Assembly: GCF_015277775.1 (NCBI RefSeq)
Contig: NZ_CP063849.1
Location: 3,596,001 to 3,660,000, forward strand
DNA: 64,000 bases
From: Paludibaculum fermentans
Lineage (GTDB): Bacteria; Acidobacteriota; Terriglobia; Bryobacterales; Bryobacteraceae
Direction: 5' to 3'
Shown: in pieces, positions 1 through 64,000 of the stretch
Numbering within the stretch: the stretch's first letter is position 1
How the letters are laid out: each line of letters opens with the position of its first letter
Notes under the pieces: generated by a model
Database searches by the model: none
Told to the model about the DNA's origin: nothing
What the model saw: the letters and a program-made list of their open reading frames with translations, nothing else
Translations under genes and position numbers: made by a program

Positions 1-47
1 CCGCTGAAAATGTCGCATTTTTCCAATGCGGCCCACGCGCGGGCCGC

Positions 48-53
48 TAGACT
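48..53 (+). promoter_or_regulatory. candidate -10 box of a leaderless transcript (DUF6265 gene)
   Basis: TAGACT lies 7 bases before the ATG at 61, so transcription would begin at or next to the start codon. No Shine-Dalgarno sequence precedes that ATG, which fits a leaderless message. The -35 region would overlap a 7-bp inverted repeat (28-47) and shows no clear TTGACA-like box, so the call is weak. Confidence 0.3.
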
Positions 54-60
54 ACTGCTT

Positions 61-513
61 ATGCGAAAACTGCTGCTGCTTCTGCTGCCCGCCGCGCTCT
101 TCGGAGCGGACGCGAATCAACTCGACTGGATGGCCGGCTGCTGGAGTTCGCAGGGCGGCCCTGTCCGGGTCGACGAGCAATGGACCCTGCCCGTGGGCGG
201 CATGATGTTGGGGTTATCGCGAACCGTGAAGCAGGACAAGACCGTGTTTCACGAGTTTATGCGGATCGAAACCAAACAGGGTGCGGTCACTTATACGCCG
301 CGCATCGGCTCTGCCCAGGCGCCGGTGGCGTTTACACTGATCAAACAATCCGGGGATGAAGTGGTGTTTGAAAACCTGGCCCACGATTTCCCCCAGCGGA
401 TCCTCTACCGCCGGACCCCCGATGGCCTGTTTGCCCGGATCGAAGGCGCCCGCAACGGCAAACAACAGGCCGTCGACTTCCCCATGCAGCGCACGCGCTG
501 CGAAGCCCGTTAG
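61..513 (+). CDS. exported DUF6265 family protein
   Basis: A 150-residue exported protein of unknown function. The frame is open back to 10, but starting at 61 puts a hydrophobic signal peptide (MRKLLLLLLPAALFG) at the N-terminus. The mature part opens with LDWMAGCWSS (residues 21-30) and has FENLAHDFPQRILY near 103-116. Both are typical of the small lipocalin-like DUF6265 family, in which the domain fills most of the protein. There are two cysteines, in the WMAGCW motif and near the C-terminus. The stop codon overlaps by 4 bases the end of a small convergent reading frame. Family assignment is fairly sure; no role can be given. Confidence 0.75.
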   Translation: MRKLLLLLLPAALFGADANQLDWMAGCWSSQGGPVRVDEQWTLPVGGMMLGLSRTVKQDKTVFHEFMRIETKQGAVTYTPRIGSAQAPVAFTLIKQSGDEVVFENLAHDFPQRILYRRTPDGLFARIEGARNGKQQAVDFPMQRTRCEAR

Positions 514-611
514 CCCAGCCCCAGAACCCTGGAGATGACCCAGCCACTCAGCAATCCGCCGATGGCCGAGACAATCACGAGGTCCCGAATCATCTCTTTC
601 ATGGTGCTCAT
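510..611 (-). CDS. predicted 33-residue membrane protein
   Basis: A frame of 33 codons beginning MSTMKEMIRDLVIVSAIGG and ending WVISRVLGLG. It is a single hydrophobic helix preceded by a short charged segment. A purine-rich stretch with GGGAG and AAGGAA lies just before the start, so translation is plausible. Its stop codon (TAA, read from TTA at 510-512) interlocks with the stop of the convergent DUF6265 gene. I do not recognise a family. The hydrophobic helix and the ribosome-binding site argue for a real gene, but its length alone does not rule out chance. Confidence 0.4.
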   Translation of the reverse strand: MSTMKEMIRDLVIVSAIGGLLSGWVISRVLGLG

Positions 612-679
612 TTCCTTACTCCCTCTTGACGCTCACTTAGATATGCGCGTTCCAAAAGAGAAACAGATCAGGGCTCATG

Positions 680-715
680 AAAAAATATTTACAGGCGCGA
701 ACTGACTAGCGCTTG
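680..715 (-). terminator. possible rho-independent terminator after the DUF1501 gene
   Basis: Read on the minus strand, a 7-bp stem with one A-C mismatch (715-709 pairing with 698-692) is followed by TAAATATTTTTT. It begins 23 bases past the stop at 739. The stem is short, so efficiency is uncertain. Confidence 0.4.
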
Positions 716-738
716 CAGCGGAATCGGGCGCCGGAAGG

Positions 739-2181
739 CTATGCCAACATCTTCTTGACCACCTCGCCCTCCACGTCCGTGAGCCGGAAATCGCGGCCCA
801 TGTGTCGGTAGGTGAGCTTGGTGTGGTCAAAGCCCAGGCGGTTCATGATCGTCGCTTGCAGATCGTGGACGTGGACCTTGTCCTCCACGATATTGAAGCC
901 GATGTCGTCGGTCTTGCCGATCACCTGCCCGCCCTTGATGCCGCCTCCGGCCATGAACATCGAGTAGGCCAGCGGATGGTGGTCACGTCCGGCGTTCTCC
1001 GGATCCTGGGTATTGCGGATCTCCACCATTGGCGTGCGTCCGAATTCCCCGCCCCACACGATCAGCGTCGAGTCCAGCAACCCGCGCTGCTTCAGGTCCT
1101 TGATGAGCGCCGCCGTGGGCTTGTCCGAGATGTCGCAGTTCTTCTTGAGGTCGCGGTTCAGGTAGGTGTGCTGATCCCACGATGCGTGCATCATCAGCAC
1201 GAAGCGCACGCCGCGCTCCACCAGGCGCCGCGCCATCAGGCAGTTGGTGCCGAACTGCTTGGTCTTGGGATCGTCGATGCCGTACATCTCGCGGATGTGG
1301 GCCGGCTCCTGGGAAAGGTCAGCCATCTCCGGAGCCGCGCTCTGCATGCGGTAGCCCAGCTCATAGCTGGCGATGCGCGAGGCGATCTCCGGATCGCCCG
1401 TCTCTTCCATGTGCTCCTGGTTCAGGTCGCGGATGGCGTCCAGTGTGGCCCGTTGCGTCTGGGCCGCCACGCCCTCCGGATTCGACAGGTACAGCACCGG
1501 ATCGCCTGAGTTGCGCAGCACGGTGCCCTGGTAGTGCGAGGGCAGGAAGCCGCTGGAGAAGTTCGACGCGCCGCCGCTGGTTCCGACACCCGAGGTGAGC
1601 ACCACGAAACCCGGCAGGTTCTTCGACTCGCTGCCCAGGCCGTAGAGCGACCACGCCCCAATGGTGGGCCGGCCGATCTGGATGGAGCCCGTGAACAGCA
1701 GCAACTGGCCCGGATGATGGTTGAACGCGTCGGTGTACATCGACCGCACCAGGCAGATGTCGTCGGCGCAGGAAGCGATGTTCGGGATGTAGTCGGAGTA
1801 CTCGATGCCCGACTGGCCGTAGGGCTTGAACGTGCGCGGGCTCGCCAGCACCTTGGCGTCTTTCTTGATGAACGCCAGGCGGAGCTGCGAGGTGAGCGAC
1901 TCCGGCAGCGTCTGGCCGCTGATCTTCTGCAGGCCCGGTTTGGGATCGAACAGATCCATCTGGCTGGGCGCGCCTTCCATGAACATGAAGATGACGTTCT
2001 TGGCCTTGGCGGGCAGCGGAGGCAGCTTGGGCAGCAGCGGGTTGTCAGCCGGACCCGAGGCCGCGCGGCCTTCCGCGCCCAGCAGGTGGGCCAGGCCCAT
2101 CGTTCCAATGCCGCAGCCGACTTCCCTCAGGAATCGCCGGCGGTCGCGCAGGGCTCGAAAGTCGTTTTCGTCGCGAATCAT
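739..2181 (-). CDS. DUF1501 family protein with twin-arginine signal
   Basis: A 480-residue member of the DUF1501 family, which has an alkaline-phosphatase/sulfatase-like fold and unknown substrate. The frame is open to 2523, but the ATG at 2181 has GGGAG in front of it and gives an N-terminus with a twin-arginine motif (RDRRRFLREVG, residues 11-21) and a hydrophobic stretch, implying folded export by Tat. Family signatures are FMEGAPSQMDLFDPKPGL, WGGEFGRTPM and GRDHHPLA. The start is 5 bases after the stop of the PSD1 gene, so the two are co-transcribed. DUF1501 and PSD1 genes are habitually paired in Planctomycetes and Solibacter-type Acidobacteria. Proposed roles in polysaccharide use are unproven. 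Confidence 0.85.
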   Translation of the reverse strand: MIRDENDFRALRDRRRFLREVGCGIGTMGLAHLLGAEGRAASGPADNPLLPKLPPLPAKAKNVIFMFMEGAPSQMDLFDPKPGLQKISGQTLPESLTSQLRLAFIKKDAKVLASPRTFKPYGQSGIEYSDYIPNIASCADDICLVRSMYTDAFNHHPGQLLLFTGSIQIGRPTIGAWSLYGLGSESKNLPGFVVLTSGVGTSGGASNFSSGFLPSHYQGTVLRNSGDPVLYLSNPEGVAAQTQRATLDAIRDLNQEHMEETGDPEIASRIASYELGYRMQSAAPEMADLSQEPAHIREMYGIDDPKTKQFGTNCLMARRLVERGVRFVLMMHASWDQHTYLNRDLKKNCDISDKPTAALIKDLKQRGLLDSTLIVWGGEFGRTPMVEIRNTQDPENAGRDHHPLAYSMFMAGGGIKGGQVIGKTDDIGFNIVEDKVHVHDLQATIMNRLGFDHTKLTYRHMGRDFRLTDVEGEVVKKMLA

Positions 2182-2186
2182 GGTGG

Positions 2187-4706
2187 CTACTCCCTGGTAA
2201 TGAACTCTTCGAGATTCAGCACGGCCCGGGCGGCGGTGGTCCAGGCGGCGTTCTGCGGTTTCAGCGGCAGCAGGGCCGCGGCCTGCGCCTGATCCTTGGC
2301 CAGCGAGGTGGCCTGCTGGTCGACCAGCTTCTGGACGCGCTCCCGTTCGCGGGCGGAAGGATCGCGGCCCAGAGTGAGCGCGAACAGGTAGTCGATGCGT
2401 TTCTCGGGCTGCGCTTCCTGGTTGACCCGCAGGGCCAGCGCCTGGGCGGCCTCGTAGAAGACGGGGTCGTTCATCAGGTTCAGCGCCTGCAGCGGCGAGT
2501 TCGACTGGCGGCGGCGCGAGCACGAGACGTTCGAATCCGGCCGGTCGAAATTCATCAGCATCGGGTAAGGAGTCGTGCGCTGGAAGTGGATGTACAGGCC
2601 GCGCCGGTAGCGCTTCGCGTCCTCATCGTTCACCCATTTCACGCTGCCGGCATAGCCGAGCTCGGCTACACCCTTGGGCTGCGGCGGATGCACGCTGGGT
2701 CCGCCGATGTCGGGATTCAGCAGGCCGCTGGCCGCCAGGGCGGAGTCGCGAATGCTCTCCGCTTCCAGCCGCACGCGGGACTGCCGGGCGAGCAGGATGT
2801 TCTCGGGATCCTTCTCCTTCAACTCGGGCCGCACGCGCGAGCTCTGCCGGTAAGTGGCCGAGGTGACGATGGTGCGCAGCGCGTGTTTGACGCTCCAGCC
2901 GTTGTCGCGGAAGTCGCTGGCCAGCCAGTCGAGCAGTTCAGGATGCGACGGCTTGTCGCCCTGGGTGCCAAAGTCTTCTGATGTCTTCACCAGGCCGCGG
3001 CCGAAGACATCCTGCCAGAGCCGGTTGACGGTGACGCGCGCAGTGAGCGGATTCTCCTTCGAGACCAGCCAGCGAGCCAGGGTGAGGCGGTTCCTGGGCG
3101 CGCCGGCGGGCATCGGCGGCAGCGCGGCCAGCGTCCCGGGCTCCACTTCGACGCCGGGCGAGCGGTAGTCGCCCTTGATGGCGACGTGCGCGGGCTGCGG
3201 CGCGGCCAGTTCGGCCATCACATTGGCTTCGGTCAGCTTGGGCTGGCGTTCGTCCAGCCGGGCGATGCGGCGGCGCAGGTCGCGGATCCCCATCAGGCGA
3301 TCGCGATCGCGATCCTTCAGCGGCCCGGTGTTGGCGATGAACCAGTGGAAGACGGCATCGGCATCGCGCTCGCTGCGCTGGGCCGGAGGAGTCTTGAGGA
3401 TCTCCTGGAAGCGGTCGAACATGGTGATGACGGCCGAGAGCGAGAAGTCCCATTCGAGATCCTTGCCAGGGTTGTCCATGGCGGCCCGCATGTAGTTTTC
3501 CCACTCGGTCTGGAGCTCGTCGACGTCATAGATCTTCTTCAGTGACGCCACCTCTTCGAGGTAAGCCGGACGCGAGCGCATCCACGAGCCCAGCTCTCCG
3601 GGCATGGGCGCGTCGATGTCCACCTCATCGGCGCGGTTGAAGAAGGCGAACATCGAGTAATACTCTTTTTGGCTGATGGCGTCGTACTTGTGGTCGTGGC
3701 ACTGGGCGCAGCCCATCGTCAGGCCCAGCCAGACCGTGCTGGCCGTATTGGTGCGGTTGATCAACTGGTCGAAACGGTTCTCCTTGCGATCGACGCCGCC
3801 CTCGCGATTGGTGAGCGAGTTGCGCTGGAAGCCGGTGGCGACCAGTTGCTCAGTTTGCGGGCGGGGCAGCAGATCGCCGGCCAGTTGCTCGATGGTGAAC
3901 TGGTCGAACGGCGTATCGCGGTTGAAGGAGTCGATTACATAGTTCCGCCAGCGCCAGGCGTAGGGGCGGACCACGTCCTTCTCATAGCCATCGCTGTCGG
4001 CATAGCGAGCGAGGTCGAGCCAATGCTTTGCGCGTTCTTCCCCGTAGTGGGAGGAGGCCAGCAGGCGGTCCACCTGGCGCTCGTAGGCGTCGGGGCGATT
4101 GTCGGCCAGGAACTCCTTCACCTCTTCCGGCGTAGGAGGCAGGCCGGTGAGGTCTAGCGACACGCGGCGCAGCAGGCTTGTTTTGGAAGCTTCGGGCGAG
4201 GGCGTGAGGTTCTCAGCCTCCAGGCGGGCCAACACGAAGCTATCTATCGGGTTGCGGGCCCAGGTCCGGTTGCGGACATCCGGCAGGTCGGGATGGCGGA
4301 TGGGCTGGTACGCCCAATGAGCGGGCCGGGCTGCTTTCGCGGTTTTCGCCGTGCGCGGCCACTCGGCGCCGGCGTCGATCCACGACTTCACGATGGCCAC
4401 TTCGGCTTCGGTCAGGGGCGCGCCCACGGGCGGCATCATGAAGCCCTTCTTGGTACTCGCAATACGCTGGAAAAGCTTGGATTCGCCGCTCTTTCCGGCC
4501 ACGATGACAGGACCCGAGTAGCCCCCCGCCATGGCCGCGTCGCCGTCATCCAAACGCACGCCGTTCTGCGCTGTTTTGCCGTTATGGCACATCAGGCATT
4601 TGCGGGCGAAGACCGGCTGTATGTCCGCTGAGAAATCGGGCTTCGTCTGGGCAGACGCAGCACCAGCCGCCACAATGGCGGCCCATAGAATTCGGGCGCC
4701 CCTCAT
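2187..4706 (-). CDS. PSD1 and planctomycete-type cytochrome c domain protein (DUF1549/DUF1553)
   Basis: An 839-residue exported protein with a signal peptide (residues 1-19, ending ASAQ). A planctomycete-type cytochrome c segment (about 25-95) contains one haem-binding CLMCH motif. DUF1549/PSCyt2 follows at about 145-355, with HDHKYDAISQKEYY, and DUF1553/PSD1 lies at about 545-800, with NRLWQDVFGRGLV and NSPLQALNLMNDP. The length and order match the family. It is the first gene of a two-gene unit with DUF1501. The protein probably works outside the cytoplasm as a haem protein; its substrate is unknown in the family. Confidence 0.88.
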   Translation of the reverse strand: MRGARILWAAIVAAGAASAQTKPDFSADIQPVFARKCLMCHNGKTAQNGVRLDDGDAAMAGGYSGPVIVAGKSGESKLFQRIASTKKGFMMPPVGAPLTEAEVAIVKSWIDAGAEWPRTAKTAKAARPAHWAYQPIRHPDLPDVRNRTWARNPIDSFVLARLEAENLTPSPEASKTSLLRRVSLDLTGLPPTPEEVKEFLADNRPDAYERQVDRLLASSHYGEERAKHWLDLARYADSDGYEKDVVRPYAWRWRNYVIDSFNRDTPFDQFTIEQLAGDLLPRPQTEQLVATGFQRNSLTNREGGVDRKENRFDQLINRTNTASTVWLGLTMGCAQCHDHKYDAISQKEYYSMFAFFNRADEVDIDAPMPGELGSWMRSRPAYLEEVASLKKIYDVDELQTEWENYMRAAMDNPGKDLEWDFSLSAVITMFDRFQEILKTPPAQRSERDADAVFHWFIANTGPLKDRDRDRLMGIRDLRRRIARLDERQPKLTEANVMAELAAPQPAHVAIKGDYRSPGVEVEPGTLAALPPMPAGAPRNRLTLARWLVSKENPLTARVTVNRLWQDVFGRGLVKTSEDFGTQGDKPSHPELLDWLASDFRDNGWSVKHALRTIVTSATYRQSSRVRPELKEKDPENILLARQSRVRLEAESIRDSALAASGLLNPDIGGPSVHPPQPKGVAELGYAGSVKWVNDEDAKRYRRGLYIHFQRTTPYPMLMNFDRPDSNVSCSRRRQSNSPLQALNLMNDPVFYEAAQALALRVNQEAQPEKRIDYLFALTLGRDPSARERERVQKLVDQQATSLAKDQAQAAALLPLKPQNAAWTTAARAVLNLEEFITRE

Positions 4707-4715
4707 ATGCTCTGT

Positions 4716-4721
4716 ATTCTA
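4716..4721 (-). promoter_or_regulatory. candidate -10 box for the PSD1/DUF1501 operon
   Basis: TAGAAT on the minus strand lies 9 bases before the ATG at 4706, so the 5' leader would be about 2-3 bases. No Shine-Dalgarno sequence fits in that space. No convincing -35 box is visible. Confidence 0.35.
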
Positions 4722-4733
4722 TACCCGGAGCGC

Positions 4734-4764
4734 TTGAAGATCAGGCCCTGGGCAAAGCTATGAT
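4734..4764 (+). promoter_or_regulatory. candidate promoter for the 4771 operon, near-leaderless
   Basis: TTGAAG (4734-4739) and TATGAT (4759-4764) are separated by 19 bases, and TATGAT ends 6 bases before the ATG at 4771. This predicts transcription starting at the start codon. The whole divergent space between the PSD1 gene and this gene is only 64 bases. Confidence 0.45.
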
Positions 4765-4770
4765 GACTTC

Positions 4771-6129
4771 ATGTGTCTCTTCCGACATGCGGCTCTGATA
4801 GTCCTCACCTGCCTCGCGGCAGTGGGGCAGACGGGCATCGAGGGCAGTTGGGAGGGGCCGGTCCAAACGCAACGCGGCCAGGTCCGCCTGCGGGTGCATG
4901 TCACGAAAGCGGCCGATGGTTCGCTCAGCGCGAAGATGGATGTCCCCGAACAGGGCGCCTTCGGCCTGGCGCTGAACTCCGTCACGTTCGCCGAGGGCGT
5001 TTTTCATTGGGAGATGAAAGCGATCAACGCCAGCTTCGACGGGAAAATGGCGGAGGCCGGCAGTGAGATCTCCGGCACTTTCAAGCAGGGGTCGGAGCAG
5101 CCTCTAGCGATGAAGCGGATCCAGGCTCCGGCCGGCCGTCCGCAGGACCCCAAACCGCCGCTTCCTTATAAGAGCGAGGACGTCGCGTTCCCCAGCAAGG
5201 CGGAAGGCGTGACGCTGGCCGGAACGCTCACCCTGCCGCAGGGCAAGGGCCCGTTTCCGGCGGCGATCCTGATCACCGGCTCCGGCCCGCAGGATCGGGA
5301 CGAAGCCCTGATGGGCCACCGGCCTTTCCTGGTGCTGTCGGACTACCTGACGCGCCACGGCATTGCGGTGCTGCGTTACGACGACCGCGGCGTGGGCAAG
5401 TCCACCGGCACGTTCGCGAATTCGACGACCACCGACTTTTCCCGCGACGCGGAGGGCGCTCTCGACTACCTGCGCAAGCGGCCGGAGCTCAACCCGGCCC
5501 GCATCGGCCTGGTGGGCCACAGCGAAGGCGGCATCATCGCCCCGATGGTGGCTGCCCGGCGGCCCGAAGCGGCGTTTGTCGTCCTGATGGCGGGCACGGG
5601 CGTGCCCGGCGCGGAAGTGATGCTCCTGCAGGCCGAGCGGCTCAACGCAGCGGCCGGCGTCGCCAAGGAAGTGACTGACCAGAACACAGCGCTGCAGAAG
5701 AAAATCTTTGCCATCCTGCGGGAGGAGAAGGACGACCAGGCCGCCCAGGACAAGCTGAAGGAAGCGCTGGCCGGCATTCCCGGCGTGGAGGCCCAGGCCC
5801 GCGGCTTCCTCTCCCCCTGGATGCGGGAGTTCGCCTCCTACGACCCCGCCCCTACCCTGCAAAAGTTGCGCTGCCCCGTGCTGGTTCTGAACGGAGAGAA
5901 GGACCTGCAGGTCATTGCGGACCAGAACGTGCCGCCGATCGAAGCGGCGCTCAAGAAGGGCGGCAACAAGGACTTCCGCATCGTCCGCCTGCCCGGGCTC
6001 AATCATCTGTTCCAGAATGCGAAGACGGGCCTGGTGCAGGAGTACGGCCAGATCGACGAAACGCTGGCGCCCGTCTTTTTGGAGACAATGACCACCTGGA
6101 TTCGCCGGCATACCGGCCTGGAGAAATAG
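4771..6129 (+). CDS. exported alpha/beta hydrolase
   Basis: A 452-residue exported hydrolase. A signal peptide (about 1-19) is followed by a beta-rich N-terminal domain (about 20-115, beginning GIEGSWEGP) of the kind often fused to secreted hydrolases. An alpha/beta-hydrolase domain follows (about 130-447). The nucleophile is Ser251 in GHSEGG, with probable Asp378 (NGEKDLQ) and His412 (GLNHLF). YDDRGVGKS is a family motif. It is probably an esterase or peptidase-like hydrolase with unknown substrate. It opens a co-directional run to about 11 kb, and the next gene begins 2 bases after its stop. Confidence 0.85.
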   Translation: MCLFRHAALIVLTCLAAVGQTGIEGSWEGPVQTQRGQVRLRVHVTKAADGSLSAKMDVPEQGAFGLALNSVTFAEGVFHWEMKAINASFDGKMAEAGSEISGTFKQGSEQPLAMKRIQAPAGRPQDPKPPLPYKSEDVAFPSKAEGVTLAGTLTLPQGKGPFPAAILITGSGPQDRDEALMGHRPFLVLSDYLTRHGIAVLRYDDRGVGKSTGTFANSTTTDFSRDAEGALDYLRKRPELNPARIGLVGHSEGGIIAPMVAARRPEAAFVVLMAGTGVPGAEVMLLQAERLNAAAGVAKEVTDQNTALQKKIFAILREEKDDQAAQDKLKEALAGIPGVEAQARGFLSPWMREFASYDPAPTLQKLRCPVLVLNGEKDLQVIADQNVPPIEAALKKGGNKDFRIVRLPGLNHLFQNAKTGLVQEYGQIDETLAPVFLETMTTWIRRHTGLEK

Positions 6130-6131
6130 TC

Positions 6132-8207
6132 ATGAGAACCGTCCTTGCGTTGCTCGCCTGCGCCGCCTGCGCTCACGGCGCAATGAGCAAGCACGTGGCC
6201 AGTTACGACATCAAGGCCACGCTCGACACCAAGTCGCACATCATCACGGGCCGCGAGGTGCTGACGTGGGTGAACGACTCGCCGGACACCGTCCCCACGC
6301 TGCGGTTCCACCTCTATATGAACGCGTTCGGCAACTCGAAGAGCACGTTCTTCCAGGAGTCGGGCGGGCAGTTGCGGGGCGACAAGTTCAAGGGCGATGA
6401 GTGGGGCTGGGTCGACATCCGGAAGATGGAGCAAGGCGGCGCCGATCTCACCAGCGCGATCCGGTTCGTTCATCCCGACGACAACAACGCGGACGACCGC
6501 ACGGTCATCGAAGTCCTGCTGCCGAAGCCGGTGAAGCCGGGCGAGACGATCCAGGTCTCCATCGCGTTTGAGACCAAGATGCCCATGGTCTTCGCCAGGA
6601 CCGGCTTCCACAAGGACTTCTACCTGGGCGGCCAGTGGTTCCCGAAGATCGGCGTATGGGAGACCGCGGGTTTCCGCTACTCCACCGAAGGCGCCTGGAA
6701 TTGCCATCAGTTCCACGCCAACAGCGAATTCTTCGCCAACTTCGGCCGGTATCATGTCGAGCTCACCGTCCCGTCGGAGTTTGTGGTGGGCGCCACCGGC
6801 GAGTTGAAGGGCAAAACGGACAGCCGCGGCCGCAGCACCTATACGTTTGAGCAGGAAGACGTCACCGATTTCGCCTGGACCGCGCAGCCGACTTACCTGC
6901 GGGAAGAGCGCATGTTCCTCGCCGACAAGGAGACCACGCCGCAGGAGGTGGCCGCCGTCGCGAAGCTGCACGGAATTCCCGAGAGCGAGGCGCGCCTCAG
7001 CGACGTAAAAATGATCGCGCTGGTCCAACCCGAGCATCGCGAGCAGATGGAGCGGCACTTCGCCTCGCTGCGGGCGGCGTTGAAGTGGTTTGGCCTCTGG
7101 TATGGCCGCTACCCGTATAAGACGATTACCGTGGTCGATCCGCCGGCCAACGCGGGCGGCGCAGGCGGCATGGAGTATCCCACCTTCATTACCGCCGGGA
7201 CGTCGTGGAAGCTGCCGCCGGAGTCCCACATCCTGGAAGAGGTGACCGTCCACGAGTTCGGGCATCAGTTCTGGATGCAACTGGTGGCGACGAACGAATT
7301 CGAGGAGTCCCCGCTGGACGAGGGCTTCAATACCTACTCGACCTCGAAGGTGGTGGACAAGGTCTATGGCGGACTGGGCGAACTCCCCATCCGTCTGCTG
7401 GGGGTGAATATGTGGAAGTTGATGAACTTCCCGGGCATTAGCGACAGCACCCTGAACCGCGCGCAGTTCCTGGTTTTTCCCGCTGGCGACAACATGTTGC
7501 GTCCCGCCTGGCAGTATTACGACTCCACCAGCTACGGCATCAACTCGTATTACAAGATGGGCGTGACACTGGACACGCTGGAAGCACACCTGGGGCACGA
7601 CACGATGGCCCGCGTGATGCGCACCTACCATCAGCGCTGGCGCTTCCGCCATCCCACGGCGCGCGATTTCCAGAAGATAGCCAACGAAGTGTCAGGGGAG
7701 AACCTGGACTGGTTCTTCGACCAGTTCTTCTTCGGCAACCGGCAGTTGGACTACAGCGTGGGCGACGTCCTCAGCAAGGAGCTCCGGACGCCCATCGGCG
7801 CGCTGGAGAAGAGCGGCAAGCGCGTAGTGGTCAACCGCAAGGAGGCCGACGCTCAGGATGACAGGAACGACGACAACAAGGCGTACAAGAAGCAGTACGA
7901 GTGCACGGTGAAGATCAGGCGGTTGGGCGACGCGACGGTGCCGGTGGACGTGTGGATTCACTTCAAGGACGGCGGCACGGAAAAGCGCACCTGGGACGGG
8001 CAGTACCGCTGGGTGAAGTACACGTTTCTGCGCGGCACTGAGATCGACTGGGTGCAGGTGGATCCGGAGCGCAAGTACAAGTTGGACGTCAGCTACGCCA
8101 ACAACAGCTGGCAGGAGGATTACAACAAGCGGCTCAGCACCAGTTGGACGATGCAACTCCTGTTCTGGATCCAGAACCTCTCGCTGTGGATGACTTCGTT
8201 CGCGTAA
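6132..8207 (+). CDS. M1 family zinc metallopeptidase, exported
   Basis: A 691-residue secreted aminopeptidase-like protein. The signal peptide is residues 1-17. The zinc site is complete: H374-E-F-G-H378 and, after exactly 18 residues, E397 in LDEGFNT, the M1 (gluzincin) arrangement. GGMEYPTF replaces the usual GAMEN exopeptidase motif, as is common in distant M1 members. The N-terminal 190 residues form the beta-rich M1 domain. The C-terminal third (about 545-691) probably lies outside the catalytic core. It follows the alpha/beta hydrolase by 2 bases and precedes a membrane protein. It is likely to act on peptides outside the cytoplasm. Confidence 0.88.
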   Translation: MRTVLALLACAACAHGAMSKHVASYDIKATLDTKSHIITGREVLTWVNDSPDTVPTLRFHLYMNAFGNSKSTFFQESGGQLRGDKFKGDEWGWVDIRKMEQGGADLTSAIRFVHPDDNNADDRTVIEVLLPKPVKPGETIQVSIAFETKMPMVFARTGFHKDFYLGGQWFPKIGVWETAGFRYSTEGAWNCHQFHANSEFFANFGRYHVELTVPSEFVVGATGELKGKTDSRGRSTYTFEQEDVTDFAWTAQPTYLREERMFLADKETTPQEVAAVAKLHGIPESEARLSDVKMIALVQPEHREQMERHFASLRAALKWFGLWYGRYPYKTITVVDPPANAGGAGGMEYPTFITAGTSWKLPPESHILEEVTVHEFGHQFWMQLVATNEFEESPLDEGFNTYSTSKVVDKVYGGLGELPIRLLGVNMWKLMNFPGISDSTLNRAQFLVFPAGDNMLRPAWQYYDSTSYGINSYYKMGVTLDTLEAHLGHDTMARVMRTYHQRWRFRHPTARDFQKIANEVSGENLDWFFDQFFFGNRQLDYSVGDVLSKELRTPIGALEKSGKRVVVNRKEADAQDDRNDDNKAYKKQYECTVKIRRLGDATVPVDVWIHFKDGGTEKRTWDGQYRWVKYTFLRGTEIDWVQVDPERKYKLDVSYANNSWQEDYNKRLSTSWTMQLLFWIQNLSLWMTSFA

Positions 8208-8218
8208 GGAGAGACGCC

Positions 8219-9184
8219 ATGACGGTATTTCAAGCAATTCGTGGCGCCGCCGGGCGCGTTTCCCTGCGCAAGCGGATGATGGTGGGCTACTGGTTCTTTC
8301 ACACGATGATGGCCGCGTTCGTGGCGGTGCCGCTGATGGGCGTCGCCATCTCGAACCTGGGCCATAGCCGCTACGGCGCCGAACTGATGCGGGGCTTCGA
8401 CATCAGTTGGCTGTTGGAGGTCTATTTCTATCTGCAGGGCGGCCCGATCGGCGCCATTGTGCCCACGGTGGTCCTGGCCGTGCTGCTGCTGTTCCTGGGC
8501 AGCATCTTCCTGGCCGGCGGCGCGGTGAAAATGCTGGTCTACGATGGCCCGGACTATTCGCCGCGCATGTTTTACGAAGGCTGCGGGCGCTACTTCTGGC
8601 GCTTCCTGCGGCTCGCACTTTACTCGATCTTCTTCTATGCCATCGCCATTCTTGTCTCGCGGCTGCTGCGCAAGCTGGTGGAAAAGGCGTGGGGCGAAGG
8701 AATGGAAGATCACCAGGCGACCATCGCCGGCTGGGTGGTGAGCGGATTCGTCCTGCTGCTGTACGCCCTGGTGAGCACGGCGATGGACTATGCCAAGGTC
8801 CGGCTGGTGGTGGACGACAGCCGCAAGAGCCTGCGCGCAGCGTTCGGCTCGATGCGCCTGGTGTTGACGCACCTGGGCAAGACCATGGGCGTCTGGCTGG
8901 TGCTCACGGTCCTGCTGGCTCTCTTCGCCGGGCTGTACCTGCCCGTGTCGAACTGGCTGCAGGGCGGCGGGGCCGCGAAGATCCTGACTCTCATCGTCCT
9001 CCAGCAACTCTACGTCTTCAGCCGCGTCTGGCTGCGCATGATGGCCTGGGGTTCGGCTGCGGAATTGGATCCGTTCGTGCGGCCCAAGCCGCTGCCTCCG
9101 CCGGAACCGGTCTATGTGCCGGTGGCTGTTGAGCCGGAGCCGCCGGAGTTCTCGGCCGGCGCCGAAGCCGAACCGGAAGTCTAG
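8219..9184 (+). CDS. polytopic membrane protein of unknown function
   Basis: A 321-residue membrane protein. The frame is open back to 8144, inside the previous gene, but AAGGAG lies just before the ATG at 8219. Hydrophobic segments lie at about 26-45, 78-105, 127-147, 168-188, 222-242 and 254-272, giving about six membrane helices. The last 40 residues are rich in Pro, Glu and Val. I recognise no catalytic motif. It sits between a secreted M1 peptidase and an S66 peptidase in one transcription direction and could be a helper or transporter for that pathway, which is only positional inference. Confidence 0.7.
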   Translation: MTVFQAIRGAAGRVSLRKRMMVGYWFFHTMMAAFVAVPLMGVAISNLGHSRYGAELMRGFDISWLLEVYFYLQGGPIGAIVPTVVLAVLLLFLGSIFLAGGAVKMLVYDGPDYSPRMFYEGCGRYFWRFLRLALYSIFFYAIAILVSRLLRKLVEKAWGEGMEDHQATIAGWVVSGFVLLLYALVSTAMDYAKVRLVVDDSRKSLRAAFGSMRLVLTHLGKTMGVWLVLTVLLALFAGLYLPVSNWLQGGGAAKILTLIVLQQLYVFSRVWLRMMAWGSAAELDPFVRPKPLPPPEPVYVPVAVEPEPPEFSAGAEAEPEV

Positions 9185-9196
9185 AATAGAAGCTCC

Positions 9197-10225
9197 ATGA
9201 GCATGAGACGACGCTCCTTTCTCGGGGCGCTGCCGGTCGCGGCGGCGGCTGCCCCCAGTGCCCTGCCCCTGCTGCGGCCCAAGGTCCTGAAGCCCGGCGA
9301 CATGGTGGGGCTGATCACTCCATCGACCTATGTCTCCGATCCGGATCGCCTGCTGCTGGCGCGGCGGACGATTGAGTACTTCGGGTTGAAGGCGAAGTTC
9401 GGCCGGGCCGTGGGCAAGCGCGAGGGTTATCTGGGCGGACCCATCCAGGACCGCGTGGACGACATCCACCGCATGTTCCAGGATCCGGAGGTCAAAGCGA
9501 TCTTCTGCATCCGCGGCGGCTATGGCGCGGCGATGCTGCTGGACCGCCTGGACTACGACCTGATCCGGCGGAATCCGAAGATCTTCCTGGGCTACAGCGA
9601 CATCACGGCGCTGCACCTGGGGATCCATAAGAAGTGCGGACTGGTGACCTTTCACGGCCCGGTGACGCTGTCGAAGTTCACCGACTATACGCAGGCCAAC
9701 TTCCGCAAGGCGCTGTTCGAAACGAAGCCGATGGGTAAGCTGACGAATCCGCCGGAGAGCAATACGCTACGGCCGCGGCATTTCACGCGCACGATGCAGG
9801 GCGGCAAGGCGAGCGGTCCGCTGGTGGGCGGCAACCTGTCGCTGATCTGCTCCACCATGGGGACGCCCTTCGAGATCGAGACCGAGGGGAAGGTGCTGTT
9901 CATCGAGGACGTCGACGAGCAGCCTTACAGCATGGATCGCATGCTGACGCACCTGCGGCTGGCGGGCAAGTTCAGCAAGATTAAGGGATTGGTGATCGGC
10001 GAGTGCGCCGACTGCTCGCCGCGCGACTACAAGCCGTCGTTCGACTCCACTTTCTCGCTGGGCGAAGTTTTGGATAACATTCTGGGGGATCTGAAGGTGC
10101 CCGTGGTGACCGGCCTGACCATCGGCCACACCGAGGATCAGTTGACGCTGCCGCTGGGCATCTCGGCTACCTTGGATGCCGACGAAGCGAGCCTGACGAT
10201 CGACGAACCGGCTTTGACCGAATAG
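9197..10225 (+). CDS. LD-carboxypeptidase family protein (S66), exported
   Basis: A 342-residue peptidase of the S66 family (LdcA/MccF type), which cleaves the L,D-bond of murein tetrapeptides or inactivates peptide antibiotics. The catalytic triad is visible by motif: Ser134 in GYSDIT, Glu237 in FIEDVDEQPY and His311 in IGHTED. RGGYG (about 110) is another family motif. The N-terminus (MSMRRRSFLGALPVAAAAA) is a twin-arginine-type signal, so the enzyme is probably periplasmic, unlike classical cytoplasmic LdcA. TAGAAT 9 bases before the start could be a -10 box for a second, nearly leaderless transcript within the run. Confidence 0.86.
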   Translation: MSMRRRSFLGALPVAAAAAPSALPLLRPKVLKPGDMVGLITPSTYVSDPDRLLLARRTIEYFGLKAKFGRAVGKREGYLGGPIQDRVDDIHRMFQDPEVKAIFCIRGGYGAAMLLDRLDYDLIRRNPKIFLGYSDITALHLGIHKKCGLVTFHGPVTLSKFTDYTQANFRKALFETKPMGKLTNPPESNTLRPRHFTRTMQGGKASGPLVGGNLSLICSTMGTPFEIETEGKVLFIEDVDEQPYSMDRMLTHLRLAGKFSKIKGLVIGECADCSPRDYKPSFDSTFSLGEVLDNILGDLKVPVVTGLTIGHTEDQLTLPLGISATLDADEASLTIDEPALTE

Positions 10226-10231
10226 GACTTT

Positions 10232-11065
10232 ATGCGATTTGCACTATTGCTCTCGTTTGTATGCTGCGCCGCCTTTGCGCAGGGACCCAAGACGGAACTG
10301 CTCTACCCCAATGGCGCGCCCGGCGCCATTGGGACCGAGGCGCTGGACCAGCCCTCCTTGACGGCGTACCTGGCTCCGAATCCGAATGGCGCCGCCGTGA
10401 TGGTGTGCCCGGGCGGCGGGTATGGCGGGCTTTCGATGGAGAAGGAAGGCTCAGCCGTCGCGGAGTGGTTCAACTCCTTCGGCGTTTCGGCGTTTGTCCT
10501 GAAATACCGGCTGGGGCCGCGCTATCACCACCCGGTGATGCTGGATGACGCGCGCAAGGGCATCTCGATGATCCGCACGCGGGCGAAGGAGTTCGGCGTG
10601 GATCCCAACAAGATCGGTGTGATGGGCTTCTCGGCCGGCGGCCACCTGGCCTCGTCGCTGTCCACGCATTTCCAGGAAGGGGAACGGCCCGATTTCGCGG
10701 TGCTGGTGTATCCGGTGATTTCGTTCACCACGCGCTACACGCACAGCGGGTCGATGTTCAACCTGCTGGGAAATCCGCCCGACCCGGCTTTGGTGTGGGA
10801 TCTTTCGAGCGAACTGAAGGTGACGGCGCAGACGCCGCCGACGTTCCTGTTCCATACCAGCGGGGACACCACCGTGCCGCCCGAGAACAGTATTCTCTAC
10901 TACATGGCACTGCGTTCGGCGGGGGTTCCGGCGGAGTTGCACATCTACCAGAACGGTCCGCACGGCGTAGGTTTGGCGAAGCAGGATCCGGTTCTTTCCT
11001 CGTGGCCGGGCCGCTTGAAGGACTGGATGATGGTTCGGGGCTTGATCCCGGCGCCCGCGAGATAG
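10232..11065 (+). CDS. exported alpha/beta hydrolase, acetyl-esterase type
   Basis: A 277-residue secreted esterase-like protein with a signal peptide (1-16, ending AFAQ). It has an oxyanion-loop motif (CPGGGYGG, about 56-63), nucleophile Ser134 in GFSAGGH, Asp212 in SGDTTVP and His244 in GPHGVG. This arrangement is typical of the BD-FAE/acetylxylan-esterase group that removes acetyl groups from plant polysaccharides, though the exact substrate cannot be read from sequence. It starts 6 bases after the S66 gene, with AGGA in that space, so the two are co-transcribed. Confidence 0.85.
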   Translation: MRFALLLSFVCCAAFAQGPKTELLYPNGAPGAIGTEALDQPSLTAYLAPNPNGAAVMVCPGGGYGGLSMEKEGSAVAEWFNSFGVSAFVLKYRLGPRYHHPVMLDDARKGISMIRTRAKEFGVDPNKIGVMGFSAGGHLASSLSTHFQEGERPDFAVLVYPVISFTTRYTHSGSMFNLLGNPPDPALVWDLSSELKVTAQTPPTFLFHTSGDTTVPPENSILYYMALRSAGVPAELHIYQNGPHGVGLAKQDPVLSSWPGRLKDWMMVRGLIPAPAR

Positions 11066-11114
11066 AAGATAATGGCGTAACGCGGCTTTCACTTGAGCCG
11101 TCAAGGGAGGTGGG

Positions 11115-12266
11115 ATGTCGCGCGCCTGGATTCTCGCTATTTGTCTGGCGCTGGCTGCCGGTGCCCAAGAGCAGCAGCAGCCGGATCCACAGACCACCCA
11201 ACGGCCCGTGCGCCCCGACGTCAAGGAAGACGATCCCGGCCGGCCAGTTTTGCGTCGAGGCGGTGCGGCGAAGAAGCACGAAGAGGTGGCGCCGCCCGAG
11301 TCCACTTCCACCAATCCGGCTCCGGCCGCGCCAGCGCCCACAGCCGCCCGGCCCCCCGTGCGGGAAGTGGAAGTCGGCGAGGATGGGACGACGGAACGCG
11401 TGGTGACGGACCGCACCCGCCGCAGCACGGCGGATGAACTGGTGGAACGCGCCCGGGAAGCGGCCTTCGACTTCGACAAGAACCTGCCGAACTTCCTGTG
11501 CGACCAGTTGACCAACCGCTACCGCAGCAGGACCTTGAAGCCGGACTGGAAGTATCAGGACCGCGTCCAGGTGGAGTTGGTCTACGCCAACAACCGTGAG
11601 GATTACCGGAATATCCGCATCAACGGCAAGGCGGTCAAGAAAGGCAGCCCGGAGGATTCCGGCACCTGGTCATCGGGCGAGTTCGGGACCATCCTGATCG
11701 ACGTCTTCCACCCCAACACGCGGGCCGTGTTCAAAGTGCGCGGCAGCTCGTTGGCGGCCGGCGTCGACGCCAAAGTCTACGACTACTCGGTGCTGCAGGA
11801 AAACTCGCACTGGCAGGTGCGCTTCGGCCGCACGGTGAAGCCGGCCTACAAGGGCGCGGTGTGGATCGACCCAAAGACGGCGCGCGTGCTGCGGATCGAG
11901 ATGAACACGCGGCGGCTGCCGTCTGATTATGAGATCGACACGGTGGAGACCGTGGTCGACTACGGCTGGGTGAACATCAGCGGGCAGCGCTTTCTGCTGC
12001 CGGTGAAGAGTGAAAACCTGGCCTGCTTCCGCGGCGGCTTTGACTGCGTGCGCAACGAGATCGAGTTCCGGAACTACCGCAAGTTCGCGGTCGAATCGCA
12101 GATCATCACCACCGATAGCGACATCTCGTTCCCCGAAGCCGAGGATCCGAAGAAAGAGAAGTCCGGCACGGCTCCGCCTTCCATCACTCCGGAGACGCCC
12201 AAGCCGAAGACGGATCCGAAGAAGCAGTTGATCAGCTTGTCGAACGGCATGCCGCAGCCGCAATGA
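11115..12266 (+). CDS. exported protein of unknown function (first of a paralogous pair)
   Basis: A 383-residue protein with a signal peptide (1-18), then a low-complexity Pro/Ala/Gln/Glu-rich stretch to about residue 110. A conserved globular domain follows (about 110-335). Domain landmarks are LPNFLCDQ, SSGEFGT, ENSHWQV, and a C-terminal DCVRNEIEFRNYRKF with two nearby cysteines. The same landmarks recur in the same order in the next gene, so the pair arose by tandem duplication. The last 45 residues are charged and Pro/Lys-rich. GGGAGGTGGG before the ATG at 11115 includes a good ribosome-binding site. I do not recognise a named family. Export is the only inference. Confidence 0.7.
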   Translation: MSRAWILAICLALAAGAQEQQQPDPQTTQRPVRPDVKEDDPGRPVLRRGGAAKKHEEVAPPESTSTNPAPAAPAPTAARPPVREVEVGEDGTTERVVTDRTRRSTADELVERAREAAFDFDKNLPNFLCDQLTNRYRSRTLKPDWKYQDRVQVELVYANNREDYRNIRINGKAVKKGSPEDSGTWSSGEFGTILIDVFHPNTRAVFKVRGSSLAAGVDAKVYDYSVLQENSHWQVRFGRTVKPAYKGAVWIDPKTARVLRIEMNTRRLPSDYEIDTVETVVDYGWVNISGQRFLLPVKSENLACFRGGFDCVRNEIEFRNYRKFAVESQIITTDSDISFPEAEDPKKEKSGTAPPSITPETPKPKTDPKKQLISLSNGMPQPQ

Positions 12267-12985
12267 CTTCGGCCGTCCTGCTCCTGTTGGCGATGACAGC
12301 GGCCGATCCCGGCATTGAGAAGACGCGCACCTACGCCATGGAGTGGCTGAAGCAACTGCCCGACTTTCTGTGCGAGCAGTCCGCCCAACGGATGAAAGGC
12401 ACCGGCCGGCGGGACGACTGGCATCTGGTGGATGTCATCGATACGGAAGTGAGCTACTCCGGCGGCAGGGAGCGCTACCGGCTGCTGAGGAAGAACGGCA
12501 CGCCCGTGACCGGCGACCGCATGGTGGGCACGCGCAACATGGGATCGTCGGGCGAGTTCGCGACAGCGCTGCGCTATCTGTTCTCCCAGGACGTGGCGGC
12601 GGAGTTCAAATTCAAGGGCACCGACAAGGTGCGGAAGTTGAAACTGCTGCGCTTCCAGTACGAGGTGAAGCGCGAGAATTCACACTGGTCCATCGGGATC
12701 CAGTCGATGTATTCGCCTGGATACACGGGTAGCGTCTGGGTAGAAGAAGAGACGGGCCGGATCCACCGTCTAACTATGGAGACCAAGGACTTTCCGCCCG
12801 AATTCCCTGTGCGGTCGTCGTTTTTCCAACTCGACTACACAGAGGCCGTGATCGGGGGACAGTCCTCGCTCATGCCCAGCCTCAGCGTGCTGGAGGCCTG
12901 CGACCGGCTAGGTTTTTGCGACCGGAAAGAGATCCGGTTCACGAATTACCGCAAGTTCACCGCGGAATCCCAGTTGGTGCCGTAG
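12263..12985 (+). CDS. exported protein of unknown function (second of a paralogous pair)
   Basis: A 240-residue protein starting by a 4-base ATGA overlap with the previous gene, so the two are translationally coupled. It has a short hydrophobic signal-like start, then the domain seen in its neighbour: LPDFLCEQ, SSGEFAT, ENSHWSI, CDRKEIRFTNYRKF and AESQL. It lacks the Pro-rich linker and charged tail of the first copy, so it is essentially the bare domain. Its last 29 bases overlap the end of the convergent SEC-C gene. The function is unknown. Confidence 0.7.
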   Translation: MTSAVLLLLAMTAADPGIEKTRTYAMEWLKQLPDFLCEQSAQRMKGTGRRDDWHLVDVIDTEVSYSGGRERYRLLRKNGTPVTGDRMVGTRNMGSSGEFATALRYLFSQDVAAEFKFKGTDKVRKLKLLRFQYEVKRENSHWSIGIQSMYSPGYTGSVWVEEETGRIHRLTMETKDFPPEFPVRSSFFQLDYTEAVIGGQSSLMPSLSVLEACDRLGFCDRKEIRFTNYRKFTAESQLVP

Positions 12986-13637
12986 GCGAAGGGTCCGGAT
13001 GCGGCGCCGCGGTGACCACCGCGGGGGCATTGCGGCCGCAGCAGCGCTTGTATTTCTCGCCGGAGCCACAGGGACACGGGGCGTTGCGCGGAGTGGCTGA
13101 CTCGGAATTGGGTTCGACCGTTCGATTCGGCCGCAACTCGACTACCTGGGCCGGCGCCTTCTTCGACGCCGCTTCGCGCAGTTTGCGCAGGCCCTGGCAG
13201 GCGCGCTCGTACTGGCGTTCGAATTTGGCTTCGTACGTCAAAAACCGGTTGAAGGCAGCCTCGGCGTGAAGCGCTTCGAAGGCGAGGGCCTGGAGCAACT
13301 GGGGTGAGGCGTCGGGGCGGGTCTCGGATAGCTTTGCGATGCGTTCGCAGAGGAGCAGTTCCTGGTGCAGGCGGACGCGGCGCAGGCGCCATTCGGCGTC
13401 GGCCATCTCGCGGACATAGCGCGCGGACGAGAGGTCGTCGACGGCGAAGTGGCAGGAGAGCTCCGCCAGCAGGTCAGCAAATTCGGCCGGATCGTCGCCG
13501 GGCAGCAGCACGGATTGCGAGCGGAATCCGTAGCGAAGGTTGTTGCGGGAAGAGCGCGCCTTGCCCTCTTCCGAGCGGGGTCCCGTGGAGCGAAGCGCGT
13601 TGGCGCGGTTCGCGTCGAGCTGAGCATTCGTAGCCAT
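12957..13637 (-). CDS. SEC-C motif protein of unknown function
   Basis: A 226-residue soluble protein. The N-terminus (MATNAQLDANRANALRSTGP) and the following Arg/Lys-rich segment look like a nucleic-acid-binding tail. The middle is helical and charged. Near the C-terminus (about 182-200) is a SEC-C zinc motif with four metal ligands (CPCGSGEKYKRCC), as at the end of SecA. Proteins with this layout are frequent in Acidobacteria, but their role is not established. The gene stands alone, convergent with the paralogous pair. The start at 13637 has only a weak GAAAG in front of it. Confidence 0.75.
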   Translation of the reverse strand: MATNAQLDANRANALRSTGPRSEEGKARSSRNNLRYGFRSQSVLLPGDDPAEFADLLAELSCHFAVDDLSSARYVREMADAEWRLRRVRLHQELLLCERIAKLSETRPDASPQLLQALAFEALHAEAAFNRFLTYEAKFERQYERACQGLRKLREAASKKAPAQVVELRPNRTVEPNSESATPRNAPCPCGSGEKYKRCCGRNAPAVVTAAPHPDPSPTAPTGIPR

Positions 13638-13875
13638 CTTTCAGTCCTCAATCTGTCCCATCAAAACTTCGGGCGGTTTTTGCCACCCTTATTTTCATTA
13701 TCCGGACGCCCCGCCAAGCTTTTCCCGCCAAGCGATTGATTCAGAAGGAGTAAATTGTTGAAATGGCAATCCGGCGGATCCGCGGTTCATGCTGCCGCCG
13801 GAAGCCGGCCGCGGATTGGCCTTGATTCGGATAATCAGACCTGCTATCACACAGCGGGAATCCCGGAGACGATCC

Positions 13876-16800
13876 ATGCCCAACTGTCTGCACTTTGTGC
13901 CGCGGGCTTGCGTTTTGACTCTGCTGCTGGCCGCACCCGCTCTCGCCCTCACCCTTAACCGCGCCGCGACACTGGCAGCCAAGCCGGCCGACTGCGCGAG
14001 CTACCCGCCCACCGTCACGCGTTTCGCGACAACGGACCCGCTGGTGGCGCTGGCCTTCACGGTAACCGGGCAGAAGGCCGGTGATGTCGCCGCGGTGGAC
14101 TATGTCATGCCGAACGGCACGGTCTACGCAGCGGCCAGCGGTCCCTGGCCCGCGCTGACGGCGGCCAATGCCCAGGCGGACGGGTACTGTTTCATGGACA
14201 CGTCCCTGCTGGTGGCCGGGGCGCCCGCAGCCTCGGCCACGGGTACCTGGCTGGCGAAGATCACAATCAACGGCGTGCCGTTGGTTACGTTGGCTTTCGT
14301 GATGGGGGGCACGGCGCCGGCAACGTCGCTGGTCAACGGAGGCTTCGAGCAGCCGGCCTCTTCCGGCTCAAGCACGGCGGCAGCGGGTTCATCCGGCATC
14401 ACGGGATGGATGGTGACGCACGGCAACGTCGACTCCGGCGGCTCCGCCGTCCGCTGCTCCGAGGGCAGCCAATGTCTCCACATGGGCGGCGGCACGCTTA
14501 CTGGCGGGGTCTGGCAGGCGGTGGCGACGACAGCCGGAACCCCGTATACGGTGCTCTTCGATCTGGCCGGCAACCCGGATGGCGCACCCGCGGTGAAACA
14601 CCTGCGCGTCATTGCCGCCGGTTACTCCAGGGACTACAGCTTCGACACGGCCGGGAAGTCGTGGAGCGCGATGGGCTGGCAGACCGGACAGTTCAGTTTT
14701 GTCGCGGCCAGCGCGGTCACGACGATCGAGTTTTACGGTACGGATCCGCCGACGCCGTTTGGTCCGATGCTCGATAACGTCCGCCTCACGGCCGACTCCG
14801 GCTCCAGCCCGTTGACGGGCAACCTGCTGCAGAACGGCGACGCGGAAGCCGGCCCGAGCGGCACGGATGCCGGGCTTGCCTCGATTCCCGGCTGGACGAC
14901 CGATGGCGACGTGGCGGTCACACCGTATCAATATTCCGGCGGAGTGCTGACCGACACCTCAACCGCCCCGGCCGACAAAGGACATAACTATTTCGCGGGC
15001 GGCTACAGCGCGACGTCGAAGATTACGCAGACGGTGAGTCTCTCGGCCAGCGCGGCCAATATCGACGCCGGGACGCAGGGTTTCACGCTGGACGGGTGGC
15101 TGGGGGGCTACGGCGGCCAGGACGACAGCGCGGTGCTGCGGGTCGTCTTCCAGAACAGCCTGGGCGGCACCCTGGGCAGCCTGCCCCTCGGGCCCGTGCT
15201 GGCGGCAGACCGGGGTGGTGTCAGCGGACTGATCCACAAGACGGCGACAGGCAAGGTATCGGTGGGCGCGCGCAAGGCCATCGTCAGCCTGGAGTTTACC
15301 CGCCAGGGCGGCAGCTACAACGACGGCGCGGCGGACTCGCTCTATTTCGGGCTGACGGCCGGGGGCGAATGCACTTACGTGCTGGACAGAAACTCACAAA
15401 CAGTGGGCGCGGCGGCGGCTTCGATCTCCGTGGCCGTGCAGACGGGCTCCGCGTGCAAGTGGACCGCGTCGAGCAGTGCGAGTTGGATCCAGGTCGGGTC
15501 CGGATCGTCCGGAACGGGCAACGGGACGGTTTCACTGCAGGTGGCCGCCAATGCGGACGCGGCGGCGCGGACCGGCAGCGTGACCATTGCCGGGAATGCC
15601 TTCACGGTCTCGCAGGCAGCGGCGGCCGCCGTGTGTGCGTACTCGATTGACCCTCCGGGACGGCTGTTTCCGGCGGAGGGCGCCAAGGGCGTGGTCAGCG
15701 TCACTACGGCCGCGGGCTGCAACTGGACCGCCACCACCCAGGCGGACTGGGTGAGTCTCCTGGGCAGTGGAGGCGCGGGTTCCGGGCGTATCGAGTACCG
15801 GGTGTCGCCCAACACCAGCGCCACGCCGCGGGCGGCGACGTTGACCGTCGCCGGGGAGAGGCACTCCGTCAGCCAGGCGGCGCAAGCGGCTCCCAACTCT
15901 CCTTTGATCACCTCGCTGGTGAACTGGGCGGATGATTCCGGCGAATTTGCTCCGGGCACGTGGCTGGTCATCCAGGGCAACAACCTGGCATCGGCGGCCG
16001 GCAGCTATTCGACCAGCCTGCCGCCGTACAGTTTGAACGGCGCGTCGGTTGAGTTCACGGACGGAACCACGGCGTTCCCGGCGCCCATGCTCTCTACCGC
16101 GCCTGATTCGCTGATTGTGCTGATCCCCTATGAGTTGGAGGAGCCGGCCATGCAGGTGGTGGTGACGAGCGAGTCCGGCAGCAGCGCGCCCAGCCTGATC
16201 GAACTGCAGAGCGCCGCGCCGCGCGTGGCTGCTCCGCGGGGCGAGGGGATGGTACCGGCGACGGCCTACCACTCCGATTCGTCGCAGGTGACAGCAGGAA
16301 CTCCGGCAGTGGCGGGCGAGTCCATCCTGGTGATTGTGGCCGGACTGGGCCGCATGACGCCCAGCCTGGCGCCGGGCGCGGGCGGAGGAGACGGGTCAGA
16401 TGGCAACCCCAGCAATCGGGCCACGGTCCCGGTGACTGCCTATCTGGGCGGGCAGTTTGCGCCGGTGCAGTACGCCGGCGTACTACCGGGGTCGACGGAA
16501 GGGCAGATGATCCTCCTGAAGATTCCCGATCATCTGCCCACCGGCGAGCACGAGCTGGTGATCGCCGCCGGCGGCTACGAGTCAGCGGGTGGCGTCACAC
16601 TTCCGGTTTCCGCCGACAGTTGGGCGAGCGGCGCGGCGGCGATGCTGAACGCGAACGAAGGAGCGGTTTCCTATGGGGGTCTGACGCTGGCCGTGCCGGC
16701 CAATTCGCTCACCACCGGCGCGACGGTGGTTGTTTCGCGGAATCTGCAACTGAGGGAGGCCGGCAAGCCGGTCTTCACCATTGCGGGGCTTCCAGCAGAG

Positions 16801-18834
16801 TTCGGCCCGGCGACCCTGACCGTGGATGTAGCCGCGAGTGAAGGCGCGCCATGCCTGGTGCGGCTGCGCAATCTGGCGGACGAGGCGGCCGGTGCGATTT
16901 CCCTGCCGGCTACGGTGACCGGGGGCCGGGTGAGTGTGGAGCTGCCCGCGTCCGCGGGCTCCGCCACCGCCAAAGCGAAGTCGAGGGAGGGGTATCAGGC
17001 ATACCCCACCAAGACCATTCGGATCCAGGTGGACGAAAACGCGATGACCGAGATCAGCCCCAGCGGGCGGATGTGGGTGCGCTACTCCGACGCCATCCTG
17101 CAGCCGAAGGCGGTCATCCTGGCGAAGCTCATGGACGATATAGACAGCTACCTGACGGGCACCCTGGGCATGAGTTGGGATCTCTCCGCCCGGCCGCAGC
17201 TTCCTGAAAAGAAACGAAGTTGGCCGCTGATTGCCGATATCTATCCCTTCACGGGCAGCGATGCGGATAAATGGGCCTCGGAGGGGTCGATTTCACTGGT
17301 GAGCGGGAAGGCCACCCAAGGCGTGGACATCAACGAGAAAAGGGTGCGCAACGACGCCGATTTCCCTGAGATCCGGCCGACGCTGGCGCACGAGATGTTC
17401 CACGTGATCCAGAACCTCTACGACACGCGGACGGCCTATGACATCCGTCACCAGTTCATGAATACGTGGCTGTGGTATGAAGAAGCGGCCTCCACGTGGC
17501 TGGAGCGGCGCTTCGCGCCCGCGGACTTCATTCCCAGCACAGTGAAACTGAAGCCGGGCACCAACGATCAGTCGGACAACTTCACGTTCCTGAAGAGCCC
17601 CATGGGCCTGGTCAACACGCCGAGCTACGGCTATGGCTCATCCATGTTCCTGGAGACCCTGCACACCAGTGAAGGGCCGGCGGTGGTGAGCAAGATCCTG
17701 AACGACATCTCAGCAGGTACCGGAGTCTCTTCCTACACGCCTCTGGAGGCGATGCGCAGGCAGTTGGGGGACGACCGACTATCGGGCCGGTGGATTCAGT
17801 TCTGCCGGGCGTGGATGGGTTCCAAGGTCTACCCGGGAGTGTCTTACCCGCCGCCCGGCGACATCCTGGCCGGGACGTTTTCAGAGTACAAACCCTACTG
17901 GTCCACAAAGCCGGGCGGGACGGAGAGCATCAGTTGGAAAGCGCCGCCGCTGTCGGCGCAGATGTTCTCTCCCACTTTCATGGAAAACTGGCCGGACAAC
18001 ACGCCCCTCAAAGTGACGCTGATCGCACCGCCGGGCGCGGAGATGGTGGTCTATTCCCTGCACCAGGGGCGGGCCGGCGACGTCACGATGGACCTCGAGG
18101 CCGAAGGGGTGACGCAATACACGTTCCAGAAGGGGGAACTGGTCACGAAGAAGAACTCCTCAAGGCCAATGATCATGGTGGTGAACGGCAATGTACCCAC
18201 TTACCACGATGTGACCGTGAGCGGGAGCGCGTACGGCTACTCCGCCACGGTGACCAACAAGGCCTTGGACGAGGCCACCTACAAACTGGAGTTCTCGGTG
18301 GGGGGCGAAACCGCGTCTTTCGTCTGCGATCTGCCGGTGCGCAAGAACTCCGACTTCAACAAGTACCCCAGATTCAAGGCGGTGGTCAGCATCGACGGTC
18401 CGGGGGCGTTCTACGCCGGGCAACTGAACCCGGCCCGGGCGGCGGAGTTTTGCGAACCGGTGTTCACCGTGACTGGCGACAAGTTCACGATCCGCGCACA
18501 GGTGCTGGACTTCAACGTGGACGGGTATCTGCCGCTGGATTTCTGTGATGCGTATGAGGATGTCTGTTCGCACCACGAGTATGCGCCCGGCGGGGAGATG
18601 ACGGGCATCGGAGCGAACTCGACGGATTTGAGTAAGAACTGGAAGGTGGAGCAGAAGAAAGAGGTGACGAACTTCACCGCGAGTGAATACCCGGAAGGCT
18701 ACACCACGTCGCACCAGTTCTACATCAATATGAATACGACGCGCAGGGTGATGAGCACGGGGGTTCCGTTTGCCACGTATGTCACTACGTGGAACGTGGA
18801 TGGATTCGGCGCGATCCGGATTCTGAGGAAGTGA
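13876..18834 (+). CDS. giant mosaic exported protein: DUF642-like, BACON, TIGR03437 and metallopeptidase regions
   Basis: A 1652-residue exported protein. The ATG at 13876 is preferred over 13789 because GGAG precedes it and the signal peptide (1-28) then lies at the N-terminus. Regions in order: a unique part to about 150; a DUF642/choice-of-anchor-like lectin domain with NGGFEQP (about 155-315); a second jelly-roll-like part (about 318-495); two BACON domains (about 497-582 and 588-672); a TIGR03437 domain (about 677-910); a ZU5-like beta domain (about 920-1035). A peptidase-like part follows, with HEMFH at 1172-1176 and a candidate third zinc ligand in YEEAAS (Glu1203). The rest, to the C-terminus, is beta-rich. 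It is likely a surface-associated metallopeptidase or adhesin; activity is inferred from motifs only. Confidence 0.8.
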   Translation: MPNCLHFVPRACVLTLLLAAPALALTLNRAATLAAKPADCASYPPTVTRFATTDPLVALAFTVTGQKAGDVAAVDYVMPNGTVYAAASGPWPALTAANAQADGYCFMDTSLLVAGAPAASATGTWLAKITINGVPLVTLAFVMGGTAPATSLVNGGFEQPASSGSSTAAAGSSGITGWMVTHGNVDSGGSAVRCSEGSQCLHMGGGTLTGGVWQAVATTAGTPYTVLFDLAGNPDGAPAVKHLRVIAAGYSRDYSFDTAGKSWSAMGWQTGQFSFVAASAVTTIEFYGTDPPTPFGPMLDNVRLTADSGSSPLTGNLLQNGDAEAGPSGTDAGLASIPGWTTDGDVAVTPYQYSGGVLTDTSTAPADKGHNYFAGGYSATSKITQTVSLSASAANIDAGTQGFTLDGWLGGYGGQDDSAVLRVVFQNSLGGTLGSLPLGPVLAADRGGVSGLIHKTATGKVSVGARKAIVSLEFTRQGGSYNDGAADSLYFGLTAGGECTYVLDRNSQTVGAAAASISVAVQTGSACKWTASSSASWIQVGSGSSGTGNGTVSLQVAANADAAARTGSVTIAGNAFTVSQAAAAAVCAYSIDPPGRLFPAEGAKGVVSVTTAAGCNWTATTQADWVSLLGSGGAGSGRIEYRVSPNTSATPRAATLTVAGERHSVSQAAQAAPNSPLITSLVNWADDSGEFAPGTWLVIQGNNLASAAGSYSTSLPPYSLNGASVEFTDGTTAFPAPMLSTAPDSLIVLIPYELEEPAMQVVVTSESGSSAPSLIELQSAAPRVAAPRGEGMVPATAYHSDSSQVTAGTPAVAGESILVIVAGLGRMTPSLAPGAGGGDGSDGNPSNRATVPVTAYLGGQFAPVQYAGVLPGSTEGQMILLKIPDHLPTGEHELVIAAGGYESAGGVTLPVSADSWASGAAAMLNANEGAVSYGGLTLAVPANSLTTGATVVVSRNLQLREAGKPVFTIAGLPAEFGPATLTVDVAASEGAPCLVRLRNLADEAAGAISLPATVTGGRVSVELPASAGSATAKAKSREGYQAYPTKTIRIQVDENAMTEISPSGRMWVRYSDAILQPKAVILAKLMDDIDSYLTGTLGMSWDLSARPQLPEKKRSWPLIADIYPFTGSDADKWASEGSISLVSGKATQGVDINEKRVRNDADFPEIRPTLAHEMFHVIQNLYDTRTAYDIRHQFMNTWLWYEEAASTWLERRFAPADFIPSTVKLKPGTNDQSDNFTFLKSPMGLVNTPSYGYGSSMFLETLHTSEGPAVVSKILNDISAGTGVSSYTPLEAMRRQLGDDRLSGRWIQFCRAWMGSKVYPGVSYPPPGDILAGTFSEYKPYWSTKPGGTESISWKAPPLSAQMFSPTFMENWPDNTPLKVTLIAPPGAEMVVYSLHQGRAGDVTMDLEAEGVTQYTFQKGELVTKKNSSRPMIMVVNGNVPTYHDVTVSGSAYGYSATVTNKALDEATYKLEFSVGGETASFVCDLPVRKNSDFNKYPRFKAVVSIDGPGAFYAGQLNPARAAEFCEPVFTVTGDKFTIRAQVLDFNVDGYLPLDFCDAYEDVCSHHEYAPGGEMTGIGANSTDLSKNWKVEQKKEVTNFTASEYPEGYTTSHQFYINMNTTRRVMSTGVPFATYVTTWNVDGFGAIRILRK

Positions 18835-18840
18835 CGGAGG

Positions 18841-19848
18841 TCAGGCGGAGGGCATGTAGACTTTGAGCTTGCGGCTCAAGGTGCGGGAGGAGATGCCCAG
18901 GATCGAGGCGGCCTTTTCCTGGTGCCAGTTGGTCTCCGTGAGGGTTTTCAGGATGAGGCTGCGCTCCATGGCTTCCAGCAGGCCGCCGCCCTGGTCGGCG
19001 TCGGGATCGGGGCCGGAGACCGCGGCGGAGAGATTGCGCAGCGAGTGATCCAGGATCAACCTGCTGCCGGCGGCGCGGATCTCGTCCGGCAGATCGTCGA
19101 ACGTCACCTGGCCGCCCGTGGCAACGGCGCCGGCCGAGATGATGGCGTTGCGCAGTTCGCGGACGTTGCCCGGCCAGTCCCAGTGATGGATGGCGTGCAG
19201 GGCAGCCGGGGAGAACATGGCGTCGGGGCAGTGGCGCTGGCGAAAGAACTCGAGCAGGGCGCCGACATCCTCGGGCCGGCTTCTCAAGGGCGGCACGGTG
19301 AGCCGCAATTGGGCCAGGCGGTGGTAGAGGTCCTTGCGGAAGCGGCCCTCGGCGACCATTTTGGCGAGGTCCTGATTGGTCGCGGTGAGGATGCGGACGT
19401 TCACCTTGACCTTCTTGGTGCCGCCCAGCCGGTAGTACTCACCGGAGTCCAGTACGCGCAGGAGCTTCACCTGGAGGCGGAGATCGAGTTCCCCGATCTC
19501 GTCGAGGAAGAGGGTCCCGCCGTCGGCGATTTCGAAGAGCCCCTCCTTGGCCTGGTCGGCTCCGGAGAAGGCGCCTTTATGGAAACCGAAGAGTTCGCTC
19601 TCCATGAGGGTATCGGGCAGGGCTCCGCAACTGACATCGACCCAGACCAGATTGGAGCGGTTGGAGTAGTGGCAGAGGGCGCGGGCCACGATCTCCTTGC
19701 CGGTACCGCTTTCCCCGCAGATGAGGACACTGGCGTCAGTGAGCGCAAAGCGGCGCACGCGGTCCATCAGGGCTAGCATTTCCTGGCTGGCGAAGACCGC
19801 ATCCATGCCAAGAAATGACTCCCTCTGAACCGTGGGGACAGTACACAT
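18841..19848 (-). CDS. sigma-54 dependent activator lacking a sensor domain
   Basis: A 335-residue AAA+ enhancer-binding protein. Only about 20 residues precede the ATPase domain, so there is no receiver, GAF, PAS or FHA domain. Walker A is GESGTGKE (45-52) and Walker B is GTLFLDEIGE (111-120). The sigma-54 contact loop reads GAFSGA (92-97) instead of the usual GAFTGA. A Fis-type helix-turn-helix closes the protein (about 290-333, NWHQEKAASILGISSRTLSR). It ends 6 bases from the end of the giant mosaic gene on the other strand. Single-domain activators of this kind are usually controlled by a partner protein or by their own level. Its targets are unknown; the adjacent S8 protease is a candidate by position only. 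Confidence 0.88.
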   Translation of the reverse strand: MCTVPTVQRESFLGMDAVFASQEMLALMDRVRRFALTDASVLICGESGTGKEIVARALCHYSNRSNLVWVDVSCGALPDTLMESELFGFHKGAFSGADQAKEGLFEIADGGTLFLDEIGELDLRLQVKLLRVLDSGEYYRLGGTKKVKVNVRILTATNQDLAKMVAEGRFRKDLYHRLAQLRLTVPPLRSRPEDVGALLEFFRQRHCPDAMFSPAALHAIHHWDWPGNVRELRNAIISAGAVATGGQVTFDDLPDEIRAAGSRLILDHSLRNLSAAVSGPDPDADQGGGLLEAMERSLILKTLTETNWHQEKAASILGISSRTLSRKLKVYMPSA

Positions 19849-20180
19849 GCTTTCACAGGGTACTGGGAATCCACCGCGTCTACAATTTAGCGGGAGTCCT
19901 AGCTGTCATACGGAATGTACCGAGATCAGAATGAGACAGTTACCCCTATCGTGACCTAAGCGAATCTACGTAACAAGAAGTTCAAAGTCGTGCTGTTTCA
20001 GTCGATAAGGCAGGGATCGGGTTACTGAACCGAGGCAGGGATAGTCCCCATCTGGGCGTATACGGAGCGAAGGGAAGCCTCATTTAGATACAAAAAGGGC
20101 CGGCATCCCGCTGAGGAGTTGCCGGCCTGTGGAGTGAGGATTATGGACTTCGATTCGATGCCCGGCCTGGGGTGTGACCG
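19849..20180 (-). other. intergenic region between sigma-54 activator and S8 protease genes
   Basis: Both flanking genes lie on the minus strand, so this 332-base stretch holds the terminator of the protease gene (20092-20127) and the promoter region of the activator. Two short direct repeats of GGCAGGGAT occur near 20010 and 20034. I find no reading frame with gene-like features and no clear sigma-54 or sigma-70 promoter. Confidence 0.5.
20092..20127 (-). terminator. rho-independent terminator of the S8 protease gene
   Basis: On the minus strand a perfect 8-bp stem GGCCGGCA/TGCCGGCC (20127-20120 with 20105-20098) encloses a 14-base loop and is followed by CCTTTTTG. It starts 54 bases past the protease stop codon, the expected place. 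Confidence 0.75.
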
Positions 20181-21983
20181 TTAGTTGTCCCCGGCGGCCG
20201 AAGTGGATTCCGAGAAGGGGTTGGCGGTGCCCCACACGACTCCGGTACCCCAGACGACGCCTGTACCCGTGGGTGCGCCGGTGCCCCACACGACTCCGGT
20301 GCCCCAGACCACGCCGGTGGTGCTGACCGTGGTGCCCCAGACGACACCTGTACCCCAGACGACTCCGGTGCCCCAGACCACGCCGAGACCGGAGGTATCG
20401 GAGGAGTCGTAACTGAACACAACGGTACCGCCCTGGTTGACGGCCTTGGGTGATTTGGCCGTCTGGTTGGTCGCGATCCGGTCGCCGCTGCTGAGGGCGG
20501 CCACGATATCGAGATAGCCGGCGCCTACGGTGAAGGCGTCGGCCCGCATCGTATAGGACTGCCCGGTGGTGGGGTCGACCGCGGTGCTGGTGGAGGGGAA
20601 CGATTTGCTGGCGGTCTTCATCAGGCGCGCTTTGACCTGATCCGGAGTGAGGGTGGAATCCTTTTGCAGGAGCAGGGCGGCGGCGCCGCTGACCATGGGC
20701 GCGGCCATGCTGGTGCCGCTGAGGGTGAAGTAAGCGTCATACGGCACGCCGCGGAACCAGTCGCCCGGGATGGTGTTGCCCGGATAGTGAGACTGGAAGT
20801 AGCCGGTGTTGGGCTTGATGGAAATGACGCGGTTGCCCGGGGCCACCAGGTCTGGCTTGACGATCTGGTCGAGCAGGGTTGGGCCCTTGGAGCTGAAGGA
20901 GGTCATCTGGTCGTCTGACTTGGAAGGCGTCTGCTTGTCGTTCATCGCCCCCACGGTGATCACGAAGGGATCGTTACCCGGGGAGGTGATGGTGGAGTAG
21001 CCCTGGGTCTTCATGGAGTTGTCGCGGCCGTTGTTGCCGGCGGCCACCACGACGACGATGCCGGCCTTCCAGGCGCGTTCGACTGCCTGGCAGAGGGGGT
21101 CGAGCTTATAGGACTCCACGATGACGCGGCCCAGGGAGAGGTTGATGACGCGGATGTTGTAGGTCTTCCTGACCGAGATCGCGTAATCGATGGCGGAGAT
21201 GACGGAGCTGTCGCGGCCGGTGCCGGTGCTGTCGAGGGCGCGGAGGGCGATGATGTTCGAGGCCGGGGCGACGCCCGGGATGCCGTTGTAGAGCAAGGAC
21301 TGTGCCTTGGCCGCGCAGAAGCCGTTGCCGCCGACGATGCCGGCCACATGCGTGCCGTGGCCGAAGGGGTCCCAGGAGTTGGGCTCCCAAGTGACGAAAT
21401 CCTTGTTGTGCACGATGCGCGAGCCGAGGCAGAGGCTATTCAGGAGATCGCGCTGCTCAGAGCCCACGCCGCTGTCGATGATGGCGACGCCGATGCCGCG
21501 TCCATCATAGCCGAAGGCCTGCGCCGTGACCGCTCCGACGGTGGATACGGTGTAGTCCAGCAGTCCGGTGGCATGCAGTTCGCGATCGGGGGTGATGTAG
21601 GCAACGTTCGGGTTCTCGGCCAGCCGCAGGGCCTGGTTGCGGGTCATGCGCAGGTGGCCGGTGCGGCCTTCGCGCAGCATGCGGCGGACTTCGGCGCCGG
21701 CGATCTGGGCCTGGGCGACATCTTCGTCGGTGACGTCACCGGCGTACTGCACGATCATGTCCTGGAGTTCGGAATCGGCATCGGCAATGCGTCCCTGGGA
21801 GCCCTGGCGGCCCCAGGCCAGAGGCGTGCGGGTGTCATCGGAGAGTTTGGAGGCGGGGGTGAGGGCGCGGCCACCGCGGAGTTCACTATCCTGCGGGGCG
21901 GCTACGACAACCAGCAGCGACTGGACCGCGAGTGCGGCTAAGACTAACATGCATCGAACTGCGGACCTGGCATTGATGATCAT
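20181..21983 (-). CDS. S8 family subtilisin-like protease with C-terminal GVVWGT repeats
   Basis: A 600-residue secreted serine protease. The frame is open to 22040; the ATG at 21983 places the signal peptide (about 8-29) at the N-terminus. A short inhibitor-like propeptide (about 75-140) precedes the catalytic domain (about 155-500). The triad is complete: Asp170 in VAIIDSGVG, His209 in GHGTHVAG and Ser425 in SGTSMAAP, with the oxyanion Asn317 in AAGNNG. The tail (534-586) holds seven GVVWGT hexapeptides in three clusters separated by TVSTT and GAPTGT. Similar tails occur in other acidobacterial S8 proteases and may anchor or delay the enzyme. It is followed by its own terminator. Confidence 0.9.
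   Translation of the reverse strand: MIINARSAVRCMLVLAALAVQSLLVVVAAPQDSELRGGRALTPASKLSDDTRTPLAWGRQGSQGRIADADSELQDMIVQYAGDVTDEDVAQAQIAGAEVRRMLREGRTGHLRMTRNQALRLAENPNVAYITPDRELHATGLLDYTVSTVGAVTAQAFGYDGRGIGVAIIDSGVGSEQRDLLNSLCLGSRIVHNKDFVTWEPNSWDPFGHGTHVAGIVGGNGFCAAKAQSLLYNGIPGVAPASNIIALRALDSTGTGRDSSVISAIDYAISVRKTYNIRVINLSLGRVIVESYKLDPLCQAVERAWKAGIVVVVAAGNNGRDNSMKTQGYSTITSPGNDPFVITVGAMNDKQTPSKSDDQMTSFSSKGPTLLDQIVKPDLVAPGNRVISIKPNTGYFQSHYPGNTIPGDWFRGVPYDAYFTLSGTSMAAPMVSGAAALLLQKDSTLTPDQVKARLMKTASKSFPSTSTAVDPTTGQSYTMRADAFTVGAGYLDIVAALSSGDRIATNQTAKSPKAVNQGGTVVFSYDSSDTSGLGVVWGTGVVWGTGVVWGTTVSTTGVVWGTGVVWGTGAPTGTGVVWGTGVVWGTANPFSESTSAAGDN
20226..20384 (-). repeat. 18-base tandem repeats encoding GVVWGT
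   Basis: Seven 18-base units coding for GVVWGT, interrupted by an 18-base unit coding GAPTGT (20262-20279) and a 15-base unit coding TVSTT (20316-20330). Units 20226-20243 and 20280-20297 are identical, as are 20298-20315 and 20367-20384. This indicates duplication of multi-unit blocks rather than slow divergence of old repeats. Confidence 0.85.
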
Positions 21984-22474
21984 GAAGTTGCTTTCTTTGA
22001 AATGCGAGCGACAGTATTCCATAGGCAACTTGCAGGCCATTCCGGTATCACCCTATGTAACTGAAAAATCAGGCTCCGGGTGGAGCAGGCGGACCGGTGC
22101 CGGACATTTTGTCGGACACAGGCGCCGGGTGCCGGACGAAGTGTCTGGATTTGTCGCGGCGGGGCGGAGGCAGGTCCGGGCGGACGAGGCCTGAAGCGCC
22201 GGCAGGTGAGGGCGGCGGGACTGATTGAGCGAGCAGGGGTTGCGGCTCGCGGAGCGGGGCCGGAGGCAGGCCGGGCTTGCGAGAGCGTGCCAACGGGCCT
22301 CCAACTGCAGGATTATTCAGCGGGCGGTGCCCGGAACCAGAGCCGACAATGTCAGCTAGCCAACAGATTCTTAGGGGTTTCCCCTATGCAGACTCTTCGA
22401 TTAACGGTCGAACAGTAAGGCAGGCGCCGGTGTCTCTACATGTCGATTGAGGCCGGCGCCCGCAAGGATCGCGA
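21984..22474. other. divergent intergenic region between S8 protease and HD-GYP genes
   Basis: The 491 bases between two divergent genes hold no credible gene. The only striking element is a perfect palindrome, TAGGGG-TTT-CCCCTA (22372-22386). An ACCCTATGTAACTG stretch lies at 22050-22063 near the protease end. I cannot place promoters with confidence and see no riboswitch-like fold. Confidence 0.5.
22372..22386. promoter_or_regulatory. perfect palindrome, candidate operator
   Basis: TAGGGG, a 3-base spacer TTT, then CCCCTA, centred 96 bases before the HD-GYP start codon. A 6-bp perfect dyad of this kind in a promoter region suits a dimeric transcription factor. The factor is unknown, and no T-run follows, so it is not a terminator. 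Confidence 0.4.
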
Positions 22475-24919
22475 ATGACCACGCAAGCGAAAATCTACAT
22501 CGGAGCCGTGCTTGCCGCGGGCTGCGTAGTGATCGTGCAGGCACTCGCGACCTGGCAGCCCGACAATCTGATCCGGCTGGCCGTGTACGTGGCGATCACC
22601 CTGGTGGCGTCCGGCATGAAGCTGCGGTTGCCGGGCGTGACGGGGACGATCTCGCTGCATTTCCTATTCCTGCTGATCGGCATCGTCAACCGCGCCCTGC
22701 CGGAGGTCCTGATTGCTGGCGCGGGCGCGACGCTGGTGCAGTGTTTCTGGAATGCGAAGAAGCGGCCGACGGCGATCCAACTCGCATTCAATGTGTGCGC
22801 GACGGCGGTGGCGGTGGGTGCGACGGATTTCATCTACCACCTGGAGGCATTCCAGGATCCCAATCTCTGGGCGGTCCGCCTGGGCTCCACTTCGGTGGTC
22901 TTCTTTTTCGCCAACACGGCTCCGGTGGCGTTGGTGATTGGACTGACGGAGCAGCGCTCGCCGGCTTCCATCTGGCGGGAGTGCTACTTCTGGTGCTTTC
23001 CTTATTATCTGGTGGGCGCGACGCTGGCGGCCTCGTTTGGCTTCCTGAGCCGGTCGATGGGCGAGTTTACGGCTCTGCTGGGCCTGCCGGTGGTGTATGT
23101 CGTTTTCCGCGCTTACGGGCTCTACCTGGAGAAGCTGGAAGCGGAGAAGGACCATGCGAAGCAGATGGCTTCGCTGCACTTACGCACGATTGAGGCGCTG
23201 GCGCTGGCGATTGACGCCAAGGACCATTCCACGCACGGGCATCTGCACAGGGTGCAGATCTACTCGACGGAGCTCGGGCGGGAGATGGGGCTGGGCGAAC
23301 CGGACCTGGAAGCGCTGCACGCGGCGGCGCTGTTGCACGACATCGGCAAGCTGGCCGTGCCGGAGCACATCATTTCCAAACCGGGGAAGCTGACGTTCGA
23401 GGAGTTCGAGAAGATGAAGGTCCACCCGGAGGTGGGGGCGGACATCCTGGAGCGGGTGAAGTTTCCATACCCGGTGGTACCGATTGTGCGGTCGCACCAC
23501 GAGAAGTGGGATGGCACGGGTTATCCCTATGGACTGAAGGGGGAAGAGATTCCGCTGGCGGCGCGGATCCTGGCCACGGTCGATTGCCTGGATGCCTTGG
23601 CGAGCGAGCGGCAGTACCGGCGGGCGCTGCCCCTGGGTGAGGCGCTGAAGGTGGTGGTCTCGGAATCGGGCAAGAGTTACGACCCGCAGGTGGTGGCGCT
23701 GCTGGTCCAGCGGATGGACGAGTTGGAGGCGAAGGTCCAACGCACGGCGCGCATCGAAGAGACCGAGCGCGATCCGGTGGAGGCGAGCCTGGAGCCGGGC
23801 GAGACGTTGTTGGACGGGCAGGAGGTGTCCGGCACGGCCATGGTGCCCAACGGGCGCCAGCAGGACTTCCTGGCTTCGATTGCGGCGGCGCGGCAGGAGG
23901 CTCAATCGCTGTACGAACTCGCGCAGAACCTGGGCAATTCGCTGAGCCTGAAAGAGACGATGTCGGTGATGGCCGGACGCCTGAAGAGGATGGTCCCCTA
24001 TGACGGGATGGCCGTGTATGTGCGGCGGGGCGATGTACTGAAGCCGGAGTATGTGGGCGGCGAGGACTCGAGGATCTTCGGAGCGCTGGCGATCCCGATG
24101 GGGCAGGGGTTGTCGGGCTGGGTAGCGCAGAACCGCAAGCCGATCCTGAATGGGAATCCGTCGGTGGAGCCGGGCTATCTGAACGATCCCAAGGTATTCA
24201 GCATCCTGAACTCGGCCCTGGCCGTGCCGCTGGAGACGGCGGAAGGCGTGATGGGCGTGCTGGCTCTGTACAAATCCGGGCGGGATGCCTTCTCAAAGGA
24301 CCACCTGCGGGTCTTGATGGCCGTGAGTTCGAAGATTTCGATCGCCGTCGAGAATGCCATCAAGTATAAGGAAGCTGAATCGTCGGCCACGACGGATTAC
24401 CTCACGGCGCTGCCGAACGCACGGTCGCTGTTCGTGCATCTCGACCAGGAGATGACGCGGGTGGCGCAATCGAAGGCCGGCCTCGCCGTGCTGGTTTGCG
24501 ACATCGATGGGTTCAAGCAGGTGAACGACTTGTACGGGCACTTGGCGGGCAACGAGGTGTTGAGCCGGGTGGCGGCGCGATTCCGTGCGATGTGCCGCGA
24601 TACGGACTATGTGGCGCGCATGGGCGGTGACGAGTTTGTGGTGGTCGCGCCGGGCTTGTCGGCGGAGGCGGCAGTCAAGAAGATTGTCGCGCTGGACCAG
24701 GCGACAGCGGCGGCCGGGGCCGAGGCCTGCGGCTGCAAGTTCATCGGCCTGAGCGTGGGGGTGTCGTTCTTTCCGGCCGATGGGCAGAATGCGGAGGAAC
24801 TGCTGGCGGAAGCGGATCGCCGGATGTACCGCGCCAAGCAGGCCCGCAAGAAGCTGCGAGCGGAAGGCGCCAGCCCGGAGACGATTGTGCCCAGCATGGC
24901 GCGTCACGCGATTCATTAG
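22475..24919 (+). CDS. membrane HD-GYP, GAF and GGDEF protein (cyclic di-GMP turnover)
   Basis: An 814-residue signalling protein. About the first 225 residues are a multi-helix membrane region. An HD-GYP phosphodiesterase domain follows (about 235-400) with all hallmarks: HLHR, H288-D289 in HDIGK, HPEVGADIL, SHHEKWDGTG and G349-Y350-P351. A GAF domain covers about 470-630. The C-terminal cyclase domain (about 640-805) has an intact GGDEF (717-721) and an inhibitory I-site RDTD five residues before it. Both enzymes therefore look active, making it bifunctional, with GAF and the membrane part as probable sensors. AAGGA precedes the ATG at 22475. It stands alone, divergent from the S8 protease. 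Confidence 0.9.
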   Translation: MTTQAKIYIGAVLAAGCVVIVQALATWQPDNLIRLAVYVAITLVASGMKLRLPGVTGTISLHFLFLLIGIVNRALPEVLIAGAGATLVQCFWNAKKRPTAIQLAFNVCATAVAVGATDFIYHLEAFQDPNLWAVRLGSTSVVFFFANTAPVALVIGLTEQRSPASIWRECYFWCFPYYLVGATLAASFGFLSRSMGEFTALLGLPVVYVVFRAYGLYLEKLEAEKDHAKQMASLHLRTIEALALAIDAKDHSTHGHLHRVQIYSTELGREMGLGEPDLEALHAAALLHDIGKLAVPEHIISKPGKLTFEEFEKMKVHPEVGADILERVKFPYPVVPIVRSHHEKWDGTGYPYGLKGEEIPLAARILATVDCLDALASERQYRRALPLGEALKVVVSESGKSYDPQVVALLVQRMDELEAKVQRTARIEETERDPVEASLEPGETLLDGQEVSGTAMVPNGRQQDFLASIAAARQEAQSLYELAQNLGNSLSLKETMSVMAGRLKRMVPYDGMAVYVRRGDVLKPEYVGGEDSRIFGALAIPMGQGLSGWVAQNRKPILNGNPSVEPGYLNDPKVFSILNSALAVPLETAEGVMGVLALYKSGRDAFSKDHLRVLMAVSSKISIAVENAIKYKEAESSATTDYLTALPNARSLFVHLDQEMTRVAQSKAGLAVLVCDIDGFKQVNDLYGHLAGNEVLSRVAARFRAMCRDTDYVARMGGDEFVVVAPGLSAEAAVKKIVALDQATAAAGAEACGCKFIGLSVGVSFFPADGQNAEELLAEADRRMYRAKQARKKLRAEGASPETIVPSMARHAIH

Positions 24920-25010
24920 AAGCCACGCTGTCACCACAAGCCCGACAATTCAGTTCCTCAGCGCCAGGGCGGCGCGCTGAAGGGGACGCGGCGTGTAGCA
25001 TGGATAGGAG

Positions 25011-25619
25011 ATGCCCACTAACATCGTCCAAGCCCTGCTGGATGTCCTCATCTTCTGGCTGCTCACCACGCCTCATGAATTCGCGCACGCGTGGGTGGCC
25101 GACCGGCTTGGCGACGACACTCCGCGCCTGGAAGGCCGGGTGACGCTGAATCCGCTGGCGCATGTCGACTGGATCGGCACGGTCCTGGTGCCGCTGATTT
25201 CTTCGATTTTCGGCGGTGTCTTCTTTGGCTGGGGCCGGGCCGTGAATACGAATCCGAATAAGCTGCGCGGGGGCTACAACGGCCTGCTGATTGTGGCGCT
25301 GGCCGGACCGGGCAGCAATGTCATTTTTGCCCTGGTGCTGGCGCTGATTGGTTCGTTCTGGCATGCGGGCACGGAGATCCTGTTCCGGGCCGCCTACCTG
25401 AGCCTGTTCCTGGCGCTATTCAACCTGATTCCGATTCCGCCGCTGGACGGGTCGAAGTTTTTGCTGGCGGCCAGGATCCCCACCTTTTGGTATATCGAAT
25501 TGAGCCGTTTTGGGTTTATTTTATTGCTGGTGCTGATGTCTTCGACCGGGTTGGGCCGGTGGATGTCGGAGACCAGCATGATGAGTGCGTTGCGAATGTT
25601 CGCATTGTTCAGAGCCTAG
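25011..25619 (+). CDS. site-2-protease-like M50 metallopeptidase
   Basis: A 202-residue membrane protein with the M50 zinc site H22-E-F-A-H26 in the first hydrophobic segment and the second-site Asp146 in PPLDGSKF. About five or six hydrophobic segments and the short length, with no PDZ domain, match the minimal Rv1869c/YwhC-like site-2 protease group. It cuts substrates within the membrane; the substrate is unknown. ATAGGAG lies directly before the ATG. The stop is 7 bases before the CocE/NonD gene, so the two probably share a transcript. Confidence 0.85.
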   Translation: MPTNIVQALLDVLIFWLLTTPHEFAHAWVADRLGDDTPRLEGRVTLNPLAHVDWIGTVLVPLISSIFGGVFFGWGRAVNTNPNKLRGGYNGLLIVALAGPGSNVIFALVLALIGSFWHAGTEILFRAAYLSLFLALFNLIPIPPLDGSKFLLAARIPTFWYIELSRFGFILLLVLMSSTGLGRWMSETSMMSALRMFALFRA

Positions 25620-25626
25620 AGGAGCC

Positions 25627-27543
25627 ATGAGACTGAGAAGTATCCTTCTGATTGCGGCGCTGCCGCTGGTGTTGATGGGGCAGGCGCGGCGGAATACACC
25701 GCCCGCGGAGACGCCGGCCGCGGCGGGCAGCACGCCTGAGCAGCGGGAAGCGTATATCCGCGAGCACTACACGAAGGCGGAGTATCTGGTGCCGATGCGG
25801 GACGGAGTGAAGCTGTTCACCTCCGTCTATACACCGAAGGACCACAGCCAGAAGTATCCGATCCTGCTCATGCGGACTCCTTATACAGTTGGGCCGTACG
25901 GATCTGAGAACTACACCAGGCGGCTGGGGCCGGCCAGCGAGAAGTTCATGCACGAGGGCTTCATCTTCGTGGGACAGGATGTGCGCGGCAAGGGGAAGAG
26001 CGAAGGGAAGTACATGGACATCCGTCCGGTGAATCCCAACAAGCGCGGCCCGAAGGACGTGGACGAGCCCAGCGACACGTACGACACCATTGAGTGGCTG
26101 GTGAAGAACATCCCGAACAACAATGAGCGGGTGGGGATGTACGGGATTTCGTACCCGGGCTTCTACGCGGCCATGGGGGCGGTGGAGTCGCACCCGGCGC
26201 TGAAGGCGACGTCGCCGCAGGCTCCGGTGATCAACTGGTTCATTGGGGACGACTTCCACCACAACGGCGTGCTGTTTCTGGCGCACGCGTTCAACTTCTT
26301 CTCAAGCTTCGGCCGCACGCATCCGCCGGACGGCCCGAGCCTGGAGCGGGTGGAGATGAAGACGCCGGACTCCTATGATTTCCACCTGCGCACGGGTGCG
26401 CTGGCGAATTATGACGAGAAGTATTTCCACGGGCAGACCGAATTCTGGAAAGAGCTGACGCAGAACGATACTTATAACGACTTCTGGAAGTCGCGCGACC
26501 TGCGGCAGTATGTGAAGAACCTGAAGCCGGCGATGATGAGCGTGGGCGGGTGGTTCGACGCCGAGGATGTGTTTGGGCCGCTGAATCTTTATAAGACGGC
26601 GGAGGCTCAGAATCCGGGCGCGAAGAACATGCTGGTGGAGGGTCCGTGGTCGCATGGCGGCTGGGCCCGCACGGATGGCACGAAGCTGGGCAACATCAGC
26701 TTTGCCTCGAATACGTCGAAGTTCTTCCAGGACGAGATCGAGTACCCGTTCTTCCTCTATCACCTGAAAGGGAAGGGCGACGGCGAAAAGCTGCCGGAGG
26801 CGTATGTCTTCGAGACGGGCCGCAACGAGTGGCACAAGTTCGACGCGTGGCCGCCCAAGGAAGCCAAATGGAAGACGATGTATTTCCACGCGGGCGGCAA
26901 GCTGAATCCGATGCAGCCGGCGGACAAGGCCGAGGCGTTTGACGAGTATGTGAGCGATCCGGCGAAGCCGGTGCCGTTCACCCCCTACATCACTAGCGGC
27001 ATGTCGTATGCGTATATGACCGACGACCAGCGCTTCGCGGCGGCGCGTCCGGATGTGCTGGTGTATCAGACGGAGCCGCTGGAAGGCGATGTGCGGGTGG
27101 CCGGTCCGCTGAAGGCGTCGCTGTTCGTTTCGACGACGGGCACGGATTCAGACTGGGTGGTGAAGCTGATCGACGTCTTCCCGAACGATACAGCGGATCC
27201 GCAGCCGAATCCGGAGAACGTGCGGATGGGCGGCTACCAGATGCTGGTGCGCGGCGAGCCGTTCCGGGGCAAGTTCCGGAAGGGGTTCGACAAGCCGGAG
27301 CCGTTTGCGCCGGGCAAAGTGACCGAAGTGGCGTTTGAGCTGCCGGACGTTTTCCATACGTTCCGTACCGGGCACCGGATTATGGTGCAGGTGCAGAGTT
27401 CGTGGTATCCGCTGGGCGACCGGAATCCGCAGAAATTCATGAAGATTCAGGATGCGAAGGCCGAGGATTTTGTGAAGGCCACGCAGCGGGTCTTCCGGAT
27501 GAATTCGGCGCCCTCGTCGATCCAGCTTTCGACGATCGAATAG
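25627..27543 (+). CDS. CocE/NonD family hydrolase, exported
   Basis: A 638-residue exported hydrolase. The frame is open to 25585, but the ATG at 25627 with GAGGAG before it gives a signal peptide (1-19). The X-Pro dipeptidyl-peptidase-like (S15) domain spans about 45-370, with Ser175 in GISYPG, probable Asp311 in GGWFDAED and His343 in GPWSHGG. A beta-sandwich domain of the PepX C-terminal type follows (about 380-625). The family includes cocaine esterase, glutaryl-7-ACA acylase and alpha-amino-acid ester hydrolases. It is most likely a secreted peptide or ester hydrolase; the substrate is not predictable. Confidence 0.88.
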   Translation: MRLRSILLIAALPLVLMGQARRNTPPAETPAAAGSTPEQREAYIREHYTKAEYLVPMRDGVKLFTSVYTPKDHSQKYPILLMRTPYTVGPYGSENYTRRLGPASEKFMHEGFIFVGQDVRGKGKSEGKYMDIRPVNPNKRGPKDVDEPSDTYDTIEWLVKNIPNNNERVGMYGISYPGFYAAMGAVESHPALKATSPQAPVINWFIGDDFHHNGVLFLAHAFNFFSSFGRTHPPDGPSLERVEMKTPDSYDFHLRTGALANYDEKYFHGQTEFWKELTQNDTYNDFWKSRDLRQYVKNLKPAMMSVGGWFDAEDVFGPLNLYKTAEAQNPGAKNMLVEGPWSHGGWARTDGTKLGNISFASNTSKFFQDEIEYPFFLYHLKGKGDGEKLPEAYVFETGRNEWHKFDAWPPKEAKWKTMYFHAGGKLNPMQPADKAEAFDEYVSDPAKPVPFTPYITSGMSYAYMTDDQRFAAARPDVLVYQTEPLEGDVRVAGPLKASLFVSTTGTDSDWVVKLIDVFPNDTADPQPNPENVRMGGYQMLVRGEPFRGKFRKGFDKPEPFAPGKVTEVAFELPDVFHTFRTGHRIMVQVQSSWYPLGDRNPQKFMKIQDAKAEDFVKATQRVFRMNSAPSSIQLSTIE

Positions 27544-27667
27544 GGAACGGGACAGGCCCCGCGGGCTCCGGCCCAGCGCCCCGCCGGCCGTGGCGAGACG
27601 GTATATTGGTTTGTCGGCGCATTGGAGGGTCATATGCGCCGGCAATCAATATTATCGGTGGGGTCTT

Positions 27668-30418
27668 GTGCGTTCCAAAAATCGTTCCACATTTGCCTTC
27701 GGAGTCTTCGGACGGGCGGCCGTCTGGGGTGTGTTTTTATTGTGCGGCAGCGTGCTGCCATTGGCGGCGCAAAACGGGCCGCTGACGTGCTCAGCCAGCA
27801 CTTCCACAACACGGCCGATCCGGGCCAGCGAGATTGCGGCGCTGGTGGGAGAGATCGAGATCACCTGTACGGGCGGTACACCGACAGCGGCGGGGAATCC
27901 GGTGCCGACCGTCGACGTGCAGGTGTACTTCAATACGGACTACACGGGGCGGATTCTTGGCACGTTTACGGAGACGCTGCTGCTGATCGACCGGCCGGCT
28001 CCGGCGAGCCAGGTGGCTTGCACGTCGAACCCCAATCAGTGCGGCTGGACCGGCGGCACCAAGGGTCCCAACGTCTTCCCTTCGCAATCCCCGGCGCTGA
28101 ATGCGGTCGCGTTCTACGGCATTCCGCTGGATCCGCCGGGCAATGGCGGGACGCGGCGCTTCACGATCCGCAACGTGCGCTTGGATGTTTCGGCGATTGC
28201 CGTACCCACTCCGCCGGCGGGCGTGCCGATTACGGCTAGCGTGAGCATGACCACCGTGTCGGTGCAGAATCCGAACCTGGTGGTGGGCACAGCCACAGCG
28301 GCGGTGACGGTGCAGGTGATGGATGCGACGAGTTCGGCTCCTGTGGACGGCACGACGGGCGCCGGGCTGCCGACCTGCACGGGCGGCACGCAGCAGCGCA
28401 TTGCGAACCTGCGGGTGACGCCCATCGGTCCCTCGCTGCTGGCGCGGACGATCGCCCCCTTCACGGCGACGGATGTCTCGTCGACTCCGGCGGCGCAGAA
28501 CCTGGTGAATACGGTGTACAGCTCGGATTCGGATTTCTACAACCCGAACTTTCCGGCCACCGGCAATATGAATATGGCGGGCCTGGCGCAGTATGGGACC
28601 CGGATCCAGGCGACGCTCAGCCAGCTGCCTACGGGCGTGACCGTGTGGGTTGGCACCGTGCCGGTGACCTATTCGCAGGGCAACCCGGTGGCCAACGGGG
28701 CGGGGCAGCCCCGGGCGCGGCTGGTGACGACGGACCGGTGGACCTTCGCGCCCCAGCCGGCGACGACGATCATCGACGGGATTCCGGTGACGGCCCTGAC
28801 CGTCACGAACGGCAACGCGACCGCGGTGTGGGAGATCCAATTCGCGGGCAATACTCCGGCGAGCGTGGACTTCCCGGTGTGGATTTCGTACCTGGCGAAT
28901 ACTTCGGCGCTGAACCCGGCGCAGGTGAGGATCCAACTGGCGCCGGTGTCGGCGGACAGGACGTCGAGCGACGATGCGCCGATTCCGCGTTTTGTGGACG
29001 ACGCCACCACGCAGCCGCTGTTCAGCCTGCAGCCGACGTGCACGAATGGCTCGATTACGGTTGCGCCGTCGATCACCGGCAACGGAGTGCGCTTCAGCGT
29101 GGACGGGTATGTCTACACGACCGCGCAGAAGTTCAACTGGAGCGCGGGCAGTACGCACGTGCTAAGCGTCAGTTCCCCGACGGCGGGCGCCAACACGAGG
29201 GTGATCGCACTGGGCTGGAGCGATGCGGGCGCGCTGACGCATACGATCAGTGCTCCGGGAGTGCCCACTACTTATACCGCGTTGTTCAAGACACAGCACA
29301 AGCTGACGGCGACGGCCACTCCGGCGCAGTTTGGCGGCGTGTCGGCGAATCCGGCGTCTCCGGACGGATTCTATGACGCGAACACCAACGTCCAGGTGAC
29401 GGCCACGGCCAACTCGGGCTACAAGTTCCTGGGGTTCAAGGGAAGCCTGACGGGCGCCACGAATCCGCAGACGCTACAGATCACGGCGCCAGCGACGGTG
29501 ACCGCGGAGTTTGCGGTGATTGCTCCGCTGACGTCCACCATCAGCGTGACTCCTTCCACGGGCACGGGCTCGAGCCCGACGTTCCAGGCTGTCTACCAGG
29601 GCGCGCTGGGCTACCAGTCGCTGAAATGGGTCCAGATGCTGGTGGCCACGGCGACGGACGGCGGCGGCCAACCTTACTGCCTGATGCATTACGACGTAAA
29701 GGGCCAGGCGTTCTGGCTGTATTCCGACACCTACGGGTTCTTCGCGGGTCCGATTCCGGCGGGGACACACTCGGCTGACCTGGCGGGTACGGACTGCGCG
29801 TTGAGCACGCTGCAATCCACAGTGTCGGGCAACGGGCTGACGCTGCAGTTAAACCTGCGCACGGAGTTCAAGATTGCCGGCAGCCGGAACATCTACCTGC
29901 GCGCGTATGACGACGCGGGGACGGACACCGGGTGGGTGCAGCGGGGTACGTGGACGCAGCAGGCTTCGCCCACGCAGCAGTTTGGGGTGACGCAGGCGAC
30001 GCCGACGGGCTCGTCCCAGACGTTCACGCTGGACTATGTGGATCCGGCCGGCTTCACCGGGATCTCGAAGGGTTGGTATCAGTTCCTGATCGCGGCGGAC
30101 AGTACGGGCGGCGGGCTGCCGTTCTGCTATGTGCACTATGACCGGGCGGGCAACGGGTTCTGGGTGTATTCGGGCGACGTCGGGTTCTTCGTCGGGCCGG
30201 TGGCGCCGGGCGCGGCGTCGAACCTGCTGACCAGTTCGGCCTGCTCGCTGGATGTGGCCAATGCCACGGCTACGCAGTTGGCGGACCGGCTGCAGGAGAA
30301 GGTTCCGGTGGTGTTGAAGGCGCCGATGAGTGGCACGAAGAAGATGTTCATGCGGTCGCAGGATGTGTTGGGCCGCGACTCCGGGTGGGTGCAGGTGGGG
30401 ACTTACCAGGTTCCCTAA
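27668..30418 (+). CDS. array protein A: exported protein with InlB-like repeat and two C-terminal modules
   Basis: First of four tandem paralogues, 916 residues. The frame is open to 27590, but the GTG at 27668, with GGTGGGG before it, gives a proper signal peptide (about 1-34). The N-terminal domain (about 36-175) has IRASEIAALVGEI, CTGGTP, CGWTGG and LDPPG. A middle domain (about 270-455) contains SDFYNPNFPA. A divergent InlB B-repeat-like segment (about 543-617) follows WSDAGALTHTI. Module R1 (about 620-767) contains CLMHYDVKGQAFWLYSD, and R2 (about 768-916) contains CYVHYDRAGNGFWVYSG. The protein ends exactly at GWVQVGTYQVP. No catalytic motif is seen; a surface or binding role is inferred. 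Confidence 0.8.
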   Translation: MRSKNRSTFAFGVFGRAAVWGVFLLCGSVLPLAAQNGPLTCSASTSTTRPIRASEIAALVGEIEITCTGGTPTAAGNPVPTVDVQVYFNTDYTGRILGTFTETLLLIDRPAPASQVACTSNPNQCGWTGGTKGPNVFPSQSPALNAVAFYGIPLDPPGNGGTRRFTIRNVRLDVSAIAVPTPPAGVPITASVSMTTVSVQNPNLVVGTATAAVTVQVMDATSSAPVDGTTGAGLPTCTGGTQQRIANLRVTPIGPSLLARTIAPFTATDVSSTPAAQNLVNTVYSSDSDFYNPNFPATGNMNMAGLAQYGTRIQATLSQLPTGVTVWVGTVPVTYSQGNPVANGAGQPRARLVTTDRWTFAPQPATTIIDGIPVTALTVTNGNATAVWEIQFAGNTPASVDFPVWISYLANTSALNPAQVRIQLAPVSADRTSSDDAPIPRFVDDATTQPLFSLQPTCTNGSITVAPSITGNGVRFSVDGYVYTTAQKFNWSAGSTHVLSVSSPTAGANTRVIALGWSDAGALTHTISAPGVPTTYTALFKTQHKLTATATPAQFGGVSANPASPDGFYDANTNVQVTATANSGYKFLGFKGSLTGATNPQTLQITAPATVTAEFAVIAPLTSTISVTPSTGTGSSPTFQAVYQGALGYQSLKWVQMLVATATDGGGQPYCLMHYDVKGQAFWLYSDTYGFFAGPIPAGTHSADLAGTDCALSTLQSTVSGNGLTLQLNLRTEFKIAGSRNIYLRAYDDAGTDTGWVQRGTWTQQASPTQQFGVTQATPTGSSQTFTLDYVDPAGFTGISKGWYQFLIAADSTGGGLPFCYVHYDRAGNGFWVYSGDVGFFVGPVAPGAASNLLTSSACSLDVANATATQLADRLQEKVPVVLKAPMSGTKKMFMRSQDVLGRDSGWVQVGTYQVP

Positions 30419-30829
30419 GCGAGTAGATTGAGGGTCCGTCCAGGGGGGCGGATTTCCGGATCGAGAGCAGAATGCGTCTCAACCGGGAATCCTGCCCCCT
30501 TTTCTTTTTGACGAATCGGCAATTCACAGGCCGCCCATCGGTACGAGGATATCCAGGATGATTGCGTTATGGGCGGGCTGTCGGAGTAGTCGATAGAGAT
30601 GCCACGGATTCGCCGCATGTGGCTGAATGGCGCTCAGTTACAACGAAGTGAATCAGGCGGGACTGGAATTCACAATTATGAGAGAGGTACGCGCAGCGCA
30701 TTAAACCGCCTTGCCATTCGGAAAAATTGGCCTCTCCTGGGAGCGGAGATTCAGCCCCGAGGGGTATATTAGTTCTTCGGTCATCCGCCAATCGGCGGAC
30801 TTACGGTTTTTCATTTCCTGTGGGGGGAT
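30419..30829 (+). other. 411-base intergenic region between array genes A and B
   Basis: The first 90 bases hold the terminator of gene A. The remainder must contain the promoter of genes B-D. A small inverted repeat, TCCGCC-AATC-GGCGGA, lies at 30784-30799. GTGGGGGGAT immediately before the ATG at 30830 is the ribosome-binding site of B. Short frames on both strands have no start-site or protein features worth calling. Confidence 0.5.
30444..30509 (+). terminator. strong rho-independent terminator between array genes A and B
   Basis: A long stem pairs GGGGGC-GGATTTCCGG (30444-30459) with CCGGGAATCC-T-GCCCCC (30483-30499). It has one G-U pair and one bulged T, closes a 23-base loop and is followed by TTTTCTTTTT. 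It lies 26 bases after the stop of gene A. It should end most transcription of A before B. Confidence 0.8.
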
Positions 30830-33589
30830 ATGCCGACACGAATTCCGATCCCTGGTGCGCGCCTGGCGTGGGCACCCGGATTCACCAGTGTTTTGTTTCT
30901 TTTGATGGCGAGTTCGCTGCCAGCCAGATCGCAAACTTTTCCGCTTTCCTGTTGGAGCTCAGTGGGACCGGCACGGACGATTCGTGCGACGGAGATCACG
31001 GCTGCGGTGGCCGATGTTATTGTGACGTGCCAGAACGGAACGCCTACGGCGGCGGGGGCACCGGTTCCCACTGTAGATTTCCAACTTTATTTCAATACTG
31101 ATGTCACGGTGCGGACGTCGGGCGCTGTCGCGGAGGCGCTGCTACTGGTGGACGATCCGGCTCCCCAGAACCAGCAGGCCTGTCCGGGCGATCCGGTTTC
31201 GTGCGGCTGGACCGGGGGCGCGAAGGGCGCGAATGTGTTCCAGGGGAAAGTACTGGGGCGGAGTGCGATTGCGTTCCAAGGGATCCCGTTGGATCCGCCG
31301 GGCGACGGGAAGTCGCGCACCTTCCGGATGACGAATTTGCGGGTGGACGCGTCGGGGCTGAACCTGCAGGTGCTCTCGGGCGGGCAGGTACAGGCATCGG
31401 TGACGATGACTCCGTCCAGCGGCTCCTCGAGCACCCTTCTGGCGGGTCAAACGCAGCGCCCGATGGAGACAACGGTACTGGAAGCGACTGGACAAATTCC
31501 GCTGGACCCTAGGCAGGGTCTCTGGATCCAGAACTGCAGCAGCCTGTCACAGAGGGCGTTGGCGGCGCTGCAGTTCACGGCTAGCCTGGGCGCTACCTTC
31601 CGAACCAGGACGAGTGCGGCTTTTGTGGATACAGAGACTTCCGCGCCGCCGGCAGCACAGAATGTCCCGGGACACCTGTACGGGTCGGAATCCTTGTTTT
31701 TTGCCCCCGCGTACCCGGCGGTGAACAGGCTGAATGTAGCGGGGCTGGCGGATTCCGGCACTCGATTGAGGGCGGTCTTTTCTGATCTGCCGGCCGGCGT
31801 CACGATTTACGTTTCGACCGTGCCGGTGACCTATACGAACGGGGTTCCAGCGGTGAACGGAGCCGGGCAATTCCAGGCGCGGCTGGTGGCCTCGGAGAAC
31901 GGGGCGTTTGCGCCGATGCCGCCCACGACGACCATTGGCGGGATTCCGGCCGCCGCGCTGGTTGTGAACCAGGGCACCTCCGTAGCGGCCTGGGAGGTGC
32001 TGGCGACGAGCGGATTGGCGGGGGAGACGGCTCAATTCGCGGTGTGGCTTTCCTTCGCGGCGAACAACACTTCAACCGGCGTGGGGACGGTGCGACTGCA
32101 ACTGGGGCCTGTATCCAATGTGCGGTCGGCGGATGATGTGGCGGCCATTCCGCGGTTCTCGGACGATGGGACGGCGGTTCCCTTGTTCAATGTCGCGCCG
32201 ACGTGCGCGGGCGGGCCGTATGTGGTCATGCCGTTGCCACCCGTATTCATGTCCGTCGAGGTGGACGGGATCCGCTACAACAACAATGCATATTTCAACT
32301 GGCAACCGGGCAGCACGCATACGTTGAAGGGGATTCTTCCCACGCAGTCGTCGGACTGGACGAGGCGCCAGTGGATCCAGTGGAGCGACGGAGGAGCGAT
32401 GACGCACACGATTACTGTGCCCGCCACGCCCACCACTTACATTGCTGAGGTCAAGACAGCTTACCGGCTGGATCTTGCAGCCGTCCCTGCCGGCGGGGGC
32501 AAGATTCAGACCAGCCCAACTTCCCCTGACGGGTTTTACCCATCTGCCTGGAACGTCCCGGTCCAGTTGCAGGCGGTAGCGAATCCGGGCTATACCTTTG
32601 CCGGCTTCACGGGCGACCTGAGTGGAACGCAGAATCCGCAACCGTTGGATACGATGTCGGCGCACAAGGTGACGGCGGTGTTTGCCAGGAACGGAAAGAC
32701 ACCGGTCATCCCCAGCCTGACTCCCGTCTATTCGGGTGGGCCCTGGACAGTGCTGAAGGCATCCTTCCAGGCGGCACAGGGTTACCAGTCGATCAGTAGC
32801 GCGCAGGTATTGTCGGCGGCCGCACCGGATGGCGGTGGCGCGCCATTCTGCTTTATTCACTACGACGCGGTGGGCGGCGCTTTCTGGCTTTACTCCGATG
32901 TGTACGGGTTCTTTATGGGACCCGTGAAGCCGGGCGTGGCTTCCAGCGAGTTGCAGGGGTCGGCTTGCGCGCTGAACACGGCGCAGTCCAGCATCCAGGC
33001 GAGCGGGCAAACGTTGGAACTGAGTCTAGCCGTCACCTCCAAGCTCGCGGCCGAGCGAAATGTGTACCTGCGCGCCATGGAGACCGATTCCTCCGACACC
33101 GGTTGGGTGTGGCAGGGCCGGTGGAGCCAGCAGGCACCGCTTGAGGCCGGGCTCAGCGTGTACCCGAATTTCGGGGTGAATTCCATGGAGAACTTTGCGC
33201 TCTACATCTATGGGGCGATCAGCCTGGGCGAGTTCGACAAGGGTTGGGCCCAGTTCCTGGTGGCTGCGGACAGTACGGGCGGCGGGCAGCCGTTCTGCTT
33301 CGTCCACTACGACAAAGCGGGCGGGCATCTGTGGATGTACTCCTCGGACGTGGGGTTCTTCCTGGGTCCGGCGACTCCGGGTGCGCCGTCGAGCCTACTG
33401 GACAGTTCGGCGTGCCAGGTGGAACCGGTAGGGGCCTGGGTCCAGAAGGAGAGCTCTGCGTTGAGACTGGGGCTGCCGATCACGATGAAAGCGACCATGA
33501 GCGGGCCGAAGAAGTTGTATATGCGGACGATGGATGCGATGGGGATCGACTCAGGCTGGCGGCAGGTGGGGACGTACCTGGTGCCGTAG
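30830..33589 (+). CDS. array protein B: exported paralogue
   Basis: A 919-residue paralogue of array protein A with the same layout: signal peptide (about 1-35, ending ARSQ), N-terminal domain with IRATEITAAVADV, CGWTGG and LDPPG, middle domain, InlB-like segment (about 543-622), R1 (about 625-767, FCFIHYDAVGGAFWLYSD) and R2 (about 768-919, FCFVHYDKAGGHLWMYSS). It ends at GWRQVGTYLVP. Its R1/R2 boundary reads DTGWVWQGRWSQQ. Each module keeps two cysteines (PFCF and SACQ or SACA), which could form a disulfide. It heads the B-C-D group. The function is unknown and probably the same as in A. Confidence 0.8.
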   Translation: MPTRIPIPGARLAWAPGFTSVLFLLMASSLPARSQTFPLSCWSSVGPARTIRATEITAAVADVIVTCQNGTPTAAGAPVPTVDFQLYFNTDVTVRTSGAVAEALLLVDDPAPQNQQACPGDPVSCGWTGGAKGANVFQGKVLGRSAIAFQGIPLDPPGDGKSRTFRMTNLRVDASGLNLQVLSGGQVQASVTMTPSSGSSSTLLAGQTQRPMETTVLEATGQIPLDPRQGLWIQNCSSLSQRALAALQFTASLGATFRTRTSAAFVDTETSAPPAAQNVPGHLYGSESLFFAPAYPAVNRLNVAGLADSGTRLRAVFSDLPAGVTIYVSTVPVTYTNGVPAVNGAGQFQARLVASENGAFAPMPPTTTIGGIPAAALVVNQGTSVAAWEVLATSGLAGETAQFAVWLSFAANNTSTGVGTVRLQLGPVSNVRSADDVAAIPRFSDDGTAVPLFNVAPTCAGGPYVVMPLPPVFMSVEVDGIRYNNNAYFNWQPGSTHTLKGILPTQSSDWTRRQWIQWSDGGAMTHTITVPATPTTYIAEVKTAYRLDLAAVPAGGGKIQTSPTSPDGFYPSAWNVPVQLQAVANPGYTFAGFTGDLSGTQNPQPLDTMSAHKVTAVFARNGKTPVIPSLTPVYSGGPWTVLKASFQAAQGYQSISSAQVLSAAAPDGGGAPFCFIHYDAVGGAFWLYSDVYGFFMGPVKPGVASSELQGSACALNTAQSSIQASGQTLELSLAVTSKLAAERNVYLRAMETDSSDTGWVWQGRWSQQAPLEAGLSVYPNFGVNSMENFALYIYGAISLGEFDKGWAQFLVAADSTGGGQPFCFVHYDKAGGHLWMYSSDVGFFLGPATPGAPSSLLDSSACQVEPVGAWVQKESSALRLGLPITMKATMSGPKKLYMRTMDAMGIDSGWRQVGTYLVP

Positions 33590-33660
33590 GGGGCGCGGCG
33601 GATCGGCGTGGGCTCAACGCCCCTAGATTGATTATTCGCTTGAGTAAAAGGCAGCTATTC

Positions 33661-36405
33661 ATGATTACTGGACAGAGGTTTGTTCGACGGCCAGGCAGAG
33701 GGTGGGCGGGGATCCTTGGCTTGCTGCTGGCCACGGCGGCGACGGCGTTCGGACAGTCGACGCCGCTGCAGTGCATCGCCAATTCGGCGACCACACCGCC
33801 ACTGCGCGCTTCCGAGATTTCCGCGCGACTCGGGGAGATTGTGCTGAACTGCTCGGGCGGGACGCCCACACCGCCCGGGCAGGCAGTGCCTACGATGGAC
33901 TTCCAGGTGTACTTCAATGCGAACTACACGGGGCGGACCGCGGGGGCTTTCACGGAGTCGCTGCTGCTGATCGATGAGCCCGGGCCGTTGGCGCAGGTTC
34001 CTTGCACGGGCGATCCCAGCAGTTGCGGCTGGACGGGCGGCAGTCCGGGGGTGAATGTCTTCCAGGGCAAGGTGCTGGCTCCGAATGCCATCGCGTTCTA
34101 TGGAGTCCCGGTGGATCCTCCGGGCGATTTCAAGCAGAGGGTATTCCGATTCACGAATCTACGGATCAACGCCTCGGCGCTGCCGGTTTTAACAGCCGCC
34201 ACCGCGACCATCACGGCTTCGGGGCTAACCGTGAAGCAGGGTGCGGAGATGATCATCGGCTATACCCAGACGGCCATGCGGGCCGGCGTGCGGAATGCGG
34301 CCGGCGACACGACGGTGAACAGCCCAACGGGGATCGAGTTCCCGAACTGCACCACGGTGACCAAGCAGCGCTTTGCGAACCTGCGCTTTTCCGAGCTGTT
34401 TGGGACAGCGCTGCAGGCGCCGAACTGGACCTACGATCCGGTGACCGGCGCCGCGGGCACGCCGAACCGGCAGGCTACGATAGGGACGCTCTACAACACG
34501 GAATCGGGTTTCTATAATCCAAACTTTCCCGCGACCAACAACCTCAATAAGGCCGGGTTGACGGACTCAGGGATACGCATGCAGGCGAACTTCAGCGGGC
34601 TGCCGGCCGGGGCGACGATTTACATTTCGACCGTGGCTGTCACGTATACCGATGGCGTGCCGGCTCCGAGTTCGGGTTCTGTTGAGCAGGCGCGGCTGAT
34701 CACGAGTGCCACGGGCGCGTTTGCACCGGTGGCGGCGAGCGAAACCCTGGATGGAATCCCGGTGGCGGCGTTGCCGATCACGCAGGGATCGGCGACCGCG
34801 GTCTGGGAGGTTGTGAAAGGGAATCCCGGCTCGATCGGGGACTTCGATTTCCCGGTGTGGGTTTCGTTCCCGGGCAATAGTGTGGGGTTGGGCACGGCCA
34901 GCGTCACCATGCGACTGGGTCCGGTTTCGAGTGAGGCGGGCGCGAGCGACACGGCCTGGATGCCACGGTTTGCGGACTCGTCGACCACGTTGCCGCTGAT
35001 GACGACGTTGAACATGTGTCCGGCGACGCAGTACCTGGTGACCACTTCGCCGGCGTTTCTGCCCGTAACGGTGGACGGGCAGAGCTACACATCGCCGAAG
35101 GCATTTCCCTGGCAGCCCGGCAGCACGCATACGATCAGCGTGGGTGCGGCGGTGCCTGTGGGTGTTGGAATGCGGCGGAGTTTCCTGGGCTGGAGCGACG
35201 GCGGAGCGCTGACGCACAGCATTACGGTGCCGCCGACTCCAACCACCTTCACAGCGGGATTCAAGTTGCAGTATTTGCTGGACCTGACGGTGACGCCTGC
35301 GGCGGGTGGCACGGTGACGTTGACTCCGCCTTCCACGGACCACTACTACGATCCGGCAACGAGCGTCCAGATCACGGCCAGCCTGAATCCGCTGTACAGC
35401 TTCGCGGGCTTCTCTGGGGACGTGAGCACGAGCTACTACGATCAGTCGGTGTATATGTCGGGGCCGAAGCGGGTGACAGCGACGTTTGTGAAGGCGGGAG
35501 ATGTTTCTTCCACTGTGGGTGTATCGCCGGCCTCGGGCACCGGCTCTGTTGTGGAATTCTCGGCAACGTATGAAGGCTCGCAGGGCGCGGACAGCCTGAA
35601 GTGGGTGCAATTGCTGCTGGCCGCGGCGCCGGACGGGGGCGGGCAGCCGTTCTGCTTCGTCCACTATGACGTGCAAGGCAATGCGTTCTGGCTGTACTCC
35701 GATGTGTACGGATTCTTCCGCGGCCCGGTGTCACCGGGCAGTTCCTCGACGGAACTGCAGGGCTCCGCGTGCGCGTTTGACCGGGCCCTCCACCCCTATC
35801 CGATCGCAAACGGGCCGAGGTTGACCGTGCCGATGAAACTGTTCTTCAAGACAGCCGGACCGAAGAATGTGTATATGCGAGCGCTGGACATGGCGGGAGT
35901 GGACACGGGCTGGGTCCAGCGAGGCACCTGGATCCAAGAGGTCCTGCCTGCTCCGCTTCTGAACCTCAATGCAAGCACCGGAGGAGCGGCGACACCGTTC
36001 TTCCAACTGGGCATGACGGACCAGTTCAACTCGGAATGGAGATCCGCGCCGCTGGGGTGGGTGCAGTTTCTGATTGCGGCCGACTCCACGGGTGGAGGGC
36101 AACCCTTCTGCTTTGTTCACTACGACCGGGCCGGCGATGGGCTGTGGATGTACTCTTCCGACGTTGGGTTCTTCCTGGGGCCGGTGAAACCACGGACATC
36201 TTCGACTCTGCTGGACAGTTCCGCGTGCTCTCTGGATACGGTCCAATCGGGCCCGTCCGGTTCTTCCTGGATGGGTTTCCAACTCGATCTGCAGCTTTCA
36301 CTGAAGCAGCCGATGCAGGGGCTGAAGAAGCTGTACATGCGATCGATGGATGGGCTGCAACTGGATTCGGGGTGGCAGTTTGTAGGGACGCACCAGGTGC
36401 CGTAG
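33661..36405 (+). CDS. array protein C: exported paralogue
   Basis: A 914-residue paralogue. The frame extends back to 33244 inside gene B, but the ATG at 33661 gives the signal peptide (about 1-31, ending TAFGQ) in register with the other copies. The N-terminal domain shows LRASEISARLGEI, CSGGTP, YFNANYTGR and CGWTGG. The middle domain has SGFYNPNFPATNN; an InlB-like segment lies at about 536-612. R1 (about 617-760) has FCFVHYDVQGNAFWLYSD and R2 (about 760-914) has FCFVHYDRAGDGLWMYSS. It ends at GWQFVGTHQVP. It lies 71 bases after B and 18 bases before D, so the three are probably co-transcribed. Confidence 0.8.
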   Translation: MITGQRFVRRPGRGWAGILGLLLATAATAFGQSTPLQCIANSATTPPLRASEISARLGEIVLNCSGGTPTPPGQAVPTMDFQVYFNANYTGRTAGAFTESLLLIDEPGPLAQVPCTGDPSSCGWTGGSPGVNVFQGKVLAPNAIAFYGVPVDPPGDFKQRVFRFTNLRINASALPVLTAATATITASGLTVKQGAEMIIGYTQTAMRAGVRNAAGDTTVNSPTGIEFPNCTTVTKQRFANLRFSELFGTALQAPNWTYDPVTGAAGTPNRQATIGTLYNTESGFYNPNFPATNNLNKAGLTDSGIRMQANFSGLPAGATIYISTVAVTYTDGVPAPSSGSVEQARLITSATGAFAPVAASETLDGIPVAALPITQGSATAVWEVVKGNPGSIGDFDFPVWVSFPGNSVGLGTASVTMRLGPVSSEAGASDTAWMPRFADSSTTLPLMTTLNMCPATQYLVTTSPAFLPVTVDGQSYTSPKAFPWQPGSTHTISVGAAVPVGVGMRRSFLGWSDGGALTHSITVPPTPTTFTAGFKLQYLLDLTVTPAAGGTVTLTPPSTDHYYDPATSVQITASLNPLYSFAGFSGDVSTSYYDQSVYMSGPKRVTATFVKAGDVSSTVGVSPASGTGSVVEFSATYEGSQGADSLKWVQLLLAAAPDGGGQPFCFVHYDVQGNAFWLYSDVYGFFRGPVSPGSSSTELQGSACAFDRALHPYPIANGPRLTVPMKLFFKTAGPKNVYMRALDMAGVDTGWVQRGTWIQEVLPAPLLNLNASTGGAATPFFQLGMTDQFNSEWRSAPLGWVQFLIAADSTGGGQPFCFVHYDRAGDGLWMYSSDVGFFLGPVKPRTSSTLLDSSACSLDTVQSGPSGSSWMGFQLDLQLSLKQPMQGLKKLYMRSMDGLQLDSGWQFVGTHQVP

Positions 36406-36423
36406 AGGGAAGGTTTTCCATAT

Positions 36424-39153
36424 ATGCGTGCTAACCAATTCTTCAGAATTGCAGGGTGGTTCGGGATTGCCCTGGTGGCGTTGGGGTTGCCGGCAGCGGC
36501 ACAGACACAAGGCGTGAGTTGTTCGGTGGCGAGTTCCGACACTCCTTATCTGGCGACCAGCAATTATGCCGCGCTCGCGGGGGACGTTGTGATCACCTGC
36601 ACGGGGGGGACTCCGATCGCAGCCGGGCGTCCCGTACCGAACGTGGTGGTCCAAGTTGCCCTGAATGCGAATTACACGGGGCGGACTGTGGGTGGGGTTA
36701 CCGAATCGCTGCTGCTGATTGACGACCCGGCTCCGGCGAACCAGATAGCCTGCGCGACGGATGCGGCGCTGTGCGGGTGGACCGCCGGGAGTCCGGGACC
36801 GAATGTCTTTGCGAGCACATTGCAGTCGCCGACCACGCTGGCGTTCCAGAACGTGCCGTTGGATCCGCCGGGCCACGGCGGGTTGCGGCGATTCCGAATC
36901 ACGAACATCCGCGTGGATGCGGCGCACTGGCCAGCACCGCGTCCGGTCTATGCGTTTGGGGTCATTATGGCGCAGGTCTCGATGACTGGAGTGACTATGG
37001 TCATCGATACGGCCAGAATCGGCAATGCCTTTACGGACATCCAAGCGTCGGTCATGGGGGCGAACGGAGAAACACCGGCCGATGCGGCGGCGGGCACTGT
37101 GCTGCCGAACTGCACGGCTACCGCGAACCAGAGGATTTCGACGCTGCGGTTTGCGCAGGTGAGCCCACGGCAATTCCGGCCGCGCAGCCAGGCGCCGCTC
37201 TCCAACGTCGACACGTCTCCGGTGCCTTTAGCACAGAACGTTCCCGGCACGGTCTTCTTTTCGGAGAGCGGTTTCTACAATCCGGGATTTCCGGTTGGGA
37301 ACCAGTTGAACCGGGCGGGACTGGCCGATAGCGGGACGAGACTGCAGGCCGCTCTCTCGGGTATCCCTGCCGGGGCGACTGTTTATGTGGCTACCGTGCC
37401 TGTGACGTTCACGAATGGGGTTCCGGCGCAGAACGCCAATACGGAGATTCAGGCTCGGCTGATCTCCTCAGCCACGGGCGCATTCAACCCGGTGGCGGTG
37501 AGTACCGCGTTGGATGGGATTCCCGTGGCAGCGCTGAATATCGTGAATGGCAACGCGGTGGCGGTTTGGGAGATTCTAGCGAATCCGGCCAATGCGGCGG
37601 TGAATGCGGACTTCCCTGTTTGGATCTCGTATCCGGCGGGGACTCAACCCGGTGCGGTGGCGGTGCGGGCGCAGCCGGGTCCGTCCTCAGCGGTGAACAC
37701 GGCCAGTGACACGGCGCCGATTCCCCGGTATGTGGACGATACGACGGCGAAGGGGCTGTTCGCGATCCGGCCGACCTGTGCAGCCGGACCGTACTTTGTC
37801 ACGACCAACCTGGCGGGCCAGGGCTTCAGCGTCGACGGGGTGGAGTACAAGACCCCTCAGGGGTTCAACTGGACCCCGGGCACCAGCCATACGTTGAGTG
37901 CTATTCCCGCGGCCCAGAACCTGACTTCGTATCGCTATGCCGCCCGGAACTGGAGCGACGGGGGCGCGCCCACGCATACGATCGTGGTGCCTGGCGCGGG
38001 CACCACGTATACGGCGCATTTCCAGCAGCAGTTCAAGCTGGACCTGAGCGCCTCTCCCGCCGATTGGGGTGCGGTGCAGACGGTGCCGGTGGCGGCTGAC
38101 GGGTACTTCGATTCCGGGTCGGATGTGCAGATCAAGGGGATCGCGAACACCGGATATGTCTTTGCTGATTTCCAGGGCGCGTTGAGCGGCAGCGTGAATC
38201 CGCAGACACTGCATGTGACGGGCGCAGGCAAAGTGGTGGCCGAGTTCGCGACGCTGGTGCCGTCGACGAGCGCATTGAGCGTGACGCCGGCTAGCGGATC
38301 TGACCTGCAAGGTCTGTTTCAGTCTGTGTATCGCGGTGCGCGCGGAGCACAGTCGCTGCTGTGGGTGGAGTTCCTGATAGCCGCGGCTCCGGATGGCGGC
38401 GGGCAGCCCTTCTGTTTCGTCCACTATGACGTGCGGGGGCAGGCATTCTGGCTTTACTCCGATGCGTATGGATTCTTCGTGGGCCCGGTGAAGGCCGGCG
38501 TAAACTCCAGCGATTTGACGGGGTCGGACTGCACGTTGAGCACGGCGCTGTCGAGCGTGGATGTCAGCGGAGACCGGCTGCAGTTCAATGCACAGGTGCT
38601 GTTTAAGGTGACCGGAGACAGAAGTCTATATCTGCGCGCGATGGACGACGGCAACTTCGATACGGGCTGGGTGCCGCGGGGCATTTTCAATCAGCATGCG
38701 TTGCCAGTGTCGTATCCAGGTTTGACCCAGCAGTCGGGGACCGGTTCGGTTGAGACATTCCGGATGACAGAGACGGATCCGGTAGGCTTTGGCGGGTTGA
38801 AGAAAGGCTGGGAGCAGTTGCTGGTGGCAGTGGATCAGACAGGGGGCGGGCAGCCGTTCTGCTTCGTCCACTATGACCGGGCCGCGAGCCAGTTCTGGAT
38901 GTACTCCTCCGACGTGGGCTTCTTCCTGGGGCCGGTGGCTCCTGGCACGGCGTCGAACGCACTGGATAGTTCAGCGTGTACGGTGGATACGGCTGCCTCG
39001 CGGGTGACGGAGCGGCCCGATGGGGTGGACCTGGAGATCAAGGTGACGATGAAGCCGGCGATGAGCGGCTTGAAACTGCTGCACACGCGGATCCAGGATG
39101 TGACAGGCCGCCTGTCCTCCTGGGGCTTCCGGGGCACGCACCAGGTTCCGTAG
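36424..39153 (+). CDS. array protein D: exported paralogue
   Basis: A 909-residue paralogue starting 18 bases after C, with GGGAAGG in front. It has a signal peptide (about 1-26, ending PAAAQ) and an N-terminal domain with CTGGTP, NANYTGR, LLLIDDPAPA and CGWTAGSPG. The middle domain has SGFYNPGFPVGN; an InlB-like segment spans about 536-610. R1 (about 612-757) has FCFVHYDVRGQAFWLYSD and R2 (about 757-909) has FCFVHYDRAASQFWMYSS. It ends at GFRGTHQVP, with the usual GW replaced by WGF. The N-terminal motif IRASEI is degraded to LATSNYAAL, so D has diverged most at its front end. Confidence 0.8.
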   Translation: MRANQFFRIAGWFGIALVALGLPAAAQTQGVSCSVASSDTPYLATSNYAALAGDVVITCTGGTPIAAGRPVPNVVVQVALNANYTGRTVGGVTESLLLIDDPAPANQIACATDAALCGWTAGSPGPNVFASTLQSPTTLAFQNVPLDPPGHGGLRRFRITNIRVDAAHWPAPRPVYAFGVIMAQVSMTGVTMVIDTARIGNAFTDIQASVMGANGETPADAAAGTVLPNCTATANQRISTLRFAQVSPRQFRPRSQAPLSNVDTSPVPLAQNVPGTVFFSESGFYNPGFPVGNQLNRAGLADSGTRLQAALSGIPAGATVYVATVPVTFTNGVPAQNANTEIQARLISSATGAFNPVAVSTALDGIPVAALNIVNGNAVAVWEILANPANAAVNADFPVWISYPAGTQPGAVAVRAQPGPSSAVNTASDTAPIPRYVDDTTAKGLFAIRPTCAAGPYFVTTNLAGQGFSVDGVEYKTPQGFNWTPGTSHTLSAIPAAQNLTSYRYAARNWSDGGAPTHTIVVPGAGTTYTAHFQQQFKLDLSASPADWGAVQTVPVAADGYFDSGSDVQIKGIANTGYVFADFQGALSGSVNPQTLHVTGAGKVVAEFATLVPSTSALSVTPASGSDLQGLFQSVYRGARGAQSLLWVEFLIAAAPDGGGQPFCFVHYDVRGQAFWLYSDAYGFFVGPVKAGVNSSDLTGSDCTLSTALSSVDVSGDRLQFNAQVLFKVTGDRSLYLRAMDDGNFDTGWVPRGIFNQHALPVSYPGLTQQSGTGSVETFRMTETDPVGFGGLKKGWEQLLVAVDQTGGGQPFCFVHYDRAASQFWMYSSDVGFFLGPVAPGTASNALDSSACTVDTAASRVTERPDGVDLEIKVTMKPAMSGLKLLHTRIQDVTGRLSSWGFRGTHQVP

Positions 39154-39190
39154 GGTGACCTGAGAGGCGCTATCGGAGCGGGAGTGGTTC

Positions 39191-39213
39191 TCCTATCGAA
39201 CGATTTGATAGGA
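39191..39213. promoter_or_regulatory. inverted repeat before FAD-oxidoreductase gene, candidate operator
   Basis: TCCTATC and GATAGGA (39191-39197 and 39207-39213) form a perfect 7-bp dyad with a 9-base spacer, ending 16 bases before the ATG at 39230. TAGGAT in the right arm could be a -10 box. No T-run follows, so it is unlikely to terminate the array transcript. Confidence 0.35.
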
Positions 39214-39229
39214 TACCCATTCCTTCCCC

Positions 39230-41134
39230 ATGCCTCTTAAGATTACTCGCAGGGCAGTATTCCCTCTTGCCGCAGCCACGGCCTTGCTGCAGGCCCAATC
39301 GCGCCAGAGCGCGGATGTCGTGATTTATGGGGCTACGCCCGGAGGCATCGGCGCCGCCGTGGCAGCTGCCCGGTTGGGACGCTCCGTCATCCTGAGCGAG
39401 TATGCCGACCATATCGGCGGGATCGTCTCCAATGGATTGACCAACGCCGATATCGGCAAGCGGCAGGCGGTAGGCGGTCTGTTCTACGAGTTCACGCGCC
39501 GCGTGTTGGAGGCTTACACCGCCCAGGACAAGGCAAATCCGGCGCTGCAGAACGTGAAGCTGTGCAAGGACGGGTACTGGTATGAGGCCAGCCTGGCGGA
39601 GAAGATCTTCCACGAGATGATCGGTGCCGAGGGCGGGCGGATCCGGCTGCTGCTGAGCCATGAGCTGAAGCGGACGACCGTTCGTTCGAACCGGTTGACC
39701 TCGATCTTCCTGGAAGACCGGGCGAAGCCGGGCTCGCTGGTGGAGCTGACGGCGGGCGCCTTCATCGACGCGACGTATGAGGGTGACCTGGCGGCGATGG
39801 CCGGGGTTCCGTTCAAGACCGGACGGGAGAGCCGGGCGGAGTACAACGAGCCGCACGCCGGGCGGATCTACATGAAGTTCCACGACAGCACGCTGCTGCC
39901 GGGGTCGACGGGTGAGGCGGACGAGGCGACGCAGGCGTACTGTTTCCGGATGCATGTGACGAACGTGCCGGAGAAGCGGATCCCGATCGAGAAGCCGGCG
40001 AGCTACAACCGGGAGGAGTACGCGCTGACGCTGGAGGATATCCGGGCGGGCCGCATTACGAAGTTCCGCGAGGTGATCCAGGTCTACGCGATGCCGAACG
40101 GGCGGTTCGAGCTGAACAGCGACCATGTGCATCCGGACACTGGCATTCCGCGCGAGTCGCTGGATCTGGCGGAGGAGTGCTGGCCATGGCCGACGGCGAC
40201 TCCGGCACAGCGGCAGAAGATCTACCAGCGGTATCTGGACCACAACACCGGCATGATCTGGCTGCTGCAGAACGATCCGGAGGTGCCGGAGGCGCTGCGA
40301 AAGGACGCGAGCCAGTACGGCTGGCACCGCGATGAGTGGGTGAACAACGGGAACAGGCCGCGTCAGGTGTATGTGCGGCAGGGGCGGCGGATTCTGGGCG
40401 AGTACGTGCTGACGGAGAACGACGGGACAGTGGATCCGGCGGTGAAGCGGACGAAGGTGCAGCCCACGTCGATCGCGGTGATCGAGTGGGCGTTCGACCC
40501 GCATGGGCACCACCGCTATGATCCGGCGCATCCGGGCGTGCGCGAGGGCTATTTCTTTGTGGACCACGAGCCATTCCAGGTGCCGTACGGGGTGGTGGTG
40601 CCGCGCAAGATTGATGGCCTGCTGGTGCCGGTGGCGTGCTCGTGCAGCCATGTGGCTTATAATGCGCTGCGGATGGAGCCGGTGTTCATCGTGCTGGGTG
40701 AGGCTTGCGGGGTGGCTGCGCACCTGTCGATTGAGCACAAGGTACCGCCGCGGCGGATTCCGACACGGCGGCTGCAGACGATTCTGGCGGAGCGGCGCGG
40801 GGTGCTGACGTTCTATGAAGACCTGCCGTTTACCGATCCGGACTTCCCTGCCCTGCAATGGCTGGGGGCGCGGGGGTTGAATCCGGGGTACCGGGCGGAG
40901 AAGGCGCAGAAGTTGAGCCGGGGCGAGGCAGCGGACCGGCTGACACGGATCCTGTCGTTTGAGGGAAAGAAGACGGCTGGACCGACGGAAGGGGCGGAAC
41001 TGCCGTTGACGGCCGAAGTGCTGGCGGGTTGGTTGAAGGCGGCCGGTTATGCAGCGGGTAGTGAACCCAACGGGCCTCTGGATGTGGCCGGATTCGCGCG
41101 GATGGTGTACGGGGCGCTGCGGCCCAAGGTCTAG
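39230..41134 (+). CDS. FAD-dependent oxidoreductase, exported (PF12831 type)
   Basis: A 634-residue flavoenzyme. The N-terminus (KITRRAVFPLAAATALLQAQ) is a Tat-like signal, fitting export of a folded flavoprotein. The dinucleotide-binding fold begins at residue 30, with YGATPGGIGAAVAA (33-46), the acidic Glu57 closing it, and HIGGIVSNGLTNADIG after it. IDATYEGDLAAMAG (about 177-190) and SHVAYNALRMEPV (about 473-485) are further family landmarks. No electron-acceptor partner is adjacent. Two homologues lie at 46 and 48 kb. Members of this family are often encoded in polysaccharide-use loci; the substrate is unknown. It converges on the regulator gene with 3 bases between stops. Confidence 0.85.
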   Translation: MPLKITRRAVFPLAAATALLQAQSRQSADVVIYGATPGGIGAAVAAARLGRSVILSEYADHIGGIVSNGLTNADIGKRQAVGGLFYEFTRRVLEAYTAQDKANPALQNVKLCKDGYWYEASLAEKIFHEMIGAEGGRIRLLLSHELKRTTVRSNRLTSIFLEDRAKPGSLVELTAGAFIDATYEGDLAAMAGVPFKTGRESRAEYNEPHAGRIYMKFHDSTLLPGSTGEADEATQAYCFRMHVTNVPEKRIPIEKPASYNREEYALTLEDIRAGRITKFREVIQVYAMPNGRFELNSDHVHPDTGIPRESLDLAEECWPWPTATPAQRQKIYQRYLDHNTGMIWLLQNDPEVPEALRKDASQYGWHRDEWVNNGNRPRQVYVRQGRRILGEYVLTENDGTVDPAVKRTKVQPTSIAVIEWAFDPHGHHRYDPAHPGVREGYFFVDHEPFQVPYGVVVPRKIDGLLVPVACSCSHVAYNALRMEPVFIVLGEACGVAAHLSIEHKVPPRRIPTRRLQTILAERRGVLTFYEDLPFTDPDFPALQWLGARGLNPGYRAEKAQKLSRGEAADRLTRILSFEGKKTAGPTEGAELPLTAEVLAGWLKAAGYAAGSEPNGPLDVAGFARMVYGALRPKV

Positions 41135-41137
41135 CGG

Positions 41138-42436
41138 CTAGTTCGCGGGCAGGTAGCGGTGGGTGACGTAGCTGGAGGTCCTGACGCGGTTGTTCTTGCC
41201 CTCGACTCGAATCAGCACCTGGAAGTAGGGGCCCTTTTTGCCGCGCGGGCCGTTGGGCGGGTCCTGGTCGATGCGGCGCTGAAGGTCAGTGAGGCGATCC
41301 GTGTCGATGGAGTAGTTGGCCGCGCCCTGAGTCGCCCAGGTTTCAATTCCGGATAAGTACAGGATGCGGGTGTTCGGCTGACGGCCGGGCCAGAGGCTGA
41401 CGACGGCGTAGCTGGTGTTGACGCCGACGGTCCCGGTAGGCCGGTAGAACGGCAGTTCGCCGGGCAGGGGGTTCAGGACAGCGAAGCCGCTGCCGGGGCC
41501 ATCGTTGCCGGGATCGAACGGGAACACGTTGGGCCGTTGCAACTGCTGTAGAAGGGTCTGGAAGCGCGCGGAGGAGACGACGACCAGGTTCTTGTTTTCG
41601 ATATCCGAAAGTCCCAGATAGTTCGAGTTGGCGACGGTGGTCTGGACGCCTCTGTCTTGCAGCCAATTCGCCACGTGGTGGGTCCCGATGGCGTCGCCAA
41701 TGCCGGTGTAGACGTCTTCCTGGGGGCGGAACGTGTAGCCCAGAACGTCGCCGAGGTGTTTGACGCGGCGGGTATCCTCGAAGATCGTATTCACCGCGGT
41801 GTCGCGCACGAAGAAGCCGCTGCCGCCGGCGAAGAAGAGGGGTACGCCGAAACTGACGACGGTCTCAGCCTTGGAGTCGATGACTGCGCCCCACAGGGCA
41901 GCGGAGGCGGGTTTGCGCGGCCAGCGGTCGCGGTTGAGCCAGAGGGCGACGAGGGTCACGAGTAACGCGCCCAGCGCCATGCCCGTGAGCAGGGCCGGCC
42001 AGTAACGTCCCCCTCCAAGCTGTTGAACTGGCAGGTCTTCCGCTTGCGGTAACACGGCCGGCTCGACACCCAGAGCAGCGTTTTTCGCCGGGACAAACCG
42101 CGCCGTATAGCCGCCGCGGGGTAACTCGATGCGGAGGACAGAATCGCGGCCCTCGTGCTCGTAGTAGTCGGCCAGGCGCTTACGGAGGAGACTGGCCTGG
42201 ACACGGACGATGGCGTCGTTGCGGGGGTCGTAATCGGGCGGGCGATTGAATACCTGGAGGCCCAGAATGTACTCTTTGAGCCCATCTTCGCGCCCGGCAA
42301 GGGTTTCGTGGACGGCGTGAGACAGCAGGGCGCACAACTGCTTGGACTCACGCAGAAACCGGCTCTGGAGGATCCGGTCGAGTTCCGCGAGGGCTACCGA
42401 GTGCCATGCAGGGGCTTCGGAAGTGCCTGACGTCAT
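41138..42436 (-). CDS. membrane-anchored predicted regulator with winged-helix-like N-terminus
   Basis: A 432-residue protein with one membrane helix (about 145-168). The cytoplasmic N-terminus (about 15-115) has the pattern GLKEYILGLQVF, VRVQASLLRKRLADYY and RIELPRGGYTARF. This module is common in Acidobacteria and resembles a winged-helix DNA-binding domain. The part outside the membrane (about 175-432) has VYTGIGDAIGTHHVANWL and a C-terminal GIETWATQGAANY. The layout is like CadC/ToxR one-component regulators. The gene is divergent from the TonB receptor, with 83 bases between start codons, so control of that receptor by a periplasmic ligand is a reasonable inference. DNA binding is not proven. 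Confidence 0.7.
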   Translation of the reverse strand: MTSGTSEAPAWHSVALAELDRILQSRFLRESKQLCALLSHAVHETLAGREDGLKEYILGLQVFNRPPDYDPRNDAIVRVQASLLRKRLADYYEHEGRDSVLRIELPRGGYTARFVPAKNAALGVEPAVLPQAEDLPVQQLGGGRYWPALLTGMALGALLVTLVALWLNRDRWPRKPASAALWGAVIDSKAETVVSFGVPLFFAGGSGFFVRDTAVNTIFEDTRRVKHLGDVLGYTFRPQEDVYTGIGDAIGTHHVANWLQDRGVQTTVANSNYLGLSDIENKNLVVVSSARFQTLLQQLQRPNVFPFDPGNDGPGSGFAVLNPLPGELPFYRPTGTVGVNTSYAVVSLWPGRQPNTRILYLSGIETWATQGAANYSIDTDRLTDLQRRIDQDPPNGPRGKKGPYFQVLIRVEGKNNRVRTSSYVTHRYLPAN

Positions 42437-42519
42437 TGGCCCATAACCGTTAATTGACCTGAAATTAGCCTAAGTGGAACAGCCCGTCCACGTAGACTTG
42501 GCCCCGAGGAGCTGAATCT

Positions 42520-45500
42520 ATGTTTCGATCAACCCACCTGGTTCTGGCTACCATCTTACTATCCACGTCGCTATCCGCCCAGACAGCCCTGGGCACCATC
42601 ACGGGTACGATCTCGGATCCGCAAGGATCGGGCGTACCCAATGTCACGGTCACAGCGACAGCTTTAGCTACGAACCTTAAGTACTCGGGCACCAGTTCGT
42701 CCGATGGCACTTATTCCATTTCCCAACTGCCCGTGGGACGTTTTGAGCTGACAGCCACGGCCCCCGGCTTCAAGACGTTCAACCAGACCAACATCACGAT
42801 TGAAGTCTCGCAGCGTCTGCGTGTGGACATCGGCCTCGAGGTTGGCGCGCTGACGGAGAGCGTCAACATTACCGCGGAGATCCCCAGAGTCCAGACGGAG
42901 GATTCCAGCCTGGGCGCTACCGTGGAGCGCAAGCGGATTGAAGAGCTGCCGTTGAACGGCCGCCATGTATTCAACCTGGTCAAGATTGTGGCCGGCGTGC
43001 AGCCGCGCACGGCCTCGACCGACGGGTTCGCCGAGGTCAACAACCAGACGTTCTCGCAGATCCGCATTAACGGCGGCCCGGCGTATGGCAACCAATTCTT
43101 ATTGGATGGCAGCGTCAACTCGGCGCCGGTGCATAACGAGATTGCGGTTGTCCCCATGTCGGACTCGGTGGAAGAGTTCCGCGTGGAGACGAATGCTTTG
43201 AAGGCGGAGTACGGCCAGACCTCGGGCGGCGTGATCAACGTCGTGACGAAGATGGGCGGCAACGAGTTTCACGGCTCGGCTTACGAGTTCCTGCGCAATG
43301 ACGCATTCGACGCGCGCAACGCGTTCTCGACGCAGCCGGATCCGCGCACGGGGCGGATCAAGCAGGTGCTGCGCTACAACCAGTACGGCGGCACGGTAGG
43401 CGGCCCGGTTCGGATTCCGAAGCTGTACGACGGGCGCAATCGCACGTTCTTCTTCGCAGGGTATGAGCAGTGGAGATGGCGCTCGACCGGTGCTCCCCGG
43501 CTCGGCACGGTGGCCAAGCCCGAATGGCGCGATGGCGACTTCTCGAACCTGCGCAACGGGTCCGGCGCGCTGATTGCGCTGTTCGATCCCGCCACGACGC
43601 GCGCGAATCCGAATGGCTCCGGCTATGTCCGCGATCCGCTGCCGGGCAACATTGTGCCGGCGAACCGCATCGATCCGTTGTCCAAGCGCGTGCTGGCCTA
43701 CATGCCGGCGGCGAACGCGACGGCGACCGATCCTTACACCGCCGCCAACAACTACATTGCACTGATCCCATCGAGCTCGGATCAGGGTGTCACGACCGGC
43801 CGCGTCGACCATCGGCTGTCCGACAAGGACATGCTGTTCTTCCGCTACTCGGGTACGCGCAACACGCTGCGCAACCGCGGCTATGGCCTGGAAGAGGCCG
43901 ATTCCGTGGCCCGCGACGACCAGCGCGACAACCACAACGCGATCTTCAGCTATACGCGCGTCGTGTCTCCTTCGATCGTGAACGACTTCCGCCTCGCCGG
44001 TTCGCGCCAGTGGCTGCCGTTCAAGCATCCCAGCTTTGACCAGGGCTGGCCCGCCAAGCTGGGCTACCCCTCGCAGATTCCGCAGGATCAGTTCCCGCCG
44101 GTGCAGATCTCGGGCCTGATGACCATTGGGCAGCCGAGCTTCTCGGCCGGCCTGCGTGCCCAGCAATACGTGCAGATTGTCGACAGCGTCACGATCGTAC
44201 ACGGCAAGCACAACTTCAAGACAGGCTTCGATCTGCGCTGGTCGCGGCTGAGCTTCATCAACCGCTCGAACCCCTCGGGCCGCTTCGACTTCAGCGCTTC
44301 GCTGACGGGCAATCCGCTGGTTCCGGCCAACACCGGGTTCGGCATGGCTTCCTATCTGTTGGGCGAAGTCGGCGGCGGCCAGATCGGCTTCCGTCCCTTC
44401 TTCCAGTACCGTTCGCTGCCGCTGGGCGTCTATTTCCAGGACGACTGGAAGATCACCCGCCGGCTGACGCTGAACCTGGGCCTGCGCTACGACATCAGCG
44501 GCGGGCCGACGGAATTGCACGACCGGCATTCCAGCTTTGATCCGTTCGTGATGAACCCCGAGACCAAGATGCCGGGCATCATGACTTACAGCGGCATCAA
44601 CGGTGTTCCGTCCAGCTATGTGGACCTGGACAAGAACAACTTCGGTCCGCGCATCGGTTTTGCATGGGATCCGAAGGGTGATGGCAAGACCGCCATTCGC
44701 GGCGGCTATGGCATCATTTACACGATCTCCGAGATCGGCCATACGCAGGGCGATAACTCCAACGCGCTGGGCTTCTCAGTGGATACGCCGTTCACCAGTT
44801 CGGGCAGCGTCCCGGTGAAGGCATTCCAGTTCAGCCAGGGTCCGTCGACGATCCTCCAGCCGGCCGGCGCGCAGGGCGGCCCTTCTGCCTTCCGCGGCTT
44901 CAACGGCCAGTATCAGGACCGGCACGGGCTGACGCCGTATGTGCAGTCGTTCAATTTCACCGTGCAGCGTTCGCTGTGGGCGGGCTGGACGGCCAGCGCC
45001 GTCTATGCCGGCAGCCGCGGCGTGAAGCTGTTCGGCGGCAACTACAACCTGAACCAGCTGGATCCGAAGTACTTTGCGATGGGTCTCGACCTGCAGACGA
45101 CGGTGCAGAACCCGTTCTTCGGGCAGATCACTTCGGGCGCGCTGTCCGGCGCCACGGTGCAGAAGCAGGTTCTGCTGCGGGCGTTCCCGGACTACCAGTC
45201 GGTGACAACATTCGCCGCGAACAACGCCAGCTCCACCTATCACTCGCTGCAGGTGCTGGTCGAGAAGCGCTTCTCTTCCGGTATTTCGGCGTTGGCCAGC
45301 TACACAAAGAGCAAGTTGATGTCGGATACGATCAGCATCGGCGGCGGCGGCAACGGCACGTCCGCGGCCGACTTCCGTATCGGCGCCTACAACCGCCGGC
45401 TGGACCGCGCCATCGACCAGGATGACGTTTCGCAGCGCCTCGTCACCAGCGGCGTCGTGGAACTGCCTTTCGGCCGCGGCAAGAAGTTCGGCACCGGCAT

Positions 45501-45984
45501 GAACCGTGTGGTGGATGCAGCCCTGGGCGGCTGGCAGCTCAACGGCATCGCCACCATCCAGACCGGCAATCCGCTGGTCGTGCGCGGGAGCAACAACTTC
45601 ACGGGCATCAACTATCCGGACCTGGTGGCGGATCCCTCGCTGCCCGGCGGTACGCAGTCGGCCAACAAGTGGTTCAATACCGACGCGTTCCGCAACCCGG
45701 CCAACTTCGTGATCGGCAATGCGCCCCGCACACTGCCCAGCACCCGCACGCCGGGCCTGCTGGACGTGAGCTTCTCGGTCTTCAAGACCTACCAGTTCAT
45801 GGAGCGCTACCGTCTGGAGACCCGCTGGGAGATGTTCAACGCCCTGAATGCCGTGAACCTGAACGGCCCGGATACGAACTTCTCACCCAACGCCGCGGGC
45901 GTGAACACCAATGCCAACTTCGGCCGCATCTTCAGTTCGCTGGAAGCGCGCCGCATGCAGCTTGGCATGCGCCTGACGTTCTAA
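42520..45984 (+). CDS. TonB-dependent receptor with N-terminal carboxypeptidase-regulatory-like domain
   Basis: A 1154-residue outer-membrane receptor. A signal peptide (1-20, ending LSAQ) precedes a CarboxypepD_reg/CnaB-like domain (about 23-105, GTISDPQGSGVPNVTV). A plug region follows (about 120-245, with LDGSVNSAPVHNEIAVVP), then a long beta-barrel ending in Phe (MQLGMRLTF), the usual outer-membrane assembly signal. This is the large TonB receptor type of Solibacter and relatives, found without a SusD partner, as here. GAGGAG precedes the ATG. It is followed 22 bases later by FAD-oxidoreductase genes, so it probably imports or binds a compound that they oxidise. Confidence 0.9.
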   Translation: MFRSTHLVLATILLSTSLSAQTALGTITGTISDPQGSGVPNVTVTATALATNLKYSGTSSSDGTYSISQLPVGRFELTATAPGFKTFNQTNITIEVSQRLRVDIGLEVGALTESVNITAEIPRVQTEDSSLGATVERKRIEELPLNGRHVFNLVKIVAGVQPRTASTDGFAEVNNQTFSQIRINGGPAYGNQFLLDGSVNSAPVHNEIAVVPMSDSVEEFRVETNALKAEYGQTSGGVINVVTKMGGNEFHGSAYEFLRNDAFDARNAFSTQPDPRTGRIKQVLRYNQYGGTVGGPVRIPKLYDGRNRTFFFAGYEQWRWRSTGAPRLGTVAKPEWRDGDFSNLRNGSGALIALFDPATTRANPNGSGYVRDPLPGNIVPANRIDPLSKRVLAYMPAANATATDPYTAANNYIALIPSSSDQGVTTGRVDHRLSDKDMLFFRYSGTRNTLRNRGYGLEEADSVARDDQRDNHNAIFSYTRVVSPSIVNDFRLAGSRQWLPFKHPSFDQGWPAKLGYPSQIPQDQFPPVQISGLMTIGQPSFSAGLRAQQYVQIVDSVTIVHGKHNFKTGFDLRWSRLSFINRSNPSGRFDFSASLTGNPLVPANTGFGMASYLLGEVGGGQIGFRPFFQYRSLPLGVYFQDDWKITRRLTLNLGLRYDISGGPTELHDRHSSFDPFVMNPETKMPGIMTYSGINGVPSSYVDLDKNNFGPRIGFAWDPKGDGKTAIRGGYGIIYTISEIGHTQGDNSNALGFSVDTPFTSSGSVPVKAFQFSQGPSTILQPAGAQGGPSAFRGFNGQYQDRHGLTPYVQSFNFTVQRSLWAGWTASAVYAGSRGVKLFGGNYNLNQLDPKYFAMGLDLQTTVQNPFFGQITSGALSGATVQKQVLLRAFPDYQSVTTFAANNASSTYHSLQVLVEKRFSSGISALASYTKSKLMSDTISIGGGGNGTSAADFRIGAYNRRLDRAIDQDDVSQRLVTSGVVELPFGRGKKFGTGMNRVVDAALGGWQLNGIATIQTGNPLVVRGSNNFTGINYPDLVADPSLPGGTQSANKWFNTDAFRNPANFVIGNAPRTLPSTRTPGLLDVSFSVFKTYQFMERYRLETRWEMFNALNAVNLNGPDTNFSPNAAGVNTNANFGRIFSSLEARRMQLGMRLTF

Positions 45985-46006
45985 TAACCTGAGCGAGGAT
46001 CCATCC

Positions 46007-47665
46007 ATGAGAATGTTCCTTGTTCTCCTGCTGGCAGCGGCTTCGGCCGCTGCCCAGCAGCAATACGACCTTGTCGTTTATGGCGGCACCGCCGCCGGAT
46101 TTGCCACCGCCGTCTCCGGCGCCCGCCAGGGCCTGAAGACTGCGCTGCTGGAACCCAGAAACCATATCGGCGGCATGATCAGCGGAGGCCTGTCGGGCAC
46201 CGACGTCGGCCGCCGCGAAGTGATCGGCGGACTGTCGCTCGAGTTCTACTACCGCGCGGGCCAGCGCTACCAGATGGACCGGCACCTGCAGGAACTGTCC
46301 TGGATGCCGGAGCCGGGCGTGGCCGAGTCCCTGATGCGAGAGATGCTCAAGGAAGCGGGCGTCACGCTGCTGGAGCACCACCGGCTGCGAGAGAAAGACG
46401 GCGTGAAGCGCGAAGGCTCCCGTGTCACTGAGATCGTGACGGAGAACGGCGCCCGGTTCCGGGCCAAGGTCTTCGCCGATGCCACCTATGAGGGCGACCT
46501 GATGGCGCAGTCGAAGGTCACCTACACCTACGGCCGCGAAGGCATCAGTCAATATGGCGAGTCGCTGGCCGGCGTACGCGCGGTGACCGAGAGCCACCAG
46601 TTCGCGGTCGACATTCCGGCGCGCGACGAGCAGGGCAAGCTGCTGCCCGAAGTCTCGGCCGAACCTCGTGGAGAGCCGGGCACGGCCGACAAGCGGATCC
46701 AGGCTTACAACTTCCGCGTGATCGCCACGAACGTGCCGGAGAACCGGCTGCCCTGGCCCAAGCCCGACGGCTATGATCCAAAGCGCTATGAGTTGCTGGC
46801 GCGCTACCTGACGGCGATGACGAAGTACATGGGCCGGCCGGTGAATTTCAACGAAGTCGGCTTGTTCCGCATCATCCCCAACGGCAAGCTGGACCTCAAC
46901 AATCGGGGCGGCTTCTCCACCGACTACATCGGCAAGAACTACGGCTACCCCGAGGGCACTTACGCCGAGCGCGCGAAGATCTGGAAGGAGCACGAGGATT
47001 ACCAGAAGGGCTTCTATTACTTCCTGGCGAACGATCCGCGCGTCCCGAAGGAGCTGCAGGACGAGGTCCGCAGCTATGGATTGCCGAAGGATGAGTTCCA
47101 GGACACCGGCCATTGGCCGAACCAGCTCTACGTGCGCGAAGCGCGCCGCATGGTGGGCGAGTTCGTGTCCACGCAGAAGGATCTGCAGACCGAGCGGACC
47201 AAGCCCGATGCCATCGGCATGGGCAGCTATAACTCCGACTCGCACAACCTGCAGCGGTTCGTGAACGCCAAGGGCTTTGTGGAGAACGAGGGCGACGTGC
47301 AGGTGCCCGTGCAGCCCTACCAGATCCCTTACAGGGTGCTGGTGCCCAAGAAGAGTGAAGTGACGAACCTGCTGGTCCCGGTGTGCTTCTCGGCCAGCCA
47401 TATTGCGTACTCCAGCATGCGCATGGAGCCGCAGTACATGATCCTGGGCCATGCGGCGGGCATTGCCGCGGCGCTGGCCATCCGCGGCGGATCCACGCTG
47501 CAGGACATCAATGTGCCCGAGTTGCAGAAGAAGTTGAAGGACGAAGGCGCGGTATTCGAAGCGGGCATCGAGTTCCAGAATCAAGGCCTGGCCACGATCA
47601 GGAAACGCTATGCCCCGGCTCCCAGAAAAGGGCCCGTGCCGTGGGACCGCCGGGCGGCGAAGTAG
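46007..47665 (+). CDS. FAD-dependent oxidoreductase, exported
   Basis: A 552-residue flavoenzyme of the same family as its neighbours. It has a signal peptide (1-17) and a dinucleotide fold with VYGGTAAGFATA (24-35) closed by Glu49, then HIGGMISGGLSGTDVG and DATYEGDLMAQS (about 157-168). SHIAYSSMRMEPQYM (about 464-478) is shared with both other copies. It begins 22 bases after the TonB receptor with GAGGAT before the start, and is followed 18 bases later by a third homologue. It has no extra C-terminal domain. It is likely periplasmic and part of the same catabolic unit; the substrate is unknown. Confidence 0.87.
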   Translation: MRMFLVLLLAAASAAAQQQYDLVVYGGTAAGFATAVSGARQGLKTALLEPRNHIGGMISGGLSGTDVGRREVIGGLSLEFYYRAGQRYQMDRHLQELSWMPEPGVAESLMREMLKEAGVTLLEHHRLREKDGVKREGSRVTEIVTENGARFRAKVFADATYEGDLMAQSKVTYTYGREGISQYGESLAGVRAVTESHQFAVDIPARDEQGKLLPEVSAEPRGEPGTADKRIQAYNFRVIATNVPENRLPWPKPDGYDPKRYELLARYLTAMTKYMGRPVNFNEVGLFRIIPNGKLDLNNRGGFSTDYIGKNYGYPEGTYAERAKIWKEHEDYQKGFYYFLANDPRVPKELQDEVRSYGLPKDEFQDTGHWPNQLYVREARRMVGEFVSTQKDLQTERTKPDAIGMGSYNSDSHNLQRFVNAKGFVENEGDVQVPVQPYQIPYRVLVPKKSEVTNLLVPVCFSASHIAYSSMRMEPQYMILGHAAGIAAALAIRGGSTLQDINVPELQKKLKDEGAVFEAGIEFQNQGLATIRKRYAPAPRKGPVPWDRRAAK

Positions 47666-47683
47666 TACCTCAAGGAAGAACCT

Positions 47684-49771
47684 ATGAAGAAAACACTACT
47701 CCGCCGAGGGTTCGCGGCTTTGCTGGCTCCGTTGCTGGCACTCACTGCTATTTCCTGCAGCGGCACGGGTCCGGAAACCGACATCCTCATCTACGGCGCA
47801 ACATCCGGCGGGCTGGCCGCGGCCATCCAGGCGCGGCGCATGGGCAAGACGGTGGTCGTTCTCGATCCCGGCACTCATATCGGCGGGCTAACCACAGGCG
47901 GCCTGAGTTGGACCGACATCGGCAACAAGATCGTCGTGGGCGGCATTGCCCGCGAGTTCTACCAACGCATCAAGAAGAAGTACGAGGATCCGAAGGTGTG
48001 GACGTCGGAGACGAGGGACGAGTACTTCGAGCGCCGCAAGGGCCCGAACGCCAAGAACGAAGATGCGATGTGGACGTTCGAACCCAAGGTGGCCCGCGCG
48101 CTGTACTCAGAGATGCTGGCCGAGGCGGGCGTCAAGGTGATCCAGAAAGCGCGGCTCGATCTCAGCCCCGGCAAGGGAGTGGTGAAGGAGAACGGGCGCA
48201 TCAAGGCGATCGTGCTGGAAGGTGGTACGCGTTATGAAGCCAAGATGTTCATCGATGCGACCTATGAAGGCGACCTGATGGGCATGGCCGGCGTGTCGTA
48301 CGCGATCGGCCGCGAGAACAACTCCGACTACAAGGAGACCTGGAACGGTTCGCAGCCCAATCACTTCCACTACCACCAGTTCCCGGAAGGCGCGAACGTG
48401 GATCCGTATGTCGTCAAGGGCAAGCCGGAAAGCGGCCTGCTGCCGATTATCGATCCTACCGGTCCGGGCGAAGAGGGCAAGGGAGACAAGCGGATCCAGG
48501 CCTACTGCTACCGCATGTGCCTGACGAACGATCCAAAGAACCGGCTGCCCATCGAGAAGCCGGCGGGCTACGACGAAAAGGATCACGAACTGCTGCTACG
48601 GTTTGCCGAGACGGGCAAGTATCACGAGCCGTCCAGCAAGTACGACCCGATCCCCAACATGAAGACCGACACCAACAACCACGGTGCGGTCTCCACCGAC
48701 TACATGGGCGCGGACTGGAGCTACCCCGAGGCCGGCTACGCCGAGCGCGAGAAGATCAACAAGCGGCACGAGGTCTATCAGAAGGGTTATATGTGGACCC
48801 TGCAGAACAGCCCGCGCGTGCCGGCGAAGCTGCGTGAGTACTACAAGCAGTGGGGCCTGCCGAAGGACGAGTTCACCGAGAACGGCGGCTGGCCGACGCA
48901 GCTCTACATTCGAGAAGCGCGGCGCATGATCGGTGCGCTGGTAATGACGGAGCACCACGTGATGGCCCGCGAGATCGTGGAAGACTCCGTCGGCATGGGC
49001 GCCTACGGCATGGATTCGCACAACGTCCAGCGCTACGTCACCAAGGCCGGTTTCGTGCGGAATGAAGGCAACGTTCAGGTGGGCGGCTTCCCTCCTTACC
49101 CGGTGGGCTACCGTGCCATCACCCCGAAGAAGGACCAGGCCTCGAACCTGCTGGTGCCCGTGGCCCTGTCGGCGACCCACATCGCCTACGGTTCCATCCG
49201 CATGGAGCCGGTCTTCATGGTGCTGGGCCAATCGGCCGCCACGGCCGCCGCACTGGCCATCGACGCCAACCAGGCGGTGCAAGACGTTCCTTATCCGAAA
49301 CTGCGAGAGCGGTTGCTGGCGGATAAGCAGGTGCTGGAAGCTCCGGCAGCGCTCAGCAAGGGCGACATCGATCCCCGGCAGCTCGAAGGCACGGTGATCG
49401 ACAGCCAGTTCGCTGAACTGACTCCGGCCTGGAAAGGCAGCCGTGCACACAAACCCACGCTGGGCCCTTCCTACTTCGACGACATGGATGCGCGCGACGG
49501 CAAGGCGCGGGCGCAGTTCACGGTGAAGATGGAGAAGGCCGGGCGCTACCGGGTGAAGCTGCTGTATCCGCCCTTCGCCAAGCAGGCGACGAATGTGCCG
49601 GTGCAGATCTCCGGCGGCGGCAAGACCTACCAGGCCACGGTGAACCAGCGGCAACCCGCCGACTGGCTGGGGACCTACGACCTGCCGGCCGAGTTCACCG
49701 TGACGGTGACCAACCAGGGCACCAACGGAGCCGTGGCGGTGGACGGACTGCAGATTGCTCCGGCCCAGTAA
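47684..49771 (+). CDS. FAD-dependent oxidoreductase lipoprotein with golvesin/Xly-like C-terminal domain
   Basis: A 695-residue flavoenzyme. The signal sequence ends in LTAISC, a lipobox-like motif, so Cys25 may carry lipid. The dinucleotide fold has YGATSGGLAAAI (37-48), then HIGGLTTGGLSWTDIG and DATYEGDLMGMAG. The oxidoreductase domain ends near 540. The C-terminal part (about 565-695) resembles the golvesin/Xly carbohydrate-binding-like domain: AGRYRVKLLYPP, TVNQRQPADWLGTYDL and VAVDGLQI. The domain suggests a polysaccharide or surface-bound substrate. AAGGAAG precedes the start, 18 bases after the previous homologue. A strong terminator follows. Confidence 0.87.
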   Translation: MKKTLLRRGFAALLAPLLALTAISCSGTGPETDILIYGATSGGLAAAIQARRMGKTVVVLDPGTHIGGLTTGGLSWTDIGNKIVVGGIAREFYQRIKKKYEDPKVWTSETRDEYFERRKGPNAKNEDAMWTFEPKVARALYSEMLAEAGVKVIQKARLDLSPGKGVVKENGRIKAIVLEGGTRYEAKMFIDATYEGDLMGMAGVSYAIGRENNSDYKETWNGSQPNHFHYHQFPEGANVDPYVVKGKPESGLLPIIDPTGPGEEGKGDKRIQAYCYRMCLTNDPKNRLPIEKPAGYDEKDHELLLRFAETGKYHEPSSKYDPIPNMKTDTNNHGAVSTDYMGADWSYPEAGYAEREKINKRHEVYQKGYMWTLQNSPRVPAKLREYYKQWGLPKDEFTENGGWPTQLYIREARRMIGALVMTEHHVMAREIVEDSVGMGAYGMDSHNVQRYVTKAGFVRNEGNVQVGGFPPYPVGYRAITPKKDQASNLLVPVALSATHIAYGSIRMEPVFMVLGQSAATAAALAIDANQAVQDVPYPKLRERLLADKQVLEAPAALSKGDIDPRQLEGTVIDSQFAELTPAWKGSRAHKPTLGPSYFDDMDARDGKARAQFTVKMEKAGRYRVKLLYPPFAKQATNVPVQISGGGKTYQATVNQRQPADWLGTYDLPAEFTVTVTNQGTNGAVAVDGLQIAPAQ

Positions 49772-49793
49772 GCGGTTCGCATCTGAACGAAAT

Positions 49794-49824
49794 GCCCCGG
49801 GGATTGCGCCCCGGGGCTTTTTTT
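49794..49824 (+). terminator. rho-independent terminator after the TonB/FAD-oxidoreductase operon
   Basis: A perfect 9-bp stem GCCCCGGGG/CCCCGGGGC with the loop ATTGCG is followed by seven T residues, 22 bases past the stop at 49771. The following gene is on the opposite strand, ending at 49840. Confidence 0.92.
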
Positions 49825-49839
49825 GTGCGAGGGCGCCGC

Positions 49840-52410
49840 TCAGTCGCAACGCAGGGCGGTCGTCGGATTCACGCGCAGAGCCCGTCGCGCGGGGATCAAG
49901 GCGGCCAGCACCACCGTAGCGATGAACAACGCGGTGGCGGCGACGTAAGCGACGGGGTCCAGCGGGCTGATCCCGAACAACTGCCGCCGCAGCAGGTCAG
50001 ACAAGGCCGCCGCGCCCCCCACGCCGACGATGAGCCCCGCCGCCACCGGTCGCGAGAACTGCATCAGCACCAGTGACAGGATGTGGCCCGGCCGCGCGCC
50101 CAGCGCCATGCGGATCCCGATCTCCTTCATCTTGCGCGAGACGGCATACGCCACCAGGCCGACAATGCCGAGACAGGCCAGCAACAGTGCGCTGGCGCCC
50201 AGCACGGCCGCCGCCGCGGTCCCCCGTTCGATGCCTTCCATCTTCTGCTGGAAGGCGCCCTTCAAGGTCTGAACTCGCGGATGGACCCGCGGATCAATAG
50301 ACCGCGCGATGGACGACACGGCAGGCACAATCGACTCCAGCGAGCCGGACATGCGCACCACGACGGCCATCTTCGTCAGATCGTCCTTGCCGGGCAACAT
50401 GTACGCATCCACGGAGTCAGGATCCTCCAACGCGTCCATCCGCGCATCCCGGGTGATGCCGATGACGGTGTACGGCACCTGCGCGCCCGTCGGGTCCTCT
50501 CCGGAAAGAAAGTGCTTCCCGAGCGGGTTCTCGTTGGGCCACGACTTGCGGGCCAGGCTCTCACTGATGAGAATTCCAGCCGTATCGGAAGAGGTCAGGG
50601 TCCGGCCCGCGCGGATCGGAATCTTCATCGTCTCCAGGAATCCGGGATCGACGCGGTTCCAGTGCACATCCAGGTGCCGGCCATCGATGGTGACGCCCAC
50701 CACCATCACGTTGCTGCCGGCCAGTGGCGGTGTCGCCGTGGCGGAAACCGAAGCCACGCCGGGCAGTTCGCGCATCCGGTCCTTCAACGCGTCGACATAC
50801 GCACGCGACTGTTCCGGGGTGTAGCCGTGCGAGCCCAGGCCCGGCATGACCGCGATGGCCTTCTCGTACTCAAAGCCCGGACTCGCCGATAGCGCGTGGT
50901 CCAGGGCGCGGATCAGCAGGCCCGCCACGATGAGCAGGACGCAACTGGCAGCCACCTGTGCCCCGATCAGCAGTTGCTTGGAGAAGGTCGACCGGTGCCG
51001 CTGCCGGGCCACCTGGATGGCGGGCGCGAGTCCGAAGAGGATGGCCGAGACGAAGCCGATCCCGGTCGCGAAAGCGGTCACGGGCCAGTCCGGAGTCGGG
51101 TCGAGCCAATCCGGAGCTCCAGTCCAGACCATCATCAGCTTCAGCACCAGGCAGCCCAAAGCCAGGCCCGCGGCCGAGCCCAGCAGCCCCAGCACCACGC
51201 TCTCTGTGAACAACTGACGGATCAGCCTGCCGGTTCCGGCGCCGATGGCCGTACGAATCGAAATCTCCCGCTCCCGCGAAACGCCGCGCGCCAACAGCAG
51301 CCCGCCCAGGTTGCTGCACGCCGCCGCGAGAATGAGGAAGACCAGCGACCCGATCAGCACCGCCAGCGGATACAGCTTGTCCGGCTGTTCCGTGCCCGTG
51401 CCGCTGCGGTCGCCGATCATCAGGCTTTTCGCGTAGCCGCCCGGCTGGCTGGCCAGCGATTCCTTCTCCCAGATCTCCGCCGGATGCTGCTGCCGGAAGT
51501 CCGCGATGATGTAGCGAAGTTCCTGCTCAACGCCCTGGGGCGTGACGCCCGGCTGCATGCGGCCCCAGGTCCGCACCCCGGCGCCTTCTTTCAGATCCGT
51601 CAGCAGGTGGCTGCCTGTGACGATCTGGGGCTGCTGGACCAGCGGAGCCCACAGATCCGGTTTGTCCATGCTGAGGCCACTGAACTCCTCCGCGGCGACG
51701 CCGACGATCGACAGCAGCCGGCCGTTCAGGCGAATGGTCCGGCCGACGACGGCCGGGTCGGAGCCGAACTGACCGCGCCAGAAGCCGTGGCTCAGTACGG
51801 CCACCAGCGGCGCGTCCGGAGCTTCGTCCCGCGCCTCGTCCAGCAGACGGCCGAATTTCGGCGCCGCGCCCAGCTCACTGAAGAAGTTCGTCGTGACGAA
51901 GTGTACCGAGGCCGGGCCTTCCTTGCCTTCCATCGTCAAGCGCGCCGTGTTCAGGGCCAGCACCGCGGACAGCGTTTTGGTATGGCTGCGGACAAACGCC
52001 ATCTCCTGGTAAGGAAGGGCGTAGGCGTAACGCTCCGGCGCGCTGCGTTTGAAGCGCAGCAGCGTGTCCGGGTCCCGCACCGGCAGCGGCTTCAGCACAA
52101 TGAGGTTGAAGAAACCGAAGGCCGCGACGTTCACCCCGATGCCCAGGGCGAGCATGAGGACAGCCGCCAGCGTGAACCCGGGCGCATTGCGCAACACCCG
52201 TACGGCGTAGCGGAGATCCTGCCCCAGCCGGTCGATCCACATCCAGCCCCACGCCTCGCGGGCATCTTCGCGCAGCCGCAGCGTATCGCCGAAGTTGCGG
52301 CGGCCCCCGCGCTCGGCCATTTCCCGGTGGAACTCCATGTCGCCGGCGAGCTCCTCGTCCAGGCGGCGGCGGTTCAGCAGATATTGGATACGGCGGAAGA
52401 TGTCGCTCAT
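49840..52410 (-). CDS. ADOP family duplicated ABC-type permease (MacB/FtsX-like)
   Basis: An 856-residue membrane protein of the acidobacterial duplicated orphan permease type. The frame is open to 52557, inside the PadR gene, but GGGAG precedes the ATG at 52410. It has a short N-terminal domain (about 1-70, LDEELAGDMEFHREMAERGG), a first membrane helix (about 82-105), a MacB periplasmic domain, an FtsX unit (about 385-505), a second MacB domain (about 540-690) and a second FtsX unit (about 735-850). It ends in RRALRVNPTTALRCD, a family hallmark. No ATPase gene is adjacent, hence orphan. It lies 11 bases after the PadR gene, its usual partner. Confidence 0.9.
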   Translation of the reverse strand: MSDIFRRIQYLLNRRRLDEELAGDMEFHREMAERGGRRNFGDTLRLREDAREAWGWMWIDRLGQDLRYAVRVLRNAPGFTLAAVLMLALGIGVNVAAFGFFNLIVLKPLPVRDPDTLLRFKRSAPERYAYALPYQEMAFVRSHTKTLSAVLALNTARLTMEGKEGPASVHFVTTNFFSELGAAPKFGRLLDEARDEAPDAPLVAVLSHGFWRGQFGSDPAVVGRTIRLNGRLLSIVGVAAEEFSGLSMDKPDLWAPLVQQPQIVTGSHLLTDLKEGAGVRTWGRMQPGVTPQGVEQELRYIIADFRQQHPAEIWEKESLASQPGGYAKSLMIGDRSGTGTEQPDKLYPLAVLIGSLVFLILAAACSNLGGLLLARGVSREREISIRTAIGAGTGRLIRQLFTESVVLGLLGSAAGLALGCLVLKLMMVWTGAPDWLDPTPDWPVTAFATGIGFVSAILFGLAPAIQVARQRHRSTFSKQLLIGAQVAASCVLLIVAGLLIRALDHALSASPGFEYEKAIAVMPGLGSHGYTPEQSRAYVDALKDRMRELPGVASVSATATPPLAGSNVMVVGVTIDGRHLDVHWNRVDPGFLETMKIPIRAGRTLTSSDTAGILISESLARKSWPNENPLGKHFLSGEDPTGAQVPYTVIGITRDARMDALEDPDSVDAYMLPGKDDLTKMAVVVRMSGSLESIVPAVSSIARSIDPRVHPRVQTLKGAFQQKMEGIERGTAAAAVLGASALLLACLGIVGLVAYAVSRKMKEIGIRMALGARPGHILSLVLMQFSRPVAAGLIVGVGGAAALSDLLRRQLFGISPLDPVAYVAATALFIATVVLAALIPARRALRVNPTTALRCD

Positions 52411-52421
52411 GGCTCCCTCTC

Positions 52422-52748
52422 TCAGGCGGTCTTCAGTACGGACTGGATTGCCTCGGCCACGCGGCTGTAGTCCGCCAGTTCCGTTTCGAGCTGCTGCCGG
52501 CCCGCCGGGGTCAGGCTGTAGAAGCGGACTTTTCGATTGGTCTCGGAAAGCCCCCATTCCGAGGTCGCCCAGCCCTTCAGCAGGATCTTCTGCAGCGCGG
52601 GATAGAGCGAGCCCTCCTCCACATGCAGCACTTCGGCGGAAAGCATGTAGATCTTCTGTGCGATGGCGTAGCCGTGCACAGGGCCGGAGTGCAGCACACG
52701 CAGAATCAGCAGGACCAGTGCGCCGGCAGGCATTTCTTTCTTAGGCAT
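52422..52748 (-). CDS. PadR family transcriptional regulator
   Basis: A 108-residue winged-helix repressor. It starts at the ATG at 52748 (MPKKEMPAGALVLLILRVL), which matches the usual PadR N-terminus better than the upstream start at 52799. The DNA-binding core is residues 8-80, with GPVHGYAIAQKI and EEGSLYPALQKI, and a dimerisation helix closes the protein. It is the first gene of a two-gene unit with the ADOP permease and should repress that unit until an inducer binds. A candidate operator overlaps its own promoter. No Shine-Dalgarno sequence precedes the start. Confidence 0.9.
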   Translation of the reverse strand: MPKKEMPAGALVLLILRVLHSGPVHGYAIAQKIYMLSAEVLHVEEGSLYPALQKILLKGWATSEWGLSETNRKVRFYSLTPAGRQQLETELADYSRVAEAIQSVLKTA

Positions 52749-52749
52749 A

Positions 52750-52766
52750 GATACTATAGGGGTATC
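52750..52766. promoter_or_regulatory. inverted repeat, candidate PadR operator
   Basis: GATAC and GTATC flank 7 bases directly before the PadR start codon. The dyad covers the predicted transcription start and touches the -10 box, an ideal place for autorepression by PadR, which binds short inverted repeats as a dimer. Confidence 0.5.
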
Positions 52767-52792
52767 ATATCGATGCCTGAACGAGAGGGCAA
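52764..52792 (-). promoter_or_regulatory. candidate promoter of the PadR/ADOP unit
   Basis: On the minus strand TTGCCC (52792-52787) and TATGAT (52769-52764) are exactly 17 bases apart. Transcription would begin about 8 bases before the PadR ATG, leaving almost no leader. Confidence 0.5.
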
Positions 52793-52841
52793 GCCTCAAC
52801 TGTGTTTCGAGGAATTCGTTACAAGAGTCGACGGCGGGGGG

Positions 52842-53255
52842 TTAGTGGACGGTATAGGGGGCGCGCAGGGCAAACGGTGCGATTACGATATCGAACTGGT
52901 CGCCGGTGGTGCGGGTGATCTGGTAGGTGCCGTGCATTTTGCCGGTTGGCGTCTTCAGTGGGCACCAGGACGAGTATTTGAACGATTCGCCGGGCGCCAG
53001 CACCGGCTGTTTGCCGACCACGCCCGGCCCGATGACGGATTCGGTGTGCTCCATCGCATCGGTGATGATCCAGTGCCGGCTGACGAGTTGAACGGTTTCC
53101 GCACTCTCATTGGTGATGCGGACGGTGTATTGAAAGACCCATTTGCCCTGCATGGGCTGGGAGTGCTCCGGCGTGTGCCGCGCGATGACTTCCACACGGA
53201 TGCCGCTGGTAACCGCTTCAGACACAGGGGAAAGGACGGAAGGTGGTTCGGGCAT
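52842..53255 (-). CDS. apaG: ApaG domain protein
   Basis: A 137-residue protein that is almost entirely one ApaG domain (about 12-135), a fibronectin-III-like beta-sandwich. Landmarks are QYTVRITNES, LVSRHWIITD, VVGKQPVLAPGESFKYSSWCPL and GKMHGTYQI. ApaG was linked genetically to cobalt/magnesium resistance and to Ap4A metabolism, but its molecular role is unclear. The frame is open to 53405, but that extension overlaps the end of the glycosyltransferase gene, and the ATG at 53255 matches the normal length of the family. No strong ribosome-binding site is visible. It stands between the PadR and GT39 genes. Confidence 0.88.
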   Translation of the reverse strand: MPEPPSVLSPVSEAVTSGIRVEVIARHTPEHSQPMQGKWVFQYTVRITNESAETVQLVSRHWIITDAMEHTESVIGPGVVGKQPVLAPGESFKYSSWCPLKTPTGKMHGTYQITRTTGDQFDIVIAPFALRAPYTVH

Positions 53256-53295
53256 GGAGTACTCATCAGGATAGCAGCCGTTCCGCGATTCCTCT

Positions 53296-55002
53296 CTACT
53301 TCTGAGGAGATGCAGCCCCCTCCTGAGTGGAAAGGTTCCGTCCGAGCCCGAAAAGGAACATGTCGATTTTGGGATCGCCGACGGGCCTTGGTCCTTGCCT
53401 TCCAACGACTTCGAAGATCGCCAGGCTGCTATCCCGCACGGGGATGCGCCGAAACCGGCCGGGATGGTGCTGGACGGTGCGATCCATCAGGATCTCGTGA
53501 AACGCGGACTTGCTGTTGAGCGGCTGGAGCACCACCAGATCGACTGGAACGGCATCCAGGGCCCGTAAGACAGCGTCCTCGTCAGTAGCTTTGGGTACAT
53601 AGACATACGAACTCCATGAGGTGACGGCCAGCAGCTTGGACGCCCGCACGACGTACCGGCTGGGCCTGTGCGTATCGCTGTCGGCGATGAGAGCGGCCAA
53701 CGCGCCTTCCACGGCTCCATCGCTGGAGACGAGGATCGTGCGGTATGTTTCGGAGGAACTGGCGCTGATCCAGGCGGCCGCTTCACCGGCGGGGGACCCG
53801 GCATGGCGCGGAGCGGCCGTCAGGTTGTAGCCGCTGGCACAGGCCACGAGCAGCACGAGACACGCCGACGCATGGCGAAAGGTGAAACAGGTCCGTCCAA
53901 CCCAGGCAAAGCAAAGGAGAGGCGGCACGACAGGTATCAGCATGCGCGGTTCCCAGGCCGCACTGACCAGGACGAAGCGAAATATCAGGAAACCGAATAG
54001 AACACCGAGCACAGCTTGCGCATCGGCATCACCCAGCCGGGCGGCGCGCCACGCACCCAGCATTGCCACGATCACGAGGGGGCCGAGCCACTTGAAGAGG
54101 ATAGGCACGGCCAGCAGGGAACGGCGTGCGCGGTAGAAGAATTCCGCAGTTTCGATCGCAACATCGTACTTGGCCGCGTTGGCTTTAACGGTTCTCGTGG
54201 GCAGATTGACTCCGAGCAGTCCTGCGAATTTGTGGCCACTCGCTTCATGACGAGCGCCCGGAGCGAGGGCGTACCAGGGGCCCACCACGGCGGCCACCAG
54301 AATCCCGGCCAGATAGAGAGACGGTTTGGCGAACAGGCGATTGCGGCGCGAAAGCAGGATGGCGCAGGGCGGAAGGAAGGCCAGGCCGATCCCGACGGCC
54401 TTCGTGAGCAGGGCCAGGGAAGACCAGACGGTGAACCTGACGCCGGCACCGGTGGTAGGCGTCTTCATCCAGGCAGAGAACGCCCAGCACGACTCGAGTA
54501 CAAGCCACGCCAGGAGAATCTCGGACATGAGCTCAATGGAGGAAGAGATGACCGGCGCGAGGGTCAGGAAGAGCAGCGAGATCAGCCAGGCGGCCCAATC
54601 CGGTGCGCTGCGGCGAACGTAGGCGTGGATGCGGGCGGCCAGGCCAGCCGTGGTGAGCGCCAACAGTACGAAGCAGGAGGCGGGGCCAAAGGGCAGGAGC
54701 AGCAGCCACACACCGTTCACCAGATAGAAAACCGGCGGCCAATGACCAATCGCGATTTTTGGATAATGCAGATAGTAATTTTCCGCGTAATGCAGCGGAT
54801 TGCCTGGCAGCCCGGCAGCCAGATAATCCCTCACGAGCAGCGAGGTCAAATAGTGAGAGGCTTCGTCGTAATTGCCGTCCAGGAGTTTCGTGTACGCTCC
54901 AGACAGCCACTGAAAGGCCAGCACCACCAGTAGGAACGCGGCGAAGGGCCGTGCTTTCCGAATCAAGTTCACAATGCGACAGTATAGCGATAGCGCGCTC
55001 AT
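53296..55002 (-). CDS. GT39-like polytopic glycosyltransferase
   Basis: A 568-residue membrane protein with about ten hydrophobic segments in the first 390 residues, starting at about 19-36. The first loop carries the acidic pair in NYDEASHY (about 44-51), in the place of the catalytic residue of GT39/ArnT enzymes, and YPKIAIGHWPPVFY. The C-terminal 180 residues are soluble and probably periplasmic. Such enzymes use polyprenyl-phosphate sugars to glycosylate lipids or proteins outside the membrane. The gene is divergent from a six-gene glycan operon 305 bases away, so a shared pathway is likely. Sugar and acceptor are unknown. Confidence 0.8.
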   Translation of the reverse strand: MSALSLYCRIVNLIRKARPFAAFLLVVLAFQWLSGAYTKLLDGNYDEASHYLTSLLVRDYLAAGLPGNPLHYAENYYLHYPKIAIGHWPPVFYLVNGVWLLLLPFGPASCFVLLALTTAGLAARIHAYVRRSAPDWAAWLISLLFLTLAPVISSSIELMSEILLAWLVLESCWAFSAWMKTPTTGAGVRFTVWSSLALLTKAVGIGLAFLPPCAILLSRRNRLFAKPSLYLAGILVAAVVGPWYALAPGARHEASGHKFAGLLGVNLPTRTVKANAAKYDVAIETAEFFYRARRSLLAVPILFKWLGPLVIVAMLGAWRAARLGDADAQAVLGVLFGFLIFRFVLVSAAWEPRMLIPVVPPLLCFAWVGRTCFTFRHASACLVLLVACASGYNLTAAPRHAGSPAGEAAAWISASSSETYRTILVSSDGAVEGALAALIADSDTHRPSRYVVRASKLLAVTSWSSYVYVPKATDEDAVLRALDAVPVDLVVLQPLNSKSAFHEILMDRTVQHHPGRFRRIPVRDSSLAIFEVVGRQGPRPVGDPKIDMFLFGLGRNLSTQEGAASPQK

Positions 55003-55307
55003 GCCTCAATAGAGGTTTGACCGCGACGACGCCAGAGCCGGGGTTCAGCGATCAACTGTATGCTTTTGAACATATTGCAAGAGGCGCTTGCCGGACGCAC
55101 CTGGGGGTCAACAGTGTTGCGAAATCGACCCCTTTGGGTTACCTTAGGACATTCTCTGCGGAAGAGCGGCTTCGGCAACGGAGCACCAACCCGGGCAGTT
55201 AGAGCTGGTTTGCCTCACAGCGAGGTCCAGGCGGCAGTGGCCACAAATAGCACGCCGCAAAAATCAGACGGGACTGGAACGGTGGGCCCGGTTTGTGAGG
55301 TTTTTCT
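55003..55307. other. divergent intergenic region between the GT39-like gene and the glycan operon
   Basis: The 305 bases must hold the promoters of both transcription units. I see no convincing -35/-10 pair, hairpin or small gene. GTGAGG before the GTG at 55308 is the likely ribosome-binding site of the first operon gene. Confidence 0.45.
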
Positions 55308-56171
55308 GTGTTCCGCAGCCGTACGGAGGAGAGTGTGGAGCAGTCCGAGGCGATGCCGGGTTCCGTCCCTGGCGGCTCAATGCCGCCCAGGGTTTGTATT
55401 TTGACCCCGGTGAAGGATGCAACTCCGCATCTGGATCGTTACTTTGAGTGCCTGCTGAGACTGGACTATCCACGCGAACGGCTGTCGCTGGGATTACTGG
55501 AAAGCGACAGTACGGACGGCACCCTGCTTCAACTCCAATCGAAACTCTCACAACTCCAGCCGCATTTCAAATCCGCTCGCGTGTGGAATCGGAATTTCGG
55601 ATTTCATCTGCCGGATGGCGTGCCGCGTTGGGCGCCCAGCCAGCAGCTTCCGCGCCGGGCTGCACTGGCCCGCAGCCGCAACTATCTGGCCAGTGTCGCA
55701 CTCGGCGACGCGGACTGGGCGTTGTGGATTGACGTGGATCTGGTCGACTATCCGCCCGATGTATTGAACAGGCTTCTGGCAACCAGGAAAGACATCGTGC
55801 ATCCGCACTGCGTGAAAGTGCCCGGCGGGCGGAGCTTCGACTGGAATGCCTGGAAGGATCAGCAGAGCCTGCTGATGCACGATCTGCGCGGACGCGGCGA
55901 ACTGGTCGAGTTGGATTCCGTTGGCGGGACTATGTTGCTGGTCCGGGCCGATCTTCATCGGGAAGGCCTGATATTTCCGCCGTTCCCCTACGGCCGCCTG
56001 CACCCCAAAGCCCGCAGGCGCGGCGGCAGGGCCCTGGGCTGGCTCGCGCGGCTCGCTGGCCGTCTGGTGCCCGGAGAGATCGAAACCGAAGGCTTCGCCA
56101 TGATGGCTCACGACATGGGTGTTCCTTGCTGGGGCATGCCGCAATTGGAGGTACGACATAAGGACGCCTGA
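55308..56171 (+). CDS. Anp1/Mnn9-like glycosyltransferase (PF03452 type)
   Basis: A 287-residue soluble GT-A enzyme that matches, from memory, the motif order of the fungal Anp1/Van1/Mnn9 mannan polymerase subunits. In order it has ILTPVKDATPHLDRYF (about 30-45), LLESDSTDGTL, RRAALARSRNYL, LWIDVDLVDYPPDVL (the DxD metal site), FDWNAWKD, LDSVGGTMLLVRADLHREG, IFPPFPYG and ETEGFAMMAHDMGV. The yeast proteins are Golgi type II membrane proteins; this one lacks the membrane anchor. The GTG at 55308 is chosen for its spacing to GAGG; the ATG at 55353 is an alternative. It is the first gene of the operon. A mannosyltransferase role is inferred. Confidence 0.8.
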   Translation: MFRSRTEESVEQSEAMPGSVPGGSMPPRVCILTPVKDATPHLDRYFECLLRLDYPRERLSLGLLESDSTDGTLLQLQSKLSQLQPHFKSARVWNRNFGFHLPDGVPRWAPSQQLPRRAALARSRNYLASVALGDADWALWIDVDLVDYPPDVLNRLLATRKDIVHPHCVKVPGGRSFDWNAWKDQQSLLMHDLRGRGELVELDSVGGTMLLVRADLHREGLIFPPFPYGRLHPKARRRGGRALGWLARLAGRLVPGEIETEGFAMMAHDMGVPCWGMPQLEVRHKDA

Positions 56172-57153
56172 CACATCTTATCCGCGGGTCTCGGTGGTGA
56201 TCCCGGTGTTGAATGGCGAACTGCATTTGGCGGACTGCCTGCGGCACGCCCTTATCGCCGCGGAAGGCCTGGCGGAGATTATCGTCGTGGATGACGGTTC
56301 CACCGACAACACACCCGTCATCGCCCGGCAGTTCCCGGTAAAGGTCATCGGATTGCCTACCCGCGGCGGACCGTCCCGAGCCCGGAATATCGGGGTCGAT
56401 GCCAGTACCGCGGAGATCCTGTTCTTTCTGGACGCTGATGTGAACATCCCGCAGGATTTTATCCGCAAGGCTGTTCAATACCTGGATGAGAATCCCGGCT
56501 GGTCCGCCCTGTTTGCGTCGTACCAGCGCGACAGCCTGCCCACGAATTTCTGCTCCCGGTATAAGAATCTGGTGCACCATCACACTCACCAGCAGGCCAT
56601 GCCTGACGCTGTGACGTTTTGCGGTGGATATGGATTCGTACGGCGGCCGGTCTTTCTAGGGTGCGGCGGCTTTGACGAATCGATGCTGGCCCTGGAGGAT
56701 ATCGACCTGGGCTACCGGATGCACAAGGCCGGCCATCGCATCCGGCTGTGCAAGGATTTGATGGCGAGTCACGCGAAGTATTACACACTGCGCGGCCTGC
56801 TGATCTCCGACCTGCACTACCGGGCCATCCCATGGACCGAGCTCATGATCCGGCATCGTATTTTCCGGGCCGACCTGAATACCGGCTACAAGAATGTGCT
56901 GAGCGTACCGGTCAGCTACCTGCTGGCGGCCAGCATCCTCAATCCCGTCCTGTTTGCCGCGCTGGCTGCGGTCTTCCTGCTTCTCAACGCTGATCTGCTG
57001 CGGCTGGCGGCAAACACCCACGGACTGTGGTTCGCGATACGCACGGCAGTGATGCACTGGCTGATCTATTGCCTGTCCGGGATCGGCCTGCTGCTGGGAC
57101 TGAGCCGGGCCGCCTCACAGGAACTCCGCTCGAACGTGGTGCGGGCGGCGTGA
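56119..57153 (+). CDS. family 2 glycosyltransferase with C-terminal membrane region
   Basis: Up to 344 residues. The GT2 domain begins at RVSVVIPVLNGE and has VVDDGSTDNTP and FFLDADVN (the metal-binding acidic motif), with FDESMLALEDIDLGYRM as acceptor-side motif. Two or three hydrophobic segments follow (about 270-335). The listed start (GTG at 56119) overlaps the previous gene by 53 bases and has no clear ribosome-binding site. GGAGG at 56147-56151 is ideally spaced instead from an ATA codon at 56158, which would give a shorter protein and a 14-base overlap. Similar polymerising or priming transferases are frequent in exopolysaccharide operons. The exact sugar is unknown. Confidence 0.82.
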   Translation: MFLAGACRNWRYDIRTPDTSYPRVSVVIPVLNGELHLADCLRHALIAAEGLAEIIVVDDGSTDNTPVIARQFPVKVIGLPTRGGPSRARNIGVDASTAEILFFLDADVNIPQDFIRKAVQYLDENPGWSALFASYQRDSLPTNFCSRYKNLVHHHTHQQAMPDAVTFCGGYGFVRRPVFLGCGGFDESMLALEDIDLGYRMHKAGHRIRLCKDLMASHAKYYTLRGLLISDLHYRAIPWTELMIRHRIFRADLNTGYKNVLSVPVSYLLAASILNPVLFAALAAVFLLLNADLLRLAANTHGLWFAIRTAVMHWLIYCLSGIGLLLGLSRAASQELRSNVVRAA

Positions 57154-58346
57154 AGTTCCTGGCTGTGACCTACGGACTGCCTTATCCACTTTCTGAAGGC
57201 TGCAAGATCCGGGATCACAGCCTGCTGCGCGCCATCGCCCAGGAAGCGGAAGTCCATCTGCTGAGCTTCTGCAAGGACGACCGGTTCCCCAGCGACCTGG
57301 GTCCCCTGCCCTCTTTCTGCCGGTCAGTTGAGACGTATTCGCCACCCGCCGGCAGGCCGGCAACGGCCTTACCGGCACACCTGGCGGCGGGGCGGCCGTT
57401 GGCTACCTTTCCGTTCTACTTCCCTGATTTCGCTGATCGCATCTCCGAGCTGGCCCAAAGCCACCAGGTGGACGTTGTTCAACTGGAACACTCGTTTCTG
57501 GCTCCCTATCTGACAGCCATTCCGCCGGCCTGCATCAGAATCCAGTCTCTCCACAACATTGGAGAACGGCAGTACGCCAGCATGGCGCGGATGAAACGGA
57601 CCAGCCCGGCGGCCTGGCTCAAGGCGATGGCGATGCGCAATTGGGAAGCGGCTTGGACCCGCCGTTTCGACGGGGTAATCGCCGTATCGGAGGCTGAGGC
57701 GGAATGGGTTCGGCGGCAGGCACCGCAGCCGCCCGTGTGCGTCATTCCGAACGGAGTGGACTGCGGCTCGCTGCAGCCCCTGCCGGAACCCGAGGCGGGC
57801 AACGATCTGCTGTTCATCGGCACCCTTGGGTATCCGCCCAATGCCGACGCCGTCCGCTGGCTGGTCGACGCGATCCTGCCGCGAGTCCGCACGCAGGTTC
57901 CCGACGTTCGCCTAGTCGTGGTGGGCCGCAATCCCGGCGCGGACCTTCGTTCATTGGCCGAAACCGGAGCTTTCGAACTGCATCCCGACGTGCCCGAGAT
58001 CCTGCCGTATTACCGCCGCTGCCGGCTGAGCCTGGTACCGCTGCGAGCCGGCGGCGGGACGCGCCTGAAGATCCTCGAGGCCATGGCGTTGCAGAGGCCG
58101 GTTGTGTCGACGAGCATCGGCTGTGAGGGGCTGGCGGTCTCGCAGGGAGAACAGTTGATGATAGGAGACACACCGGAGGCGCTCTCGGGGCAGATCGTCT
58201 CCGTTCTCACGAACCAGGTGCTGCGGCAAAGTCTCGTCCGGAACGCCCGGCACTTTGTTGAACTGAATCACGACTGGCCCGCCCTTGGCCGGCGCCAGTG
58301 TGCCTTCTACAATCAACTGATGGCCAACCACCGGAGTGCAGCGTGA
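57150..58346 (+). CDS. family 4 glycosyltransferase
   Basis: A 398-residue GT-B enzyme. The GTG at 57150 overlaps the previous stop as GTGA, so the longer frame from 57027 is not needed, and the protein then opens with the usual first beta-strand (KFLAVTYGLPYPLSEG). The C-terminal nucleotide-sugar domain has LLFIGTLGYPPNADAVRWLV, LVVVGRNPG and the donor-binding GGGTRLKILEAMA (about 335-347) followed by RPVVSTSIGCEGL. No membrane segment is seen, so it acts on the cytoplasmic side. It is coupled to both neighbours by stop/start overlap. Confidence 0.86.
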   Translation: MKFLAVTYGLPYPLSEGCKIRDHSLLRAIAQEAEVHLLSFCKDDRFPSDLGPLPSFCRSVETYSPPAGRPATALPAHLAAGRPLATFPFYFPDFADRISELAQSHQVDVVQLEHSFLAPYLTAIPPACIRIQSLHNIGERQYASMARMKRTSPAAWLKAMAMRNWEAAWTRRFDGVIAVSEAEAEWVRRQAPQPPVCVIPNGVDCGSLQPLPEPEAGNDLLFIGTLGYPPNADAVRWLVDAILPRVRTQVPDVRLVVVGRNPGADLRSLAETGAFELHPDVPEILPYYRRCRLSLVPLRAGGGTRLKILEAMALQRPVVSTSIGCEGLAVSQGEQLMIGDTPEALSGQIVSVLTNQVLRQSLVRNARHFVELNHDWPALGRRQCAFYNQLMANHRSAA

Positions 58347-59557
58347 TGAAGAAACGCCTCCTGCTCTTCAGCGAGGAATTTGGCCCAGGCGGCGGCGGGT
58401 ACGGCGTGAGCGCCCACGTGCTGCAGACACTGTCGCGGCACTATGATGTGACCCTGATGTGCTACACACCACCTGACTGTGAAGCCGTCGACCGGTGGTT
58501 TGACACTGAATTGACAGAGTGCAAATGGCGATACGAGGGGCCGACTATCGCAGAGCGGTTGTTGGTCCGCTCCATTCCGGACACATCAAGATTCCAGCAC
58601 GTGAATGTGATGCTGAAGCGGGCGCGCGAGTTATCCGAGGAGTTCGACGTAGCATTCGCATGTTGCTCGTTGGAAGCTGATCTGGGCCGCCCCGCCATCC
58701 AATACATCCATTACCCCTACATGGGCCATTCGGACTGGCGGAATCAGGTCCCGGGCAGCGCGCCGTGGCCGAAATTGGCGGCGGCCGTGCTTCGAGGCAG
58801 GACACCAAAGTGGGCGGCGCTTTCCCGCTACTCGTTCGATCGAATGCGCCGGAATCTCACGTTGTCTAATTCGAAGTGGACCGCGGGCAAGATCCGTGAA
58901 CTCTTCGATATGCCGAGCCAGGTGCTGTATCCGCCCGGTACCGGTTCCCTCTCTCCCATTCCCTGGAACCAAAGGCGCAACGGCTTCGTTGCCATTGGGC
59001 GGATGGAGGGCTCCAAACGCATGGACTGGATGATCGAAATGATGGCCCTTGTCCGCGCCAAGGTACCCGACGTCGAATTACATATCTGCGCACATCAAGA
59101 TATGGCAAGGCCCGCCGAGGGTATCGCCCACCGCGTGGCGGAACTGGCGCGGGCAGCAGGCCCGTGGGTGCAGATGCACTACAATCTGCCGCGGGGGGAG
59201 TTAGCCGGATTGTTGGCGGTCAATCGATTCGGACTGCATGCCAAGATCGACGAACATTTCGGCATGGCACCCGCCGAGATGGCACGCACCGGTTGCCTCC
59301 CGTTTGTCCACGATAGCGGTGGACAAGTGGAGATTGTCGATGGCGATCCGCGTCTTTGTTACAGTTCTACCGAGGATGCGGTGGCGAAGATCGTTACGTT
59401 GATCGGTGATGCACGGCTTCAGGACGAGTTGCGTGGCAAGGTAGCAAGAATCGCCGGAAACTTTTCGCCGGAGTCGTTTGCCGCAGGACTGCTGAACCAC
59501 GTGGAGACTTTTCTGGCACTCGGCCCCGAGGGGCATCTCAAGGAGCATTTACGTTGA
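58346..59557 (+). CDS. Alg11-like family 4 glycosyltransferase
   Basis: A 403-residue GT-B enzyme starting in TGATG, overlapping the previous stop by one base. It opens with KKRLLLFSEEFGPGGGGYGV. IQYIHYPYMG (about 129-138), GRMEGSKRMDWMIEMM, and near the C-terminus IDEHFGMAPAEMARTG followed by HDSGGQVEIVDG recall eukaryotic Alg11, the alpha-1,2-mannosyltransferase of N-glycan assembly, more than typical bacterial WcaA/RfaB types. That likeness is from memory and concerns short motifs. With the Anp1-like gene it suggests a mannose-rich product. It may equally be a generic GT4. Confidence 0.78.
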   Translation: MKKRLLLFSEEFGPGGGGYGVSAHVLQTLSRHYDVTLMCYTPPDCEAVDRWFDTELTECKWRYEGPTIAERLLVRSIPDTSRFQHVNVMLKRARELSEEFDVAFACCSLEADLGRPAIQYIHYPYMGHSDWRNQVPGSAPWPKLAAAVLRGRTPKWAALSRYSFDRMRRNLTLSNSKWTAGKIRELFDMPSQVLYPPGTGSLSPIPWNQRRNGFVAIGRMEGSKRMDWMIEMMALVRAKVPDVELHICAHQDMARPAEGIAHRVAELARAAGPWVQMHYNLPRGELAGLLAVNRFGLHAKIDEHFGMAPAEMARTGCLPFVHDSGGQVEIVDGDPRLCYSSTEDAVAKIVTLIGDARLQDELRGKVARIAGNFSPESFAAGLLNHVETFLALGPEGHLKEHLR

Positions 59558-60507
59558 ACCTGTTGAGCATGGCCGCTAACATTAGTGCATACTTCCAGTG
59601 GGATTTGGCCTACCGGTTTCTCAGGCGGATGCCCGCACTCAACCGCCGCGAACTGATTTGGCGCATTCTCGAAACGGAGAATGTCGATTCGGCTTCCTTT
59701 CGCATCGACGGAAACATCTGGAACACGCCCGTTACTTATGGGGTCCCATTGGTTCTCTTCCGTTCAGGGGGCTACCAGGGGGAGGAAGTGAGTGCCGTAA
59801 TCGACTGGATCCGTCACCAGGGCCTGATTCAGGCTGGCCGTGACACCATCATCGATGTTGGCGCCAATATTGGCACCACCAGCCTGCCCATGCTCCGCGG
59901 CCTCGGCTGTCGCGTGTTTGCCGTCGAACCGGAGCCCCGTAACCTCTACTACCTGCGGAAGAACCTGGAAGACAATGGATTCTCGAACCAGGTTTCCATC
60001 GCGCCGCGCGCAATCCTCCGCGAGCCCGGCACAATCAGGCTGCTGCAACCTACGGACGACCCTGGCGGGTTCTGCGTCAATCGACCGCCGGTCCGGGAGG
60101 AATTGGGGCAATCCATATTCAACGGCGGAGTGGACGTGCAGGCGGACCGGCTCGACAATGTCGCTCGCGAGCACGGCGTCGACTTCGCCCGCGTCGCATT
60201 CATCTGGTCGGACACACAGGGCTGTGAAGAGGATGTCATGGATACTGGCGCGGAGTTCTGGTCGCGCGGCGTGCCGTTTTATACGGAGATCGAGCCCCTG
60301 TCGCTGCGCCGCCAGGGTGTGCTGACCACCATCGCAGGGGTGGCGGCCCGCCATTTCGATCGCTATATCGAAGCGAAAGACATCGTGAGCAAACGTGGAG
60401 CCGCGCCTGTCCGCCCGATCTCGGAGTTTGCCGCTTACCTGAAAGGGCTGCCTGAAATCACAACGGATGTCCTCTTCCTACCGCCCAGCTGCAAGCTCAA
60501 GAATTGA
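59554..60507 (+). CDS. FkbM family methyltransferase
   Basis: A 317-residue predicted SAM-dependent O-methyltransferase. The FkbM core spans about 95-255, with SAM-binding TIIDVGANIGTTSLPML (about 96-112), VFAVEPEPRNLYYL and the later WSDTQGCEEDVM. The start is TTG at 59554: AAGGAG stands 8 bases before it and it overlaps the previous stop as TTGA. The N-terminal 90 residues are less conserved. FkbM-type enzymes in glycan operons typically cap a sugar hydroxyl with methyl, which can end chain growth. Whether it acts on the nascent chain or a nucleotide sugar is unknown. Confidence 0.85.
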   Translation: MNLLSMAANISAYFQWDLAYRFLRRMPALNRRELIWRILETENVDSASFRIDGNIWNTPVTYGVPLVLFRSGGYQGEEVSAVIDWIRHQGLIQAGRDTIIDVGANIGTTSLPMLRGLGCRVFAVEPEPRNLYYLRKNLEDNGFSNQVSIAPRAILREPGTIRLLQPTDDPGGFCVNRPPVREELGQSIFNGGVDVQADRLDNVAREHGVDFARVAFIWSDTQGCEEDVMDTGAEFWSRGVPFYTEIEPLSLRRQGVLTTIAGVAARHFDRYIEAKDIVSKRGAAPVRPISEFAAYLKGLPEITTDVLFLPPSCKLKN

Positions 60508-61208
60508 GCGCGGCGGCCCGCATGCTGCTGAGCATCCTCATCCCGACCCTGGCATCCCGGGCAGCCCTCTACCAGAGGCTCACCTCGGAACTGCGGCGCC
60601 AAATCGAATCGGCGGGGCTGCAGTCCGAGGTGGAGATCCTGGGGCTGTGCGACGACGGAGCCGTGCCCGTGGGGGCCAAGCGCAATACGCTGCTGCGGCA
60701 AGCCCAGGGTCAGTATGTTGTCTTCACCGATGACGACGATCAGGTAAGCGCCGGCTACGTCTCCCTCATTGCACAGGCGTTGCGGGCGAATCCCGGCATC
60801 GACTGCCTGGGGATCCGCGTCCTCATCTACTTTCGCGGCGCGCATCCGTCCGAGGCGACCCACTCTATCCAGTACACCGACTTGTCGTCCAAGGCCGGCC
60901 GCTATTTCCGGCCGCCTTATATCCTCAATCCCATCCGGCGCGATATCGCGATTCGCTACCCCTTCGCGGAGGTCCGGTACTCAGAGGATTTCGATTGGGC
61001 CATGCGCATGGTGCGCGACCGCGCGTTGCAGCGGGAAGTGATGATCGAACCGGTGCTCTACCACTACTACTCGCGCCGCCGCTGGCTGTATCAGTGGCTG
61101 CTCGACCAGTCAGAGCCGTTGCGTCACGCCCTGGGCCTGCGCATGGACAAACGCCTGACCTTCTGGCGCCGCATCAAGGGATCGGACAGCCAGACGCCAT
61201 CCGCCTAG
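60504..61208 (+). CDS. family 2 glycosyltransferase, short
   Basis: A 234-residue GT-A enzyme starting at TTG, again overlapping the previous stop as TTGA. LLSILIPTLASR opens the fold, GAKRNTLLRQAQGQYVVF leads to the acidic motif TDDDDQ (about 75-80), and RYSEDFDWAMRMV is the usual catalytic-loop region. The C-terminal 40 residues are basic with no membrane helix. It is the last gene of the operon; its stop codon interlocks by 4 bases (CTAG) with a small gene on the other strand. Donor and acceptor are unknown. Confidence 0.82.
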   Translation: MSAAARMLLSILIPTLASRAALYQRLTSELRRQIESAGLQSEVEILGLCDDGAVPVGAKRNTLLRQAQGQYVVFTDDDDQVSAGYVSLIAQALRANPGIDCLGIRVLIYFRGAHPSEATHSIQYTDLSSKAGRYFRPPYILNPIRRDIAIRYPFAEVRYSEDFDWAMRMVRDRALQREVMIEPVLYHYYSRRRWLYQWLLDQSEPLRHALGLRMDKRLTFWRRIKGSDSQTPSA

Positions 61209-61378
61209 TTGAGCCCGTGTTTCCAGAGGCGGGCCAGCAACAGCAGCATCCCCAGAACAATGAAGACCTCGGCGGCCGTGAGGGTCCACCCGTCCAGCGG
61301 CCAGGCTTGAGAGCCAACCAGGCACAGCAAACCCAGCATCAAACCGCCCCCGCCGAAATAAGTGAGCCGATCGCGCAT
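61205..61378 (-). CDS. predicted 57-residue membrane protein
   Basis: A short frame starting MRDRLTYFGGGGLMLGLLCL and ending LLARLWKHGLN, with two hydrophobic segments (about 8-24 and 36-51) joined by a short loop containing WPLDGW. GGGGAG stands 5 bases before the ATG, a good ribosome-binding site. It ends in a 4-base convergent overlap with the GT2 gene. It is the last minus-strand gene of the group that starts with the molybdenum enzyme, 50 bases after the prepilin peptidase. I do not recognise a family. Confidence 0.55.
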   Translation of the reverse strand: MRDRLTYFGGGGLMLGLLCLVGSQAWPLDGWTLTAAEVFIVLGMLLLLARLWKHGLN

Positions 61379-61428
61379 GACGCTCCCCGGATGCCCCTCA
61401 TTATAGTGCCGCCGGAGAGCTCGAATGC

Positions 61429-61968
61429 TTAGGATTTAGGCGTAGCCCACAGCACGAGTAATGTGGCCAGCGCGATGGTGACCGCCCTGGGCATCCCCAT
61501 GGAGGTTTCGCTGCCGGCCTCGAGCTCCTCGGTCTCCTGATAGGGCGCCTTGCCCCGAAACAGCGCCGTGATCATGCGTCCGATGTTCCGCAGCGTCCTG
61601 GCGCCGCGCCTCTTGAACAATACCGCGATGAGAGCCACGGCTCCGCCGAGGATGGCATCCATGATGAAAATGATGAACAGGTTGCCGGCCCCAGCCAATG
61701 CCCCCACCGCCGCCATCAACTTCACATCGCCACCGCCCAGCCACCGCAGGACAAACAGAGGCACGAACATCAGCACGGCCAGGCCCAACCCGCCCGCTGA
61801 GAACTTCAGGCCCGTCCAGCCGGCCAGGTAAGGATGCAGGGCAAGACCAATGAGGACGCCGCCCAGTGACAGCCAGTTGGGAATGTTCCGGCTTCGGATG
61901 TCGCAGGCGGCCGCGATGAGCACGACGGCGGCCAGGACGTATTGGACCGGAATTGCCAGGAGAGTCAT
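61429..61968 (-). CDS. A24 family prepilin peptidase (CpaA/TadV type)
   Basis: A 179-residue membrane aspartyl peptidase. The two catalytic aspartates are visible: Asp28 in AACDIRSRNIPNW and Asp80 in GGGDVKLMAAVG. There are about five membrane segments and a short hydrophilic loop before the last. There is no N-methyltransferase domain, so this is the short CpaA/TadV form that processes Flp-type or type IV-like prepilins. A TTG at 62007 would lengthen it; the ATG at 61968 fits the family better but lacks a strong ribosome-binding site. No pilin genes lie in the window. Confidence 0.87.
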   Translation of the reverse strand: MTLLAIPVQYVLAAVVLIAAACDIRSRNIPNWLSLGGVLIGLALHPYLAGWTGLKFSAGGLGLAVLMFVPLFVLRWLGGGDVKLMAAVGALAGAGNLFIIFIMDAILGGAVALIAVLFKRRGARTLRNIGRMITALFRGKAPYQETEELEAGSETSMGMPRAVTIALATLLVLWATPKS

Positions 61969-62034
61969 GGAGTGCGGCGACCTTACCTCGGATCCCCATT
62001 CTCGCAAAGCGCGCCGGTCCGGTGCTCGATCGCC

Positions 62035-62280
62035 TTACGACTGGTCGCGCGTCTGCCGGTCCAGCCGGTTCACATAGCGCAGCAGCAGGGCGCTGCCCGC
62101 AAACAGTAATCCGGACAACACAGCCCCCGGCACGGCCGCCTCATGATGGCCGGCCAGGTAAGTTTCGACAGAGGCCATCAGCATCCAGATCTGCACCACC
62201 AGGATCACGACAATCAGCGCCAGCGCGCCGTTGATCCCCTTCAGACTTCTGCGCCGCAGGGGCGATTCGCCGTCCGTCAT
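62035..62280 (-). CDS. small two-helix membrane protein (DUF6755-like)
   Basis: An 81-residue protein with membrane segments at about 18-36 and 50-66 and charged ends. It begins 4 bases after the Rieske gene, with GAGGAG inside the end of that gene as its ribosome-binding site, so it is translated with the redox operon. The look and context match DUF6755, but I am not certain of the family. It may anchor the Rieske/ferredoxin/molybdenum enzyme to the membrane. Confidence 0.7.
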   Translation of the reverse strand: MTDGESPLRRRSLKGINGALALIVVILVVQIWMLMASVETYLAGHHEAAVPGAVLSGLLFAGSALLLRYVNRLDRQTRDQS

Positions 62281-62284
62281 GGCG

Positions 62285-62803
62285 CTAGGACTCCTCTCCG
62301 GTGGTCATTCCAATCGCCACCAGTTCGCTGCCGCGCCGCTCCAGTTCCACCCTGGGCAAAGGCCTGGGTGGAGGACCCTGCAACACGCGCCCGTCCTCGA
62401 TGGAGAAGTAGCCTTCGTGGCACGGGCACTCCAGCCGGTTGTGCTTCGCCGAGTACAGCACCGCGCACGACAGGTGGGTGCACTTCTGGCTGTAGGCCAC
62501 GAACTTCTGCTCGCCGACGCGCACCAGCAGGCAGTTGTCCTGCGGCGTCGGATACTGGAAGACCTTGGCACTGCCCACGGCCAGCCCGTCGGCGCCATTC
62601 ACGACCAGCGCCGGAAAGGCCGCCTGCCGCCGGCTGAGCAGGTTCTTCGCCACCAGCCACAGTTGGCCGGCGAACATGGCGAAGCTCGTCAATGTGAGGA
62701 ACCGCGTGAACTGCCTGCGCTCGACAAAGCTCGACTCGCCGGACCGGACCGAGAACTCCTCGCTCCACAACCGCTGCTTCGGGCACTCCTTCTGCTGGCT
62801 CAT
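62285..62803 (-). CDS. Rieske 2Fe-2S protein, membrane-anchored
   Basis: A 172-residue iron-sulfur protein. The frame stays open to 63214 across the ferredoxin gene, but the ATG at 62803, preceded by GGAGAGGA and overlapping the ferredoxin stop as ATGA, is clearly the start. A single hydrophobic segment (about 35-52) follows a charged N-terminus. The Rieske cluster site has CTHLSC (about 106-111) and CPCHEG (about 126-131), with two Cys-His pairs and the extra cysteines forming the usual disulfide. It transfers electrons next to the four-cluster ferredoxin and the molybdenum enzyme in the operon. It does not look like a bc1-complex subunit, as no cytochrome b is adjacent. Confidence 0.9.
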
Positions 62804-63378
62804 TCCTCTCCTTCCCAGATGGCATCCGCCACATCCACACTCATCACCGGCTCCGACGCCGGCAGCATGTAATGAACCTTCGTCCGCACCACCTGCCCGC
62901 CAAAGTGAAACTCGTTGGACGCACGCTCGCGCCGCTTCTGCGCGGCCTGCTCCGCCGGCACGTACATCAGCGCCTGGCTGGGGCAGACCGTGGCGCACAT
63001 GGGCCGCTTGCCGATGCTGGTGCGGTCGTAGCACATGTCGCACTTCATCATCAGTTCCATCTCGGCGAACACATTCGGCACGCCGAAGGGACAGGCCAGC
63101 ACGCAGTTGGAGCAGCCGATGCAGCGCGGCTTCAACGCCGTCCTCACGATGCCGTCCTCGCCCTTCTTGATCGCGTCCGCCGGACACACCTGCGCGCACG
63201 TGGGATCCTCGCAATGCATGCAGACCATGGGCGCCGTGGCGATCGTGTTGGGCCTATCGATGAAGTCCAGGTGGATCATCGAGACGCCGCGGTGCGTGCC
63301 GCACTCCGCACAGGCGCTCACGCAGGACTGGCAGCCGATGCAGCGCGACGGGTCGACGTAGAACTCATAGCCGAACAT
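62800..63378 (-). CDS. four-cluster 4Fe-4S ferredoxin subunit (DmsB/NrfC type)
   Basis: A 192-residue electron-transfer subunit. Four cysteine clusters are visible: [11 protein letters not shown] (about 13-23), [14 protein letters not shown] (about 53-66), [14 protein letters not shown] (about 86-99) and [20 protein letters not shown] (about 112-131), as in the beta subunits of DMSO and polysulfide reductases. There is no signal peptide; such subunits travel with a Tat-exported partner or stay cytoplasmic. It begins 3 bases after the molybdenum enzyme and overlaps the Rieske start. It passes electrons between the molybdenum site and the Rieske/membrane partners. Confidence 0.92.
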
Positions 63379-63381
63379 GGC

Positions 63382-64000
63382 TCACTGGCCTCCCTGCGGA
63401 CCCGCTGCCTTCTCGATGCGGCAGGCAGAGACCTTGAACTCTGGGATCTTGCTGCGCGGATCCAGCGTCCGGTGCGTCAATCGGTTCGCACTCTTGCGGC
63501 CGGGCCAGTGGTAGGGGATGAAGACCGTATCGGGCCGGATGGTGCGCACCACCATGGCCTGCACCGTGATGGAACTCCGGCGGGTGGTCACCGTCACCCA
63601 GTCGTCGTTCAGGATCCCATGCCGCTCGGCGAGCTTGGGATGAACCTCCACTTTGGGATTCGGGTACTGATCGACCAGCGCTCCAATGCGGCGGGTCTGT
63701 GCTCCGGAAAGGTACTGGCTGACGACGCGGCCGGTCGTCAGGAAGGTGGGGAAGTCATCGGCCACGGGATCGCCGCTGGGCCGGACCTCCGCCACCAGGA
63801 ACCGCGCCCGTCCATCGGGATGCAGGAACTTGCCGCCCTCAAAGAACCGAGGCGTGCCCGGATGATCCAGCGTGGGGCACGGCCAGAAGATGCCCATCTC
63901 CTTCTCGATGCGCTCGTAGGTGATGCCGTAGTAATCCGCATGGCCGCCGCGCGAGGCCTCGCGCAGCTCATCGAAAATCTCCCGCGTCGACTCGAACGGG
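63382..64000 (-). CDS. molybdopterin oxidoreductase, C-terminal part (cut by window edge)
   Basis: The last 205 residues of a molybdopterin-dependent oxidoreductase; the frame runs open past base 64000, so the N-terminus with any iron-sulfur motif and Tat signal is outside the window. [19 protein letters not shown] and [13 protein letters not shown], followed by [11 protein letters not shown] and [10 protein letters not shown], are the molydopterin-dinucleotide-binding domain seen in the nitrate reductase/formate dehydrogenase group. The partners (ferredoxin, Rieske) suggest a respiratory or assimilatory reductase, possibly for nitrate or formate, but the substrate cannot be told from this end. 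It is the first visible gene of the minus-strand operon. Confidence 0.85.

Follow-up and report, generated by a model that had tools for sequence, protein, structure and literature searches.

Four long genes stand head to tail in the genome of Paludibaculum fermentans, and the locus raises the question of what their products do and how such an array came to be kept. The window analyzed here is a stretch of 64,000 nucleotides of contig NZ_CP063849.1, and we refer to the four array copies as W1-W4. On balance, we favor the reading that W1-W4 form a small family of adhesin-like proteins, specific to this lineage, exported and displayed on the surface, whose binding and anchoring we infer, and that their array evolves by birth and death. 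The disulfide-rich two-domain head would bind a ligand, perhaps a polysaccharide, a mineral or neighboring cells, with the VDG and InlB-like part serving as a linker. The C-terminal R1-R2 tail would probably hold the proteins at the cell surface, and unequal recombination between neighbors would cause copies to be gained, lost and remodeled. Acidobacteria are abundant in soils, and to our knowledge their ways of displaying proteins and attaching to surfaces are poorly known.

Architecture and predicted folds of the array proteins

The array consists of four plus-strand open reading frames (ORFs) arranged head to tail (27668-39153), encoding proteins of 909-919 aa that can be aligned end to end: W1 at 27668..30418 (916 aa, with a GTG start as read), W2 at 30830..33589 (919 aa), W3 at 33661..36405 (914 aa counted from the ATG) and W4 at 36424..39153 (909 aa). 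A longer frame is possible for W1, from an upstream GTG at 27590. The first-pass annotation had described four head-to-tail paralogues with one module order and no enzyme, transporter or regulator between them; the ORFs and the end-to-end alignment confirmed this, the gaps W1-W2, W2-W3 and W3-W4 being just 411, 71 and 18 bp and leaving no room for anything large. Judged from the sequences, the likeness and common order of the four proteins over their whole ~910 aa are far beyond chance.

Each protein has a signal-peptide-like start, a head of ~423 aa made of two domains (NTD and MID), a conserved ~87-aa module termed VDG, an InlB-like repeat and the tail repeats R1 and R2. All four copies share this domain order, as had been stated, with the correction that the VDG module, which stands just before the InlB-like repeat, had been overlooked. 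In W1, the head occupies 27773..29041, VDG 29042..29302, the InlB-like repeat (PF18998) 29303..29527, R1 29528..29962 and R2 29963..30415, which reaches the last residue. The modules of W2, W3 and W4, on the same plus strand, follow in the same order: the heads at 30935-32206, 33757-35019 and 36505-37779, VDG at 32207-32467, 35020-35277 and 37780-38037, the InlB-like repeats at 32468-32698, 35278-35502 and 38038-38262, R1 at 32699-33133, 35503-35940 and 38263-38697, and R2 at 33134-33586, 35941-36402 and 38698-39150. The C-terminal ends of the four proteins read GTYQVP, GTYLVP, GTHQVP and GTHQVP.

The sole part recognized by Pfam was the InlB-like repeat PF18998, which occurs once per protein, covers ~70 of ~915 residues and exceeded the gathering score (23.6 bits) in copies 1-3 and fell below it in W4 (18.1 bits). 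NCBIfam returned no family at E <= 1 for any of the four window proteins, and neither collection placed them in an enzyme family, as the first-pass annotation had anticipated. A sequence search of the PDB with W4 gave no matches, word searches of open-licence PMC papers found nothing on these proteins, and a promoter and terminator scan showed no excess over shuffles.

Export was predicted, as proposed earlier, from a signal-peptide-like N-terminus in all four window copies by a rough hydrophobicity rule. The AF2 model of full-length W1 was built from 8 sequences, 4 from the window and 4 from L031, a locus of an Acidobacteria MAG whose ORF lengths match those of L121 in genome G145 and which corresponds to the four-gene array of that genome. 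Outside the signal region the model is beta-rich throughout, with no other secondary structure (pLDDT 72.6, pTM 0.41), and the head modeled alone reached a pLDDT of 75.7 and a pTM of 0.72. In a VIA-align comparison with the PDB, the top matches to the predicted head were the antigen I/II C-terminal domains of SpaP, BspA, SspB and AspA (Z 9.2-9.9, 260-274 residues aligned, rmsd 4.3-5.3, 5-11% identity). The best of them, 3opu (Z 9.9, rmsd 4.3, 274 aligned, 5% identity), indicates a fold resemblance only; 5dz9, 2wza, 4ofq, 2woy, 5dza and 4z23 scored Z 9.2-9.7, and two further antigen I/II entries 8.3 and 7.0. The CLIPPER structure 9ifr matched the NTD part of the head model (Z 9.3, rmsd 2.8, 116 aligned), and integrins and pilins followed closely in the ranking. 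Models without a clear match typically reach a best Z of 7-8 according to the tool's note, and values near 9-10 may mirror a common beta-sandwich arrangement. Foldseek ranked PrgB first for the head and also returned FnBPA, SdrG, ClfA, ClfB, SdrE and integrins (E <= 0.001), with low query TM-scores of 0.14-0.38. The R1 model resembled Ig V domains (Z ~9, ~112 aligned, rmsd ~3). The predicted models agree with the earlier suggestion of Ig-like beta-sandwich modules of a binding type. All 8 head sequences share six invariant Cys. No column carries Lys in all 8, the best reaching 6 of 8 and not being Lys in W1, and isopeptide bonds of the antigen I/II type are therefore unexpected in the heads.

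The R1-R2 tail in this and other genomes

A search of the genome with the R1+R2 profiles gave 28 full-length matches (E <= 1e-72). Of the 28 ORFs, 25 have a match running to the final residue and 27 have one that stops within 3 residues of it; in the remaining one it stops 13 residues short. By these sequence matches, R1-R2 is one tail unit that closes 28 proteins, namely W1-W4 and 24 others, and that is unnamed in the Pfam and NCBIfam scans. The first-pass annotation had missed the unit, and its broader remark that the modules recur in other exported-type proteins holds. The Pfam scan took in 26 of the 28 proteins (B1 and B2, described below, were left out) and found no best-scoring stretch inside the tail; the NCBIfam scan took in 5 of the 28 and showed no match there. 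Outside the 28, Big_9 passed the Pfam cut-off in L118 with its best stretch inside the R repeats, which we take as a general Ig hint, and Imm21 did so in L136 over 27 residues inside the R repeats, which we take as chance.

What precedes the tail is diverse. RCC1 was found in 14 of the 28 proteins and the present head in 7, and other members carry astacin with DUF11 (one protein), BACON with DUF11, DUF7948/SBBP, InlB-like or Soli_cterm-type parts; DUF11 exceeded the cut-off in 11 of the 26 scanned proteins, mostly the RCC1 set. A rough hydrophobicity rule assigned a signal-peptide-like start to 24 of the 28, including W1-W4, and not to L113_2095, L114, L116_2686 and L117. The L114 protein has a 64% counterpart in G145 that adjoins a tail match, and it has no long match in genome G100.

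Among 256 distinct R repeats, both Cys columns were nearly always kept (243 of 246 and 246 of 248 filled positions), which suggests that the Cys pair of the repeat forms a disulfide. An isopeptide bond was rejected for the repeat, the relevant column holding Lys in just 124 of 251 repeats. Terminal placement extends beyond this genome: the last R repeat lies at most 5 residues from the stop in 74 of 88 distinct ends, 29 of 30 in this genome (with loci L036, L038, L152 and L180 counted here) and 45 of 58 in others, where the repeats number 1 to 7 copies. Several R matches in distant families are internal, not terminal, and in the L124 protein of G100 (811 aa) R1-R2 occupies residues 53-340, with a beta-helix after it.

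In the family sample, the R1+R2 profiles matched at least 81 of 150 genomes, own included, with up to 15 candidates scored per genome, and the head profile at least 123 of 150, own included, with up to 11. In the phylum sample, R was found in at least 13 of 396 genomes (up to 10 candidates scored) and the head in at least 4 of 396 (up to 4), the own genome being counted in both. The strongest tails outside the genus, among the candidates scored, belong to two G137 proteins (E 1e-105 or less). This genome has 28 full R1+R2 matches at E <= 1e-70, G145 has 20 and a further one truncated by the end of a contig, and G100 has 1; G047 and G127 have none at this threshold and show weaker matches. Head and tail are separable, since one protein of G127 combines the head with the VDG module but lacks an R1 match. 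On visual inspection, the remainder of that protein shows an InlB-like stretch, one resembling BACON, and repeats with GDWNGDG at their core.

Relatives, recombination and age of the array copies

A search of the genome with W4 identified seven proteins of full architecture: W1-W4, the pair B2 and B1 on the minus strand (1919760-1925324) and C (7921-10608). One more protein, at 6989239, matches through a distant head alone. In G145, contig C71 carries four tandem copies (a, b, c and d) and C15 a single copy (s); on one side of the four-gene locus, the ORF lists show ORFs in common with the 1.92-Mb pair of this genome. A tree that included the five G145 copies paired W1/s, B1/b, B2/c, W2/a and W3/d, each with 100/100 support, and left W4 and C unpaired. 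The amino acid identity and NG86 dS are 76% and 0.77 for W1/s, 81% and 0.79 for B1/b, 84% and 0.65 for B2/c, 60% and 1.92 for W2/a, and 66% and 1.49 for W3/d. Among flanking genes, dS is 0.48-1.19 in eight and 1.48 in a ninth (53296-55002). The idea that every copy has a one-to-one orthologue in G145 was rejected, and because the dS of W2/a and W3/d exceeds that of the other pairs and of 8 of the 9 flanking genes, we read these two pairs as older paralogues of which the two species retained different ones. Alternatively, they may be true orthologues that evolve fast, the flanking gene at 53296-55002 being equally diverged. The orthology proposed for W1/s rests on synteny, tree and dS; its 4-fold excess over the codon-family shuffle (0.12) is like that of W1/W2 to W1/W4 (0.11-0.14), and the 4-fold test gives no separation.

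The trees of separate parts conflicted for one pair. In the heads-only tree, B2/c joins W3/d (100/99), whereas in the tree of the rest of the protein it joins B1/b (99/98). Forcing the alternative grouping was rejected (p-AU 4e-5 for the heads and 0.006 for the tails), and these p values are optimistic because the groups were named after the trees had been seen. The gene order in G145 is b-c-d, and c, the third gene, is a head/tail chimera. Given the conflict between the head and tail trees and the position between b and d, we regard c as a putative crossover product: unequal crossing-over between the neighbors b and d would leave b, then a d-like head on a b-like tail, then d. B2/c is a recombinant gene common to this species and G145, and unequal crossing-over, an event that we infer, is the best-supported account of how the arrays grow. 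In 60-column windows over the three clearest pairs, no module swapping between present neighbors exceeded the threshold. The sequence comparisons indicate arrays in which copies are gained, lost and recombined between head and tail, a point absent from the first-pass annotation, and because arrays recombine unequally, sister species would differ in the heads that they present on an otherwise uniform scaffold.

Presence at the window locus varies as well. The array is flanked on the left by a gene of the S15 X-Pro dipeptidyl-peptidase family (25585..27543, plus strand), syntenic in G100 and G145, and on the right by one for an FAD-dependent oxidoreductase (PF12831; 39230..41134, plus strand). 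The counterparts of these two genes adjoin each other in G100 (88% each, ~90 bp apart), forming an empty site; judged by where the two flank alignments stop, the absent segment spans approximately 27540..39173. Array size at this locus, compared across related genomes, thus ranges from four copies here to one in G145 and none in G100. The G145 copy, s or W1' (L122 9126-11942), stands alone beside an inverted block that spans the counterparts of 39230-41134 to 53296-55002. Genes left of the array are present in G047 and G127, with no W match in the ~10 kb beyond. Since the W1 counterpart is syntenic and its dS is like that of the flanking genes, the locus was probably occupied before the split from G145. 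We consider an island between two housekeeping genes, either mobile or acquired horizontally, an unlikely explanation for the array. Its clean empty site in G100 and its patchy presence within the genus would suit such an island, but loss in G100 accounts for the empty site equally well, and the W1 counterpart sits at the same place in G145. Moreover, the G+C of the array matches that of the window, no target-site duplication was noticed by eye in the printed flanks, the window has no Rfam hit, and W4 found no match among phage or plasmid records.

That several copies of one function are retained for high expression, an explanation akin to the dosage selection suggested in the first-pass annotation, is very improbable. 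The genes are of near-equal length, run in one direction and stand as close as 18 bp in the last two, but the 'near-equal copies' of the earlier description are near-equal in length and not in sequence. Overall identity among W1-W4 is just 45-50% (36-57% per module), and third codon positions are 41-49% identical. The six window pairs have an NG86 dS of 0.99-1.43, and their 4-fold sites lie 0.6 to 7.7 points above the codon-family shuffle (z 0.2-3.6). By these sequence measures the copies are old and near saturation at silent sites, which argues against their being dosage copies; recent duplication is disfavored on the same grounds. Additionally, in 60-column windows over the three clearest pairs, the orthologue was always at least as close as any paralogue.

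Those three pairs also bear on selection. Their NG86 dN and dS are 0.161 and 0.767 (W1/s), 0.118 and 0.794 (B1/b) and 0.096 and 0.653 (B2/c), giving ratios of 0.15-0.21 that stay below 1 in every module. Their dN exceeds that of 8 of the 9 flanking genes (0.019-0.073), the ninth, 53296-55002, having a dN of 0.352 and a dS of 1.48; the flanking dN/dS and 4-fold sets were taken without gene 20181-22040 (frame out of step, 9% identity), and the 4-fold row of 52623-53519 (47 sites) was left out. The fastest-changing module varies by pair, the head being slow in W1/s and the NTD faster in B1/b and B2/c. These codon comparisons show purifying selection with change faster than in most neighbor genes, and the diversifying selection invoked earlier finds no support in ratios below 1.

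Putative role of the head and the tail

It is possible, if rather doubtful, that the W proteins are secreted and unanchored helpers that bind polysaccharides or minerals, with the Ig-like part as a spacer and R1-R2 as a ligand-binding or stabilizing cap with no sorting role. The Ig-like nature of the R repeats and their conserved Cys pair would agree with such helpers, and the variation from 1 to 7 copies in other genomes fits stacking repeats better than a fixed signal. The genome report of P. fermentans, by pathway analysis, gives polysaccharide use including cellulose (PMC8407742). However, the R1+R2 pair is terminal in almost all 28 proteins, behind unrelated upstream parts that include a protease, and none of W1-W4 has a Pfam match to a carbohydrate-binding family. 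For the adhesin-like, surface-displayed reading that we prefer, the earlier description of surface or secreted binding proteins stands as far as an export-type start and predicted binding-type folds are concerned; binding and surface location would be functional consequences that we propose. Ig-like tandems occur in nonadhesive secreted proteins too. Counting against surface display are the R1-R2 matches that are sometimes internal and the 4 of 28 tail proteins without a signal-peptide-like start.

More tentatively, we suggest that R1-R2, a tandem, disulfide-bonded Ig-like tail, serves Bryobacteraceae as a C-terminal device, as yet unnamed, for sorting or surface anchoring and that the tandem arrays are recombination nurseries. 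If true, the tail would direct propellers, DUF11 stalks, a protease and adhesin heads to the cell surface, and the nurseries would place new heads on a constant tail through unequal crossing-over. The type 9 C-terminal domain directs exported proteins to the cell surface in Bacteroidota, and R1-R2 may be likened to it as a surface-directing tail. R1-R2 resembles the class of C-terminal sorting and anchoring domains in its C-terminal place on diverse exported-type proteins of this genome. The tail offers a testable handle on a group of 28 proteins in this genome, the common part of which received no name from the Pfam and NCBIfam scans. Among free-living soil bacteria, the array is a clear-cut example of an adhesin-like family with no copy, one copy or several at the same place in congeners, and a recognizable crossover product occurs among the relatives of its copies.

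The predicted head resembles antigen I/II (SpaP, SspB, BspA and AspA) in having two consecutive Ig-like sandwiches across its whole length. Unlike those proteins, the window heads have no conserved isopeptide Lys and six conserved Cys instead, and the window proteins lack an LPXTG motif with a hydrophobic tail and belong to a Gram-negative host. Fibrillar adhesins offer a second comparison. DUF11 is reported to form stalks in fibrillar adhesins, as a domain with isopeptide bonds, and such stalk domains are reported to co-occur with sorting or anchoring domains (PMC12617251). The Gram-negative CLIPPER (DUF11) adhesins treated there are likewise shuffled strings of beta-sandwiches with a C-terminal display module, and likeness extends to the DUF11 of the tail-sharing proteins and to the 9ifr match of the NTD model. 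In contrast, PF01345 is absent from the window proteins at E <= 1, and neither Pfam nor NCBIfam identifies a known anchor domain there. The fibrillar-adhesin traits seen in the window proteins are an export-type start and a long domain string, to which binding and anchoring would be added under our proposal. Soli_cterm (TIGR03437) of Solibacter-type proteins is similar in being named for its C-terminal place and in recurring across this genome (39 matches), but it gives no hit to the window proteins at E <= 1, and in the two L115 proteins it lies upstream of the R1-R2 tail.

The window beyond the array

Immediately to the right of the four tandem W genes, the interval 39230-49771 encodes three FAD-dependent oxidoreductases (PF12831) and one OMP_b-brl_4 outer-membrane protein (42520-45984). 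Compared with window 39230-55002, the congener G145 (loci L122 and L141) carries an inverted block that extends from the FAD oxidoreductase through the gene at 53296-55002, and one breakpoint of this inversion lies immediately past the W1 counterpart. The genes at 52623-53519 and 53296-55002 share just 58-64% identity with their G145 counterparts, and the gene preceding 52623-53519 shares 92%. Elsewhere in the window, 13789-18834 encodes a 1681-aa multidomain exported-type protein with DUF642, BACON and a match to Soli_cterm (TIGR03437; genome 3611937-3612608).

Head and tail variants in other genomes

In G127, the protein at L123 2005-4989 has the head and VDG module of the W proteins but a different tail, in which GDWNGDG-type repeats were read by eye. 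The sole close R1-R2 pair of the congener G100 (L124 5375-7810) is located near the N-terminus, ahead of a beta-helix, which is the reverse of the usual R1-R2 placement. G052 encodes two 644-aa head-family proteins in tandem (L135 3914-5848 and 6090-8024) with identical profile scores; the two seem to have arisen by recent tandem duplication in this other genus.

Possible remnants in the own genome

At approximately 2.90 Mb in the P. fermentans genome, a VDG/InlB-like/tail protein is split across three ORFs (L116 57-6156) and may be frameshifted or a pseudogene. The same genome encodes a tail protein of 354 aa that lacks a signal-peptide-like start (L117 2763-3827) and a 100-aa ORF containing part of R2 (8381131-8381403), both of which are possibly gene remnants.
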